Positions 1 to 64,000 of a stretch of 64,000 nucleotides of DNA are shown in pieces. The notes under the pieces were generated by a model. The model was not told where the DNA came from and searched no databases. It worked only from the letters and a program-made list of their open reading frames with translations. The position numbers were made by a program, and so were the translations under genes. Every line of letters starts with the position of its first letter. Position 1 is the first letter of the stretch. Source of the stretch: Onthophagus taurus. Taxonomy: Eukaryota; Arthropoda; Insecta; Coleoptera; Scarabaeidae. The stretch covers positions 1,247,501 to 1,311,500 of the forward strand of contig NC_091971.1 of NCBI RefSeq assembly GCF_036711975.1. Reading direction: 5' to 3'.

Positions 1-2454
1 TATCAGGACAAGGTCGTGTAATTTATCCTGTGTAGTTATGATGGTTAAAAAAATGTTTTTAAGGGATGATTTTTTTAATTAATTTATTAATTACACTTTT
101 TTCTATCAACAAATTATTATTAGTCTGGTGTAATAATAATAATTGGTCGTCGTCAGACAATGCAAACCGACGTTTTTATCTTTTATTATGCTAACGAAGA
201 CAAAGAACTCAACGTCCGTACATAATTTACTCTGTTCACGTACCCTCCAATGTCAGCATCATTACAATGAACAGACCGTTTTATGAGTAGGAAGAATTGT
301 GGTGTTGTGATGATTATGTCGTATGTTTTGTTCAATTTTGTCTCTATGGAAGTCGTTCGACTTGTTAAGCACGATTGTAAACGCGATTAGATTTAAATGT
401 TTGCATGGTTTCGTCATCATTTCTATAAAGTTAAAACCCTATTACTGTCTTATTAAAATTATGGGGATCGTTATGTTCTCTCTACATAGGAGAACAACTG
501 TTGGTAAAGTTTACTCGTTAAAACTTTGCTTAATTGGAACAAAGAGGAGATTTAAGTTAGAGAAACGAATTTTTTTGTTACATCATATTCACATGAAATA
601 TATGATTCAAAAAACTTTATTTGAAAAAATCTATGTTTTAAATTATAACTAAACTTTATATAACTGTTTTTATAACCGATGAGGAATCCTTGTGTGATTC
701 AATGAGTGAAAGAATTTTTTCTAAGAAAGTGTAGGAGTAATAATTCTTGACCTAACACTAAAATGACACATTTTTTTATGTTTTGATACTCCTTGTATTT
801 ATTTCAAGGTTCTTATCTTAAATAAAACACAAAATAATAATCCACGGGTACCAATTATGTTATATAATCATTTTTTCTTGTTTTGTTTGATTCAATGTAT
901 AAAAAAAAAATAAACCTGTATAGTTTTCGCATCGTAGAATAATCGTGGTTGAAATTGCACGGTTGGATTATTCTTTGGATGGTTGCATCAATGATATGAA
1001 TAGGTGCATCTGTCACTACCCGCTCACCTAATAATAATGGTCGGTGGCTTGAGGAAAAAAATGTCACGACTACAATAGAGTATTTATGACAATAGACACG
1101 CATCAAGGTTCTATGAAAAATACGAACCCGGAAATGATGATGATGATGATGAACCAAACGAAAAAATCCTTGGTATATTCGCCCAACTGAGGATGTAATA
1201 AAACAATTAAAATAACTTAATGACTTTATGAATTATAATTCAATTTTGTACATGTTAAGTAAACTTTGATTAACTGTTTATTTAAACTAAACATTACTTT
1301 AACTTAAAAATCACGCAATGTCACAATACATGTGGATTAACTTTTTATTCTGTGCATGATCAAGGATGTTAGGGGAAAAAAATTTTTATTTTTTCGTTGT
1401 GTAATATGAAAACAACAATAGTTTACGTCGTTCAGAATATTTAATTATGTTGTTTACTTGTATTTAATTAAAAATTTCAACTGTGCATACAACAACCTTG
1501 ATGATGAAGTGATTTGCGAGAATTTTATTCCAAAATATAATGACCAATATAAAAATTAAAAAATAAACATAAAATATTAAATTATTTAAAACGCAATGTT
1601 TAGAATACAATGGATTTCAATAGTAAATCTAAAACTTGCGGAGATAACAACGTTACACGAATGGAATATCGTATCGAGTTGATTTATACATTTATTGTAC
1701 TATTTACTTCTCCACGAATCCACATGAATTTAAACCTCCCTCTGGAGAGAGCAATACCAAACATTATTTGAACTCATTTTAACCATTTACATAAACTCAA
1801 TTTAGGGCGATTCCAATTTACGGTTTTAATCATTTCGAAAACTCATCAACAAATTGATGTAAACCATATGTGTTAGTCAATACAAAGAGACCGACCATCA
1901 TGATATTATTGTAATGCAATTCATATGTGTAGATACACATATTAGATTAACTAGGACTAGAGACTGAATTATTTGGTTGTTGATCTTACGATCTCATAAA
2001 TTTATCACAATAACGTCAATGTCGATTATTGCGCAGCACTAAAAGACCGGGTTTGTTTGTTAAATGATTAATTTTAATGATGCAGGTAGATTTCGAAATT
2101 GGTGTTACTATCGCGAGTTGTTTTCTGGTTCAAGGTGGGTTCCCATTTTTTTATCATGAATAAACTTGAATTGATTTTTTTTTATAGGGGAACTTTTTAT
2201 AAAAGTTCAATGTCGAATATACACGAGATTGGAACATTTTAGAACAAAAGTTTTTGTATAAAAGTTGTAGTAAACTTATTTTTTAACAATATTGCTCTTT
2301 TACACTTTTGTTATTACAGTTAGATGCTTTCCATCAGATATTATTCGTCAAAATCGGTTCTCATGTTATAATCATAATACTGTACGTGCAAAATTCTATA
2401 TAATTAGGGGATAGAACTAGAAAGTATCGGGTTTGGACCAAAAATGCAGACAAA
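1..2454. other. AT-rich non-coding stretch
   Basis: I find no supportable gene here. Open frames are short and broken by stops. A short GAT microsatellite lies near 1136-1151 and accounts for a histidine-rich open frame on the other strand. A degenerate fragment resembling the CTAGAAC palindrome family (around 2408-2435) comes just before the satellite array. The missing first exon of the metalloproteinase downstream could be here, but I could not recognise a signal-peptide exon. Confidence 0.5.
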
Positions 2455-5400
2455 ATTGATTTTTTTAATAATTGACATTCAAATGTCATTTCGACGTTTA
2501 CAAATCACAATACATTTCCCTGAAATGGTACCAACCTAAACTTTTGGGAATCTTTTGATGAATGTCTGATATTTCTTATCAATTTTTTTATAACTTTTAT
2601 GATATATCAGTATATTTCGCCACTTTTAATATTTCACAAAGATTGCTTTCATCAAATTAACTGATTTTTGAGTTCTTTTAATATCTACTTTCTTTAACGA
2701 TGTTGACGTTTAATTGTCAAGTTGACGTTTAAAAGTCAAACAATATTTTTATGTACAGATCATTTCGCAATAATGGTGTTCATTATTTCATTCTGATAAA
2801 TGCTATAGTTTTCCATTTTCTATCCAACTTTCTTATCGATATTTTATTTTTCTTGTTCTATTTATAACCCTTTTTGATTTTTTTAATAATTTTAACATAC
2901 AAATGTCATCTTAACGTTTAAACGTCATTTTGACATTTAAAAACCACAACACATAACCCTAAAATCGTACCAACCTAAATTTTTAGAAATGTTTGATGAA
3001 TATCGAATATTTCATACCAGTTTTTCTATAACTTTTTTGATTTATTGTAATATATTTCGTTAATTTTAGTATTTCCATAAGATTTTTTAAATTAAATTAA
3101 CGGATTTTTGAGTTTTTTAAGATCTAGATTTTAACGATATTGATGTTTAATTGTCAAATTGACGTTTAACAGTCAAATAACTGTGACTGTAAAGTTATTA
3201 GTTATTAAACTTAAAATTTGTTATAAGAACATTATTGTTTAATATTTTGTATTAAATCATTATAACTTATCCCATTTTTATCATAGGCTCAGATACTTGA
3301 GGAACTACTAAAACTAGAACTAACACTAAACTAGAACAAGAATCATTCGGGTTTAGCCCTGCGTCTAGGTTTAGTCGCGTTTTAGTTCTAGTGTTAGTTC
3401 TAATGCTAGTTCTTGAATGATTGACATTCAAATGTCATCTCAACGTTTAAACGTCATTTCGACGTTTACAAATCACAATACATATCCGTGAAATGGTACC
3501 AACCTAAATTTTTGGAAATCTTTAGATGAATGTTTAATATTTCTTATCAATTTTTTATAACTTTTATGATATATCAGTATATTTCGCCACTTTTAATATT
3601 TCACAAAGATTGTTTTCATCAAATTAACTGATTTTTGAGTTTTTTTAATATCTACTTTCTTTAACGATGTTGACGTTTAATTGTCAAGTTGACGTTTAAA
3701 AGTCAAACAATATTTTTTATGTACAGATCATTTTGCAATAATGGTGTTCATTATTTCATTCTGATAAATGCTATAGTTTTCCATTTTCCATCCAACTTTC
3801 TTATCGATATTTTATTTTTCTTGTTGTATTTATAACCCTTTTTGATTTTTTTAATAATTTTGACATACAAATGTCATCTTAACGTTTAAACGTCATTTTG
3901 ACATTTAAAAACCACAAGACATATCCCTAAAATCGTACCAACCTAAATTTTTAGAAATGTTTGATGAATATCGAATATTTCATACCAGTTTTTCTATAAC
4001 TTTTTTGATTTATTGTAATATATTTCGTTAATTTTAGTATTTCCATAAGATTTTTTAAATTAAATTAACGGATTTTTGAGTTTTTTAAGATTATAACGAT
4101 ATTGATGTTTAGTTGTCAAATTGACGTTTAACAATCAAATAACTGTGACTGTAAAGTTATTAGTTATTAAACTTAAAATTTGTTATAAGAACATTATTGT
4201 TTAATTTTTTGTATTAAATTATTATAACTTATCCCATTTTTATCATCGGCTCAGATACTTGAGGAACTACTAAAACTAGAACTAACACTAAACTAGAACA
4301 AGAATCATTCGGGTTTAGCCTTGCGTCTAGGTTTAGTCGCGTTTTAGTTCTAGTGTTAGTTCTAATGCTAGTTCTTGAATGATTGACATTCAAATGTCAT
4401 CTTAACGTTTAAACGTCATTTCGACGTTTACAAATCACAATACATATCCGTGAAATGGTACCAACCTAAATTTTTGGAAATCTTTTGATGAATGTCTGAT
4501 ATTTCTTGCCAATTTTTTTATAACTTTTATGATATATCAGTATATTTCGCCACTTTTAATATTTCACAAAGTTTTTTTTCATCAAATTAACTGATTTTTG
4601 AGTTTTTTTAATATCTACTTTCTTTAACGATGTTGACGTTTAATTGTCAAGTTGACGTTTAAAAGTCAAACAATATTTTTATGTACAGATCATTTTGCAA
4701 TAATGGTGTTCATTATTTCATTCTGATAAATGCTATAGTTTTCCATTTTCCATCCAACTTTCTTATCGATATTTTATTTTTCTTGTTCTATTTATAACCC
4801 TTTTTGATTTTTCTAATAATTTTGACATTCAAATGTCATCTTAACGTTTAAACGTCATTTTGATATTTAAAAACCACAACACATATCCCTAAAATCGTAC
4901 CAACCTAAATTTTTAGAAATGTTTGATGAATATCGAATATTTCATACGTTTTTCTATAACTTTTTTGATTTATTGTAATATATTTCGTTAATTTTAGTGT
5001 TTCCATAAGATTTTTTAAATTAAATTAACGGATTTTTGAGTTTTTTAAGATCTAGATTTTAACGATATTGATGTTTAATTGTCAAATTGACGTTTAAAAG
5101 TCAAATAACTGTGACTCTGTAAAGTTATTAGTTATTAATTATTAAACTTAAAATTTGTTATAAGAACATTATTGTTTAATTTGTTGTATTAGATCATTAT
5201 AACTTATCCTATTTTTATCATAGGCTCAGATACTTGAGGAACTACTAAAACTAGAACTAACACTAGACTAGAACAAGAATCATTCGGGTTTAGCCTTGCG
5301 TCTAGGTTTAGTCGCGTTTTAGTTCTAGTGTTAGTTCTAATGCTAGTTCTTGAATGATTGACATTCAAATGTCATCTTAACGTTTAAACGTCATTTCGAC

Positions 5401-8160
5401 GTTTACAAATCACAATACATATCCGTGAAATGGTACCAACCTAAATTTTTGGAAATCTTTTGATGACTGTCTAATATTTCTTATCAATTTTTTATAACTT
5501 TTATGATATATCAGTATATTTCGCCACTTTTAATATTTCACAAAGATTGTTTTCATCAAATTAACTGATTTTTGAGTTTTTTTAATATCTACTTTCTTTA
5601 ACGATGTTGACGTTTAATTGTCAAGTTGACGTTTAAAAGTCAAACAATATTCTTTATGTACAGATCATTTTGCAATAATGGTGTTCATTATTTCATTCTG
5701 ATAAATGCTATAGTTTTCCATTTTCCACCCAACTTTCTTATCGATATTTTATTTTTCTTGTTCTATTTATAACCCTTTTTGATTTTTTTAAATAATTTTG
5801 ACATACAAATGTCATCTTAACGTTTAAACGTCATTTTGACATTGAAAAACCACAACACATATCCCTAAAATCGTACCAACCTAAATTTTTAGAAATGTTT
5901 GATGAATATCGAATATTTCATACCAGTTTTTCTATAACTTTTTTGATTTATTGTAATATATTTCGTTAATTTTAGTATTTCCATAAGATTTTTTAAATTA
6001 AATTAACGGATTTTTGAGTTTTTTAAGATCTAGATTTTAACGATATTGATGTTTAATTGTCAAATTGACGTTTAACAGTCAAATAACTGTGACTCTGTAA
6101 AGTTATTAGTTATTAAACTTAAAATTTGTTATAAGAACATTATTGTTTAATTTTTTGTATTAAATCATTATAACTTATCCCATTTTTATCATAGGCTCAG
6201 ATACTTGAGGAACTACTAAAACTAGAACTAACACTAAACTAGAACAAGAATCATTCGGGTTTAGCCTTGCGTCTAGGTTTAGTCGCGTTTTAGTTCTAGT
6301 GTTAGTTCTAATGCTAGTTCTTGAATGATTGACATTCAAATGTCATCTTAACGTTTAAACGTCATTTCGACGTTTACAAATCACAATACATATCCGTGAA
6401 ATGGTACCAACCTAAATTTTTGGAAATCTTTTGATGAATGTCTGATATTTCTTATCAATTTTTTATAACTTTTATGATATATCAGTATATTTCGCCACTT
6501 TTAATATTTCACAAAGATTGTTTTCATCAAATTAACTGATTTTTGAGTTTTTTTAATATTTACTTTCTTTAACGATGTTGACGTTTAATTGTCAAGTTGA
6601 CGTTTAAAAGTCAAACAATATTTTTTATGTACAGATCATTTTGCAATAATGGTGTTCATTATTTAATTCTTATAAATGCTATAGTTTTCCATTTTCCATC
6701 CAACATTCTTATCGATATTTTATTTTTCTTGTTCTATTTATAACCCTTTTTGATTTTTTTAATAATTTTGACATACAAATGTCATCTTAACGTTTAAACG
6801 TCATTTTGACATTTAAAAACCACAACACATATCCCTAAAATCGTACCAACCTAAATTTTTAGAAATGTTTGATGAATATCGAATATTTCATACCAGTTTT
6901 TCTATAACTTTTTTGATTTGTTGTAATATATTTCGTTAATTTAGTATTTCCATAAGATTTTTTAAATTAAATTAACGGATTTTTGAGTTTTTTAAGATCT
7001 AGATTTTAACGATATTGATGTTTAATTGTCAAATTGACGTTTAACAGTCAAATAACTGTGACTCTGTAAAGTTATTAGTTATTAAACTTAAAATTTGTTA
7101 TAAGAACATTATTGTTTATTTTTTTGTATTAAATCATTATAACTTATCCCATTTTTATCATAGGCTCAGATACTTGAGGAACTACTAAAACTAGAACTAA
7201 CACTAGACTAGAACAAGAATCATTCGGGTTTAGCCTTGCGTCTAGGTTTAGTCGCGTTTTAGTTCTAGTGTTAGTTCTAATGCTAATTCTTGAATGATTG
7301 ACATTCAAATGTCATCTTAACGTTTAAACGTCATTTCGACGTTTACAAATCACAATACATATCCGTGAAATGGTACCAACCTAAATTTTTGGAAATCTTT
7401 TGATGACTGTCTGATATTTCTTATCAATTTTTTATAACTTTTATGATATATCAGTATATTTCGCCACTTTTAATATTTCACAAAGATTGTTTTCATCAAA
7501 TTAACTGATTTTTGAGTTTTTTTAATATCTACTTTAACGATGTTGACGTTTAATTGTCAAGTTGACGTTTAAAAGTCAAACAATATTTTTATGTACAGAT
7601 CATTTCGCAATAATAGTTTTCCATTTTCCATCCAACTTTCTTATCGATATTTTATTTTTCTTGTTCTATTTATAACCCTTCTTGATTTTTTTTAATAATT
7701 TTGACATACAAATGTCATCTTAACGTTTAAACGTCATTTTGACATTTAAAAATCACAACACATATCCCCAAAATCGTACCAACCTAAATTTTTAGAAATG
7801 TTTGATGAATATCGAATATTTCATACCAGTTTTTCTATAACTTTTTTGATTTATTGTAATATATTTCGTTAATTTTAGTATTTCCATAAGATTTTTTAAA
7901 TTAAATTAACGGATTTTTGAGTTTTTTAAGATCTAGATTTTAACGATATTGATGTTTAATTGTCAAATTGACGTTTAAAAGTCAAATAACTGTGACTCTG
8001 TAAAGTTATTAGTTATTAAACTTAAAATTTGTTATAAGAACATTATTGTTTAATTTTTTGTATTAAATCATTAAAACTTATCCCATTTTTATCATAGGCT
8101 CAGATACTTGAGGAACTACTAAAACTAGAACTAACATTAGACCTAGAACTAAAAACATTT
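2455..8160 (+). repeat. Higher-order tandem array, unit about 965 bp, each with a palindrome
   Basis: The dyad GACATTCAAATGTC recurs at 2474, 3423, 4385, 5360, 6331 and 7300, spaced 949-975 bp apart. Each unit holds two diverged monomers: A with GACATTCAAATGTC and B with GACATACAAATGTC about 440 bp later. Both contain ACGTTTAAACGTCAT, a TACCAACCTAAATTTTT block and the paired motif GTTGACGTTTAATTGTCAA. A roughly 120-bp imperfect palindrome of CTAGAACTAACACTA type follows (for example 3301-3420 and 4262-4380). Units are near-identical apart from small indels and point changes. The array ends at 8110-8160 in half a palindrome. It is non-coding. The monomer-palindrome order matches the single diverged copy at 23.98-25.08 kb, so this looks like amplification of a mobile unit rather than an unrelated satellite. 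Confidence 0.9.
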
Positions 8161-8165
8161 AGACA

Positions 8166-8253
8166 TGTTGCATTTTATGTGGGACAAAGTAAGTATGTGG
8201 AAATATATTTTTGTATATTCCATTTTAACTGAAATTCACTGTATAAACTAAAA
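8166..8253 (+). repeat. Conserved terminal segment of the palindrome element
   Basis: This stretch runs from ACATGTTGCATTTTATGTGG to GAAATTCACTGTATAAA. It matches the reverse complement of 53553-53641, where it also directly adjoins a CTAGAAC palindrome. The outer edge (CAGTGAATTTCA followed by TA when read inward) looks like the end of a TA-targeting DNA transposon. It therefore probably marks one end of the element from which the array grew. Confidence 0.6.
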
Positions 8254-10086
8254 AATAAAATTTTAAAATTAAATAAAACTAAATTCAAATAGTAACATTT
8301 ATTGTTATCGAGATAACATGTCCTGATTGAAATGGGAAATAATAGTCTAAACAAAAATAAATAATAAAATGGATTCGAAAATTTCGAAATTTAACCAACA
8401 CTTTTCATTTTTTTTGTGAACAGCAAGTGAAATAAAAAGTACACAATGAGTTGTGGTGTTCTTTGTCCGAGCTTAACAGAGAGTCATTACATGACTCAAT
8501 TTTGTCGATTGTTGGTTATTTCGGGTTGGAAACGTTAGGAGAGCATTTCCTTGCCCACGGTGTAGTGTTTTGTTGTCATGGTAATGATTTAGCGAACGTT
8601 TCCGCCGTTACCTTTGACAAAAGTTATCTCGATCTCTCTCTATCTCAACGAAACCGAGATAATATACGGGAGGATATTCAGATTGAACGCTCCTCCGACG
8701 ATGGCAAAACTCGTTAAGATAATGCGCTCGAAACCACAAACTAACAATAAGCGTTGTGAATTTGAATATAAAGTTTATAAAGTAGAAGAGTGTACAATTG
8801 GGAGTTCATTTTTCACGACAACTTTTAATCAAAATAGTTTTTACTCATTTAAAAACTATTGTCGTGTTAGTCATAAAGATACTCGACATGCGATGACTCA
8901 TTGATTATACATTATATACTAACAATAAGTAAGATTTTTTTTTGTGGGTATAATTTTTTGCTGTAAAACGTTATTTTAAATATTCACCTTTGGCGTACGC
9001 GAACATAAAACATTTTCCTCCAGCCCCATCGCATATGCAGCAGATGGTCCACTCTCATATTTACGACCAACTAAATTTGTATGGAATGCAAATACACCCA
9101 GATCCAGCAGAGAGGTGCGTTCACCTCCGGTGTCAAGTGCACAAACAATGATACGTGAAAACATTTCGTCAATTCAACAATCTCAACCTCTACGTCATCA
9201 AATTTTTTTATATTTCTATAATAAACAACTAAATAGATTTCGATGAGAGAAAAAAAAATGATGAGTAATAATGTTTAAATAAAGCAAGGTTGTAGTTTAT
9301 GTTATTTACAGAAAAAAAATCCAGATGAAATTTATCTTATCAATGTTTGTTTATAAATAATTATATTTTAAATAATTTACAACCATCACATCATCTCTAA
9401 ATTGATCTAATTGTTACACTTTTTATTTAAGTTTTATTTTATTTAAAATTATTTAAAACAATTCAATCAGATTTAAACTTTACTTTCAATGCACTCATGA
9501 ATTTAATCCAACCCAACTTCCATCATTAAAATACATATAGGTGCTTTTATTAAAATTTAAAGCTTTCGTAGAGTTGAAGCTTAACGTTTCAATTTTGATT
9601 TTTAAGTAGTAATTAATCCAGAATATGAAAAATGACAAAATATATATAAATTTTTTATGAAATAAAAAGCGAGTATTAACAAATATTGATTTTCTTCGCA
9701 ATATAAGATAACATCATTTACTTTAAAAATAACTTAGAAAACGTATGCTATAAATTTTGAGTTGAATCAATGAATGGCTCATTCAATTAACTACTAAGTA
9801 TTAACCAATAAACGAATTCGTCGAATTTAACGTGACTAACACTAATAATAAAACCACCTTGTGTTCTCTGTGTCTAAAGGTATTCGTGTCTGAGTCATGA
9901 CCTATCGATTCGATTCCTTTATGCTCAAGGCTCTGGAAAGAAGTTCAACAAGTTCATTTTCCTTTACGAGATATTTCAATATTTAAATAACCCTGTTACA
10001 ATATTTATGTTTGATAAATAAACGTTCTTTTTAATGTGTCTTCTTTCTGTAGTTATTGATTAAAACGTTTCCTTTTTCTTTTTCAG
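8254..10086. other. Non-coding region upstream of the metalloproteinase exons
   Basis: This is AT-rich DNA with two patches of higher GC (8450-8720 and 8975-9200). The second carries the unassigned open frame listed separately. The first contains two overlapping short frames with no recognisable motif. I see no promoter elements that can be assigned with confidence. The region may be intron or 5' flank of the metalloproteinase gene, whose first visible exon starts at 10087. Confidence 0.4.
8976..9170 (-). other. Unidentified 62-65-codon open frame
   Basis: The minus strand has an uninterrupted frame that begins right after an in-frame stop, with an ATG at 9164, and ends at 8976. It contains IIVCALDTGGERTSLLDLG and, further on, an SGPSAAYAMGLEEN stretch. 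The composition is protein-like (few low-complexity runs, GC higher than the flanks), but I do not recognise the family. It could be a stranded exon or a fragment of a decayed mobile or viral gene. The opposite strand is also fairly open here, so the coding strand is uncertain. Confidence 0.25.
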
Positions 10087-13000
10087 GTTTACCTTTCTCA
10101 ATACGGATACGTATCTAGCGGGAATCTTATGAATTCTAGTAGGTTACTAGACGGATCGATATTAAAACAAGCCATAGAAGAATTTCAAAGCTTTGCGGGA
10201 CTTGCAGTAACAGGTAAAACAAATATATTTTTTTTTATCTACTTAAAAACATTTTTAGATTCTTGATTAGTTTTCTATTTTTATTATTATTATTATTAAC
10301 TATGTTTATTATTAATTTTCTTTGATTTATAGGTGAAATGGACGAAGAAACTGAATCTGTGATGAAATTACCTAGATGTGGTGTCAAAGATAAAGTTGGA
10401 TCTGGAAGTGATTCTCGATCAAAAAGATACGCTTTGCAAGGTAAAAAATAGTCTTCATTAAATTTTTGTAAAGTTTAAATTCACAATCACTCTTTACGTA
10501 ATGTGGGGCGATTAATTTTATTGAAACCCGCATAAATTTTTGCTTACAAATCAATCTAAAAGGGAAGTTTAAACCTGGAGATCTCGGAAACCATCTAATA
10601 GAACTATTTGTACCAGTCCACCTTGCTGGAAATGTTCGGTTCAAGTACTCCATCGTTACTCGTGCATTAAGCGATGATGCACGATTTTGTAGAAACCATA
10701 TTGTTGTTTGTAATCGGTTTTGCAAATCATTTAGACTTCAAGAAAATTATTTTGAAAGAATTTTGCATAACCATCAGTATTAAGATAAAAATGCGACATT
10801 TTCATGTACAATCAATAAAATTTGATAATGGGAGCTTGCTTCATATACAAAATTATAAAACCAAGTTAACTTAAGGATTTATAAAAAGTAGAAGAAAGAT
10901 ATCCAGCAATTATAGCTGGCAGAATTAAAAATAGAATTTTATTAATACAATATGAAGCTATCATATAGTCAACTATTTAACTTATTATCATTAACTTTTG
11001 CAATTTAACTTTAATAGATTTTTGAAAATGTCTAATTAGTAGGGCACGCAACTTTTGTAACAAAACAATACGATTTCCCCCCTCCACTCGTTCTCAGCAG
11101 AAAATTTCATACAAAAGTTGTTCTAAATTAAATTCTAAAACGATTTTCTCAAAAAAAAATATATATAAAAATATATATATAAAAATTTTTTTGAGATTAT
11201 GTTCTTAATTATTGATCAAATCAAAAATTTTTATTAACAATATTTGTTTAGAATTACTTCAGGAACAGCGTTTGTTAATAAAATTTTTTGCTAACTTGAA
11301 ATTTTAATTTCCCTCTGAATAGTATGCTATCAAAATTAATTATCTCAACAATTATTGTTTTTATTAAAAAATGTTTTAAATAAAATTTGTTTCAATTTCG
11401 ATTTTGAATCAATTATCTTAATAAAAAATTTTTACATCTCTATTAATTAAGCATCGAATTATAATTATGTATAAAAACAGAAAAATTATTATTTTGAGGT
11501 TATCTCCTTAATTATTGATTAAATCAAAAAAAGTTGTTGACAAAGTTTGTTTAGAATTGTTTCAGGAACAATTTTTGTTAACACAATTTTTTTCTAACTT
11601 GAAATTTTAATTTCCCACTGAACAGTATGCTACAAAAATTAATATTTTTGAGGTTATATTCTTATTGTTGATTTAATCAAAAAATGTTGTTAACAAAATT
11701 GGTTTAGAATTACTTCAGGAACAGTGTTTGTTAATAAAATTTTTTGCTAACTTGAAATTTTAATTTCTCTCTGAATAGTATGCTATCAAAATTAATTATC
11801 TCAACAATTATTGTTTTTATTAAAAAATGTTTTAAATAAAATTTGTTTCAATTTCGATTTTGAATCAATTATCTTAATAAAAAAATTTTACATCTCTATT
11901 AATTAAGCATCTAATTATAATTATGTATAAAAACAGAAAAATTATTATTTTGAGGTTATCTCCTTAATTATTGATTAAATCAAAAAAAGTTGTTGGCAAA
12001 GTTTGTTTAGAATTGTTTCAGGAACAATTTTTGTTAACACAATTTTTTTCTAACTTGAAATTTTAATTTCCCACTGAACAGTATGCTACAAAAATTAATA
12101 TTTTTGAGGTTATATTCTTATTGTTGATTTAATCAAAAAATGTTGTTAACAAAATTGGTTTAGAATTACTTCAGGAACAGTGTTTGTTAATAAAATTTTT
12201 TGCTAACTTGAAATTTTAATTTCCCTCTGAATAGTATGCTATCAAAATTAATTATCTCAACAATTATTGTTTTTATTAAAAAATGTTTTAAATAAAATTT
12301 GTTTCAATTTCGATTTTGAATCAATTATCTTAATAAAAAATGTTTACATCTCTATTAATTAACCATCTAAGTGTAATTATGTATAAAAATTTAAAAATTA
12401 TTATTTTGAGGTTATCTCCTTAATTATTGATTAAATCAAAAAAAGTTGTTGGCAAAGTTTGTTTAGAATTGTTTCAGGAACAATTTTTGTTAACACAATT
12501 TTTTTCTAACTTGAAATTTTAATTTCCCACTGAACAGTATGCTACAAAAATTAATATTTTTGAGGTTATATTCTTATTGTTGATTTAATCAAAAAATGTT
12601 GTTAACAAAATTGGTTTAGAATTACTTCAGGAACAGTGTTTGTTAATAAAATTTTTTGCTAACTTGAAATTTTAATTTCCCTCTGAATAGTATGCTATCA
12701 AAATTAATTATTTCAACAATTATTGTTTTTATTAAAAAATGTTTTAAATAAAATTTGTTTCAATTTCGATTTTGAATCAATTATCTTAATAAAAAATTTT
12801 TACATCTCTATTAATTAACCATCTAAGTGTAATTATGTATAAAAATTTAAAAATTATTATTTTGAGGTTATCTCCTTAATTATTGATTAATGCAAAAAAA
12901 ATTGTTGGCAAAGTTTGTTTAGAATTGTTTCAGGAACAATTTTTGTTAACACAATTTTTTTCTAACTTGAAATTTTAATTTCCCACTGAACAGTATGCTA

Positions 13001-16000
13001 CAAAAATTAATATTTTTGAGGTTATATTCTTATTGTTGATTTAATCAAAAAATGTTGTTAACAAAATTTGTTTAGAATTACTTCAGGAACAGTGTTTGTT
13101 AATACAATTTTTTGCTAACTTGAAATTTTAATTTCCCTCTGAATAGTATGCTATTAAAATTAATTATCTCAACAATTATTGTTTTTATTAAAAAATGTTT
13201 TAAATAAAATTTGTTTCAATTTCGATTTTGAATCAATTATCTTAATAAAAAATTTTTACATCTCTATTAATTAAGCATCTAATTATAATTATGTATAGAG
13301 ACAGAAAAATTATTATTTTGAGGTTATCTCCTTAATTATTGATTAAATCAAAAAAAGTTGTTGACAAAGTTTGTTTAGAATTGTTTCAGGAACAATTTTT
13401 GTTAACACAATTTTTTTCTAACTTGAAATTTTAATTTCCCACTGAACAGTATGCTACAAAAATTAATATTTTTGAGGTTATATTCTTATTGTTGATTTAA
13501 TCAAAAAATGTTGTTAACAAAATTTGTTTAGAATTACTTCAGGAACAGTGTTTGTTAATAAAATTTTTTGCTAACTTGAAATTTTAATTTCCCTCTGAAT
13601 AGTATGCTATCAAAATTAATTATCTCAACGATTATTGCTTTTATTAAAAAATGTTTTACATAAAATTTGTTTCAATTTCGATTTTGAATCAATTATCTTA
13701 ATAAAAAATTTTTACATCTCTATTAATTAACCATCTAAGTGTAATTATGTATAAAAATTTAAAAATTATTATTTTGAGGTTATCTCCTTAATTATTGATT
13801 AAATCAAAAAAAGTTGTTGGTAAAGTTTGTTTAGAATTGTTTCAGGAACAATTTTTGGTAACACAATTTTTTTCTTACTTGAAATTTTAATTTCCCACTG
13901 AACAGTATGGTATTCTTTTAATCAAGATTTTCTGAGAACGAGTGGAGGGGGGAAATCGTTTTGTTACAAAAGTTCCGTGCCCTGCTAATTATCACCAAAA
14001 ATATGCAAAAACCGATATTATTAAACTTGTATTTTTATCATAGATAAACATCAAATTATTCCGGAAGTTATTTTTAAATAAAATCATGTTGTTTTCAATT
14101 TAACAGTTTTTTATGTTTTAACTAACACATAAATAATAAAATCTGTCCGGGAATAAATAGGAAAAGAGAAACAAAATTGAAATGGACATTGCGTTCTCAT
14201 TCATGTGAAGTGGTGACATTGGTTTTAACATTTGGTCAATGTCTATCAACTCTCTGATATGACTAACAACTGCGATCGATGTACTTCCGTAATTACTCCC
14301 GGTGAAATACCTAGTTGACATTAAAGGGCAATTTTTGAATTTTTCAAACGCTTGATTCATTTCAAATTCGTGCTTCATTTCCGGATTCACTATTTTTTTT
14401 TTCTATTCTCTTCCAATCGATTCAATTTTTTTTAGAGGAGTTAATTAATAGCCGCTCATTGTTAGCCGTTTCCCAATTCATTTTATGATTCTGACAGTTA
14501 AACATGTACAATACTTTTTTATTTTACCTTTCATTCAGTGAAAAATGATTCAATAAATTTTTATTTTTTATATTTTTTAGGGAGTAGATGGAAGATAAGA
14601 AATTTATCTTATAGAATAACCAAGTATCCAGTAAATGTACCTAAAGATGAGGTCGATAATGAGATACAAAGAGCCTTTGACGTTTGGTCCGATCACACAG
14701 ACTTGACATTTAAGCAAATGAGAAGGGGTTCGGTAAACATTGAAATTAAATTTGAGAAGGGAGAGCATGGAGATGGGGATCCCTTCGATGGTCCTGGTGG
14801 AACTTTAGCCCACGCTTATTTTCCAGTAAGTAAATAATCTTACTCTAAACTATCTGAACTTGGGGAAATTTTATCTCATTGGGTCAAGTTTTTTTGGAGA
14901 TAACCCATTTATTTGGCTAATAATTTTTGTTTTATCTAAGGTTTTTGGAGGTGATGTTCATTTTGATGCTGCTGAACAATGGACCATTAATAAATACAGT
15001 GGGACCAACCTTTTCCAAGTAGCGGCTCATGAAATCGGTCATTCTTTAGGTTTAAGTCACACTGATGTAAAAAATGCTTTAATGGCACCATTTTATCGAG
15101 GTTATCAACCTTATTTCGTATTAGATTCCGATGATATTTCGGGAATTCAAAGACTATATGGTGGAAAAACTACTGTGACTGCTTCCCCACCGGCAGATAG
15201 AGACGACAAAGAGGGTACACCAACGAATATTTCACCTGACGAACAAATTTTGTGCAAAGACCCAAAAATCGATGCAATTTTCCAAAGCGCCGAAGGAAAT
15301 ACTTATGTGTTTAAAGGAAATCAATATTGGAGGTTAAACGATCAAAGTATAGATCCTGGATATCCAAAATTAATCGCAAGTGGATGGCCTGGGCTACCTG
15401 GAGATATAAGTTCAGCTTTTACTTATAAAAATGGGAAAACTTATTTCTTTAAGGGTACAAAATATTGGAGATATAATGGGCGAAGAATGGATGGGGATTA
15501 TCCTAAAGATATATCGTCTGGTTTTGCTGGAATTCCCGATGATATTGATGCCGCTATGGTTTGGAGTGGAAATGGAAAAATTTATTTCTTCAAAGGTACA
15601 TATTTATTTTTTTTTTGTTCAATATAGAATTATTTTATTTTAGGTAGTAAATTTTGGCGTTTCGATCCAATGCAACGCCCACCAGTAAAAAGTACCTATC
15701 CAAAACCAATTTCAAATTGGGAGGGAATACCAAATAATCTCGACGATGCTTTCCAATACTCAAACGGTTACACGTACTTCTACAAAAATGGAGCTTATTA
15801 TAGATTCAACGATCGCGCGTTTGCCGTGGATGCAGCAACTCCAGCTTTCCCAAGATCAGCAGCTTATTATTGGTTCGGGTGTCAATCGGCACCTACAGGA
15901 ACCATAGGTACACCAATATACAAAGAAGGGCTACATGAAGGGGACGATGACGGCTACGATTCATTCGATGCAGGTAGGAATGACGTCTGATGATTCAATA

Positions 16001-17704
16001 TCATCATTTTATTTTTTTTTTTTATCTCTCCAAACAAAACAAATCTATAAACTATCCTTTGCTTGCATCTATCAAGTCTTTTTTTTTTCATACAAAAGTG
16101 TTGCTTTTATTACTTAATGCCTTCCTACCTGAGCATCGTGTTAAAAACTGGAATCTCATTTAATTTAAAACCATTTTTATTTTAAGTTTGAAATTTTTGT
16201 TATGATTTCAAATTTGAAAATAACGAATCTGCTGAATGACGACGTCATCGTTCCCTTTCAACAGTACGTATGCGCATGCAAAGAGAACCAAAGCATGACT
16301 TTTTATTATTATTATATACACGTTTTTTGTGTTTGTACTTTAGTTTGCATGTAGCACCAGCTTTTTGTTGAGATTGTTATTTGTTAAATGTACGTTTATG
16401 CGACAGCACGAATTTTTTTTTAGATTTATTTGGTAGATTTGTTTAGAAATAATTCTTAATGGTTCTTTTGTAATATGTTCGTATTGATATAGTAATTCAA
16501 AATAATTGGGAAATTTGCATTTTTATCAAATTTAAATTAACCACAACAGTCTAGGAATGAAATTTTCCAGAAAAATTGTTCATTTAATTCGATTTATTCA
16601 ACATTACAAATAATACGTAGAAATTATGTAAAAAAAATTTCAAATCTGTTTTAAGATATTTCTCAAAATTGATCCAAATTGATAGGCCAACCAATTCTCT
16701 AATAATTGTCATCTCCAACATATCTCAACATCTTCCCCAACATTACTTTTTCCAACAAAATCTAATAACCCATCATAACTCTATCATTTGATCAAATCTT
16801 CCTTAATATTATAAACTTGGCCCAAAGTTGCTTGCGGTCGATTTAATTAAATTTATTCTGGTAAATTGATGTTTAAATCCAGCTATAAAAAAATTAACTA
16901 AAAAAATCCAATTATTGAATTAATTGAATTACTGTTATTTACGACTTTGTGAGCACAATTTTATTTTATGTATCTATTTTATAAGTAGTTTAGTTTCAAA
17001 GTGTTGCATGCCACAAAAAGCACGACAGCTTTATTTTCCCTTAAAAGCTTGTTTTAATGATATTTTGTTATTATAATTTATTTAATTTTTGGTTTTGTAA
17101 AATTAGTTTTCGAATTCGTTGCTGGTTATTATTAGCATTTTGTTTTTCGATATAGTCATTCGTAAGATACGTCAACAATTGTTTGATTCCCTCAACAAGT
17201 CTGATATGCCAAGGTTCTTCAGACAACCGGACAGATTCTGACGTCGCAGCTACACATATCTGTCCGTTTTATAAGTATGTGCCGTCCACTCATTTTATGT
17301 TATCATTTCACAATAAGAAAATCTTACTAAGAATAGAATTATAAATAGAACAAGATTTTATTTTATTTTGTTTTAATTTTATTGTTCTATTTATAAAGCT
17401 AATTTAACTTTTTTTAATTATTGTTTCGCATGCTAAAAAAACTATGTTTGCCTTTTCGTCTTAAAAAAATCACATTTTGTTAAAAAAAATTTATAATTTT
17501 GTATACAACTTTTTGCACACTTAAAGCTAAACTTATCGTTATACTAATCAAATTTTGTGTGATTCAGTCGAAGACAATTCTGATACATCAAGCGAAGCCT
17601 CTGTTGGTTTGGGAAGGAGTTCCTCCACGCGATTTTTGCCATCATTAACAACGATCGCAACAGTTTTCGTCGTCGATTTATTGAGGAGATTTCTTGCATC
17701 GTGA
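10087..17704 (+). CDS. Mmp1: Matrix metalloproteinase 1 orthologue (partial, six exons)
   Basis: This is a secreted zinc endopeptidase that cleaves extracellular matrix. Visible exons are 10087-10213, 10333-10440, 14581-14825, 14941-15595, 15644-15973 and 17568-17704. They join in frame with GT-AG borders to give 533 residues. The order is: propeptide with cysteine switch PRCGVKD (10371-10391; PRCGVPD is the usual form); furin site RSKR (10416-10427); catalytic domain with zinc site HEIGHSLGLSH (15028-15060) and Met-turn ALMAP; a hinge; then a four-bladed hemopexin domain closed by the cysteine of WFGC. The signal-peptide exon is not seen. The last exon adds a Ser/Thr-rich tail and a weakly hydrophobic C-terminus (FLPSLTTIATVFVVDLL), which may be a membrane or GPI tail. 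Reading through the 15974 donor would instead end after GRNDV at 15990. Intron 2 is enlarged to 4.1 kb by transposons. The family assignment is certain; the 1-type orthology is likely. Confidence 0.93.
10558..10690 (-). pseudogene. Relic of a mariner-type transposase
   Basis: Inside the second visible metalloproteinase intron, the minus strand encodes EYLNRTFPARW and WFPRSPGLNF. These match, in order, the conserved C-terminal block of Tc1/mariner transposases (the same block is intact at 37542-37886). The catalytic aspartates are lost: SPDL has become SPGL and the QDGAPP block has become QNRASS. No TIR was recognised around it. This is a dead fragment. Confidence 0.6.
11033..13991. mobile_element. 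DNA transposon with about 60-bp TIRs and an internal 456-bp tandem array
   Basis: The left end (TAATTAG, then AGGGCACGCAACTTTTGTAA, through CTCCACTCGTTCTCAG) is mirrored at 13932-13991 as an inverted repeat; the left arm differs by a small AATAC insertion. Between the arms, a repeated unit is marked by GAGGTTATCTCCTTAA at 11496, 11952, 12408, 12864, 13320 and 13776, every interval exactly 456 bp. Each unit contains two related sub-blocks (a TTCAGGAACAGTGTTTG version and a TTCAGGAACAATTTTTG version). There is no transposase, so the element is non-autonomous. It lies in the metalloproteinase intron before 14581. The superfamily is not assigned because the target duplication is unclear (the TAATTAG on both sides may belong to the TIR). 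Confidence 0.85.
15974..17567. other. Last metalloproteinase intron
   Basis: This intron separates the last hemopexin exon from the short tail exon. It is AT-rich, and I found no further exon or transposon end. A readthrough transcript would stop at 15988-15990. The area at 16230-16330 and 17190-17290 is less AT-rich, with no identified content. Confidence 0.5.
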
Positions 17705-18661
17705 TACGATTTAAGAAGAGATCGTTGGATTTTTAGGTTTTAACCGCGTTGTAGCACAGTTCTTTTATAAATGATTGTGATGCAACAACCCCACAAAAAA
17801 AAGGACCACAATATGATATCATCGTCCCCAAGAAAAAAATCTATCGATTAGTTAAGAAAATTTTAACACTAATTTTTATTTTGTACATAGTTTTTCTCAA
17901 CAGTGTTTATTTTTTTTTAATCGATCGATTTTTACTTTTTTTAAATAAAATAAATTTTTTTCGTCGTCTTTTTTATTTAAATAATTATACAAATTGTAAT
18001 TTATTTTTTAATTGTAACTCCCTGAATGTTAAATACGTAAAAAAATAAACTTTATTGTAGAATTAAAACATAAGTAACCGACTATTTAAAAAAAAATGTA
18101 TTCTAGTATTTGTTCGTTTCAGTCTCGAGTTGTAGAGACGTACTGAAATTAGATTATAATTAATTAATAAAAATTCTATTTTTAAACACGTTGATTTTTT
18201 TGAACTGCTGTTTTCAAGAACGCAACCTTACTATTGTGTACTGGCCTTTTTTTTGTGTATACAAAAATTTCAACCATGTCGTTCTCTTGACTAGTAAATC
18301 TAGGGCCAAAGGACTAATGTGAAGTATCTGTCCATTATTATGTTCCATTTATTATGTTCTTAGCTGATATATTCCTTATTATTGGAGATAGCGAAAAACT
18401 AAATGCACCATTTGAAAACTTGATTCTTTCTCTATCTAAAACCGGGTTTAAAAAATAATGAACAGTACTTAAAATAGCTCAAAATTACCAAACTTCAAGC
18501 CCTTGTGCAATTTACAACAAAAATAAAATAAATTTTGACAATGTAAGGAAATAGGTATGTAGCAGTTGGTAACACTATAACACTTCAAAATAGAAATTTG
18601 AATTGACAGTTACAAATTGTCAAAATCCAAAATTAATTCACCTGAAAAAATATTTCATGTA
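17705..18661. other. Probable 3' UTR and flank of the metalloproteinase gene
   Basis: Several AATAAA-type signals lie downstream of the stop (around 17944-17950 and 18045-18050), consistent with a 3' UTR of a few hundred bases. After about 18200 I see no features up to the transposon end at 18662. Confidence 0.4.
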
Positions 18662-20003
18662 CAGGGTGGTTCAAATTCGATGTCCGAATAGGCTAACTCG
18701 GAAACTATAAGAGTTAGAAAAAAAGTAGCTTACATGTCATGATCTCGTTTTTCGAGAAACTGCTAATGCCGAAAACCTCATAGCGCTCTTGTCTTTTGTT
18801 TTTCCGCTAGAGGCTAAAATTGAAAATATCGTAAAACCAGCAAGCGCAATTATCTTGGTTATTATTATAGCTGGAGTATTATAACTAAGACATTATATGG
18901 ACACTTTTTTACAGAGAATTTGATGACGTAGCCAAAAAAATTTTTTCGGTTTTAGATTTTGAGATATTATCACAATGTTCGTTTTTTTAAATGGAAACAA
19001 CCACTGATTATTCGCTTATTAAATTCGTTATTTTTTTCTGATTACAAAAATATAGGGTTTGACAGGTCTATTTCTTATTGTTTTAGAATAAAGCTAAAAA
19101 TTAAGTTTTCTTTTAGTGTCTTCCAAAAAATTAAATTTACAGTTTCCTGTAAATTACGGTATTATAATTAAAAATTAAAAAAACATATCTCTGATATTTG
19201 AAACAAATATATTTGTTGAACTATTTAATTTATATATGTAATTATACAAAAGTTGGAATAGATTGCATTATTTCACATTTTTTATTAATATTTAATATTA
19301 TTCTTAAATGACTTAATAAATTATTGATAGATGGCGCCATATGTTTTTTTTAATTCAAATAAACATAGCAACATTTGTTTGTATTCAAAAATTTTCTGAA
19401 GTGTCACTTTAAAAATCCTGTTTTTTAAGATGGATTACGAAAAGTTTAACATGTTAGAATGTTACATATTAGAAAATAAAGTAAATTTTATATAAATTTT
19501 TACAGGAAACTGTAAATTTAATTTCGTCGACGACACTAGATGGAAATTTTATAAAAAAAGGTTATTTTTAGCTTTATTCTAAAACAATAAGAAATAGACC
19601 TTTCGAACCCTATATTTTTGTAATTAAAAAAAAATAAGGAATTTAATAAGCGAATAATCAGTGGTTGTTTCCATTTAAAAAAATGAAAATTGTCATGATA
19701 TCTCAAAATCTAAAACCGAAAAGATTTTTTTGTCTACATCATCAAATTCTCTGTAAAAAAGTGTCCATATAATGTCTTAGTTATAATACTCCACCTAGAA
19801 TAATAACGAAGATAATTGCACTTGCTGGTTTTACGATATTTTCAATTTTGGCCTCTAGGGGAAAAACAAAAGACGATAGCGCTATGAGGTTTTCGGCATT
19901 AGCAGTTTCTCGAAAAACGAGATCGTGACATGGAAGCTACTTTTTTTCTAACTCTTATAGTTTCCGAGTTAGCCTATTCGGACATCGAATTTGAACCACC
20001 CTG
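18662..20003. mobile_element. Foldback-type Tc1/mariner-like element with about 500-bp TIRs
   Basis: The left arm begins CAGGGTGGTTCAAATTCGAT after TA (18660-18661). The right arm ends as its inverted copy before TA (20004-20005). The arms are roughly 18662-19165 and 19500-20003 with scattered mismatches, joined by an AT-rich core of about 330 bp. No transposase is present. The TA target duplication and CAGGGTG termini are those of Tc1/mariner-group MITEs. Short open frames inside are by-products. Confidence 0.88.
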
Positions 20004-20536
20004 TACACCTCCCTAAATAAGAGAAATTGCTCAGAGTTCTATTAAAACTACTTCCAGAGAAGTCCCACGAAAGGTAAGAATAACAGTGAGCTAAATTTAA
20101 GGCGTTGTGCGATGAGAAGATTAAAGAAATTAAGAAAATGTCGCCAACTTGAACTTGTTCCATAAAATGTTCATTTCAGTTATTGTTTTAACACCAGTGT
20201 GATCTCGGGGGTAGATGCTAAGTTGTTGCTGTTTGCGAACATCGGGTTATAATTTTAAGTTTTGTAAAAATTTATTACTTCATTTATTTTTTCTTATAGT
20301 ATCAATTTAAATTTATTTGTTTTGTTACATTTAATATCTCGCCCTATTGATTTATTTTGCTTCATTTTTGTATTATGATAGCGTTTATTATTATTTAAAA
20401 CAGTTATAAAAATATAAAACACTTATATTAGGCAACCAAACATACAAATATTGATACTTAAAAATTTAATCATTTTAATAAATAACTATTACAACGAAAA
20501 TATTATTAATTTATGTAATAATATAAATTTTTTTAA
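20004..20536. other. Intergenic, downstream of HUS1
   Basis: This AT-rich stretch contains minus-strand AATAAA-type signals (for example near 20384) that could end the HUS1 transcript. Nothing else is recognised. Confidence 0.4.
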
Positions 20537-21409
20537 CTATAACGATACTTGTGTTAAATAATATTGTAACGATAAGCTACCATTTTGTTCCAAATAAAAC
20601 TTAACCATTCTATTATGTACAATACTACAAATAGTTCTTGCATTATGTAATTGCATTCCTGTTAAAAACATTAAGAATTTTTTAACATCAACTGTAGCAG
20701 AAACAGTTTCAAATAACTCCTCCTCATTATCACCATCATCATGTAAAAATGTTGATCCAACTGCAAAGGATTGAACACTTAAATCAGGATAATGTGCTGA
20801 TAAACTAACTGTATTTGTTTTTATTTGTAAACTTAATCTTCCATATTTATTAGCAGAGACATTGATAGTTGGATTCATACTTTTCATGCTTTCAACGATG
20901 GTTTTAACCAATCGTAAATTTGGCATTTCAATAGAAACATGGAAGTCATTAAACACAGGTTCGGCGTAATCTTGCCAATATTGTTTTAATATTATTTCAA
21001 CTGGAATATCATGTACACGTTGAATACTTCGGGTACTCTCTGTATTTTGTTCTATTTCAATCGTTAAACAGGGTGTTTGTCTGTTTGTTAGTTTTATTTT
21101 GATGAAAACCACGTTTTGTTTGAGTACATTTAAACATCTGGCCAACATCGCAGTTGAAACGGATAAATAGATTTCGTTACTTTCTTCAGCTACTCCAAAC
21201 ATATTGAATTCTTTAAAATAAAAATTTACTGGTAGTTCGCACCATACAAAAGGCTTTTTTGGACCTTTATCATCGTTGGAGATTATTATACAAAGTTTTC
21301 TTGGGACTATTCTTAACACACATTCTTTTGATAACTTTGAGATTCCTGTGGTTATATTTGAGAGTTCTTTCATTGCTACACCATCGGTAACTTTACACCT
21401 AAACTTCAT
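20537..21409 (-). CDS. Hus1-like: Checkpoint clamp subunit HUS1 (single exon, 290 aa)
   Basis: HUS1 is one of three subunits of the 9-1-1 (RAD9-RAD1-HUS1) clamp. The clamp is loaded on damaged DNA in the nucleus and activates the ATR checkpoint. The protein starts MKFRCKVTDG, the usual start of this family, and 290 residues is close to the usual length of about 280. Family blocks in order are: CVLRIVPRKLCIII near residue 30, WCELPVNFYFKEFNM near 60, the NEIYLSVS strand, IKIKLTNRQTPCLTIEI, and a second PCNA-like half with an acidic loop HDDGDNEEE. The gene is intronless and uninterrupted. Its ATG is 310 bp from the divergent rumi ATG, so the two may share a bidirectional promoter. That interval carries a partial duplication (see 21475-21769). 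Confidence 0.93.
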   Translation of the reverse strand: MKFRCKVTDGVAMKELSNITTGISKLSKECVLRIVPRKLCIIISNDDKGPKKPFVWCELPVNFYFKEFNMFGVAEESNEIYLSVSTAMLARCLNVLKQNVVFIKIKLTNRQTPCLTIEIEQNTESTRSIQRVHDIPVEIILKQYWQDYAEPVFNDFHVSIEMPNLRLVKTIVESMKSMNPTINVSANKYGRLSLQIKTNTVSLSAHYPDLSVQSFAVGSTFLHDDGDNEEELFETVSATVDVKKFLMFLTGMQLHNARTICSIVHNRMVKFYLEQNGSLSLQYYLTQVSL

Positions 21410-21474
21410 TTTAGCAGTAACTAAAATAAACCAAATTTTAACATAACCCCAATAACCTAAAACCTGTCAAGTTT

Positions 21475-21769
21475 TTGAATTTAATTTTACCTGCTCAAAG
21501 TAGATGTCGCTCATATTTTAATTAAAATATGTACATTTTAAGTATTTCTTAATCTATTTACTTTGTAATTTTCATAAAACTTTTTAAAAGGGTTAAGAAA
21601 TTTATATTAAAATTAATTCTAATTAAAAGTACTTAATTGTTTGAATTTAATTTCATCCGTCAAAATTAGATGTCGCTTTAAATCCCTGTAGTTGTTGGTA
21701 CACAAAACATTAAAAAAAAATGTATTTTAAGTATTTTTTGTATATTTTCTTTGTTGTTTTTATAAACTT
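21475..21769. repeat. Partial tandem duplication spanning the rumi start
   Basis: Copy A (21475-21583) and copy B (21640-21769) share TTGAATTTAATTT, AGATGTCGCT, an ATG followed by TTTTAAGTATTT, and a TCATAAAACTT/TTATAAACTT block, offset by about 170 bp. Copy B contains the real rumi ATG and signal-peptide codons. Copy A keeps an ATG (21529) but a 2-bp difference throws it into a stop after seven codons. The duplication covers much of the HUS1-rumi interval. Confidence 0.7.
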
Positions 21770-23095
21770 AGTCGCGTGTTCAAGTGATACTTGTTCTAAG
21801 TCTAATAAGAGTAATTGTAATTTGTTAAAAAACGAAAATAAGTACAACAAAGGTAATCTAACCTATACGTTTTTAATTTGGCGGGAAATTTAAATTTGAC
21901 ATTTTAATAGAAATAAATCAAAATTACAAAAAATATTTCGAAGAAATAAGCGAAGCGAAGAAGAAATATACACCATGCGAAACTGATAAATGTAAATGTT
22001 ACTCAAATGTGATAAATAATGATCTCAAAGCTTTTACTTCTGGAATAACCAAAAATGATATTGAGAGAGTTAAATCAAAGTAAATTAATACAAATTTGAT
22101 TGATTAGATTGTTGAGTTAAATTGTTTTTATTTCAGAGGCTCAAAATATCAAATAATTAATCACAAACTATATAGAGATAAAGACTGTATGTTTCCTTCG
22201 AGATGTTTGGGAATAGAACATTTCTTATTGAACTTATTACCTCATTTACCGGATATGGAATTTATAATAAATTCAAGAGATTGGCCACAAATTCATAAAG
22301 ATTACGGCGTTTTTGGGCCAGTATTTTCTTTTAGTAAAACCAATGATTATCATGATATTATGTACCCAGCTTGGGCGTTTTGGGAGGGAGGACCTGCGAT
22401 TGAATTATACCCCAGAGGAATTGGTAATAAACTTTTTTAATTTATTAGCACAATTTATTAAAACTATATTTATAGGAAGATGGGATTTACATCGTGAACA
22501 ATTATCAAAAACAGCAAATGAAACTTCTTGGGAAAGCAAAATTCCAAAAGCATTTTTTAGAGGCTCTCGCACAAGTTCTGAACGAGATCCTTTAATCTTA
22601 TTATCCAGGGAACATCCCGAATTAATCGACGCGAAATACACAAAAAATCAAGCTTGGAAATCCGAAGGTGACACTTTACACGCTCCCCCTGCAAAAGAAG
22701 TTTCATTTGAAGAACATTGCAAATATAAATATTTATTTAATTTTCGCGGCGTAGCCGCAAGTTTTCGTTTTAAACACATCCTTTTATGCAAATCGTTAGT
22801 TTTTCATGTAGGTGATGAATGGCAGGAATTTTTTTATACCGCTTTAAAGCCTTGGATTCATTACGTTCCGGTTAAAACGACGGCTACAAAACAGGATATT
22901 TGGAATTTAATTGAGTTTTTTAGGGAAAATGAGGATTTGGCAAGGGAAATTTCGGAAAATGGGCATAAATTAATTTGGAATCATTTAAAAATGAACGATG
23001 TTAAGTGTTATTGGAGTAAGTTATTGAAGAAATATGCCAAGTTGTTATTGTTTAAACCTAGTTTGGATTTAAATTTAATTGAGATAAAAAAGTAA
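21720..23095 (+). CDS. rumi: Protein O-glucosyltransferase rumi/POGLUT1 (four exons, 402 aa)
   Basis: This ER-lumenal CAP10-domain enzyme transfers glucose from UDP-glucose to serine in EGF repeats, including those of Notch. Exons are 21720-21852, 21911-22079, 22137-22423 and 22476-23095. Introns are 52-58 bp with GT-AG borders and all joins stay in frame. The start is set by a signal peptide ([20 protein letters not shown]). Family blocks are: [40 protein letters not shown] (catalytic aspartate region); [56 protein letters not shown]; and [14 protein letters not shown]. The length of 402 is normal. Oddly, the C-terminus is LIEIKK, with no KDEL-like retention signal. HUS1 is divergent, 310 bp upstream. 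Confidence 0.93.
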
Positions 23096-23289
23096 AATGT
23101 TTAAATAACTTTATAGTATAAAATGCACTGGTGAATGTCTCATTAGGAATAAGTATTAAAATATTGATGTGATTAGAAATGACAATAATAATACTATTTA
23201 ATAATACAGTAGACTTTCAATAATCTGGCATGTTTCTTGACCGGTGTTATTTTAAAACGATAGGTCATTATTATTATTATTGCTGCCAG

Positions 23290-25860
23290 ACTAAGGGGAG
23301 TGGCCCCACTCATCACCGCGACCTATAGGATCTATTGTAACTTTAGCCCTCCAGTTTAGGGCAAATGTAGGTCCTTAGTATTGCTCCAAGGTCTTGTGCA
23401 ATTACACAGTATATGTTCAGCCATTTCTGACTCGTCGTTGTAGAGTCAGGAAACCTGAGAGCGTCCTTAGATCTCCTTTGCTGAGGTATAAAACCTCTTT
23501 GGTTTTGTTTTGCGACGCAGTTATCATGCTCTTCGCTTGTCTGTGACCTAGAAGTTCTTTCCAGCGTAAGGCTACCTTTGAGCTCTCCCAACTGTTGATT
23601 ACCTGTTTTAGGTGTCTTTTTTTGTAGTCCACAACCAGGTTGGGGTCCAATGAGGGGCGTTTTCGCTGCCTCTTTGGCCAGCTTGTTTGTCTTCTCATTG
23701 CTCTCAATGTTTCTGTGACCTAGAATCCACCATAGAGTAACATTGTTGCCCCTAGCGAGTTCTCTCAGGTTGCTGGTATTGTTTGATCAGTGCGGAGTCA
23801 CACGTGTAGTGACACACGTGTCAAAATGTTTATGGATGCACCTTTCTGTCGCTTTTGTATGTTCAAATCGGTGCAGAGGTTTATAGCAAACATTTCTGCT
23901 TGAAAATGGTTATGTCCAAGCTGAGGGGCAATTTAAAGCTGCTATTTGGTCCAGTAATGCTCATGATAGTTTTAGTTTTAGCTGTGATTCAGTGCTAGGT
24001 TGTATATTTTTATGGAACTAACACTAGAACTAGAAACATTCGAGTTTAGCCGTCTAAAGAGAGGTACGGCTAAATCCGAATGTTTCTAGTTCTAGTGTTA
24101 GTTTTGATGTCAGAACTAAAACTAGAACTTTTACTCTAGAACTAGAAACCGTTAGATTGTTGTATATTTTTATTAAACTGATGCTAAATTCTGATTTTTT
24201 AAATGATTTTGACATACAAAATGTCATCGTAACGTTAAACGTCATTTTGACGTTTAAATTTACAACACATTTTCCTAAAATGATACCAACCTAAATTTTT
24301 GGAAATCTTTTGATGAATGTCGAATATTTCTTACCAGTTTTTTCATAACTTTTTTAATTTATAGTATTTCACTACTTTTAATATTGTAATAAGATTTTTT
24401 TTCATGAAATTAACTGATTTTTAATTTTTTTTAATATCTACTTTTTTTAAACTAAATTCTGATTTTTTAAATGATTTTGACATACAAAATGTCATCGTAA
24501 CGTTAAACGTCATTTTGACGTTTAAATTTATAACACATTTTCCTAAAATGATACCAACCTAAATTTTTGGAAATCTTGATGAATATCGAAGATTTCTTAC
24601 CAATTTTTTCATAACTTTTTTGATTTATAGTATTTCGTTACTTTTAATTTTATTAAAATAAGATCTTTTTTCATCAAATTAACTGATTTTTGAGTTTTTT
24701 TAATATCTACTTTTTTTAACGATGTTGACGTTTAATTGTCAAATTGACGTTTAAAAGTATATTTTTACATATTTTTAGTCAACTAAAACTAGAACTAACA
24801 CTAGACCTAGAACTAGAAACATTCGGGTTTAGCCGTGCGTCTCTCAAGACGGCTACACCCGAATGTTTCTAGTTCTATGTCTAGTGTTAGTTCTAGTTTT
24901 AATTCAATAAAAATACGCAACATAGTGATATCTAATGCTAATTGTCACTAGAACTAACATCAGACCTGGAACGCCTGGAACTAGAAATACTCAAGTTTAA
25001 CCGTCTTAAGACACGCATAGCTAAACGATATGTTTCTAGGCTTAGTACTAGTGTTAGTCTAGTTTTATTTGTTATTCAGTACTAGATAGTCCATAACCGG
25101 GTTGGGGTCCAATGAATGCCTCTTTAGCCAGCTTGGCCGGCTTCTCATTACCCTCAATGTTTCTGTGACCTAGAACCCACCATGGAGTAACATCATTACT
25201 CCTAGCGAGGTCTCTCAGGTTGATGGTACACTGATCAGTGCGGAGTCACACGTGTAAACCTGAATTGCCTTTAGGGCGGCCAGATAGTCTGTGAAAATGT
25301 TTATGGATACACCTTTCTGTCCATTTTGTAGGTTCAAAGCGGTGCAAAAGTTTATAGCAAGTATTTTTGCTTGAAAAATGGTTATGTTCGAGCTGGTCTA
25401 CTAATGCCCATGTCTCTGGATCCAATTGTTTTTGAAGTATCCGTGTACCTGGCGAGGGCTCCTCTTTTTAGTTGAGGCCCACCCTTCGTCCAATCATCCC
25501 TGCTTCTAAATATAACCTTATACGGCTGGTCGAAATTGTATTCTGTCGGTATAAGGTTCGTTTTAATTTCAATCAAGTGATTTAGACATAGTTCCTTGAG
25601 GATTTCGAGGTGTCGTCTGAGGTTACCCTGCATGAGCTTGAGTGAAGAGCCTGTTTTCAGAGATAGGGCACTTAAAGTTGCCTCCTTTTGTATATATAAA
25701 TGAAGTGGTGTGAAAAGGAGTATTTCGATTTTGTTTGGATTGATGCCGAGTCCATTGCTTCTACACCAAGTGCTGGTTAGTACTACGGCTTTCTGAATCA
25801 TGAATCCATTTTGAAGAGGTGAGAGCACTCCCCCTTAGGGATATCCTCTTAACGAATAGT
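23290..25860 (-). pseudogene. Decayed LOA/I-like LINE (RT end and RNase H), split by repeats
   Basis: On the minus strand, 25382-25830 encodes the end of a reverse transcriptase (GLGINPNKIEILLFTP). It is followed by an RNase H segment with WWVLGHRNIEGNEK and IGPQPG near 25090-25200. A second copy of this RNase H segment lies at 23640-23790 and continues to the 3' region (SKGDLRTLSGF near 23470). The two RNase H copies form a direct repeat flanking 23.98-25.08 kb. Many stops and frameshifts are present. The same family occurs in + orientation at 43.2-44.1 kb. Confidence 0.75.
23985..25085. repeat. Palindrome - two monomers - palindromes: single diverged copy of the 2.4-8.2 kb unit
   Basis: Palindromes at about 24015-24165, 24781-24905 and 24945-25080 show CTAGAACTAACACTAGACC arms around a CATTCGGGTTTAGCCGT loop half. 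Between the first two lie two monomers (24180-24470 and 24465-24775). These contain GACATACAAAATGTCATCG, ACGTCATTTTGACGTTTAAA and ATACCAACCTAAATTTTTGG, recognisably the A/B monomers of the 965-bp array. The block interrupts a LINE. Confidence 0.8.
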
Positions 25861-26053
25861 CAACGACTCGCCTCCCAGACTGGCTATGATCTACGATAAG
25901 TTATAGGGCAGGTACATTACCAAGATGACCTTTTGTGGCTAATAAACAATTAAACGGAGCTATGCATAAAAAAATGGCAAACTCGCGCAAACCCAAACGA
26001 TCTTAAAGAAGATCCTAAATCCTATTGGATGCCGGATTAACGGAAGTCTACTG

Positions 26054-26381
26054 TATATAACTATTAATAATTATTTAAAAAATATCTATGTATAAGAATG
26101 TGTGACAAAAATGAAATGATATACATTTAAATGTTAATAATTTTATTTTTTAACTATATAATTTCGTTGGTATTTAAAATCTAGAAACAAGTTATAATAA
26201 TACTTATTGGAATCAGACAATAATTAATAATAAATCAATATACATTCCTTAAATGAATTACTTCTTAAACCCAATCCAAACAAAATTATTTTATACAATC
26301 AGTCAAATTTCAACAATACAATTAAATCCATTGTTGAAATTCAAGTATTTAAAACAAAAACTTAATAAATGATAAGTTAAT
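26054..26381. other. Intergenic, 3' flank of the OBP-like gene
   Basis: This is AT-rich with no gene. It probably includes the 3' UTR of the minus-strand gene ending at 26382. Nothing else is recognised. Confidence 0.4.
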
Positions 26382-27644
26382 TTAAAAAATATTGCTAAAA
26401 TCGATTTCTCCATCAATTCCATACAAAAAATCGTACAAATTCGACGAAATCTCGCCATCGTCTTCATCTAATTTCAATTTTTTTCCTTCCCGTTTCGAGT
26501 TATCTCCGTCTAAATCATCGTCGTCGTTTAAATTGGTGATTTTTTCGCGGACGTCTTTCATAACGCAAGCTTCTAATTTTTTGTATTTGTAACATTTGAA
26601 GAAAAGCATTGGTTTGCTGAGTTCTCTTGAAAGTGGTGAGGCGGTGTTTTTGGGTTCAGGAATGCATTGCTATAAGATAAATTATTAGATTACTTAAATT
26701 TCAAAAAATTAAAATGTCTTACCGAAAATTGTTGACAATAAGTTATTCCATCATGAATATCTTGCCTTAATTCTTTAGGAACTGGTAAATTTTCGATCCG
26801 TTTAATGATTTTGTCGTAATTCGGTTCAAGATTTTCATCCAAATAACCCAATTCTTGCATTACACATGTTACGTTGCTTACTTTTGGGTTCATTTTTGAT
26901 GAAAGCGTTTCTAATTGACTTTTAAAATCAATGTGTCTCTACAAAAAAAATCAAAATTACTATTTAATATAAATTTAAATTAATTTGTTATCTTACCGAC
27001 ATTCTGGTAGTGTCAAGATAAGGATTATAAGGATAATTAAAAGGTGCTGCTGGATAAGCTGTGGGAAATGGTTGATAATTTCCCGCGTAAAACATTTGAG
27101 CTGGGTTTGCAAAAGCTTGGTAATAAGAAGCTTGCGATCCAGGATATGGTCTAAACGCTGGTTGTGGAAAAGAATTCTAAAAAAAACAAATTTGAAATTA
27201 AATTGTTTTTAATCTAATAAAACTTACTGGTCTAAAAGCTAAAATAGCTTGATGAAGTCGTTCAGTTGGAAAACTTTGTTGATTCGCAAACATGGCATTT
27301 TGCATGGCATTTTCAGAATTTTCATTTACTTTATGATTAATTTGATTTTTCGTCCCACTCGTTGGTTTTATAGTTGAAGAAGAATCTAAGGGTGATGTTT
27401 TAATCGGTGGCGAAGCTGCGCATTTCGCACACGCAGCTTTTAATTCTTTTCGGATATCTTTAACTACTTCTTGTCCAAAACAACTTTCAAAAATCTATTC
27501 AAAAAAATTTAATTAATCATAAAATTTAGTATAAAATAATTTTTTTACCTTAATCAAAGCGTATTTCTTTAAAAATCGATCTTCACTACTTAAACTTTGG
27601 GTTATTCCCACGATTAAAAGTGTAAGTAAAATCGGTTTCCACAT
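26382..27644 (-). CDS. Secreted odorant-binding-protein-like gene (Obp59a-like?), five exons
   Basis: Exons, 5' to 3' on the minus strand, are 27644-27549, 27494-27228, 27176-26997, 26938-26723 and 26669-26382. They give 348 residues, and all four introns are phase 0. The start is chosen for the signal peptide MWKPILLTLLIVGITQSLSS and a TATA box upstream. Cysteines fall at 37, 54, 57, 206, 249, 255, 279 and 288. CVMQELGYLDENLE, then Cys249, then the Cys279-x8-Cys288 spacing (FFKCYKYKKLEAC), match the C-terminal half of the insect PBP/GOBP fold. A Pro/Tyr/Gln-rich insert of about 140 residues (exons 2-3) separates the early cysteines from this half, and an acidic, lysine-rich tail follows. OBPs carry small hydrophobic ligands in sensory lymph. 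The long insert suggests the Obp59a subfamily, but that is tentative. It could be another secreted insect protein. Confidence 0.75.
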
Positions 27645-27673
27645 CTTTACGATTTCCTGTAAGGAATTAATTT

Positions 27674-27710
27674 GAATGATAACCAACTCATTGTTGGTGT
27701 CTAATTTATA
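27674..27710 (-). promoter_or_regulatory. TATA box and initiator of the OBP-like gene
   Basis: On the minus strand TATAAA (27710-27705, in the context GGTATAAATTAG) is followed about 33 bases downstream by TCATTC (27679-27674), a match to the arthropod initiator TCAKTY. The ATG lies about 30 bases further on, at 27644. The spacing is near the expected 30 bases. Confidence 0.55.
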
Positions 27711-28479
27711 CCGGAGACGAAATTCGATTAATTTCATTCATGAAATGGGTTGTTTATAAATATTTATATTATTTTTTTTTAGTAAGTTTAAATATCCGGA
27801 GTGAAATTAAACAATAAATGTTTTAATTTCGTTTATGAATGGAGTTAGGTTTGTAGGTCAAATTAAAAAAAAATTGTTATAATAAATGAATTAACTAGTA
27901 TATGTCTTTGTAAGGAATTAATGTGTAATTTTCGAATACATATTATACTTTGCGAATCTCTAATCGATTTTAATATTTTCTGTTAAAATTGTTGGTCCAA
28001 TACAAACTTAAATGAATATGTAATACATATTTTATAGTGTCTGACAGCATCTTTTATGTATTTATATTATCAAAGATGTGTTCTGTTTAAAATCGATGTA
28101 AATGTTGTTATAGATTACAGGTCCATGTTATATTTGAAGAACTTTTCTTGTTTATTCCGCATATTTTGGATATAATCTATAATAATTGGCCTAAATCCAC
28201 GTTGATATTCTCCCAGGATTCATTTAGAGTAAGGTTCAAGACTTTGTAGGTGGTATTTAGCTGTGTGATGCCTCTGTAGCTGTTACAGTTTAATTTGTCT
28301 CCCTTATAGACGGGATGATATCTACCTAGAGTGTGTTCATTTCTACAATTTCCTGAATTAATTGGACCGCGTTATCCATCACTTGACTAAGCGATAAATG
28401 AATAATGTTGAGAAAATGGGGTTAAAAAAACAGTTAAAAATAAAAAGAATGTGCGGAAAAGTGACTAACACTAGATTAA
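27711..28479. other. Upstream flank of the OBP-like gene
   Basis: This is AT-rich flank. The part at about 27750-27870 is similar to 31700-31825, on the other side of the satellite array (AAATATCCGGAGTGAAATTAAA against AAACATCCGTACTGAAAGTAAA, then CGTTTATGAATG and TAGGTCAAA). Around 28160-28390 there is a more complex sequence with no recognisable reading frame. Confidence 0.45.
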
Positions 28480-31335
28480 CTTCAATTACATGATAACTAA
28501 CATCAGGTTTAAAATGTCAACCTCAATTTTGACATATTTGTAATCTTCATTAAAAATCCTTTAAAATGAGTACAAACACGACATATTTATCTTCAATATT
28601 AATGAAATTATGATCAACTTCCGGTTAAGAATGTCAACGTCAATTTTGACATATTTGTAATCGTCGTGAAAAATCCTTTAAAATGAGTCCAAACATGATA
28701 CGTTTAATTCCAATATTACTCGAGATATACGCAACTTCCCATTTGAAATGTCAATGTCATTTTGACATATTCTTAATTTTTATAAAATGTCTTAATATTT
28801 GTCACAAAAATAAAAATATAATAAAAAAAATAAATAATTAAGGTTGGTATTAATATTTAAAAATTAAATTACCATCTTCATTGTTGCTAACTTCAAGTTT
28901 AAAATGTCAACGTCAATTTTGACATATTTGTAATCGTCGTGAAAAATCCTTTAAAATGAGTCCAAACATGATACGTTTAATTCCAATATTACTCGAGATA
29001 TAAGCAACTTCCGGTTTGAAATGTCAATGTCATTTTGACATATTCTTAATTTTTATAAAATGTCTTAATATTTGTCACAAAAATAAAAATATAATAAAAA
29101 AAATAAATAATTAAGGTTGGTATTAATATTTAAAAATTAAATTGCCATCTTCATTGTTGCTAACTTCAGGTTTAAAATGTCAACCTCAATTTTGACATAT
29201 TTGTAATCTTCATTAAAAATCCTTTAAAATGAGTACAAACACGACATATTTATCTTCAATATTAATGAAATTATGGTCAACTTCCGGTTAAGAATGTCAA
29301 CGTCAATTTTGACATATTTGTAATCGTTGTGAAAAATCCTTTAAAATGAATCCAAACATGATACGTTTAATTCCAATATTACTCGAGATATACGCAACTT
29401 CCGGTTTGAAATGTCAATGTCATTTTGACATATTCTTAATTTTTATAAAATGTCTTAATATTTGTCACAAAAATAAGAATATAATAAAAAAAATAAATAA
29501 TTAAGGTTGGTATTAATATTTAAAAATTAAATTGCCATCTTCATTGTTGCTAACTTCAGGTTTAAAATGTCAACCTCAATTTTGACATATTTGTAATCAT
29601 CATTAAAAATCCTTTAAAATGAGTACAAACACGACATATTTATCTTCAATATTAATGAAATTATGGTCAACTTCCGGTTAAGAATGTCAACGTCAATTTT
29701 GACATATTTGTAATCGTCGTGAAAAATCCTTTAAAATGAGTCCAAACATGATACGTTTAATTCCAATATTACTCGAGATATAAGCAACTTCCGGTTTGAA
29801 ATGTCAATGTCATTTTGACATATTCTTAATTTTTATAAAATGTCTTAATATTTGTCACAAAAATAAAAATATAATAAAAAAAAAATAATTAAGGTTGGTA
29901 TTAATATTTAAAAATTAAATTGCCATCTTCATTGTTGCTAACTTCAGGTTTAAAATGTCAACCTCAATTTTGACATATTTGTAATCTTCATTAAAAATCC
30001 TTTAAAATGAGTACAAACACGACATATTTATCTTCAATATTAATGAAATTATGGTCAACTTCCAGTTAAGAATGTCAACGTCAATTTTGACATATTTGTA
30101 ATCGTCGTGAAAAATCCTTTAAAATGAGTCCAAACATGATACGTTTAATTCCAATATTACTCGGGATATAAGCAACTTCCGGTTTGAAATGTCAATGTCA
30201 TTTTGACATATTCTTAATTTTTATAAAATGTCTTAATATTTATCACAAAAATAAAAATATAATAAGAAATAAATAATTAAGGTTGGTATTAATATTTAAA
30301 AATTAAATTGCCATCTTCATTGTTGCTAACTTCAGGTTTAAAATGTCAACCTCAATTTTGACATATTTGTAATCTTCATTAAAAATCCTTTAAAATGAGT
30401 ACAAACACGACATATTTATCTTCAATATTAATGAAATTATGCTCAACTTCCGGTTAAGAATGTCAACGTCAATTTTGACATATTTGTAATCGTCGTGAAA
30501 AATCCTTTAAAATGAGTCCAAACATGATACGTTTAATTTCAATATTACTCGAGATATAACATTTGAAATGTCAATGTCATTTTGACATTCTTAATTTTTA
30601 TAAAATGTCTTAATATTTATCGCAAAAATAAAAATATAATAAAAAAAATAAATAATTAAGGTTGGTATTAATATTTAAAAATTAAATTGCCATCTTCATT
30701 GTTGCTAACTTCAGGTTTAAAATGTCAACCTCAATTTTGACATATTTGTAATCTTCATTAAAAATCCTTTAAAATGAGTACAAACACGACATATTTATCT
30801 TCAATATTAATGAAATTATGGTCAACTTCCGGTTAAGAATGTCAACGTCAATTTTGACATATTTGTAATCGTCGTGAAAAATCCTTTAAAATGAGTCCAA
30901 ACATGATACGTTTAATTCCAATATTACTCGAGATATACGCAACTTCCGGTTTGAAATGTCAATGTCATTTTGACATATTCTTAATTTTTTTAAAATGTCT
31001 TAATATTTGTCACAAAAATAAAAATATAATAAAAAAAATAAATAATTAAGGTTGGTATTAATATTTAAAAATTAATTGCCATCTTCATTGTTGCTAACTT
31101 CGGGTTTAAAGTTTTTTTATTCTAACTTTTTTGTTTTTTGAGATAAGTGCGTCATCTTTGGACTCATTTTAAAGGTTTTTTAATAAAGATGATAAATATG
31201 TCAAAATTGACGTTGACGTTTCAAACCGGAAGTGATTGTATTTCCATTAATATTAAAGTTGAATACGTCGAGTTTGGACTCATTTTAAAGGATTTTTTAT
31301 GAAGTTGACAAATATGTCAAAATTAAAAGTTGAAG
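28480..31335. repeat. Tandem array, unit about 389 bp, with an inverted terminal copy
   Basis: The marker TTTAAAATGTCAAC recurs at 28508, 28898, 29171, 29561, 29949, 30337 and 30716, and as a partial match at 31105. The steps are 390, 273, 390, 388, 388, 379 and 389; the 273-bp step is one shortened unit. Each unit has dyads such as GTCAACGTCAATTTTGACAT and AATGTCAATGTCATTTTGAC, plus AAGGTTGGTATTAAT. From about 31140 to 31335 the sequence turns round (TTTGGACTCATTTTAAAGG is the inverse of CCTTTAAAATGAGTCCAAA), so the array ends as a palindrome. It is non-coding. Confidence 0.9.
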
Positions 31336-32748
31336 ATTCGATGTCCTTCATATTCAATCTTGCGTTTCGTTGTAGGCAGCTTCTTCTTGCAATAAGCTAA
31401 GATACAATTTATCATATCTGCAATAACAAGTCGATTTGAAGAATGTAAGACCTTTAGAGAAGCATGGTTGCAATATTAGCAAAGGAAACAAAGATACTAG
31501 TGATGCAGCTACATGTAGCTGTTTTAGATTTGATATTTTATAGTAACTTTTCTTATTCGTTGCTATCATATACCCACACAACTTAGAATTAATTCAATCG
31601 AATTATAGAAATTAAGATCCAATTAAGATAAACGTGGAGATTAAGAATGATTTTCGTTGTAATTTCGTCATTAATTTTAACAATTTTTTAATTTAATTCC
31701 AATTTAACCTATAAATACAATTTAAACATCCGTACTGAAAGTAAACAAGAACTTACATTGAACTCGATTCATTCAATTATTGCGTTTATGAATGAAATCG
31801 ATTTTCTAGGTCAAACCTTGATACAATTTATACAAGATCAAACTTCAAATAGTACTCGTTGCATTTTAATTCTATTTTTAACTTTTTAAATAATGCAAAT
31901 TTTTTTTTTAATTAAATAATTATTAAGTATAATAACATATTTATGGGAATTCTTGAAGAAACATTCTTGGGTCATGTGAGGTCGTCTTGTGTGTTGTTAA
32001 CGGTTTTTGAATTCATCGAACTCGCATCTGAGTTCAAATTTAATTTTTCTAATTTTTAAATAAATATTTAAGAAACCAATTTATTTTATTATTTGCTTTA
32101 AAAAAATAACGATTTATGTTATTTTCAAATTTAATAAAAATAATTAAAATTTCTTTAAATTAAAAACTGTTAAAAATAAAAATATACTCACCTCATACAA
32201 CTAATACAATTTAATAATTTATTTTTTTTGTTATTGTTGTTTAACAAACTTTTTTTAACGTAGACAAGAGTTACTGATACAGCTTCTTCACGTCCTCGCC
32301 GGTTTTATACGATCTCTCCTTCTTCTTCGTTGGTTTCTTCCATGAGATGCATAACGAAACGAAACGAAACTTAACGGGGCGCCAATATCTCGACTAATTA
32401 CCCACACTTCTCTTTTTCTCCGGCTACCTTCTTACTTCTTCTTTTCTTAAAACTGTTTTAAACGAATTTAACGCGGCACGCATCATCAAAGAACGGTTAT
32501 ATCGCGACGGTTTCACATTTTAAAACCGTTAACTCGTCTGTTAAAATATTTAACCAGAACAGAACCTCGTTATTATTCTCCTATATCGTTTCTTTGTTAT
32601 TTATTTATATCGAGTTTTAGATTCTCGGCCCCTTTTTTTTTAATTTTCACTTTAATGTAACCGTTTTGTAAATTTACATTAAAATTGGTTCTATATTTTT
32701 ACTGATAATTTAAATTTTTACATTAAATAAAAGTTATATAGAAAAATG
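31336..32748. other. Intergenic, no gene recognised
   Basis: 31700-31825 resembles the upstream region of the OBP-like gene. A short minus-strand frame at 31354-31581 has a hydrophobic stretch but no supportable identity. 32260-32640 is less AT-rich (GAAACGAAACGAAAC repeat near 32356), with no frame or motif I can name. Confidence 0.4.
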
Positions 32749-33752
32749 TTATTCTTGAGTATTTTCAGTTGTTTCTTGATTATTTGTTTGGTCTTGATTT
32801 TCATTTGATTTATTCGTATTTTCTTCAGCAACTGGTTCAGTTGTTGCTTCAGCTTCTACGGCAGCTTCGGTTATAATGTTTTCAACAGCTTGTTGAACGA
32901 TTTGTTTGTCGACTATTTGAAGTGGTTTATCATGGGTAGTGTGAACTACAGGGCTAAAAGAGACTTTAGTGGACATCTGTGAATGATCTTGATCTTTTTC
33001 GTCATCGTAATATATCTTATTTAAAATATCTGATACTATTATATCTTCCATTTGATGAGCGTGAATTATGCTTTGGACTTTATCTTCATCTCCACCTTGA
33101 CCGTGCCATCCACCATCAGTTATTTCAGAAATACTACTTAGCAATGTACCTGAAGGCTAAATATAAAAATTATAATTAAATTTAAAAATTATTTAAAGAA
33201 ATTTCTTACTGGCGCTGTTAATTGTTCAAAATCAACATCAATATTTTTTAAGCTATCAGAAACTGATTCATCTGTAGTTTCTATGCTGTCAATATCTTCA
33301 AATGATGAAGAATTCATCGATGACATATGTTTTCCAAAGACACCAACAGCACTATCCATCTCATAAATATGATCTCCCCTATTTTTAATATATTCATTAA
33401 TTTCTTCCTGAATATCAACTTTAGATCTTGAGAAAAATTGCGCGATTACGTCATGGATGTTATTGCGTGGACATCGTTGGAGAACATATCGAGTTATTAA
33501 AGCAACACAGGCTCTTACCTAATTTCAAAGTAACGTTAAAAAATGTATTAGATAAATTAATTGAATAATAAATACTTCGGGATGTCCAGCTAAATACTGT
33601 TCATCTTCTCGAACTGTTTTTATCCTAAGATCGTTTAATTTAATTTGTTGACTTTTCGTTAAATCTTCCATTGTGTAATACAACATCCCTCTTGGAGTAT
33701 CGCAAGAATGAAAATTTAATGGATCGATTTTTTGAGTTGTGTCGTCAGCCAT
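32749..33752 (-). CDS. RIIa-domain protein, RIIAD1-like (three exons, 297 aa)
   Basis: Exons on the minus strand are 33752-33576, 33518-33210 and 33156-32749. Introns are 53-57 bp, phase 0, GT-AG. Residues about 30-95 (LTKSQQIKLNDLRIKT, then EDEQYLAGHPEV, then YVLQRCPRNNIHDVIAQFF) match the RIIa dimerisation/docking domain as found in RIIAD1. This helical hairpin docks to A-kinase-anchoring-type partners and is common in sperm and ciliary proteins. The rest (residues 100-297) is acidic, Ser- and Gln/Thr/Asn-rich and low in complexity, ending NNQETTENTQE, much longer than the roughly 90-residue vertebrate RIIAD1. The ATG at 33752 fits the first exon, and a MITE begins 142 bp further out. The domain call is good; the cellular role (flagellum or kinase scaffold) is inferred from the family only. 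Confidence 0.8.
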
Positions 33753-33893
33753 AATTAATGTTTTAAATGAATCGAAATCACAGACTTTACGTATATGAAT
33801 ATGAATAAAATAATAGTTTTCAAAATTGCAATATACAAAATTGACAGTTTAATATGTCAATAATTATTTATTGATTTTAAATTTGTTACTATA

Positions 33894-34284
33894 CTCTGTT
33901 TTTAAACCAGGAGGAGTATTTTAAATTTGTCACCAGATTGACCTTGCACGTGATTGGTTGAATGCGAGGAAGGTTCACACACAGGCAATTTTGAATTTGA
34001 AGTTAGGTAATTGATAATTCAACAGTTTCGTGTCATTATTGTATATTTTGTGTTCTTAAACCCTTTTTTATTATATTTTGAAATAAATACACTCATAACT
34101 TCAATGTTAATTTGTATGTATAGTGTTGACGATAACAAACGAAAATAAATACAATAATAAGTAAATAAATAAATAATAATTATTAATTTAAATTTACCGC
34201 CAAAATATCTAGTGATATTTTCTGGTGATTTTTTCCAGTGTAAATCTGACTTTCGCGTTTACTCCTCCTGGTTTAAAAACAGAG
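33894..34284. mobile_element. 391-bp MITE, intact copy
   Basis: The TIRs are CTCTGTTTTTAAACCAGGAG at the left and its inverse at the right (CTCCTGGTTTAAAAACAGAG), with TATA on both sides. It carries no gene. A second copy at 36645-38508 is split by another transposon, so this copy shows the uninterrupted sequence. Confidence 0.9.
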
Positions 34285-34306
34285 TATAGTTCTAGTGCAA
34301 GTGTTA

Positions 34307-36213
34307 CATTACATTACATTACATAGAATACATATCGGGTAGGCGGACCAACCAACCTTGCACCACGACCAGTAGGCGAAGTCTCTCTTCAGCCCACAGT
34401 CCAATCCTATATTTGGCCATCGCAAATGATACACCAACTGCTGGTTCCGGTCCCACAAACGCTTCAGCGCTGCCATCTCGTGCTAGCTTATCTGCCGCTT
34501 CATTGCCAGCAACCCCAGAGTGACCCGGGACCCAGATCAGAGAGACTCTGTTATCACAACTCAGTGTGTTTAATGTTCTCTTACAATCATTAACCAGAGC
34601 CGACACCGTTTTCACGGCTTGCAGCGCCTGGAGAGCGGCTTGACTGTCTGAGAAAATTCGTACTGTCATGTTCTTCACCCCTCTTTCAAGAAGGATTTTA
34701 GCACCCATGTCAATAGCAAATACTTCCGCCTGGAATACAGAACAGTACGTACCCAGGCTGTAGGCTTGCTTAATTCGAGGTGTCTGGCAGTATACTCCTG
34801 CTCCTACCCCTTCAGGCGTTTTTGATCCATCTGTGTACAAGCAAATGTCTGCCCGAACCAGAGAATTTTCATTTTCGATCCAGGACTGCCGCTCAGGCAG
34901 TACAATCTGGTATCGAGCGTTAATCACTGATAGTGATACCGCCAAATCTGACGGCATTGATAGCACAGTATCAGTGCTTATAATCTCTTCCGCAGCCCAT
35001 TGGTAGGACATGTCGGAACAGTTTTGAGCATATTGCTTAAATCTGTAAATGGTTGTTCTAGCTCCACTTTCTCTATATGCAAATGCAGAGGAGATAGGCC
35101 AAGCAGAACCTCCATTGCAAGAGTTGGCGTTGTGCCTATCGCACCAGAGATTGCCAATCCAGCTACTCGTTGAATTCGTGAAAGTTTACTGATAACTGAA
35201 GTCTGTCGGACTTTCCTATACCAGGCTGCTGCTCCGTATGTGATCATAGGTCTAACCACAGTCACATAGAGCCAGTACAGTCTTTCAGGGGTAAGACCCC
35301 AATTTTTTCCACAAAGACTGCGACAAGTCCACAAGGATAGTCTAGCTTTGTGCAAAACTCCCTGCAAATGTCCATTCCATGACAGGGTTTTGTCTAGGAT
35401 TACTCCTAGATATTTGACTTCCTTTCAGAAAGGAATTTCTTCACCTTGGATAGTTGGGCGGATTAGTCCATCCAACTTTCGCTTCCTGGTGAAAGGCACA
35501 ACAATTGTCTTTTGCGGGTTTATTGAGAGGTTCTCTCCCTTACACCAAGCGCAAATGGTATCTAGGGTCACCTGGAGGACTTTAGATATCCTCGGTAAAC
35601 AGGTTCCTTTGACCATAACGACAATGTCATCAGCATAAGCTTGTATTTCCACACCAACGGCTTCGACTATCGCAATCAGATCGTCAACTAGGAGGGACCA
35701 AAGCAGGGGAGATAACACCCCTCCCTGCGGGCAGCCACCTCCCGGCCTGAAGCGTATCGTATCACCGTGGAGTGAAGTAGAAACTATTCTATTATCTAGC
35801 ATATTGCGGATCCAACCCGCTATAGTTGCTTCCACTCCCCTGTCAAGAGCAGCTCTTTCAAGAGATTGTGGTATTGCGTTGGTGAACGCTCCCTCTATAT
35901 CCAGAAACGCACAAACCAAGATTTCTTTATCCTGCAGCGTCCTGGATACTCTACCAACTAAGTTGTGTAGAGCCAATTCTGCTGATTTTCCCGTTTGATA
36001 AGCATACTGGTGGCGACTCAGTGGACCAGATACCAATGGCACGGTACGGATATACTGTTCCAGAACTTTTTCAAGGGTTTTCAGCAGAAATGACGTTAGG
36101 CTGATGGGTCGAAAGGCATTAGAAGTAGGGACCGAACGGCCCGCTTTGGGTATGTAAGATACCCGTACCTTAGTCCATTCTGTCGGCACATATTTCCAGG
36201 CGACACTCGCTCT
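34307..36213 (-). pseudogene. LOA/I-like LINE copy (RT and RNase H), 5' truncated
   Basis: The minus strand encodes a reverse transcriptase (VRVSYIPKAGR, FRPISLTSFLLKTLEK, FLDIEGAFTN, GCPQGGVLSPLLWSL, YADDIVVM) and an RNase H (YTDGSKTPEGVGAG, FSDSQAALQAL, WVPGHSGVAGNEAADKLA). One in-frame TGA at 35425-35427 interrupts the RT end, just before KEVKYLGVILD. A frameshift near 35010 separates RT from RNase H. The 3' end is a short TGTAA-repeat tail (34307-34325). A 12-bp target duplication GTGCAAGTGTTA flanks it (34295-34306 and 36243-36254). The insertion site lies in a CTAGAAC palindrome copy. Clade placement is by resemblance only. Confidence 0.88.
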
Positions 36214-36240
36214 GAAAAGAGCGAGTGTCGCCTGGAAATA
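36191..36240. repeat. Perfect 23-bp hairpin at the LINE 5' end
   Basis: 36191-36213 and 36218-36240 are exact inverted copies (TATTTCCAGGCGACACTCGC and inverse) around the 4-base loop GAAA. The inner arm is LINE coding sequence. The outer arm lies between the LINE and its target duplication, so it is a 5' inversion or snap-back product formed at integration. Confidence 0.85.
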
Positions 36241-36242
36241 AT

Positions 36243-36644
36243 GTGCAAGTGTTAGTTCTAGTTTTAATTGTTATTCAGCGCTAAGTTGTATATTTTTAAG
36301 TTTCGGGTTTAGCCCTCTGTCTTCAGACGCTGAATGTTAGGTAAGGTTAGTTTTGTTTACAAACATTAATTATACCATGAAGTATTCTTTGGAAATTAGT
36401 AATGGCAATTATAGCGTGAAGTTTTCTTTTGTAATGTCAATTATAGCGTGAAGGAATGTGAGGTAAGGTTAGTTTTGTTTACAAACATTAATTATACCAT
36501 GAAGTATTCTTTGGCAATTAGTAATGGCAATTATAGCGTGAAGTTTTCTTTTGTAATGTCAATTATAGCGTGAAGGAATGTGAGGTAAGGTTAGTTTTGT
36601 TTACAAACATTAATTATACCATGAAGTTTTCTTTGGCAATTATA
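36243..36644 (+). repeat. Palindrome remainder and a 122-bp tandem repeat
   Basis: 36243-36340 continues the CTAGAAC palindrome interrupted by the LINE. Then GAGGTAAGGTTAGTTTTG or a close variant starts at about 36340, 36461 and 36583, a 122-bp period with about 2.5 copies, each with TTATAGCGTGAAG sub-repeats. It is non-coding. Confidence 0.75.
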
Positions 36645-36827
36645 CTCTGTTTTTAAACCAGGAGGAGTATTTTAAATTTGTCACCAGATTGACCTTGCAC
36701 GTGATTGGTTGAATGCGAGGAAGGTTCACACATAGGCAATTTTGAATTTGAAGGTTAGGTTATTGACAATTCGACAGTTTCGTGTCATTATTGTAAATTT
36801 TGTGTTCTTAAACCCTTCTTTATTATA

Positions 36828-38295
36828 CAGGGTGTTTCAAAACAACGTTTAAATATTTATAGGGGTAGTACTACAGTCGAAAAGTATTAATCAACATAGG
36901 TTCGAAAATCAACCGTTTTCGAGATACAGGATGTTCAATTTATTTGGAACTACGTTTTTTCTTTTAAACTATAACTATTACAGATTTGATACTTGGCAAA
37001 TCGATACAGTATGAAACTGTCTCTTTTTGAGAATAGTATGATGCTTCCATTGCTTCCGGTTGGACCGGAAGTGAAAATAAATACCACTATTTTTCAGAAA
37101 ATTAAAAAATTTCATTTAACGTTTAGTTAGATAGCTTAATTCTAAACAACATTAATTCGAAAAAAAATGTGTACTCCTTAAGGTTTCCGAGAAAGACAAC
37201 ATTTTTTAAAATAAATTATTAGAAAAATTGGATTGACACAATGTAATACTAATTCTTTCGGTTTTTATAAGTTTCACAAATCGATGCAATATGAAACTGT
37301 CTCTTTTTGAGAGTAGTATGATGTTTCCATTGCTTCCAGTTGGTATAAGTTATTCCATTACAAAATGTTATGCCAAGTGTACCGCCATTAGTTACCAAAA
37401 TTTGGCCATTACAAGGAGTAGGCTTTGCCTTACGTACAATCTGCTAAGATACATTAATTTGACGTTTTGTTCAAATTGCGAAATAACCAAACTCCAGTAA
37501 TTTGATTTTCAAATGCTTTTTCAATTGATTCAAATGCTGAAATGATGGAGCACGATGATGGAGCTCCCCCGCACTTTACGCGTATTGTTAGACAACATTT
37601 GAATGAAAGGTTTCCTGGGACATGGATAGGACGAGGAGGCCCCATTGCATGGCCTGCATGTTCGCCGGATTTGAACCCGCTAGACTTTTGTTTATGGGGC
37701 TACTTAAAAAGCTTAGTGTGTGCGACACCTGTAAACGATGTTGAAGACTTGCGGCAACGAATAGAACAGGGTTGCCAGGCAATTCGTGAAAACTACGGGT
37801 TATTTGAAAGAGTTCGGGCTTCCTTTGAACGTAGAATGAGAAACTGTAGCGATGTTGCAGGTCGACATTTTGAACATCTTCAGTAAAAAGCTTCGTTTTG
37901 ATTAGTATTAGTATTACGTTGTGTCAATTCAATAAAATGTTTTTTTTTCTTGGAAACCGTTGTTTAAAATTAAGCTATCTAACCAATAGTTAAATAAAAT
38001 TTTTGAATTTTCTGAAAAATAGTGGTATTTATATTCACTTCCGGTCTAACCGGAAGCAATGGAAACATCATACTACTCTCAAAAAGAGACAGTTTCATAC
38101 TTTATCGATTAGCCAAATATCGAATCTGTAGTAGTTATAGTTTAAAAGAAAAAACCTAGAGTCCCAAAAAATTTGAACATCCTGTATCTCGAAAACGGTT
38201 GATTTTGCGACCCATGTTGATTAACACTTTTCGACTTGTTTTCGACTGTAGTACTACCCCTATAAATATTTAAACGTTGTTTTAAAACACCCTGT
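36828..38295. mobile_element. Mariner-like element with about 315-bp TIRs
   Basis: The ends CAGGGTGTTTCAAAACAACG and inverse (38276-38295) are flanked by TA at 36826-36827 and 38296-38297. The inverted similarity extends inward about 315 bp, including CTTCCGGTTGGACCGGAAG-type blocks. Part of the TIR (36993-37067) is repeated directly at 37270-37345. It carries only the C-terminal part of a transposase (37542-37886), so it is non-autonomous. Confidence 0.9.
37542..37886 (+). pseudogene. Mariner-type transposase, C-terminal part only
   Basis: This 114-residue frame starts at ATG 37542 and contains DDGAPPHFTRIVRQHLN, GTWIGRGGPIAWPACSPDLN and LDFCLWGYLKS. It therefore keeps the second and third catalytic aspartates of a DDxD transposase, about 36 residues apart. 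The N-terminal helix-turn-helix and first aspartate are absent. It lies centrally in the TIR element 36828-38295. The frame is uninterrupted but cannot be a complete enzyme. Confidence 0.85.
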
Positions 38296-38508
38296 ATTTT
38301 GAAACAAATACACTCATAACTTCAATGTTAATTTGTATGTTTAGTGTTGACGATAACAAACGAAAATAAATACAATAATAAGTAAATAAATAAATAATAA
38401 TAATTATTAATTTAAATTTACCGCCAAAATATCTAGTGATATTTTCTGGTGATTTTTTCCAGTGTAAATCTGACTTTCGCGTTTACTCCTCCTGGTTTAA
38501 AAACAGAG

Positions 38509-38888
38509 TATATAATTTTATGACACAAATTATTGACTTTTTGATATACACAATTATTGGGTTCTAGAGATTGGGTTCGGTTGTAATTGCCATAAAGAAA
38601 CATAAAATTCCCTTTATCTCGAAAAGTTATATTATATTGAACAGTTATGACACTACTACAGGTCAATATTTGTATTTTTGTATTTAAATCTTATAAAACT
38701 AAACAGAACTCTTACATTAAAAATTTTATAACAGAAATTTAGCTCATAGTAAAACTAAATAGTATCAATATCAAATCAGTTTTATAATAACATATTCATA
38801 CTAATAATTATGGCAATACTATATTCAACATTCTTCTTTTTCATATTAAACCTAATGAAATTAAATAGAACTCCAAACATTAATTAAA
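38509..38888. other. Flank between MITE and kleisin 3' end
   Basis: AT-rich, probably including the kleisin 3' UTR on the minus strand. Nothing further is recognised. Confidence 0.4.
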
Positions 38889-41800
38889 TTAAAAATGTAA
38901 TGACAATAATTTTGGTCCAGGTAAAATCTTTTCTAACTCCAAGGAATCATGTTTATGTTCCAAGTCTACTAATTCGCGTTTGCATAAGACTAAAAAGAAA
39001 AAAAATATTATTAGGTGATCATGAATAATAAGAAATGTAATTTAAATTAATTGACAAACCCGTTAGATGAATAAAAGTAACACCTATGTTACGTCTGTTA
39101 ATCGGAATTGGGCAAAGATCATCAATGGTTAAAATTGATTCTTCAAAATTCCAATTTTTTACAATTTCAACAATCCTATTTTGTTGAGATTGAACTCTAC
39201 TGCTAACATCTTCATCTTCTGCTTCATCTCTTGGTAAATGAATTGCAGAAATTTCAACTTCTTCTTCAATTATAGGCTGTTCTCTTGGAGTAAATGCAGG
39301 TCGTGCCGGAACGATTGGTGTCGAATGAACTGGATGAGCACCAGCTTTATCCAAATATTGTAACGCAACGGGTTGAATTAAAGATTCTTGAGGAGTTCTT
39401 GGAGGTAAAGAAGGAGTACCTACTTGAGGAGATACTGTTGATGATCCTCTATGTTGTTCAAGTTGAGTTGATAGTTGACCACTAGCGACACTAAAATAAT
39501 AATTATAATAATTTTTAAATAAATAATTAATTCTTAATTAATACTTAGAATCAACTGCTCGCATATCTTCTTGTATTACTGAAGGACTTTGTCTTTTTGC
39601 TATAGGACGAATTTTATATACTTCCAATATATCATTACAACATTCATACAAATCGAAATCTTTACCCACATTTAAGGGTGGATTCAATTTAAAAAAGCTT
39701 GAAGCATAAATTATTTCATTAACCCATTGTTTATTTTTTGGAACCAATTTCTTTTCAACTACGTCAAGTAAATATTTTTTTTTCCCTCTTTTTGAAACAA
39801 CATCCTGAGGTGGAGTTTCAATTGGAACTTCCAGTTCTTCTTGAAGGTTAGCAACTGGTACAGAAGGTGCTTCCTCAAGTCTTTGTCGTTTACTTATTTC
39901 GATTTCATCAGACGTTGTTCGCTTTCTTTTCCCCGCATCAGCTTCTGAACTTTTTTCAGGAGGTGATAAAGGTTCTTGATGGGAAGTAGGGCTAAAATAT
40001 GCGAAAGGTTGGGATTGGATATTAAAGTAAAAAACAACTGTGTATAATAAAAGGAAAATGGTACCCTGTAAAATAATTAATTTATTATCTGTTCTCGCGT
40101 CTTTAAATAAAGAAATAATTAAATTTTATACTTACATAGCAGCTTCGATATCAGCGATAGCTTTTTCAAAACCGCCGGGTTGTCGAAAATCAGTTGATGT
40201 TATTATTAATTGAGCTACCTTATCGATCTCATCACCAAAACCCTAGAATTAATCGTGAAAAAAATAAATTAAAGAAATTATTTTGATTTAAAGATAGGTT
40301 ATTTTCACCATATTTTCAAGTTCCTCTGTATCTCTCGTTGGTACATCTTCTGGCATTGTAATTTGTTCAACTGATGCGACGTGAATGTTTTCAAGAGCAG
40401 CCAGTCCACCTTCAACGATTGCGTCATATTCAGGTATTACGACAGGTTGAATGTCACCATCGATTTCAGGTAAAAGCTCCGCAACAGCTTTTTTACCGGC
40501 TCGTTTTTTCTTATCTACAAAAAAGAAAGAAAGATAATGCAACAACTATAAAAGCAAAATTATCAACAACACAATTGGAGGTGGAGGTAGGGGTGGGGGG
40601 AGGTGTGGTAGAAGGCGACCGGAAATGGGGAGCACGTTCATCAGGACAGACTGGTCGGAAGAAGGGGTACCATTCTACAGGGGAAACCTAGACACTTGGC
40701 AACAGAAGATACAAGAGATCAATGGTTTGGAAGAACTTATCCAGGTAGTGCGGGAGGCAACACTGAAAAGGGAGTGTGTACGTAGGGGGTGTAGAGTAGG
40801 GAGGAACGACTGGTATGATGGCGAGTGCAAGAAGGCGAAGAGGGAGGCGAGAAGGAGGTTGAGGCAGTGGAGACGGGGGAAGATAGGGGTGGATAGATAT
40901 AGGGAGGCCAGGAGAGGATACAGAGAATTATGCAGTAGAAAGAAAACAGAACTGAGGGAGAAGGAAGCGGCAGAGATTAGAGGGATAACAAGGGAAGGGG
41001 AGGTCTGGAGGTATCTGAAAAGGAGAAAGAAGGGTAGGGAGAGGATAACCAGCGAAATACATATGACAGAATGGAAGAGTTACTTTATGGGATTATTGGG
41101 AGGGGTTGAAACGAGGCTAACGGGTTTGGGAGGCTATGAGGAAGATAGGGGAGAGGAGATAGCAGAAGAGGAGATGGAAGCAGTGCTTAGGGGATTGAAG
41201 AAGGGAAAGGCGCCAGGGGAAGATGGCATCCAGAACGAGGCATGGTTGGAAGCATCAAGGGTGGTGAGAGTGAAGTTGTTGGAGGGGATGAATAGCGTAT
41301 GGAGAGGGGGGGGGATTCCGGAGGGATGGAAAGTGGGGGTAATTTGTTCAGTATATAAAAAGGGTAATAAGGGAAGGGTAGAAAGCTACAGAGGAATTAA
41401 CCTACTAGACTCGGCATACAAGGTATACACGAAGATACTGCTGGGAAGACTGGAGGAGGAGATGGAGTTGGGGGGAATTTTGCCGGATGGGCAGGCAGGC
41501 TTTCGGAAGGGAAGGGGAGCAATCGACAACGTGTACGTGTTGAAGCATCTGGCAGATAGAGAGCTGGATAAGAAGGGAGGGAAATTGTACGCCCTGTTTA
41601 TAGATTTGAAGGCGGCTTTTGATAAGTTGGATAGGGGAAAGTTGTGGGAGGAGATGGGGAGGAGGGGGATCACGGAACACCTATTGCGAGAGTAAAGGAA
41701 ATATACATGGAGACTATGGCTAGGATAAAAGTGGGAGATAAGCTGAGCGACGTGTTTTGGACGACAAAGGGACTCAGGCAGGGATGTCCGCTGAGCCCAA

Positions 41801-44723
41801 GTCTGTTTGCACTGTATACGGCGGACCTGGAGGATAGATTGGGGAAGGGGCAAATGGGAGGGTTAGTGGTGGGAGGTAGAAAGGTGCATATGTTAGCATA
41901 CGCGGATGACATCGTGGTCATGGCGAGAGAAGCGGCGGAGATGAAAGATATGATAAAGACATTGGAAAGATATTTTAGGGGGAAGGGGCTGGAAGTGAAT
42001 GTGGGGAAGACAAGGATGATGAAGTTTTGTAAGGGGGGGAGAAAAAGAACAGAAAACTGGAGATGGGAAGGAAAAGAGATCGAGGAGGTTAGGGAGTATA
42101 CTTACTTGGGGTATGTGTTCAGGGAGGACAACAGGGAGGGGTCGCATGTGATAGCTATGGCAAAAAAGGCGAATAAGGTGATGGGACAAGTATGGGGTTG
42201 GGGGAAGAGAGTCTTTGGAAGGAATGTGGTAGCGAGGAAGATTATGTTTGAAGGTCTGGTTAGCAGTGTGATGATGTATGGAGCAGAGGTATGGGGATGG
42301 AGAGAGCAGGCAATGCTGGAGGACGTGCAAGCTAGATACTGGAGATGGGTGCTTGGGGTGGCGAGAGAAACACCGGGGTATATAGTGAGGGAAGAGGTAA
42401 AGGTGGATAAAGTCAGAGTGGAGGGGGGCAGGAGAGCAGTGAAATATGAAGAAAGAATAGAAGGGAGGCCAAACTGCGGGATCTTGGGGGAGTGTTGGAG
42501 GGAAATTAGAGAGGGAAAGATCAAATATGGGAAAGGAGACAGAGACAACTATTGTAGACGAGCGGGCTACTCGGTAACTGAGATAAATAGTAGACGAAGG
42601 GTGGGTAGGGAGATGTGGAGGGAGTTGGTAGAAGGAGTTGGAAGAAGTTGGTAGCTAGGTTCCGTTGTGGAAACGAGGAGAGAGCGAACAGATCCTGGAT
42701 GGCCGATGAGGAGAGGTGGTGTAGGCTATGCAGGGAGGAATGGAAACGTTGGAACATATGTTGAATGGGTGCAGTGAGTTGAGGGAGGAGGAGTTGGACC
42801 GAGGGCAGATCTTAGGAGAGGGGGGAGAGGGGAAACGATGGATGAGAATGGTTGTGGGGGTGAGGAGACAAAGGGATGGATGAGGGGAGGATTGGGCCGA
42901 GGAGCCGAGGGTATGGAAATGGAGGAAGAGGGTGGAGGGTGAAAATAATATACTAATGACATATATTATATTAGGATGTATTAAGGGGAAAATTGTAATT
43001 ATCAAAAACAATAAATGCTTATTAATTATAAAAGCAAAATTAACAGAGTAACCAAGGAGAAGGCTGAATCCCCATTATGAAATGAGTACTCAAAGTCATT
43101 AGTGAGCACGACTTTGATGGATTTGTTCATCATGAGAGGGATGTCAAACTGAATAAGATCCAACAGTCGACAGTGAGTCATGGTTAGAAGAGTATAAAGT
43201 CAGGTATTCCAAACTCTAGCATACATGGTACCTCCTCGACCTATATGGGCTATCTCTAATTTTAAGCCCCTAAAATCGCCTACAGGGGATGGAATTCTGC
43301 TTATTTACTGCAAAAAAGCATAGAAGATCTACTCCCAGTAATAATATCCCTATATATAGGAAGTTACAGCTTTAGCTATGGAGGAAAGTAAAGGTGGTCT
43401 TCATACCTAAAAGTGCTAGGCGTTCAAACGCCGATCCCAAGGCATACAGACCAATTAGCCTAACGTCATTTCTCCTCAAAGGGATGGAAAAGGTAATTGA
43501 TTAATAGCTTAGGAATGGAGTGCTTGTTACTAATCCTGTCACTAATACCTAGGGGTAATACTAGACAGTAAATTAAACTGGAACTCTTACATAGATAAGG
43601 TGAGGAAAAAGGCCAGAACTGGCTAGGTGCAAAGAGACAGCGAAAACGCCCTTCATTGGACCCCAACCCGGTTGGGAGGGCTTAAAGGTAGCCCTATGAT
43701 AGAAAGAACTTCCAGGTCACGGACAAGCAAAGAGTATGATGAGATTTGATTCCTCAGCAAAGAGGATCTAAGGACGCTCTCAGGATTCTAGACCGACCAT
43801 GCGCCCCTAAAATATCACCTCTTCCACATTAGACAAGCTGAGGATCAAACTTGTCAAGTTTGCAACAACGAGTCAGAACCGGCTGAACATACACTGTGTA
43901 ATTGCGTCGCCTAAGACACAAAATTTCAAACTGTTTTGACATCTACCGACATAAAAGAGCAAGACTAAATTCATTAAGGATCTACATTTGCCTTAAACTT
44001 TTGGAGGACTAAAGTTACAATAGATAATAATAGTAAGGACCAGACCCAAAGGATGACAAGAGATAGAGAGATTCATCGACTTAAATAACATCAATAGAGA
44101 AGATGAAGCCTTCTGCACCTCCATTTGATAAAAACAACTTAGTTGACATCTTTTCATGTATTTGTTATCAAGTTGAGCACTACTTGTGATAGTGTTGTAG
44201 TTCTAGTTTTAGTTTAGTTAACAACTATTTTATTAAATTACCTTTTAAACCAGGTTTACTCTTTTCCATCAATCTAAAAATTATAGAATATAATAAATAT
44301 AATTAAAAGTATTAATGTGCATTTACCCAGCTATTAATGGTCTTTGAATCTTGTCGAAAATCCTATTTATTGCATCTGAAACGATTAGAAACATAATTGA
44401 ATAAGTATAAAAATTGATTTAATTAATTTTTTTTAATTACATTGATATAAATCGATTTTTCTGCTATGAATTCTAATGATTCCCAGCGTTAGGATCGCAC
44501 TAAGTCTCAACGACATCCGCTCATTGACTTGAGATGACCCATTCGACAAATACTTTTGTAGGGAATCGCATAATCGTGCTACATTCGCCGATTTGACATG
44601 CCTATCTTCGAGTTTTAATAAAGCAGAAGTACGGGAAGATTTGGTTCCGAATATTCCGGCGACCCAAGCCATCCAAAACAAACCATCGGATTGGTAGCAA
44701 AGAAGTTGGACATCGAAAAACAT
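38889..44723 (-). CDS. Meiotic kleisin, C(2)M/REC8 type (eight exons, 551 aa)
   Basis: Kleisins close the SMC1-SMC3 cohesin ring; REC8 and C(2)M act on meiotic chromosome axes. Minus-strand exons are 44723-44441, 44375-44327, 44273-44242, 40514-40309, 40242-40136, 39991-39545, 39490-39060 and 38989-38889. All joins are GT-AG and in frame. The N-terminal SMC3-binding domain (residues 1-115) has MFFDVQLL, WMAWVAGIFG, SLRLSAILTLGIIRIHSRKI and YQYAINRIFDKIQ. The middle is acidic, with KRGKKKYLLDVV resembling the basic central block. The last 70 residues (ILTIDDLCPIPINRR, FIHLTVLCKRELVDLEH, ending LPGPKLLSLHF) form the SMC1-binding winged helix. The divergent sequence and WMAW/LGIIRI pattern fit C(2)M or REC8 better than RAD21. 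Intron 3 (40515-44241) is expanded by two LINEs on the opposite strand. Confidence 0.85.
40563..43026 (+). mobile_element. 5'-truncated LINE in the kleisin intron, with target duplication
   Basis: A 16-bp direct repeat TATAAAAGCAAAATTA (40547-40562 and 43027-43042) brackets the element, which ends AACAATAAATGCTTATTAAT. It is unusually purine- and G-rich on this strand. The encoded reverse transcriptase has KAPGEDGIQNEAW, VGVICSVYKKGNKGR, SYRGINLLDSAYKVY, LPDGQAGFRKGRG, LFIDLKAAFDKLDRG, GLRQGCPLSPSLFALY and AYADDIVVMA. A frameshift near 41690 and others near 42640-42740 break it before a C-terminal CRLC...H...C zinc motif. The endonuclease domain is missing. It lies antisense to the host gene. 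The LINE clade is not assigned. Confidence 0.9.
43230..44100 (+). pseudogene. Decayed LINE fragment, same family as 23.3-25.9 kb
   Basis: In + orientation the pieces read VVFIPKSARR and AYRPISLTSFLLKGMEK (RT, 43390-43490), LDSKLNWNSYIDKVRKKA (43560-43615), a segment near 43640 with GPQPG-like coding, then LSKEDLRTLSGF (43755-43790) and a CQVCNNESEPAEHTLCNC zinc knuckle (43855-43910). The 3' end matches the + strand complement of 23330-23360. Many stops and deletions are present. It lies next to the preceding LINE inside the kleisin intron. Confidence 0.75.
44160..44222 (+). repeat. Half palindrome fragment
   Basis: TAGTTCTAGTTTTAGTTTAG near the end of this stretch is a half arm of the CTAGAAC family, 20 bases before the kleisin donor site at 44241. 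Confidence 0.5.
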
Positions 44724-47698
44724 CTAAAAAATAAGGAAATAAATTAAAACGTATTATTATGCAATAACTATTATTAAATAAATGTAAATTGTTAAATAAA
44801 CTTAACCTAAAATTCGTATATGAACGAAATTATGTGATTTATTTATTCTAATTAGTGATATAGGATATTGTATTATTGACTCACCTTGTTTTGTATATAG
44901 AAACTATTAAAATATCTACAAATTCAGCACTTTTTCCTTATAAAACTAGCTAAAACAAGGCTAAACCCGAAAACGGTTCCAATACCAAATTTTTCGTTAA
45001 AACAATTGAATAACAATGATCGTTAGATTCATTTAAATTTAAATTTTTAAAGTTATGTAATCAATTTTAGAAATAACGAATAACCATATAAATACTTATA
45101 ATACAATATAAACAAATACTACAAAAAATTGTTTAATAAATAATTCCAAAAATTTTGTTTATATGTGTTAAATACTAAACACAACCGTTAGATGGCACCT
45201 TTATGATTATTTTATCTTTAACTCAATTGAATTAATTAATGAATTAATTATTAATGAATATTAATTTGTGTAAAACTAATTTAAATGTACTAAATTGTAT
45301 TAAATTTTTAAATAAATTTAATATTTACAAAGTTAAAATGTATTGATATGTGTATTTTTGGTTGCCTACGTCGAAGGTTTTAATTCGCTTATTCAAAACA
45401 CCACAAATTAATGATTAAATAGGGAAACGAAACACTTGTCGGTTTTTTTCTTTACTTTGAAAAGGTTAAACCATATCAAAAATAATTTGATTGATTTCAC
45501 CTTTGCGTTTTGTAGGTAATGTCCCAATAAAAAATTCATTCACGTCCAAAGTTATGACTTGCAAGAAATTATTCTTATTACTAATTTATTTATTTTCAAA
45601 ATTAATTATGAATCTATTATTTATACATCTGCTGTTATTTCTATTCAATTTCATTGAAAACAAGATTTTTTCTTTCCTCGAAAGATTTTTTTGCTTGGAT
45701 GAATTTTTGTTAGTTAAAATATGTATAAATGGACAAGCCTTTTAGTAACGCCAGGTGCTACGGTCAAGCCTTTTTTAGGTCAGTTTCTACCTACGTTTTT
45801 CTATGGCTCTTGCAAAAAAGATGACAGTTAAGTAAATCGGCCCTTTGGCAAAAAAAGGGTGAAACGTAAGAGGGATAGAAAATAGTTTCTTTTGTAAACA
45901 ACTCTTTCCCATGGTCAATTTTAAAAAAGTTTCTCACGAAAGGAATATTCGAAAATGTTTTTTTTAATCCCTATCAAAAAATAATAAAAATTATCTCAGT
46001 TATTTCCGTCATTCTTATCAACAAACAAATTAATATCCCGAAAAACAACTTAAAAATGTTGTGTATTTAAAACAATGAATTTGTTTGATGTCGATTAGTA
46101 CGTGACTTAAAAAAGGGAGATTCTTTTCTTATCGAATAATGGCATTTAAAATTTAAATAAACGCAATCGTATGTAAACTCGTTAAAAAAAATTAATCGAT
46201 AAATAAATAAAAAATAAAATCGATTAATCTAGAGTTTAAGAGCAACCCGAAAAATGTAATCTTAAAAAGAAAGCTAATAGAAAAGTTTTCCAACCCCATC
46301 GATGGTCGTAAAACCTTCCCCGATTTTCCGCGAACGTAGCGAAAAGCTAACGATTTCGAGTCGTATCTAAAATAAGGGCGATAAATCGTCGAAAAAGTAT
46401 AAAAGTATAAAAGCGAAACGTCGCTTGGTCATAAAAATATGATTTATTTGTTATTCCGTTTTTCCACACACACACATCTTTCGTTTCTCTCCCCAATGGG
46501 GATTTCAGGCAAAAAAGCGGGGTTTTCCCCCAAAAGGAACATAACTCAAAATAACCACTCATTCGAAATACAGGGTGATTCAAAAAATTGTTAAAAAAAT
46601 TAACTAAAATCTAAATAAATCAAAAAACCTTTTCGTTTGGAAACTTCTAAGAACAGAATTTCTCTTTTTTTACAAAAAAAAATTTACAAAATAAATAGGA
46701 GTAATGATCTCTCTTTTTTTGTGTTTTTTGCATAACTCGAAGTCATCGTTATGGTTGATTTATTTTCCAAAGTGAAAGTGGTTCGTTTAAAAAAAGGAAG
46801 ACCCTCCGGTCCTTTAAAAAAGATTTGCGCAATAGGTCTATTGTCAAAAAGATTCTTTTGCTAAAAAAAAAAAGAAAAAGTAAAACTGACCCAAAATTGG
46901 GAGCTCTTTTCCACCACGAGACGTCCGGAACGAAGATTTAGTACCCGGTAGAACCTCACTTTTCGTTTCTATTATTCTCATTTCTCTCTTAAAAAGCCGG
47001 TTAACGTCTCGATTTTAGGGTAGTTTGCGTGCAAAATTGTGCAATGAAAGAAAGTAACAGTTATTTTAAAGTTTTTTTTTTATTATTTCGAAACAAAAAG
47101 AAGTAAATTTTCTCGGTTATTTATAAAAGTAAAAGTTATAACCGGAAATGAACCAACAAGTTTGAAAATTTAATTAGAAAAACGTTCCGAGGATTTGCTC
47201 GAATGATTTTGTCGGCATTTTTTTTTTAACAAAAACTTTTCTGACATCTGATCTTTTTCGCTCCAGAAAAGATAAATCAAAAAGCGTAAGTGATGCCTTA
47301 TTTTGCGCTTGGACATTCCTCGAAAAAGATGAACTTTACGAACCATAAAAATGGCTTAAGTTAAATTATGTGTTTAAAAAAATATCTATATTTTAAAAAA
47401 TATAGTATCCAATTTAACATTGACCATCAATAATGCGACTGTCAACGTTGAAAATGAAAAAGTGGTGGGGTGGTTTTGCGATTCCGTTGCGAGATCCACC
47501 CCCGCAAAAATGACTCAGAGGGTCGCGATTGCTGAAAGAGGAAGGGTGAGAGATAGGGCGAGGGGTTGCGATATAAGCTTGCGATGCTGAGGGGCTCTAG
47601 TATATGGACCCTCCCCGTATTCCGCAGCCATTTTAGATTTTATTACGGCTCGATACTAAAAACATCTATCGAATACACCTCATACATTTATTTATATA
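44724..47698. other. Kleisin 5' flank and non-coding DNA with solo transposon ends
   Basis: No gene is supported. CAGGGTGATTCAAAA after TA at 46571 and CAGGGTGATTTAAAA at 47699 are two Tc1/mariner-type ends in the same orientation without matching partners. From about 45400 the DNA becomes less AT-rich with many short T, A and C runs. 47450-47640 is the most GC-rich part and might contain an unrecognised promoter, but I cannot name elements there. Confidence 0.4.
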
Positions 47699-47729
47699 CA
47701 GGGTGATTTAAAAATAATCCAAAAATATG

Positions 47730-48089
47730 ATTTATTTCATTGGTGATGAGAACTTTCATTTTTGAATGCAGGAACAATACGTGAGAGCTTCCAAAGTTTA
47801 GGAAACGAGCAACTGCTTAAGGATAGGTTAATTATTAAATGAAGCGGAACTGCAAAAACTGCACAGCAATCACGAATGAAAAATGGAGGAAGATCATTAT
47901 CACCAGCAGTAAATTTATTAGATTACCTTTTTAAGAAATGAAGAACCTATTCGTCAGTGACATCAGCAATAAATACTGGAGGATACGTAAAGTGTACATC
48001 AACTGTGGAAGCAGAGACACCCGTATATACTCTAGAGAATTGATCTGCAAAAGCATTAACTATAATATTTTATCAGGATCAGCGTAGAT
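47730..48089 (-). pseudogene. Jockey-type LINE relic, RT start (part 2 of split copy)
   Basis: The minus strand reads AGDNDLPPFFIRDCCAV, PLHLIINLSLSSC and FPKLWKLSRIVPAFK, the opening of a jockey-clade reverse transcriptase. It is preceded by FADQFSRVYTGVSAS. The copy stops at the mariner-type end at 47699. It continues upstream at 50517-50960 beyond the hAT insertion. Confidence 0.8.
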
Positions 48090-50516
48090 TAGTGATGGAA
48101 CGGATAGTGATTTTGGCCATTATGGTTGTAATTTCTGGTGCATATCTGAAGTGATATCCTACATTGCCACATTATTGCGGTATTTGAATAAAAATGAAAT
48201 TAATAAGAAAGCTGATAAGATATGTCAACTTATTTGGATCCAAGATACAAAATGAACTTTTTTAACTAACGAACCAACTCTAAAGAGAGAACACTTTAAT
48301 TAATAATAGGCGATATTTCCACAAGGATCCTTCAAGAAATTAATTTTATAACAAATTTTGTAATTATCGATGAAAATTACAACATCGAAAATTTTATCAA
48401 AACTTCAAATATTGTTTTCTCAAAAACTAAAAGTTATTTTTCAAAACGGGTTGGTTCATTGGAAAGAGAACACTTTTATTAACACTTTGAGAAATGTTCG
48501 TATTCATATTCCAAGAAATGGATTTTATACGAATTTTTAAAACTTAATCGGCGAAAATTGAAAAATTCGAAACAATTGTCGATCATTTTAAAAATTTATT
48601 TCTCAAGAACTGAAAGTGATTTTTGAAAACGGCTTGTTGCATTAAAAAGAGCACACTTTAATTCATAATTGGTGATATTTCCACAAGGATCCTTCAAGAA
48701 ATTAATTTTATAGCGAATTTTGCAAATTATCGATGAAAATTGCAACATCGAAAATTTTATCAAAACTTCAAATATTGTTTTCTCAAAAACTAAAAGTTAT
48801 TTTTCAAAACGGGTTAGTTCATTGGAAAGAGGACACTTTTATTAATTCTTTGGGAAATTTTCATATTCATATTCCAAGAACTGGATTTTATACGAATTTT
48901 TAAAACTTAATCGGCGAAAATTGAAAAATACGAAGAAAAAGTCGATCATTTCAAAAATTTATTTCTCAAGAACTGAAAGTGATTTTTGAAAACGGCATTT
49001 TGCATCAAAAAGAGGACACTTTAATTCATAATTGGTGATATTTCCACAAGGATCCTTCAAGGAATTAATTTTATAGCGAATTTTGCAAATTATCGATGAA
49101 AATTGCAACATCGAAAGTTTTATCAAAACTTCAAACATTGTTTTCTCAAAAACTAAATGTTATTTTTCAAAACGTGTTAGTTCATTGGAAAGAGGACGCT
49201 TTTTTTAACATTTTGAGAAATTTTTATATTCATATTCCAAGAAATGGATTTTATACGAATTTTTAAAACTTAATCGGCGAAAATTGAAAAATACGAAGAA
49301 AAAGTCGATCATTTCAAAAATTTATTTCTCAAGAACTGAAAGTGATTTTTGAAAACGGCTTGTTGCATTAAAAAGAGGACACTTTAATTCATAATTGGTG
49401 ATATTTCCACAACGATCCTTCAAGGAATTAATTTTATAGCAAATTTTGTAATTATCGATGAAAATTACAACACCGAAACTGTTATCAAAACTTCAAACAT
49501 TGTTTTCTCAAAAACTAAATGTTATTTTTCAAAAACGTGTTAGTTCATTGGAAAGAGGACGCTTTTTTTAACATTTTGGGAAATTTTCATACTCGTATTC
49601 CAAGAAATGGATTTTATACGAATTTTTAAAACTTAATCGGCGAAAATTGAAAAATTCGAAAAATGTCGATCATTTCAAAAATTTATTTCTCAAGAACTGA
49701 AAGTGATTTTTGAAAACGGCTTTTTGCATTAAAAAGAGGACACTTTAGTTCATAATTGGTGATATTTCCACAAGGATCCTTCAAGAATTGAATTTTATAG
49801 CGAATTTTAAAAGTTATCGATGAAAATTACAACATCGAAAATTTTATCAAAACTTCAAATATTGTTACCTCAAAAACTAAAAGTTATTTTTCAAAACGGG
49901 TTGGTTCGTTGGAAAGAGGGCACTTTTATTAACACTTTGGGAAATTTTCATATTCATATTCCAAGAAGTGGATTTTATACGAATTTTTAAAACTTAATCG
50001 GCGAAAATTGAAAAATACGAAGAAAAAGTCGATCATTTCAAAAATTTATTTCTCAAGAACTGAAAGTGATTTTTGAGAACGGCTTTTTGCATTAAAAAGA
50101 GGACACTTTAATTCATAATTGGTGATATTTCCACAAGGATCCTTCAAGGAATTAATTTTATAGCGAATTTTGCAAATTATCGATGAAAATTGCAACATCG
50201 AAAATTTTATCAAAACTTCAAATATTGTTACCTCAAAAACTAAAAGTTATTTTTCAAAACGGGTTAGTTCATTGGAAAGAGGACACTTTTATTAACGCTT
50301 TGGTAATTTTCATACTCATATTCCAGGAAATGGATTTTATACGAATTTTTAAAACTTAATCGGAGAAAATTGAAAATTTCGAAAAAATTGCAACAAGAGA
50401 TTTTATATATCGTCAAATATCGGATATTTGATAACTATCTGGTATCCAGCCGGATTTTCATAAATGGCCGGATAGGCCGGATACCGGATAGTTGCCGAAT
50501 ATCCATTCCACCACTA
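48090..50516. mobile_element. hAT-like element with an internal 362-bp tandem array
   Basis: The left end TAGTGATGGAACGGATA is the inverted match of the right end, which reads TAGTGGTGGAATGGATA inward from 50516. An 8-bp target duplication, GCGTAGAT / GTGTAGAT with one mismatch, flanks it (48082-48089 and 50517-50524). The length is 2427 bp. Inside, GATATTTCCACAAGGATCC or a close variant recurs at 48312, 48674, 49037, 49400, 49761 and 50124 (steps 361-363). There is no transposase. The right subterminal region has CCGGATA repeats (50430-50500), usual for hAT ends. It splits a jockey-type LINE. Confidence 0.88.
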
Positions 50517-50960
50517 GTGTAGATGGACTTATCACACATCATTTGGCCAGGAAGTTGAGAGGTCGTGTTTTCTGTCTTATATAACTCTAAAAGTTACGGA
50601 AATCAGAACTAAGCGATTGTTCAGCACTAATAGTAAAGGAAGTATCCGCATCAGAGATTTTCTGATTAGTCAAACACCTCAATCTTTTATATTCCGGTGA
50701 ATAGTAAGCACTATTGGTTCTCCTCCACTTCTTCCTATAATACTCTTTCAACTTTAATAGCCGCTTAATTTTTGGGGTGTACCAAATAAATCCAAAATCT
50801 CATACAACTTTTAGTATAGAAAGCTCGCAAAGCATCATTCGCATTAACCTGCATATTTAGAAAAGACCAAGCCGTATAAAGTAATTCATCACATCACACA
50901 AGCCACGAATGTTGGCTCTTCAAAAATTATAGCGACTACCTTTGGGTCTAATTTAGACGA
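50517..50960 (-). pseudogene. Jockey-type LINE relic, endonuclease-RT linker (part 1)
   Basis: The minus strand encodes YTPKIKRLLKLKEYYRKKW, YYSPEYKRLRCLTNQKISDA and FWSYIRQKTRP-like pieces, then an ADPDKIVNAFADQF-like stretch running into 48089 once the hAT element is removed. This is the region between endonuclease and reverse transcriptase in jockey LINEs. Stops and frameshifts are present, so it is dead. An extension to about 51250 is possible but weak. Confidence 0.75.
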
Positions 50961-53545
50961 AAAGTTCAGCAAACCATCGTTTGCCGTCAGTAAATTCATT
51001 GTAATATCTAAGGCGGATTATCACCATGGCACTACTGAGAGCTATGTTATCTGTTTTGAATTTAAAATCGGTATAAAACGGTATAACAAAGGAATTCAAA
51101 CATATTGTTTTGTACCAACTCAAAGCGATGACGTTTGGAATTAAAAACGAGCCTGCCACTTTCCAAAAGCTGATGTATTATCAATTTAGCAAGAATTAGA
51201 AAGAACACCTCCACCATTTTCATCGAAATATCATATCCAATATTCAAAAAACTGTAAATACATAATTACCAAGTGATCTCGGAGAAATATTCTCGTTTCG
51301 TGCTTTTTTAATTTACACCGAATACAAAGAAATGCAAATAAAACATTTTAACTCTGCAAAAAAAATTTAAACAGGATATATTTATAGGTTGCAATCTTCC
51401 AATGACTGATATATATCACGTAACGAGCACCCCCGTTCCGGGAACGACTCCGGACTTTTTTCATACATGAATAGAGTTTTTTTAGTGCGGATCCGATGTC
51501 ATTTGAAAGATTAAGTGACCGGCTTACACAAAAAAAACTTAACGTTTTACAAATGGTCAGGACGTGGGCCTTTTGTTGATGCCCACATAATCGGCTACTC
51601 TTAAAAATCCGAAGAATAAACTGACCAACATATGTTCGGGATGAGCGAAACAGACTTTTCTTCCCCTTTTTAGTAAAGATTAACATCTGTACTAATCAAA
51701 TTTAAACAAACCAAAAAAAAATCATTCTAATAAATATTAAAATCAAAGAAAGCAGCACAAATAAATGAAAAATAAAGGTTAAAGTATAAAGCAAAAAAGG
51801 GGATGAACGTTTATGACTTTTACCGGATACCGTTAATTGTTGAGGCGGTTATTTTTTTAAGGATGGTTACAGTTATTCAAAAAGGTACCGTTTTACAAGA
51901 AAACTCACAGTTATATTACGCAAGAAGTAAAAAATTAAACCCGGTACGGTTAACATCCATAAAATTTGGGTTAAACCGTTATTTTTGGGTAAATAACTTT
52001 CATTGAAAAAAATTTCAAGTTACAAAAAATGTGGAAAATGTTATTCAAAATCTATTTATCAACCAGAAAATTTGAAATGATAATTAATATGTGAGCAATG
52101 TTTCCAAATTCTTTAAAATCAACTTGAGAAATTACAACCCCCATTAATAATTACCCAACAAACAAGAAAAACACGATCGCGTGAAGACACATTTATCTAA
52201 ACCCACTTCCTATTTATTTTTTTTTTTTGCATTCTCCATCTTTCTCTAGTATCTAGAACCCATTTTTTTTGCCAAAACATAGATTCTTCACCAGAAAGAA
52301 AAACTGTCATCGTGATGGAACCATGGCAGATGTATTATTTAAAACACGTGTGTCTCTTCGGATCTTTTCTTCGTATAATTTGTTGGTCAAATAGAATTTT
52401 TTTTTCTCAGTGTGTGAAGAGGAAAAAGGGAGAGAACCGGGGGAGAGTGGAAAGAGCGAGTTTCGAAGGTGGAGAGAAAAACCCAATCTGGACGCGGAAA
52501 TTTATAGCGACGTCGACTTTTTTTCTTTCGCTTGGGCGTTGGTATTGATCCGAAAACGTCTGACCAGTAGACCGATTGGACGTCTTTCGTTATCGACGAT
52601 GTTAAAGGCAACGTACAAAGGATCAGATTTCAGTTGGCGTAATAAAAAGCTTTTACAAAGATCTATTTCAAACAATCTTTAAAAGGGGTGTATAAGCTTT
52701 CTTCGCAAAATATAATGCTAAAGAAAGATTTGTATTTTAAAAATAAACATTTTTTGTCAATCAAACCAATATAACACAAGAAAAAAAAACTTTCATTCTG
52801 ACTCACTTTTCCTGTTGATTCGTTCATTTCCCGCACCATTTCTCCCTTTTCGTGTATCAACGAGACCCGAAAACAGATAGGCTCACGTCTAATTAACATT
52901 CACCACGTCGGATTTAACCCTGGAAATGAGAAGTCGTTTCGGGGATGAGATCGCATTAAGGGCTAAAGTGTATTCGAGGGAGAATTTTTCATGAATTTAC
53001 TACAAAAAAAATCTTGTGAATTAAAAGTAACGTTTTGAAGTTTCCTGGGCGGTTCCCATAGATAATTTTTCGAGATCTGTTTCGAAAGGTATGGGTGTGA
53101 ACGTAGAAGTGGTGTTTACTGTGTAACGGACACTCGGAAGTACGAATAACAGACAATATGGTAACTGTGGCAATGAAGAATTATCGAATATTTATCGGTG
53201 AAAAGTTTTAACCCCCGTGGGGTCAACGATACAAAAGCTTGAACAATGGAAAGGGCGCGCATTAAAATTTTGCATGATAAAGTTCACGGCGGAAGCTTTG
53301 TCATCGCTTGACCGTGGGTCAGCCTCTCAATAAAATAGGTCAAATAAATCAACTATTGGCCTTTGTGGTGCGGTTAACTTTTGCCCTACATCTGTTCTTC
53401 GTATACGACAATAAATCGACGATCGGCAAAAGAAAGAACGGGGTTAACTTAATCTGGGTTTAATTTATTCTTTTGTAAAAGAAATTTCGATTTTCGAGTA
53501 ATTTTTCAATGCCTAACATTTCACCAACCGTTTTTCTTTTATTAT
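50961..53545. other. Non-coding, no gene recognised
   Basis: Short frames on both strands (for example 51348-51686 and 52312-52682) show no family motif. 52300-52640 and 53030-53360 are less AT-rich and complex in sequence, which would fit intronic or regulatory DNA of a gene outside the window, but nothing decides this. Confidence 0.35.
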
Positions 53546-53552
53546 TAAGATT

Positions 53553-53737
53553 TATACAGTGAATTTCACTTAAGATGCAATATACTAAAATATATTTGTG
53601 TAGAAACAATTTACTTTGTCCCATATAAAATGCAACATGTCAATAAAAATATACAATAATCTACTGCTGAATAACAAATAAAACTAGACTAACACTAGCA
53701 GACATTCCGTTTAGCCATACTCTTAAGACGACTGGTA
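53553..53737. repeat. Conserved element end and half palindrome
   Basis: 53553-53641 is the inverted match of 8166-8253. It is followed by CTACTGCTGAATAACAA and a palindrome arm running to its centre (TTAAGACG, 53724-53731), where another transposon (53738-55864) is inserted. Confidence 0.7.
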
Positions 53738-55864
53738 CACTGAAAAAAATGTTGTTCATAATATCAATGAACAGTGGTGGTTAACTGATTTTCATTGTCT
53801 CAATGAAGGTTTTCGTTGACATAATGAAGATTTCTTCATAGACTAAAAACCCTGTTTATCAATATTATGAACGCATATTCATTAGCACAATGAAATATAA
53901 TCATTATAGTAATGTAGACCTTTCATTGGCTCAAAGAAGTTTTTTGTAATTGCAATGAAGGTGTTCATCAAACTTTACATGGTATTAACATGATATAATG
54001 TAAATACTTTATTGTATTAAAGAAGTTTCATCAATGCAATGATTTTAACTGCTAAGAATATTGTTCTTTATATCAATGAATAAAATTCATCAATGAATAA
54101 AATTCATCAATCACAAACCTACACCGCCGTATTCCGCGAATTTAAGTCAGCGATTTCTTTATCGTGCGCTATCTATAACATATTATAACCATAGATCAAG
54201 TTAACTCGTCGCATTGTCGCATTTTTAACAGTGATCAGTTGAGTGAAGAAGTGTATATTTTTCCAAAAAGATATAGAATCTACAGCTAAGACAAAAATAG
54301 CTATCTAACGCTTTTCGTTTTGTTATCAACTGTGTTTTTTTTTCAGTTTTTGGTGGTTTATAGATAGCTTTACCTATTAATAACCATTTCAAACGTTTAC
54401 ATAATCTAAACTCGAATTCCACATTCAGATGTCTGGAATGTAGTCAGGGTTTTCAAAATTTAGCTTCTTTTAAGAGACATGTCAATCTACGAATGCATCT
54501 TCTATAAACTCCTTAATATCAAATGATAGTTTTAACGAAATATCAATAGATCAAAGTAAAAACTTTAATATTGCAGGAACCTTGCCATGTGTTCAACCTG
54601 AAAAAAAAATTTAGTGCCACCACCAATGAAAACATACAGAAAGAAGAATTTCTGAAAGATTCCCTTCAGAAAAGCTTGTAAGTCCTAATTCTTTCTTCAA
54701 ATTGAAACTTCTTTCAAAATCAACATAATTTATTTACTGACATACATATAATCATTATAATACTATAATGTTTAATTGACAATTTTAAATGCAGGAGTAT
54801 TACGGCACGGAAAGAAGAGGCACGATTTATATTAAGTACTACAACTCAGTGACGACCTGCAAGAGGGGTGTTTCCAAATATGTAACTTCAATACAACAAA
54901 AAAAGGTGAAAAAAGGTCGAGGTATTCTAACAGGTAAATCTGCACTCACAGCTTGATTAAAAGTTCTAAAAAAACCTATTTTCAGAACCTGAAGAAGATG
55001 CAGAATCCTATTTGAGGGCTCTTAAATTCGATAATCTCACTTCAGAACAGTTTGATGCTACATGGAAAGCATGTTGGGGATACCGGCTCCAACGAGATTA
55101 TCGAAAAATGGCTTTTTTATAAAACCCCATCTGGTTATAGACTGGTATAAATACTAATTCAAATTTTTTTTAAATTTAAGTGTATTATGTTTTAGATTGA
55201 CATGGATTTCAAATGAGCGTTTAATAGCAAAGATGGGTTGCTGGAAGGATGGGACAGAGTTTGGCAAAAATCTATACTTTTTTTAAGCTTAGAAAACCAT
55301 GTCAAAGACAAGTCAGTGAAAATTCTGATTGGGAGGCTTGCTGACATCACAATCTCTGAAAGTAAGTCAAATTGTTACAAAGACCATTTACTTTATTGTA
55401 AAATTAAAATTTTGCCATTTTGTTTGTAACTAAATTGTCAAGTTTTTTTTATTATTTATGGTTTCACAGATGGACGCAATGCTGCTTTAATTTGGACGCT
55501 ACATGGCTATTTGGTGCCCATAGCCAAAAGTATTAAGAAAGATGTGACTGGAAAAAGTCAACCATTAGATACACCATCAAAGATTCGCAGGAAGCAGTCC
55601 TAATATTTGTTGGTGGTAGTCTTAGTGAAGTAAAAGACCGGATACACCATCTTCGAAAAACCAAAAAATACTACATTTTCAATTTAATTACGTTGAATAA
55701 AGAAAAATAATTCATTAAGACAAAGATTAGTTTCATTCTATTAATGAAAAACGTCAATCAATTATGTTCATTAAACAATGACAAATTTTCATTAAATAAT
55801 AAATATTGTTCATTAAACAATGAAAATCGATTTCATATAATTAATGTACATTTTTGGTTCGGTG
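53738..55864 (+). mobile_element. Unrecognised TIR element with arrays of short TTCAT/ATGAA repeats
   Basis: The ends are CACTGAA and TTCGGTG, inverted, and flanked by TA. Behind the left end (53750-54110) and before the right end (55700-55850) are dense copies of TTCATTG/CAATGAA-type words, many as small palindromes, like transposase-binding subterminal repeats. The middle holds a spliced but decayed gene (54385-55603). The CAC termini with a 2-bp TA duplication would suit the CMC group, but this is only suggestive. It sits in a CTAGAAC palindrome. Confidence 0.7.
54385..55603 (+). pseudogene. Spliced C2H2 zinc-finger gene relic inside the TIR element
   Basis: One piece (54385-54507) encodes FRCLECSQGF and SFKRHVNLRMH, a C2H2 finger (C-x2-C-x12-H-x5-H). 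Another (54988-55122) reads EEDAESYLRALKFDNLTSEQ. Exon 55196-55361 (GWDRVWQKSILFLSLENHV, then LIGRLADITISE) ends in a GTAAGT donor. It joins in frame to 55470-55603 (NGRNAALIWTLHGYLVPIAK, then DTPSKIRRKQ) after a TTTCACAG acceptor. An in-frame TGA follows DMDFK in the third piece, and the reading frame is lost near the end although coding resemblance continues to about 55670 (FVGGSLSEVKDRIHHLRK). I do not recognise the protein family. Its position suggests a transposon-encoded protein. Confidence 0.6.
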
Positions 55865-55914
55865 TAGGTAGTAGGTAGCGCTAGCTAGCATAAAATATCA
55901 CTATATTGCATATT

Positions 55915-56670
55915 TTTATTGAACTAAAACTAGAACTAACACTAGACCTAGAACTAGAATCATTCGGGTTTAGCCGTCTTAAGAGACGTGCGGCTAAACC
56001 CGAACGGTTCTAGCTCTAGGTCTAGTGTTAGTTCTAGTTTTAATTCAATACAAATATGCAACATAGTGATATCTTATCTTAACTAGCGCTATCACTAGAA
56101 CTAACATTAGACCAAGAACTAGAATCGTTCGGGTTTAGCCGCACGTCTCTCAAGACGGCTAAACCCGAATGATTCTAGTTCTAGGTCTTGTGTTAGTTCT
56201 AGTGATAGTGCTAGTGTAAAACTAGAAGTAACACTAGACCTAGAACTAGAAAGTATTGCTGTTCGTCTGAAGACGCACGGCTAAACCCGAATATTTCTAG
56301 CTCTAGGTCTAGTGTTAGTTCTAGTTTTAATTCAATACAAATATGCAACATAGTGATATCTTATGTTAACTAGCGCTATCACTAGAACTAACATTAGACC
56401 AAAAACTAGAACCATTGATTGAACCCCGATGATTCTAGTTCTAGATCTTGTGTTAGTTCTAGTGATAGTGCTAGTGTAAAACTAAAACTAACACTAGATC
56501 TAGAACTAAAGTATTTCGGGTTTAGTTGCATGTCTGAAGACTTATAGATGTAACAGTGATATTTAATGCTAACAATGAAAAATATACAACAATCTAACGC
56601 TGAATAACAACTAAAACTAGAGCTAAAACTAGCCCTAGAACTAACACTAGACCTAGAACTAGAAATCTTG
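55915..56670. repeat. Cluster of five to six CTAGAAC palindromes
   Basis: Near-perfect palindromes lie at 55921-56046, 56083-56214, 56215-56333 and 56375-56480, with half copies at 56480-56545 and 56600-56670. The arms read CTAGAACTAACACTAGACC then TAGAACTAGAATCATTCGGG and TTTAGCCG, mirrored around a short TTAAGAGACG centre. They could form hairpins with arms of about 60 bp. Short AT-rich linkers containing CAACATAGTGATATCTTA are themselves repeated. Confidence 0.88.
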
Positions 56671-57302
56671 CGATTTTCGATTCTAGGTTCATCGTAATGG
56701 TCGAAAGAAAACTGTACTCGTACGCCATGCGGTTCTTCACACTCAGTCCTCGATAGATATTCTTACGAACCAGATGGACTCTCAATAATTTTTTAGTTTT
56801 TTGGATTATCAACAATTTCAGAATTTTGTATTAGTAAGCTATCTTTTTCTAAGCTTCCATCATAAATCGTTATAAATTTATCTTTTTAGCTTTAATTTTG
56901 GAACGTTCAAACTTTTTTGGCTTTTCTTTAACGATGAAAATCATGTTTTAAAATTAATTCTTAAATTCTTTTGTTATATCTTGCCCATCAGGCTTTTAAC
57001 TTTGTTAAAAAGTTGGAATTTTTGGAATTTAAACTTTAGAGGTTGTTCAATGTGTCGTATTTTCTATACTTTTCCTCGTGGTTCTTGTGAGATGTTAATT
57101 GAATTTTACTCTCTGACTAATATCTCGTAATTTGACGGTAACTATTAACATCCTATTATCTAGATAATTTTAATAATAACAAATATTTTGTACATTTCAG
57201 TCGTGCCAGAAGAAGGGAGAAGTTACTCCCGAAACTAGTAGTACTGATCTTAAATATTTTTTAATAAATATACTTTCATCGTTTTCTCAAATTTTTTCTT
57301 TA

Positions 57303-57450
57303 GAACTAGAAACATTCGGGTTCTAAATCTAACCTTGAATAACAATTCTATCTATGGGCGCTAACATGTATATTTAAATGTAGTATGACTTAAAAATATT
57401 TTGTCCCTTCTAACGAGGTCCGTTATATCGAGGTTTTACTACAATAAGAG
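57303..57450. repeat. Palindrome fragment and a solo pogo-type end
   Basis: TAGAACTAGAAACATTCGGG at 57302-57321 is a half arm of the palindrome family. GTCCGTTATATCGAGGTTTT at 57419-57438 resembles the common insect pogo/Tigger end (AAAACCTCGATATAACGGAC inverted). No partner end was found. Confidence 0.5.
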
Positions 57451-59560
57451 TATTAATTCGAGCGTAACACTTCCATAAACCTAATCAAAAAATCCCCGGA
57501 AAAAAGCTCAGATTTAGATTGTAAAGATAGACGTTCCGGTAAACAGAATTAACCCCCGAAGGGTCTTCAGTGACGCAACAAAGCACGTGCTATCGACAGT
57601 TCAGGCCTATTTAGAACGTGCATCCCATCCAAAGAAAAAATGTTTCCATCTTTCTCGTACCCTTAAAGATTCGTTTCAACCCTGGGTGAAAAACGAAGAG
57701 GGACAATCCCTAAGCCAAAATGTGCATCTCATTATTTCAAGCCGGAACTGACCTTTTCGTCATTCATAAAAACACTTTAAGGTTTTAAGAGGTTAAGGCA
57801 CACACGTGATACTATTTTTTACTAAAGATTTTTTTTATGCCTCAATATTAGAATATAGGTGCAATTTTCACCTGTTTTTAAATTTTTTCCCCAATTTTTT
57901 ATAGGGCTGTTAAACAGGTAGAAAAGATCACATTTTTTTTTTATTTTTTTATGACCCCTCGTTTAACAACTCCCATTGTAAATCGCTGGAGGGATGTTTT
58001 TTGTGTTTTCCCTTTTTTTTCTAAATGGGGTTCTTATAAAAAATGACTTTAGGATCAATGCACCCCTTAACAAATAGAGCACTAACGCGTTTGGGCCACA
58101 AAAAAAGAACTACAGGTCGATTCTCGAAAATTTTTTAGCCCGTATGCAAGTGTCACAAAATCAGGGGTTGAATAAAGACGACCGGATGATAAATCGTTTT
58201 AAATGTGGGCGAATTGCAACAATAAAGTCTTTAGCAACTTCTTTTGCTTTCGTGAGAAAAAGATCTTATCCAGATAAAAACACCACCAGTTAATAAAAAT
58301 TTTACAACCCATAAGATTAAAATCAACAAATTCTTTTTTCTTTCTACATTATTAGTGTGTCATTTGAAACCGTTCAAAGAAGATCATAACTTATCCAAAA
58401 CGACACAAATGATTATTCGAATCAGTTCCCGGTCGGTGTAGGACCATTAAAACCCATTACCGCATACCGAAAATATTTGAGATTTCAAAACGCCACCTTC
58501 GACACCTCGAGGAAGAAGCTAACGAGGCCACGGACACTTTTTGCGTTAACTTTAACAAGAACGAAGACAGCCAAGAAAACCGCACTTCCTGCCTCCGAAG
58601 CCGGACATCGTCTCGAAACGCATAAATCAACCAAACTCCCTTAAACAAAAAAGGCGCTAGAACATTGATAGTCCATTAAGGGTGGGAGTTTTAATAAAAG
58701 TTTGACCAGTTTTTCCCAAGAATATAAAGAAATAGTAGAAGAAACCTAAAGTTTTGTGTTACTCACTATGTGAGCAGATGGGTAATTTGAGAATTTCAAA
58801 TTAGTTTTTACGTTGTAGTACTTGAGATTTTACAAATTAGGGGTTGGATATATTGTCGTTAGTTAACGCCTTATTTTTAGTAATTTTATGTTTTTGTCTT
58901 ATTCTGGACGTTTTCGGGATGTTTAAGAGGTACCATTAGATAAACAGATAGTAAAATGAGTTATTAAAGTATTTAAATATAAAATATAATAATTTTGGTA
59001 CTCTCTTTCTAAACTACATCCTTTCATATTGACCAAGTATGTCAAAGTAATGCAAAAAGAGTATCCACCCCCAAAATGTTCCGGACAATGAAACTCTTAC
59101 ACAATTGTCCATTGGTCGTTACGAAATGGTTCTTGAATTCATTTTTGGATACGTTTTGAGAGTGACATATGGTCATCTAGAACCGGGTATTATGTAATGA
59201 TGGACACTTGAGATATCCTTTGTGTACTAAAATTTAATTGAAAAATGTCCAATTTCCTGTACGTTGAAAAAAAAAAGATCTTTTCGTTCTTATTTTTGTG
59301 GTTTGCTGAAAATCTCCACCCTCAATCAAAACATGCTGGGATCGAATTGCAAAATATCGTTAGCATGGGAAAAATGGGGTGGATGGCACAACTGTCACCT
59401 AAAATAAATAAAATAATTACCAATCCTCGATCTCTTCATATAAAACTAGGGTTTTTACCCCTAATATTTTATGGATAATAAACGTATGGTGAAAATGGAC
59501 GATATAATTTAAAAAGTGTAATTTAGATAAAAATAAAGCAGATTCAAATATAATATTCTA
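57451..59560. other. Non-coding, no gene recognised
   Basis: No reading frame with family motifs is present. 57480-58700 is less AT-rich with poly-T runs, similar in character to 45.4-47.6 and 52-53.5 kb. Confidence 0.35.
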
Positions 59561-60381
59561 CAGGGTGTCTCAGCGAGACCGGTCATTAGACGTTTCTGGG
59601 GTTCTGGCGAAAATAAAAATTTGAGTACTCTTCGTGTAAAATATTTTCAGATTTCTTGCACTTCCGGTTATACCGGCAGTCGACACCAACTTTATTTTTT
59701 TAAATGCAACCCTGTATATTTTTACATATTTGGATTTGTTTGTTTTCAAGGTTTATAAATAACTTTACTTTTTGCAATTTGATTCTGTCGTTCTCGAGTT
59801 ATTCGAATTTTTCTAGAAAAATCTGCTCCAGCAGACATATGTTCAAAAAATTAGAAAACACTCAATTTTTGGGATATCAATTTAGGATTGAGAACATGCT
59901 TAAGCAACATGATGGAGTATGTTTTGGTGCCGAGAACTGCGGTCTAGAACGTTTGATCACTTTACTATGGCACGTTAACTTTTCAAAATTTGGAAGTACC
60001 ATAACTTCATTTTTTTAAATGGCACCCCCATATTTTATTTTTTAGTCGTCTTCGGTGTCTCATTCTACATCTTTTATATCCCATATGGCCCATACCTAAT
60101 ATTAATAGTTTGGGAGATAATTAGGGTTTTTTGAAAAATGCACACATATCATATGGATATTTAGTCTAGTGTGCCATGAAAAATAAGCCTTCTCAATGAG
60201 TTCTTGTTAAAGACTCACTTGTTTACATCACTTGATGCATGTGAGCTAATAATTATCTGTTATGTCCCTTAATATTAGTACTGAAACGAATTAAAATCAA
60301 TAACAATAACGAAAGTAATTAAACTAAGATTAGAACTAAAACTAGAAACTTTCGGGTTTTGCCGTGCGTCTTTTAATAAAA

Positions 60382-60425
60382 GGTTTGACGTTTCGGATGC
60401 CATGTTGCAACCTTCTTCAGAAACT
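60382..60425 (-). ncRNA. Hammerhead-ribozyme-like motif at the Penelope-like element 3' end
   Basis: On the minus strand, in order: GUUU (stem I), CUGAAGA (60420-60414), stem II AGGUUGC...GCAUCC with one mismatch pair, GAAAC (60394-60390), GUC (60389-60387, cleavage triplet) and AAAC (stem I). This is the type I hammerhead order with a minimal stem III, the form known from Penelope-like elements. Pairing was checked by eye only. Confidence 0.5.
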
Positions 60426-60509
60426 GGTTCGAAGTGACGAGATCAAAAAATCGGTAATTATATATAAGTCGGAAAAACTAATTAATAATCAGTTAACGCT
60501 AATTACTAA

Positions 60510-62752
60510 CTAATTAATAACTAATTGCGTCGCGTCCGGTGTGAGGCGGGAAGAGGTCTTCGTGTTCACCACCATCTTCCATGTTCTGCTAAGCTCCCAG
60601 CCATCCTCTCTGTTGACGTTATTATTATGTCGGTGAATTTCTATGGCTTCTCTTGTCAGTCTTTGGTAGTATCTGTTGTCCCTAGCCAGCACCTTTGTTT
60701 GTTCGAAGTCTATTCGGCGCCCCTCTGCATGGCAATGTTCCGCAACCGCCGACTGCTGGATCTTCTTCAGCCTTACATCCCTCTCATGCTCCTTGATGCG
60801 GCATTCGACGTTGCGTCCAGTTTGGCCAACATAAACCTTCCCACAACTACACGATAGTCGATAGACTCCCACACTTTATTTAATGGAGTTAGTTTGTTCT
60901 TGGCTATCGGGAGTGTGTTCCGCACTACGATGTCGTTCTTCTTGATGTGCCTAGCAATTCGTTCCGTTATACCTGAAACATAGGGAAGACAGATAAATCC
61001 AAGTGGTTTTGTACTTACCGTGTCCTCTTTCTGCTTTCGCTGCTTGATGGCCTGGTTGATGTCCCTCGAAGTGTATCCATTCTTCTGCAGCACGCCTCGT
61101 AGAAAGTGTTGCTCCTTCTTCAAGTTCTCTCCTTCACATAGTCTCGCTGCTTGCTGAAATAATGTACGGATCACGGACCTCTTCTGTTGGGGATGATGAT
61201 GTGAACATGCCTGTAAATACCTGTTGGTATGGGTCTTCTTTCGGTATACACCAAGTTCTATATCTCCATTTGTCGTCCTGGTGACCAACACATCTAGGAA
61301 GGGTAATTTCTTGGCAGTTTCTGTTTCCATGGTGAACTTAATCATAGGATGTTGAGAGTTCAAGTGATCCAAGAACTCTTGGAGCCGTTTTTGACCATGT
61401 TGCCATATCACAAACGTGTCATCCACATATCAGAGCCATAGTTTTGGTTTCCACTGGCTCTTCTTCAAAGCGTCCTCTTCGAATAATTCCATGTAGAAAT
61501 TAGCTATAACTGGCGATAGTGGAGATCCCATGGCTGCCCCTTCGAACTGCTCGTAAAATTCTCCTTTCCAGCTGAAATACGTCGACGATAAGCAATACTC
61601 CACCAGATCTGCCACGTATCCTGGTCAACCCTCCGGAATGAGTTTTCGGCGAAGACCCTCTACAGCATCCTTAACTGGTACCCTAGTAAAAAGGGATTCC
61701 ACGTCGAAACTTACCAACATATCCCCAGCATCCAGCTTTACACCTTTTACCGATTCCACAAAATGTATAGAATCCCTGTCATACGATTCCGTGTTACCTG
61801 TGAAGGGGGACAGAATCTTTGCAAGATGTTTAGCCAGCTGGTATGTTGGGGAGTTGATGGCGCTGACGATAGGGCGGAGGGGGACGTCTGGTTTGGAATC
61901 TTCGGTAGTCCGTAGAATTCCTGTAGATTTTATCAGTTCCTTCATTTTTCTAACGATTTTGTCTGTGGGGTCCCTCTTGATCTTCCTGTAGGTGGCTGGG
62001 TCCAGTAAGTTCATCATTTTGTCGTCGTATTCTTTCCTCTCCATAACAACGGTGGTATTCCCCTTGTCTGCTGGTAACACTACGATTTCTGATTTTTCTT
62101 TTATAGATCGGAGTGCCTTCTTTTCACCAATCGTCAAGTTGGATTTTGGTGGTTTTGCTGACTTCAATACTCTCGCAACTTCTTGTCGGATCTCTTCGGT
62201 TTTCAGTGCAGGCATCCCTCGAACAGCTGCTTCCACTTCGCAGATGATTTCCTCCTTTGGGACCTTCTTCGGGGCGATTGCGTAGTTCAATCCTTTGGCG
62301 AGCACAGTGGTTTAGTCTTTCGTTAGTGGGACATTTGATCTGTTAATGACGATTGTTTCTACTGGTAAACTATTACCTTTCTTCTTTTGCGACCGGCGTT
62401 CCAGAGATTCAAACTTCTTGATGTGTGTGTCACGGGTCTTCTGAAATTCGCGATTAGCCTTCTCCATTGTTAGTCTGTCCACTTTGTCCCAGTCTTCTCC
62501 GGATATACAATTGGAAAGTGAGAGGTGGAGTCGTAGTAACTTCTCACTTATATTTTGTAGATCATTGAAGGTCTTGTGGATTCTTTCTCGTAGCAGTGCT
62601 TGTTCTGTCCTAATCAAAATTCTACGTGCTGCAGCGGAGTCGATGTGGTGCTTCAACTTCAAGAAGGTTGGCGTTACTTTCTTCTCTCTGCATCTTCGTA
62701 GAAAGGCTAAACTGCTCAACAGCTTGCGTTGTCTAATTCGTGAGTTATCCAA
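60510..62752 (-). pseudogene. Penelope-like retroelement (RT and GIY-YIG endonuclease), inactivated
   Basis: On the minus strand, 62752-62312 encodes a basic, coiled-coil-like N-terminal part. 62305-60773 encodes the reverse transcriptase (SEIVVLPADKGNTTVVM, VPLRPIVSAINSPTY, MLVSFDVESLFTRVPV, FEGAAMGSPLSPVIANFYME, YVDDTFVIW). 60872-60510 encodes a GIY-YIG nuclease (GVYRLSCSCGKVYVGQTGR, CRIKEHERD, AVAEHCH). The first parts share one frame but are cut by TAA at 62312-62314 and TGA at 61625-61627 and 61427-61429. The last TGA precedes YVDD where arginine is usual. A frameshift then separates the nuclease. 31-bp direct repeats (60317-60347 and 62828-62858) made of CTAGAAC-family sequence flank the insertion. 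Confidence 0.92.
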
Positions 62753-63574
62753 ATCCTTGATTTGTTTGTTGATATCCTCCCCATAAAGGTTAATAATATA
62801 AGTACGAAGGCTTTCACGGCCGGTGTGAATTAAACTAAGATTAGAACTAAAACTAGAACTAACACTAATTCTAGTGTTCTAAATTAGACTTTGACGTTTA
62901 TCAATAAGTCATTAAACATTTGTTTTCCATGGCACACTAGGTTAATATCCATATGATATGTGAGCATTTTTCAAAAAACCCTAATTATTTCTCAAACTAG
63001 TAATGTTAGGCATAGGACATATGGAATATAAAAGATGTAAAATGAGACGCCGAAGACGACTAAGTAATAAAATATGGGGGGTGCCATTTAAAAAAATGAA
63101 GATATGGTGCTGTCAAATTTCGAAAAGTTAACGTATCATAGTAAAGTGACCAAACGATCTAGACAGCCGTTCTCGGCACCAAAACATACTCCACCATGTT
63201 ATTTAAGCGTATTCTGAATCCTAAATTGATAACTCAAAAATTGAGTGTTCTATGATTTTTTGAACAAATGTCCGCTGGAGCAAATATTTCTAGAAAAATT
63301 CGAATAACTCGAGAATTGCTGGTTCAAATTGCAAAAAGTAAAGTTATTTATAAACCTTCAAAACAGACAAATCCAAATATGTAAAAATATACAGGATGTT
63401 CCATTTAAAAAATCAAGTAGGTGGCGACTTCCGGTATAACCGGAAGTGCTAGAAATCTGAAAATATTTTAGATGAAGAGAATGTAATTGATAATACTTAA
63501 GTCTGCATTCTCAAATTTTTTATTTGGCCAGAACCCCAGAAACGTCTAATGACCGGTCTCGCTCAGACACCCTG

Positions 63575-64000
63575 TATATAATTTTTTGAATATTAAATGA
63601 TAGTAAAAGTTAAAAAAAAGTATTTGGTTTCTAGCAGGTAAAATATAACGGGAGATTTAATTAAGACATTGTAAGTAAAAATTGAAAATAAGTAAACACT
63701 GGCAAAAAATTATTCACTCTTACACAACCGGGTTTAAAAGCGTGTCGACTTTTTGTTGTATTTCTATTCATACCTGATGCTGAAAATTAGTATTTTATGG
63801 CTGCCAGCGTTTTTAAAATAAATGAGTTACTCGTTGTTTAACATTTCCCGTTGTGTTCCGTTCGTTTTCGGAATCGAAACGACACAAAAATCTGCCTTTT
63901 TAATCCTGTTATCTCACGATTTTGTGCTTTTTCTTTCCCCATCAAACTTGACTTTAATTATTTTTCCTTTTTCGCCCCATTCTGTATTCTTTCAAACCGT
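63575..64000. other. Non-coding window end
   Basis: AT-rich to 63780, then less so. No gene or repeat recognised. Confidence 0.4.

Follow-up and report, generated by a model that had tools for sequence, protein, structure and literature searches.

Introduction

How does a tandem repeat come to carry a palindrome in each of its units, and can the event that founded it still be read in the DNA? The origins of satellites are usually inferred from old, homogenised arrays. The locus considered here lies in a 64,000-nucleotide stretch of the Onthophagus taurus genome, referred to as the window (C6:1247501-1311500 of an assembly of 290.8 Mb in 33 contigs), and all positions below are counted from its first letter. 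A sequence-only reading had described a satellite with a unit of about 965 bp, made of two monomers (A and B) and a CTAGAAC palindrome, and had proposed that a dispersed palindromic element was amplified as a whole.

A Short Array in Gene-Containing DNA

The marker GACATTCAAATGTC starts at 2474, 3423, 4385, 5360, 6331 and 7300, exactly where it had been placed, and the spacings of 949, 962, 975, 971 and 969 bp (mean 965.2) bear out the period. Six A-B units occupy 2472-8105 on the forward strand, as do all features given below unless stated otherwise. Unit 1 opens with an A monomer shortened near its start (2472-2889) and continues with its B (2890-3294). It is followed by units 2 (A 3419-3857, B 3858-4256), 3 (A 4381-4819, B 4820-5231, both used as queries), 4 (A 5356-5795, B 5796-6202) and 5 (A 6327-6765, B 6766-7171), and by unit 6, whose A is some 36 bp shorter (7296-7698; B 7699-8105). 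As cut, the units measure 948, 962, 975, 971, 969 and 858 bp; they differ in length, and their pairwise identity over aligned bases is 96.3-98.7%. The distance of 440 bp claimed between A and B in each unit holds for units 2 to 5 (439, 439, 440 and 439 bp between markers), but it is 403 bp in unit 6 and 420 bp in unit 1. The names A and B are assigned throughout by best match to the monomers of this array; the two are homologous over roughly the first 290 bp of each monomer and 64-66% identical in an ungapped comparison of 117 nt. The array is a head-to-tail multimer whose units are more alike than A and B are to each other, which is the organisation of a satellite higher-order repeat. It is not a long or high-copy satellite: six units stand here, and candidates for A and B are few genome-wide.

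The 965-bp array is absent from the output of Tandem Repeats Finder, which contains only inner repeats of 12 and 19 bp, because the longest period of that tool is 500; a separate repeat search returned long repeat families with the marker spacings of the array. The motif CTAGAACTA, expected 0.33 times in the window, is found there 37 times, and no RNA family matched any part of the window at gathering scores.

Between the units lie five spacers, each containing one whole palindrome (3295-3418, 4257-4380, 5232-5355, 6203-6326 and 7172-7295), so that the earlier count of one palindrome per unit is right for these five, while the sixth is a half palindrome that closes the array at its right edge (8106-8159). 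The left edge carries a palindrome-arm fragment and linker (2412-2471), which we read as the carrier element's left junction with an internal deletion; by eye, similar sequence lies upstream of A in L009, L010, L011 and L016 (loci fetched from the same genome), with partial likeness in L012 and L018, and blastn over 37 nt gave 94.6% identity for L016 and 89.2% for L011. Nor does the locus end at 8160, as had been thought. It continues to 8241 through a right terminal inverted repeat of the carrier discussed below (8162-8241), and the whole (2412-8241) thus consists of arm fragment and linker, six A-B units, five spacers, half palindrome and terminal repeat.

The surroundings contain genes. Pfam searches of ten reading frames identified one hemopexin plus matrixin protein (MMP), one Hus1 protein (HUS1) and one glycosyltransferase 90 (GT90), together with four frames matching reverse transcriptase or RNase H and three without a match; the gene-coding frames lie 6.6-14 kb from the array.

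Dispersed Relatives of the Monomers and of the Palindrome

Copy numbers from similarity searches are first-look counts or lower bounds because only the best candidates were scored, whereas exact pattern counts cover the whole genome. A search with the whole unit gave 138 listed matches from the best 40 of 620 candidates, many of them palindrome pieces. B gave 77 first-look candidates, the final 180 bp of A gave 56, and a piece of the A type found at 24 kb in the window gave 101, the best 40 being scored in each case. Among the matches listed, A or B falls on C6 (1.25-4.3 and 15.3 Mb), C3 (23.3-27.7 Mb) and C11 (33.4 Mb). The sequence-only reading had named the absence of any other copy of the unit as grounds for its own rejection; related copies do exist elsewhere in the genome. 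Among the 138 listed, unit matches longer than 300 bp, other than the near-identical ones inside the window, are 72-92% identical.

Long arrays, for example pericentromeric ones, had also been envisaged. No long array of the unit appeared elsewhere among the matches listed in the unit, A and B searches of the genome, including the 138 unit matches, and every listed unit match above 100 bp at 95% identity or more falls inside the window. That the array is a piece of a large heterochromatic satellite missing from the assembly is consequently very improbable: gaps in the assembly are conceivable and only the best candidates of each search were scored, which leaves some room for such a satellite, but just 77 (B) and 56 (A piece) candidates in 290.8 Mb, the lack of near-identical matches outside the window and the nearby gene-coding frames all speak against it.

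Smaller runs of related monomers do occur. L027 holds nine A-type monomers spaced at about 266 bp, and A runs of three or four are found in L013, L017 and L019. In L025 there are three B-palindrome units, the last two of which are 94.6% identical over 538 bp and the first 80%, making this a second, smaller palindrome-punctuated run. Within the window, a second A-type copy (24015-25070) consists of palindromes flanking two A-type monomers (24209-24767).

The palindrome itself, here called P, is of a different order of abundance. Its 16-nt arm CTAGTGTTAGTTCTAG occurs exactly 5955 times forward and 5861 times in reverse across the whole genome (11,816 in all); the corresponding counts of the reversed control are 1 and 0. 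A similarity search with P gave 2872 first-look candidates, and the matches listed, from the best 40 scored, fall on nine contigs. Copies form clusters, both tandem and in mixed orientation, and P is also present without A or B, for example in L032 and L069 and in a dispersed cluster in the window (55889-56664; best palindrome 55889-56073). The spaced palindromes of the array had been taken for regularly spaced potential hairpins. The spacing stands, but the palindromes inside the array are decayed: their self-reverse-complement scores are 33-36 in all five copies, where three palindromes dispersed in the window reach 87-134, and the DNA-fold z of the one in-array palindrome folded (3295-3425) is -4.0, compared with -17.8 for a dispersed one (55915-56055).

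Association of A and B with the Palindrome

The A/B family is small and dispersed and mostly adjoins P. In a sample of 54 A/B blocks from the window and 30 fetched loci, 46 have P or the array's spacer palindrome no more than 200 bp away on one or both sides, and 24 have it on both; without the six blocks of the array the figures are 40 and 19 of 48. An exact arm is found within 500 bp of 23 of these 48 blocks against 1.9 expected, an expectation that takes the genome-wide mean density of exact arms and ignores regional clustering. The order of monomers is also constant, all 23 blocks with A as well as B ending in B. Several loci enter A on the left and leave B on the right through the same transitions, a likeness judged by eye on part of the flanks, while the comparisons of the spacer mosaic described below are quantified.

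A tree of 90 monomers, from which 36 short ones were left out and in which many nodes are weak, places the six B monomers of the array in one clade (0.99) beside the B of L010. The six A monomers fall into one group with the initial A monomers of L013 and L012 (0.89); they do not form a clade of their own because the first A of L013 falls among them (0.76).

It could be argued that the A/B satellite is independent, and that palindromes inserted within or beside it through an insertion preference rather than as part of a common carrier. The great abundance of P, its occurrence without A or B, the eight blocks of 54 with no palindrome within 200 bp and a Tc1-like element that itself appears to have landed in a P cluster (see below) are all in keeping with this idea. 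It is nevertheless improbable in light of the junctions that recur at different loci on both sides, the terminal position of B in 23 of 23 blocks, and the three other satellite arrays of the window, which have no P nearby (the nearest copies are 9.7, 3.4 and 4.1 kb away).

A Candidate Carrier Element

Outside the palindromes, two related terminal sequences recur, designated X and Y, whose profiles were built partly from loci that they then matched. The terminus at the right of the array is of type Y; it ends in GAAATTCACTG followed by TATA, is matched by nhmmer at E 8.5e-23 (this copy being one seed of the profile) and by blastn to L041, L063, L039, L034 and others, and has 810 first-look candidates genome-wide, of which the best 40 were scored. 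A further type-Y terminus belonging to this family lies on the reverse strand at 53547-53641 (nhmmer E 1.1e-24, also a profile seed). Facing termini enclose P in L034, L035, L052 and L069, and they enclose A-B in L009, where the right terminus is truncated. The copy in L069 lacks the satellite and measures about 620 bp, with type-Y sequence at both ends and palindrome arms inside. Taken together, the fetched copies describe a family with inverted termini of roughly 80-100 bp, CAGTG-like ends beside TA and CTAGAAC palindrome modules just inside; some copies hold A-type monomers and then the distinct last monomer B between the palindrome modules.

Foldback-type structure is evident in the inverted termini of L069, in the repeated P modules within clusters and in the one module with a z of -17.8. 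TA follows directly after 15 of 22 recognisable termini; of the seven others, two have it after one extra base. Among the four loci with facing termini, TA is present on both sides in two (L034 and L035), and inspection by eye of these four pairs revealed no target duplication longer than this. A two-base TA duplication is counted here as weak evidence, and the 7 of 22 termini without direct TA, together with the two facing loci that do not have it on both sides, are counted against a carrier. We would place the carrier among the foldback-like elements, as a non-autonomous one with TA as its type of target. Tc1/mariner MITEs have a TA target duplication and CAGTG-like ends, and it is by these two features that a Tc1/mariner-type transposase is suggested as the enzyme that moved the carrier.

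The terminus profiles found no left terminus for the window copy, which is therefore not a complete element. A candidate at 1604, the sole match to a relaxed 16-mer (3 mismatches) left of the array, was dismissed as chance. Matches to the transposase domain DDE_3 are abundant (best 150 of 1708 candidates scored), and the search for an autonomous partner found no X or Y terminus on the 3′ side, over about 0.9-1.0 kb, of 15 sampled DDE_3 loci. A Tc1-like element in L075 was considered as the partner, as palindromes lie downstream of it, but three sister copies have none within 0.9 kb; with palindromes at one of four sister copies, the L075 element most likely inserted into a P cluster. Transposition may not be the only means of dispersal: L009 and L010 have 238 bp in common at 82% identity outside the terminus, so segmental duplication may also spread copies.

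The Mosaic Junction and a Proposed Route of Growth

The spacer between units 3 and 4 (5232-5355), the copy examined in this respect, is a mosaic of the right end of one element copy followed by the left end of another. Its first part is 90-93% identical to three right ends (two in L009 and one in L010), and these matches break off where the arm TCTAGTGTTAGTTCTA ends or immediately ahead of that point. From that arm onward the spacer differs from the left end in L013 at 1 of 92 nt, which places the switch point inside the 16-nt palindrome arm. A 37-mer running from the arm into A is found, with up to 3 mismatches, at six places in the genome, five in the array and one in L013. The L013 copy follows an ordinary palindrome, and the mosaic itself is thus seen only in the array. 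Likewise, a 155-bp query across the spacer has full-length matches of 98-100% only there (best 40 of 603 candidates). In the palindrome of the unit two element ends are fused, and its folding is far weaker than that of the dispersed palindrome tested.

On this evidence we consider it probable, at about three chances in four, that the array arose recently and locally, as a satellite within a non-autonomous foldback-like DNA transposon, by exchange between palindrome arms. An exchange within the 16-nt arm would have fused two copies, right end to left end, creating the A-B-palindrome unit, which in-register unequal exchange could then have raised to six copies, a step suggested by the 96-99% identity of the units and by the restriction of the mosaic to the array. 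The hairpins of the array would be an inheritance from the transposon. The proposal of a dispersed palindromic element amplified whole is thereby narrowed: such an element does seem to be involved and to have been amplified with the satellite, but what was multiplied is an internal module of A, B and fused palindrome rather than the entire, larger element with its inverted termini.

Amplification could also have taken place on an extrachromosomal circle of one A-B-palindrome unit, by a rolling-circle mechanism, with reinsertion by recombination at a palindrome. Both ends of the array do lie within palindrome-arm sequence, and the missing left terminus would fit as well. However, unit 1 retains a left junction resembling those found in other copies, and at the opposite end the last unit passes into the terminus much as in L009; these junctions favour growth in place and make the circle quite unlikely.

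A broader extrapolation of arm exchange is that the P family, with about 10^4 arms, provides crossover points throughout the genome and systematically seeds palindrome-punctuated satellites. Since each palindrome holds the arm both ways, two nearby copies could recombine into tandem duplications in any orientation. This generalisation is speculative, and we regard it as rather unlikely; if true, the window array and the three-unit run of L025 would be cases caught early.

Comparison with Known Systems

A literature search by topic rather than by sequence, covering titles and the starts of abstracts, returned no description naming P or the array. The growth of satellites inside mobile elements is already known, and Tetris, the TCAST elements and miDNA4 are close precedents. 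Tetris of Drosophila virilis is a foldback transposon within which TIR-220 satellite arrays grew; like the carrier it is non-autonomous, its inverted repeats are long and the tandem repeats inside it vary (PMC4079207). There are three differences: Tetris has target duplications of 8-10 bp where TA adjoins the termini here, its repeats lie in the inverted arms while the present satellite lies between palindrome modules, and the unit amplified here includes the fused palindrome (PMC4079207).

Transposon-like elements related to the TCAST satellite of Tribolium castaneum, which have been compared with mariner/Tc1, resemble the present case in holding satellite-related sequence in a terminal-inverted-repeat element in euchromatin near genes; in them, unlike here, satellite segments contribute to the inverted repeats and ACT is the duplicated target (PMC3411249). 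In Xenopus, the Tc1/mariner MITE miDNA4 carries an internal satellite whose copy number varies and whose expansion has been proposed to occur via flanking short direct repeats, and Xstir is another Xenopus case of satellite growth inside a mobile element; the flanking homology in miDNA4 is, as reviewed, an AT-rich microhomology, in contrast to the 16-nt arm of an abundant palindrome in the beetle (PMC12628747). The non-autonomous Helentrons of the Pacific oyster, Cg_HINE, offer a further parallel in that short dispersed satellite arrays are the central repeats of a mobile element (PMC7492417). The element described here differs from Cg_HINE in its inverted termini beside TA. Helentrons are not known to have such termini.

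Set beside these systems, the special value of the array is its readable founding junction, which can be followed to within 16 nt and for which relatives of both parental ends are present in the same genome. The array still has six units and sits in gene-containing DNA, and the route from transposon to satellite is here testable at the level of single bases.

Transposase matches and element surroundings

Among the 150 of 1708 candidates scored in the genome search for the DDE_3 transposase domain, at least 17 matches of equal score belong to a Tc1-like family (contig positions C1:4955423, C3:4279258 and others), and at least 11 lie within C8:13537644-14040482, all on the same strand and spaced about 36–65 kb apart, a series that suggests a large tandem segmental duplication. 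An open frame of 363 amino acids is present in 15 of the 17 Tc1-like matches, and the family looks very young, since four of its copies hardly differ across a stretch of about 600 bp.

As for the CTAGAAC palindrome element itself, inspection by eye places one short, complete-looking copy free of satellite (L069, C11:30429433-30430249) at the centre of a palindrome of about 2 × 20 bp, and the flanks of a second copy, L034, are near-palindromic too; L035 and L052 show no such position. It is possible that the element favours palindrome centres as sites.

Other repeats of the window

A second palindrome-A-A-palindrome copy (24015-25070) is flanked on both sides by what appear by eye to be direct copies of another repeat-like stretch (23700-23800 and 25138-25250), as if it were located within a duplicated fragment. 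The repeat listing gives two further satellite arrays, with periods of 456 bp (11184-13913) and 388 bp (28509-31110), the latter containing, by eye, GTCAACGTCAATTTTGAC-like motifs that recall the A and B monomers. The consensus of a 363-bp satellite (48281-50387) is similar to one stretch of locus L070 that has, by eye, the appearance of part of a hAT-type transposase gene, and this satellite possibly has a coding sequence as its source.

Reverse-transcriptase frames are located in a skewed stretch at 40001-44000, where both GC skew (0.38–0.45) and AT skew (0.19–0.21) are extreme. Reverse-transcriptase-like frames also occupy 60000-63120; a Pfam scan of two of them gave no match. By eye, palindrome-arm sequences lie in direct orientation on either side of them, and inverted flanks near 60.0–60.3 and 62.9–63.1 kb enclose the frames and the palindrome-arm region as a whole. 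These frames are probably Penelope-like.
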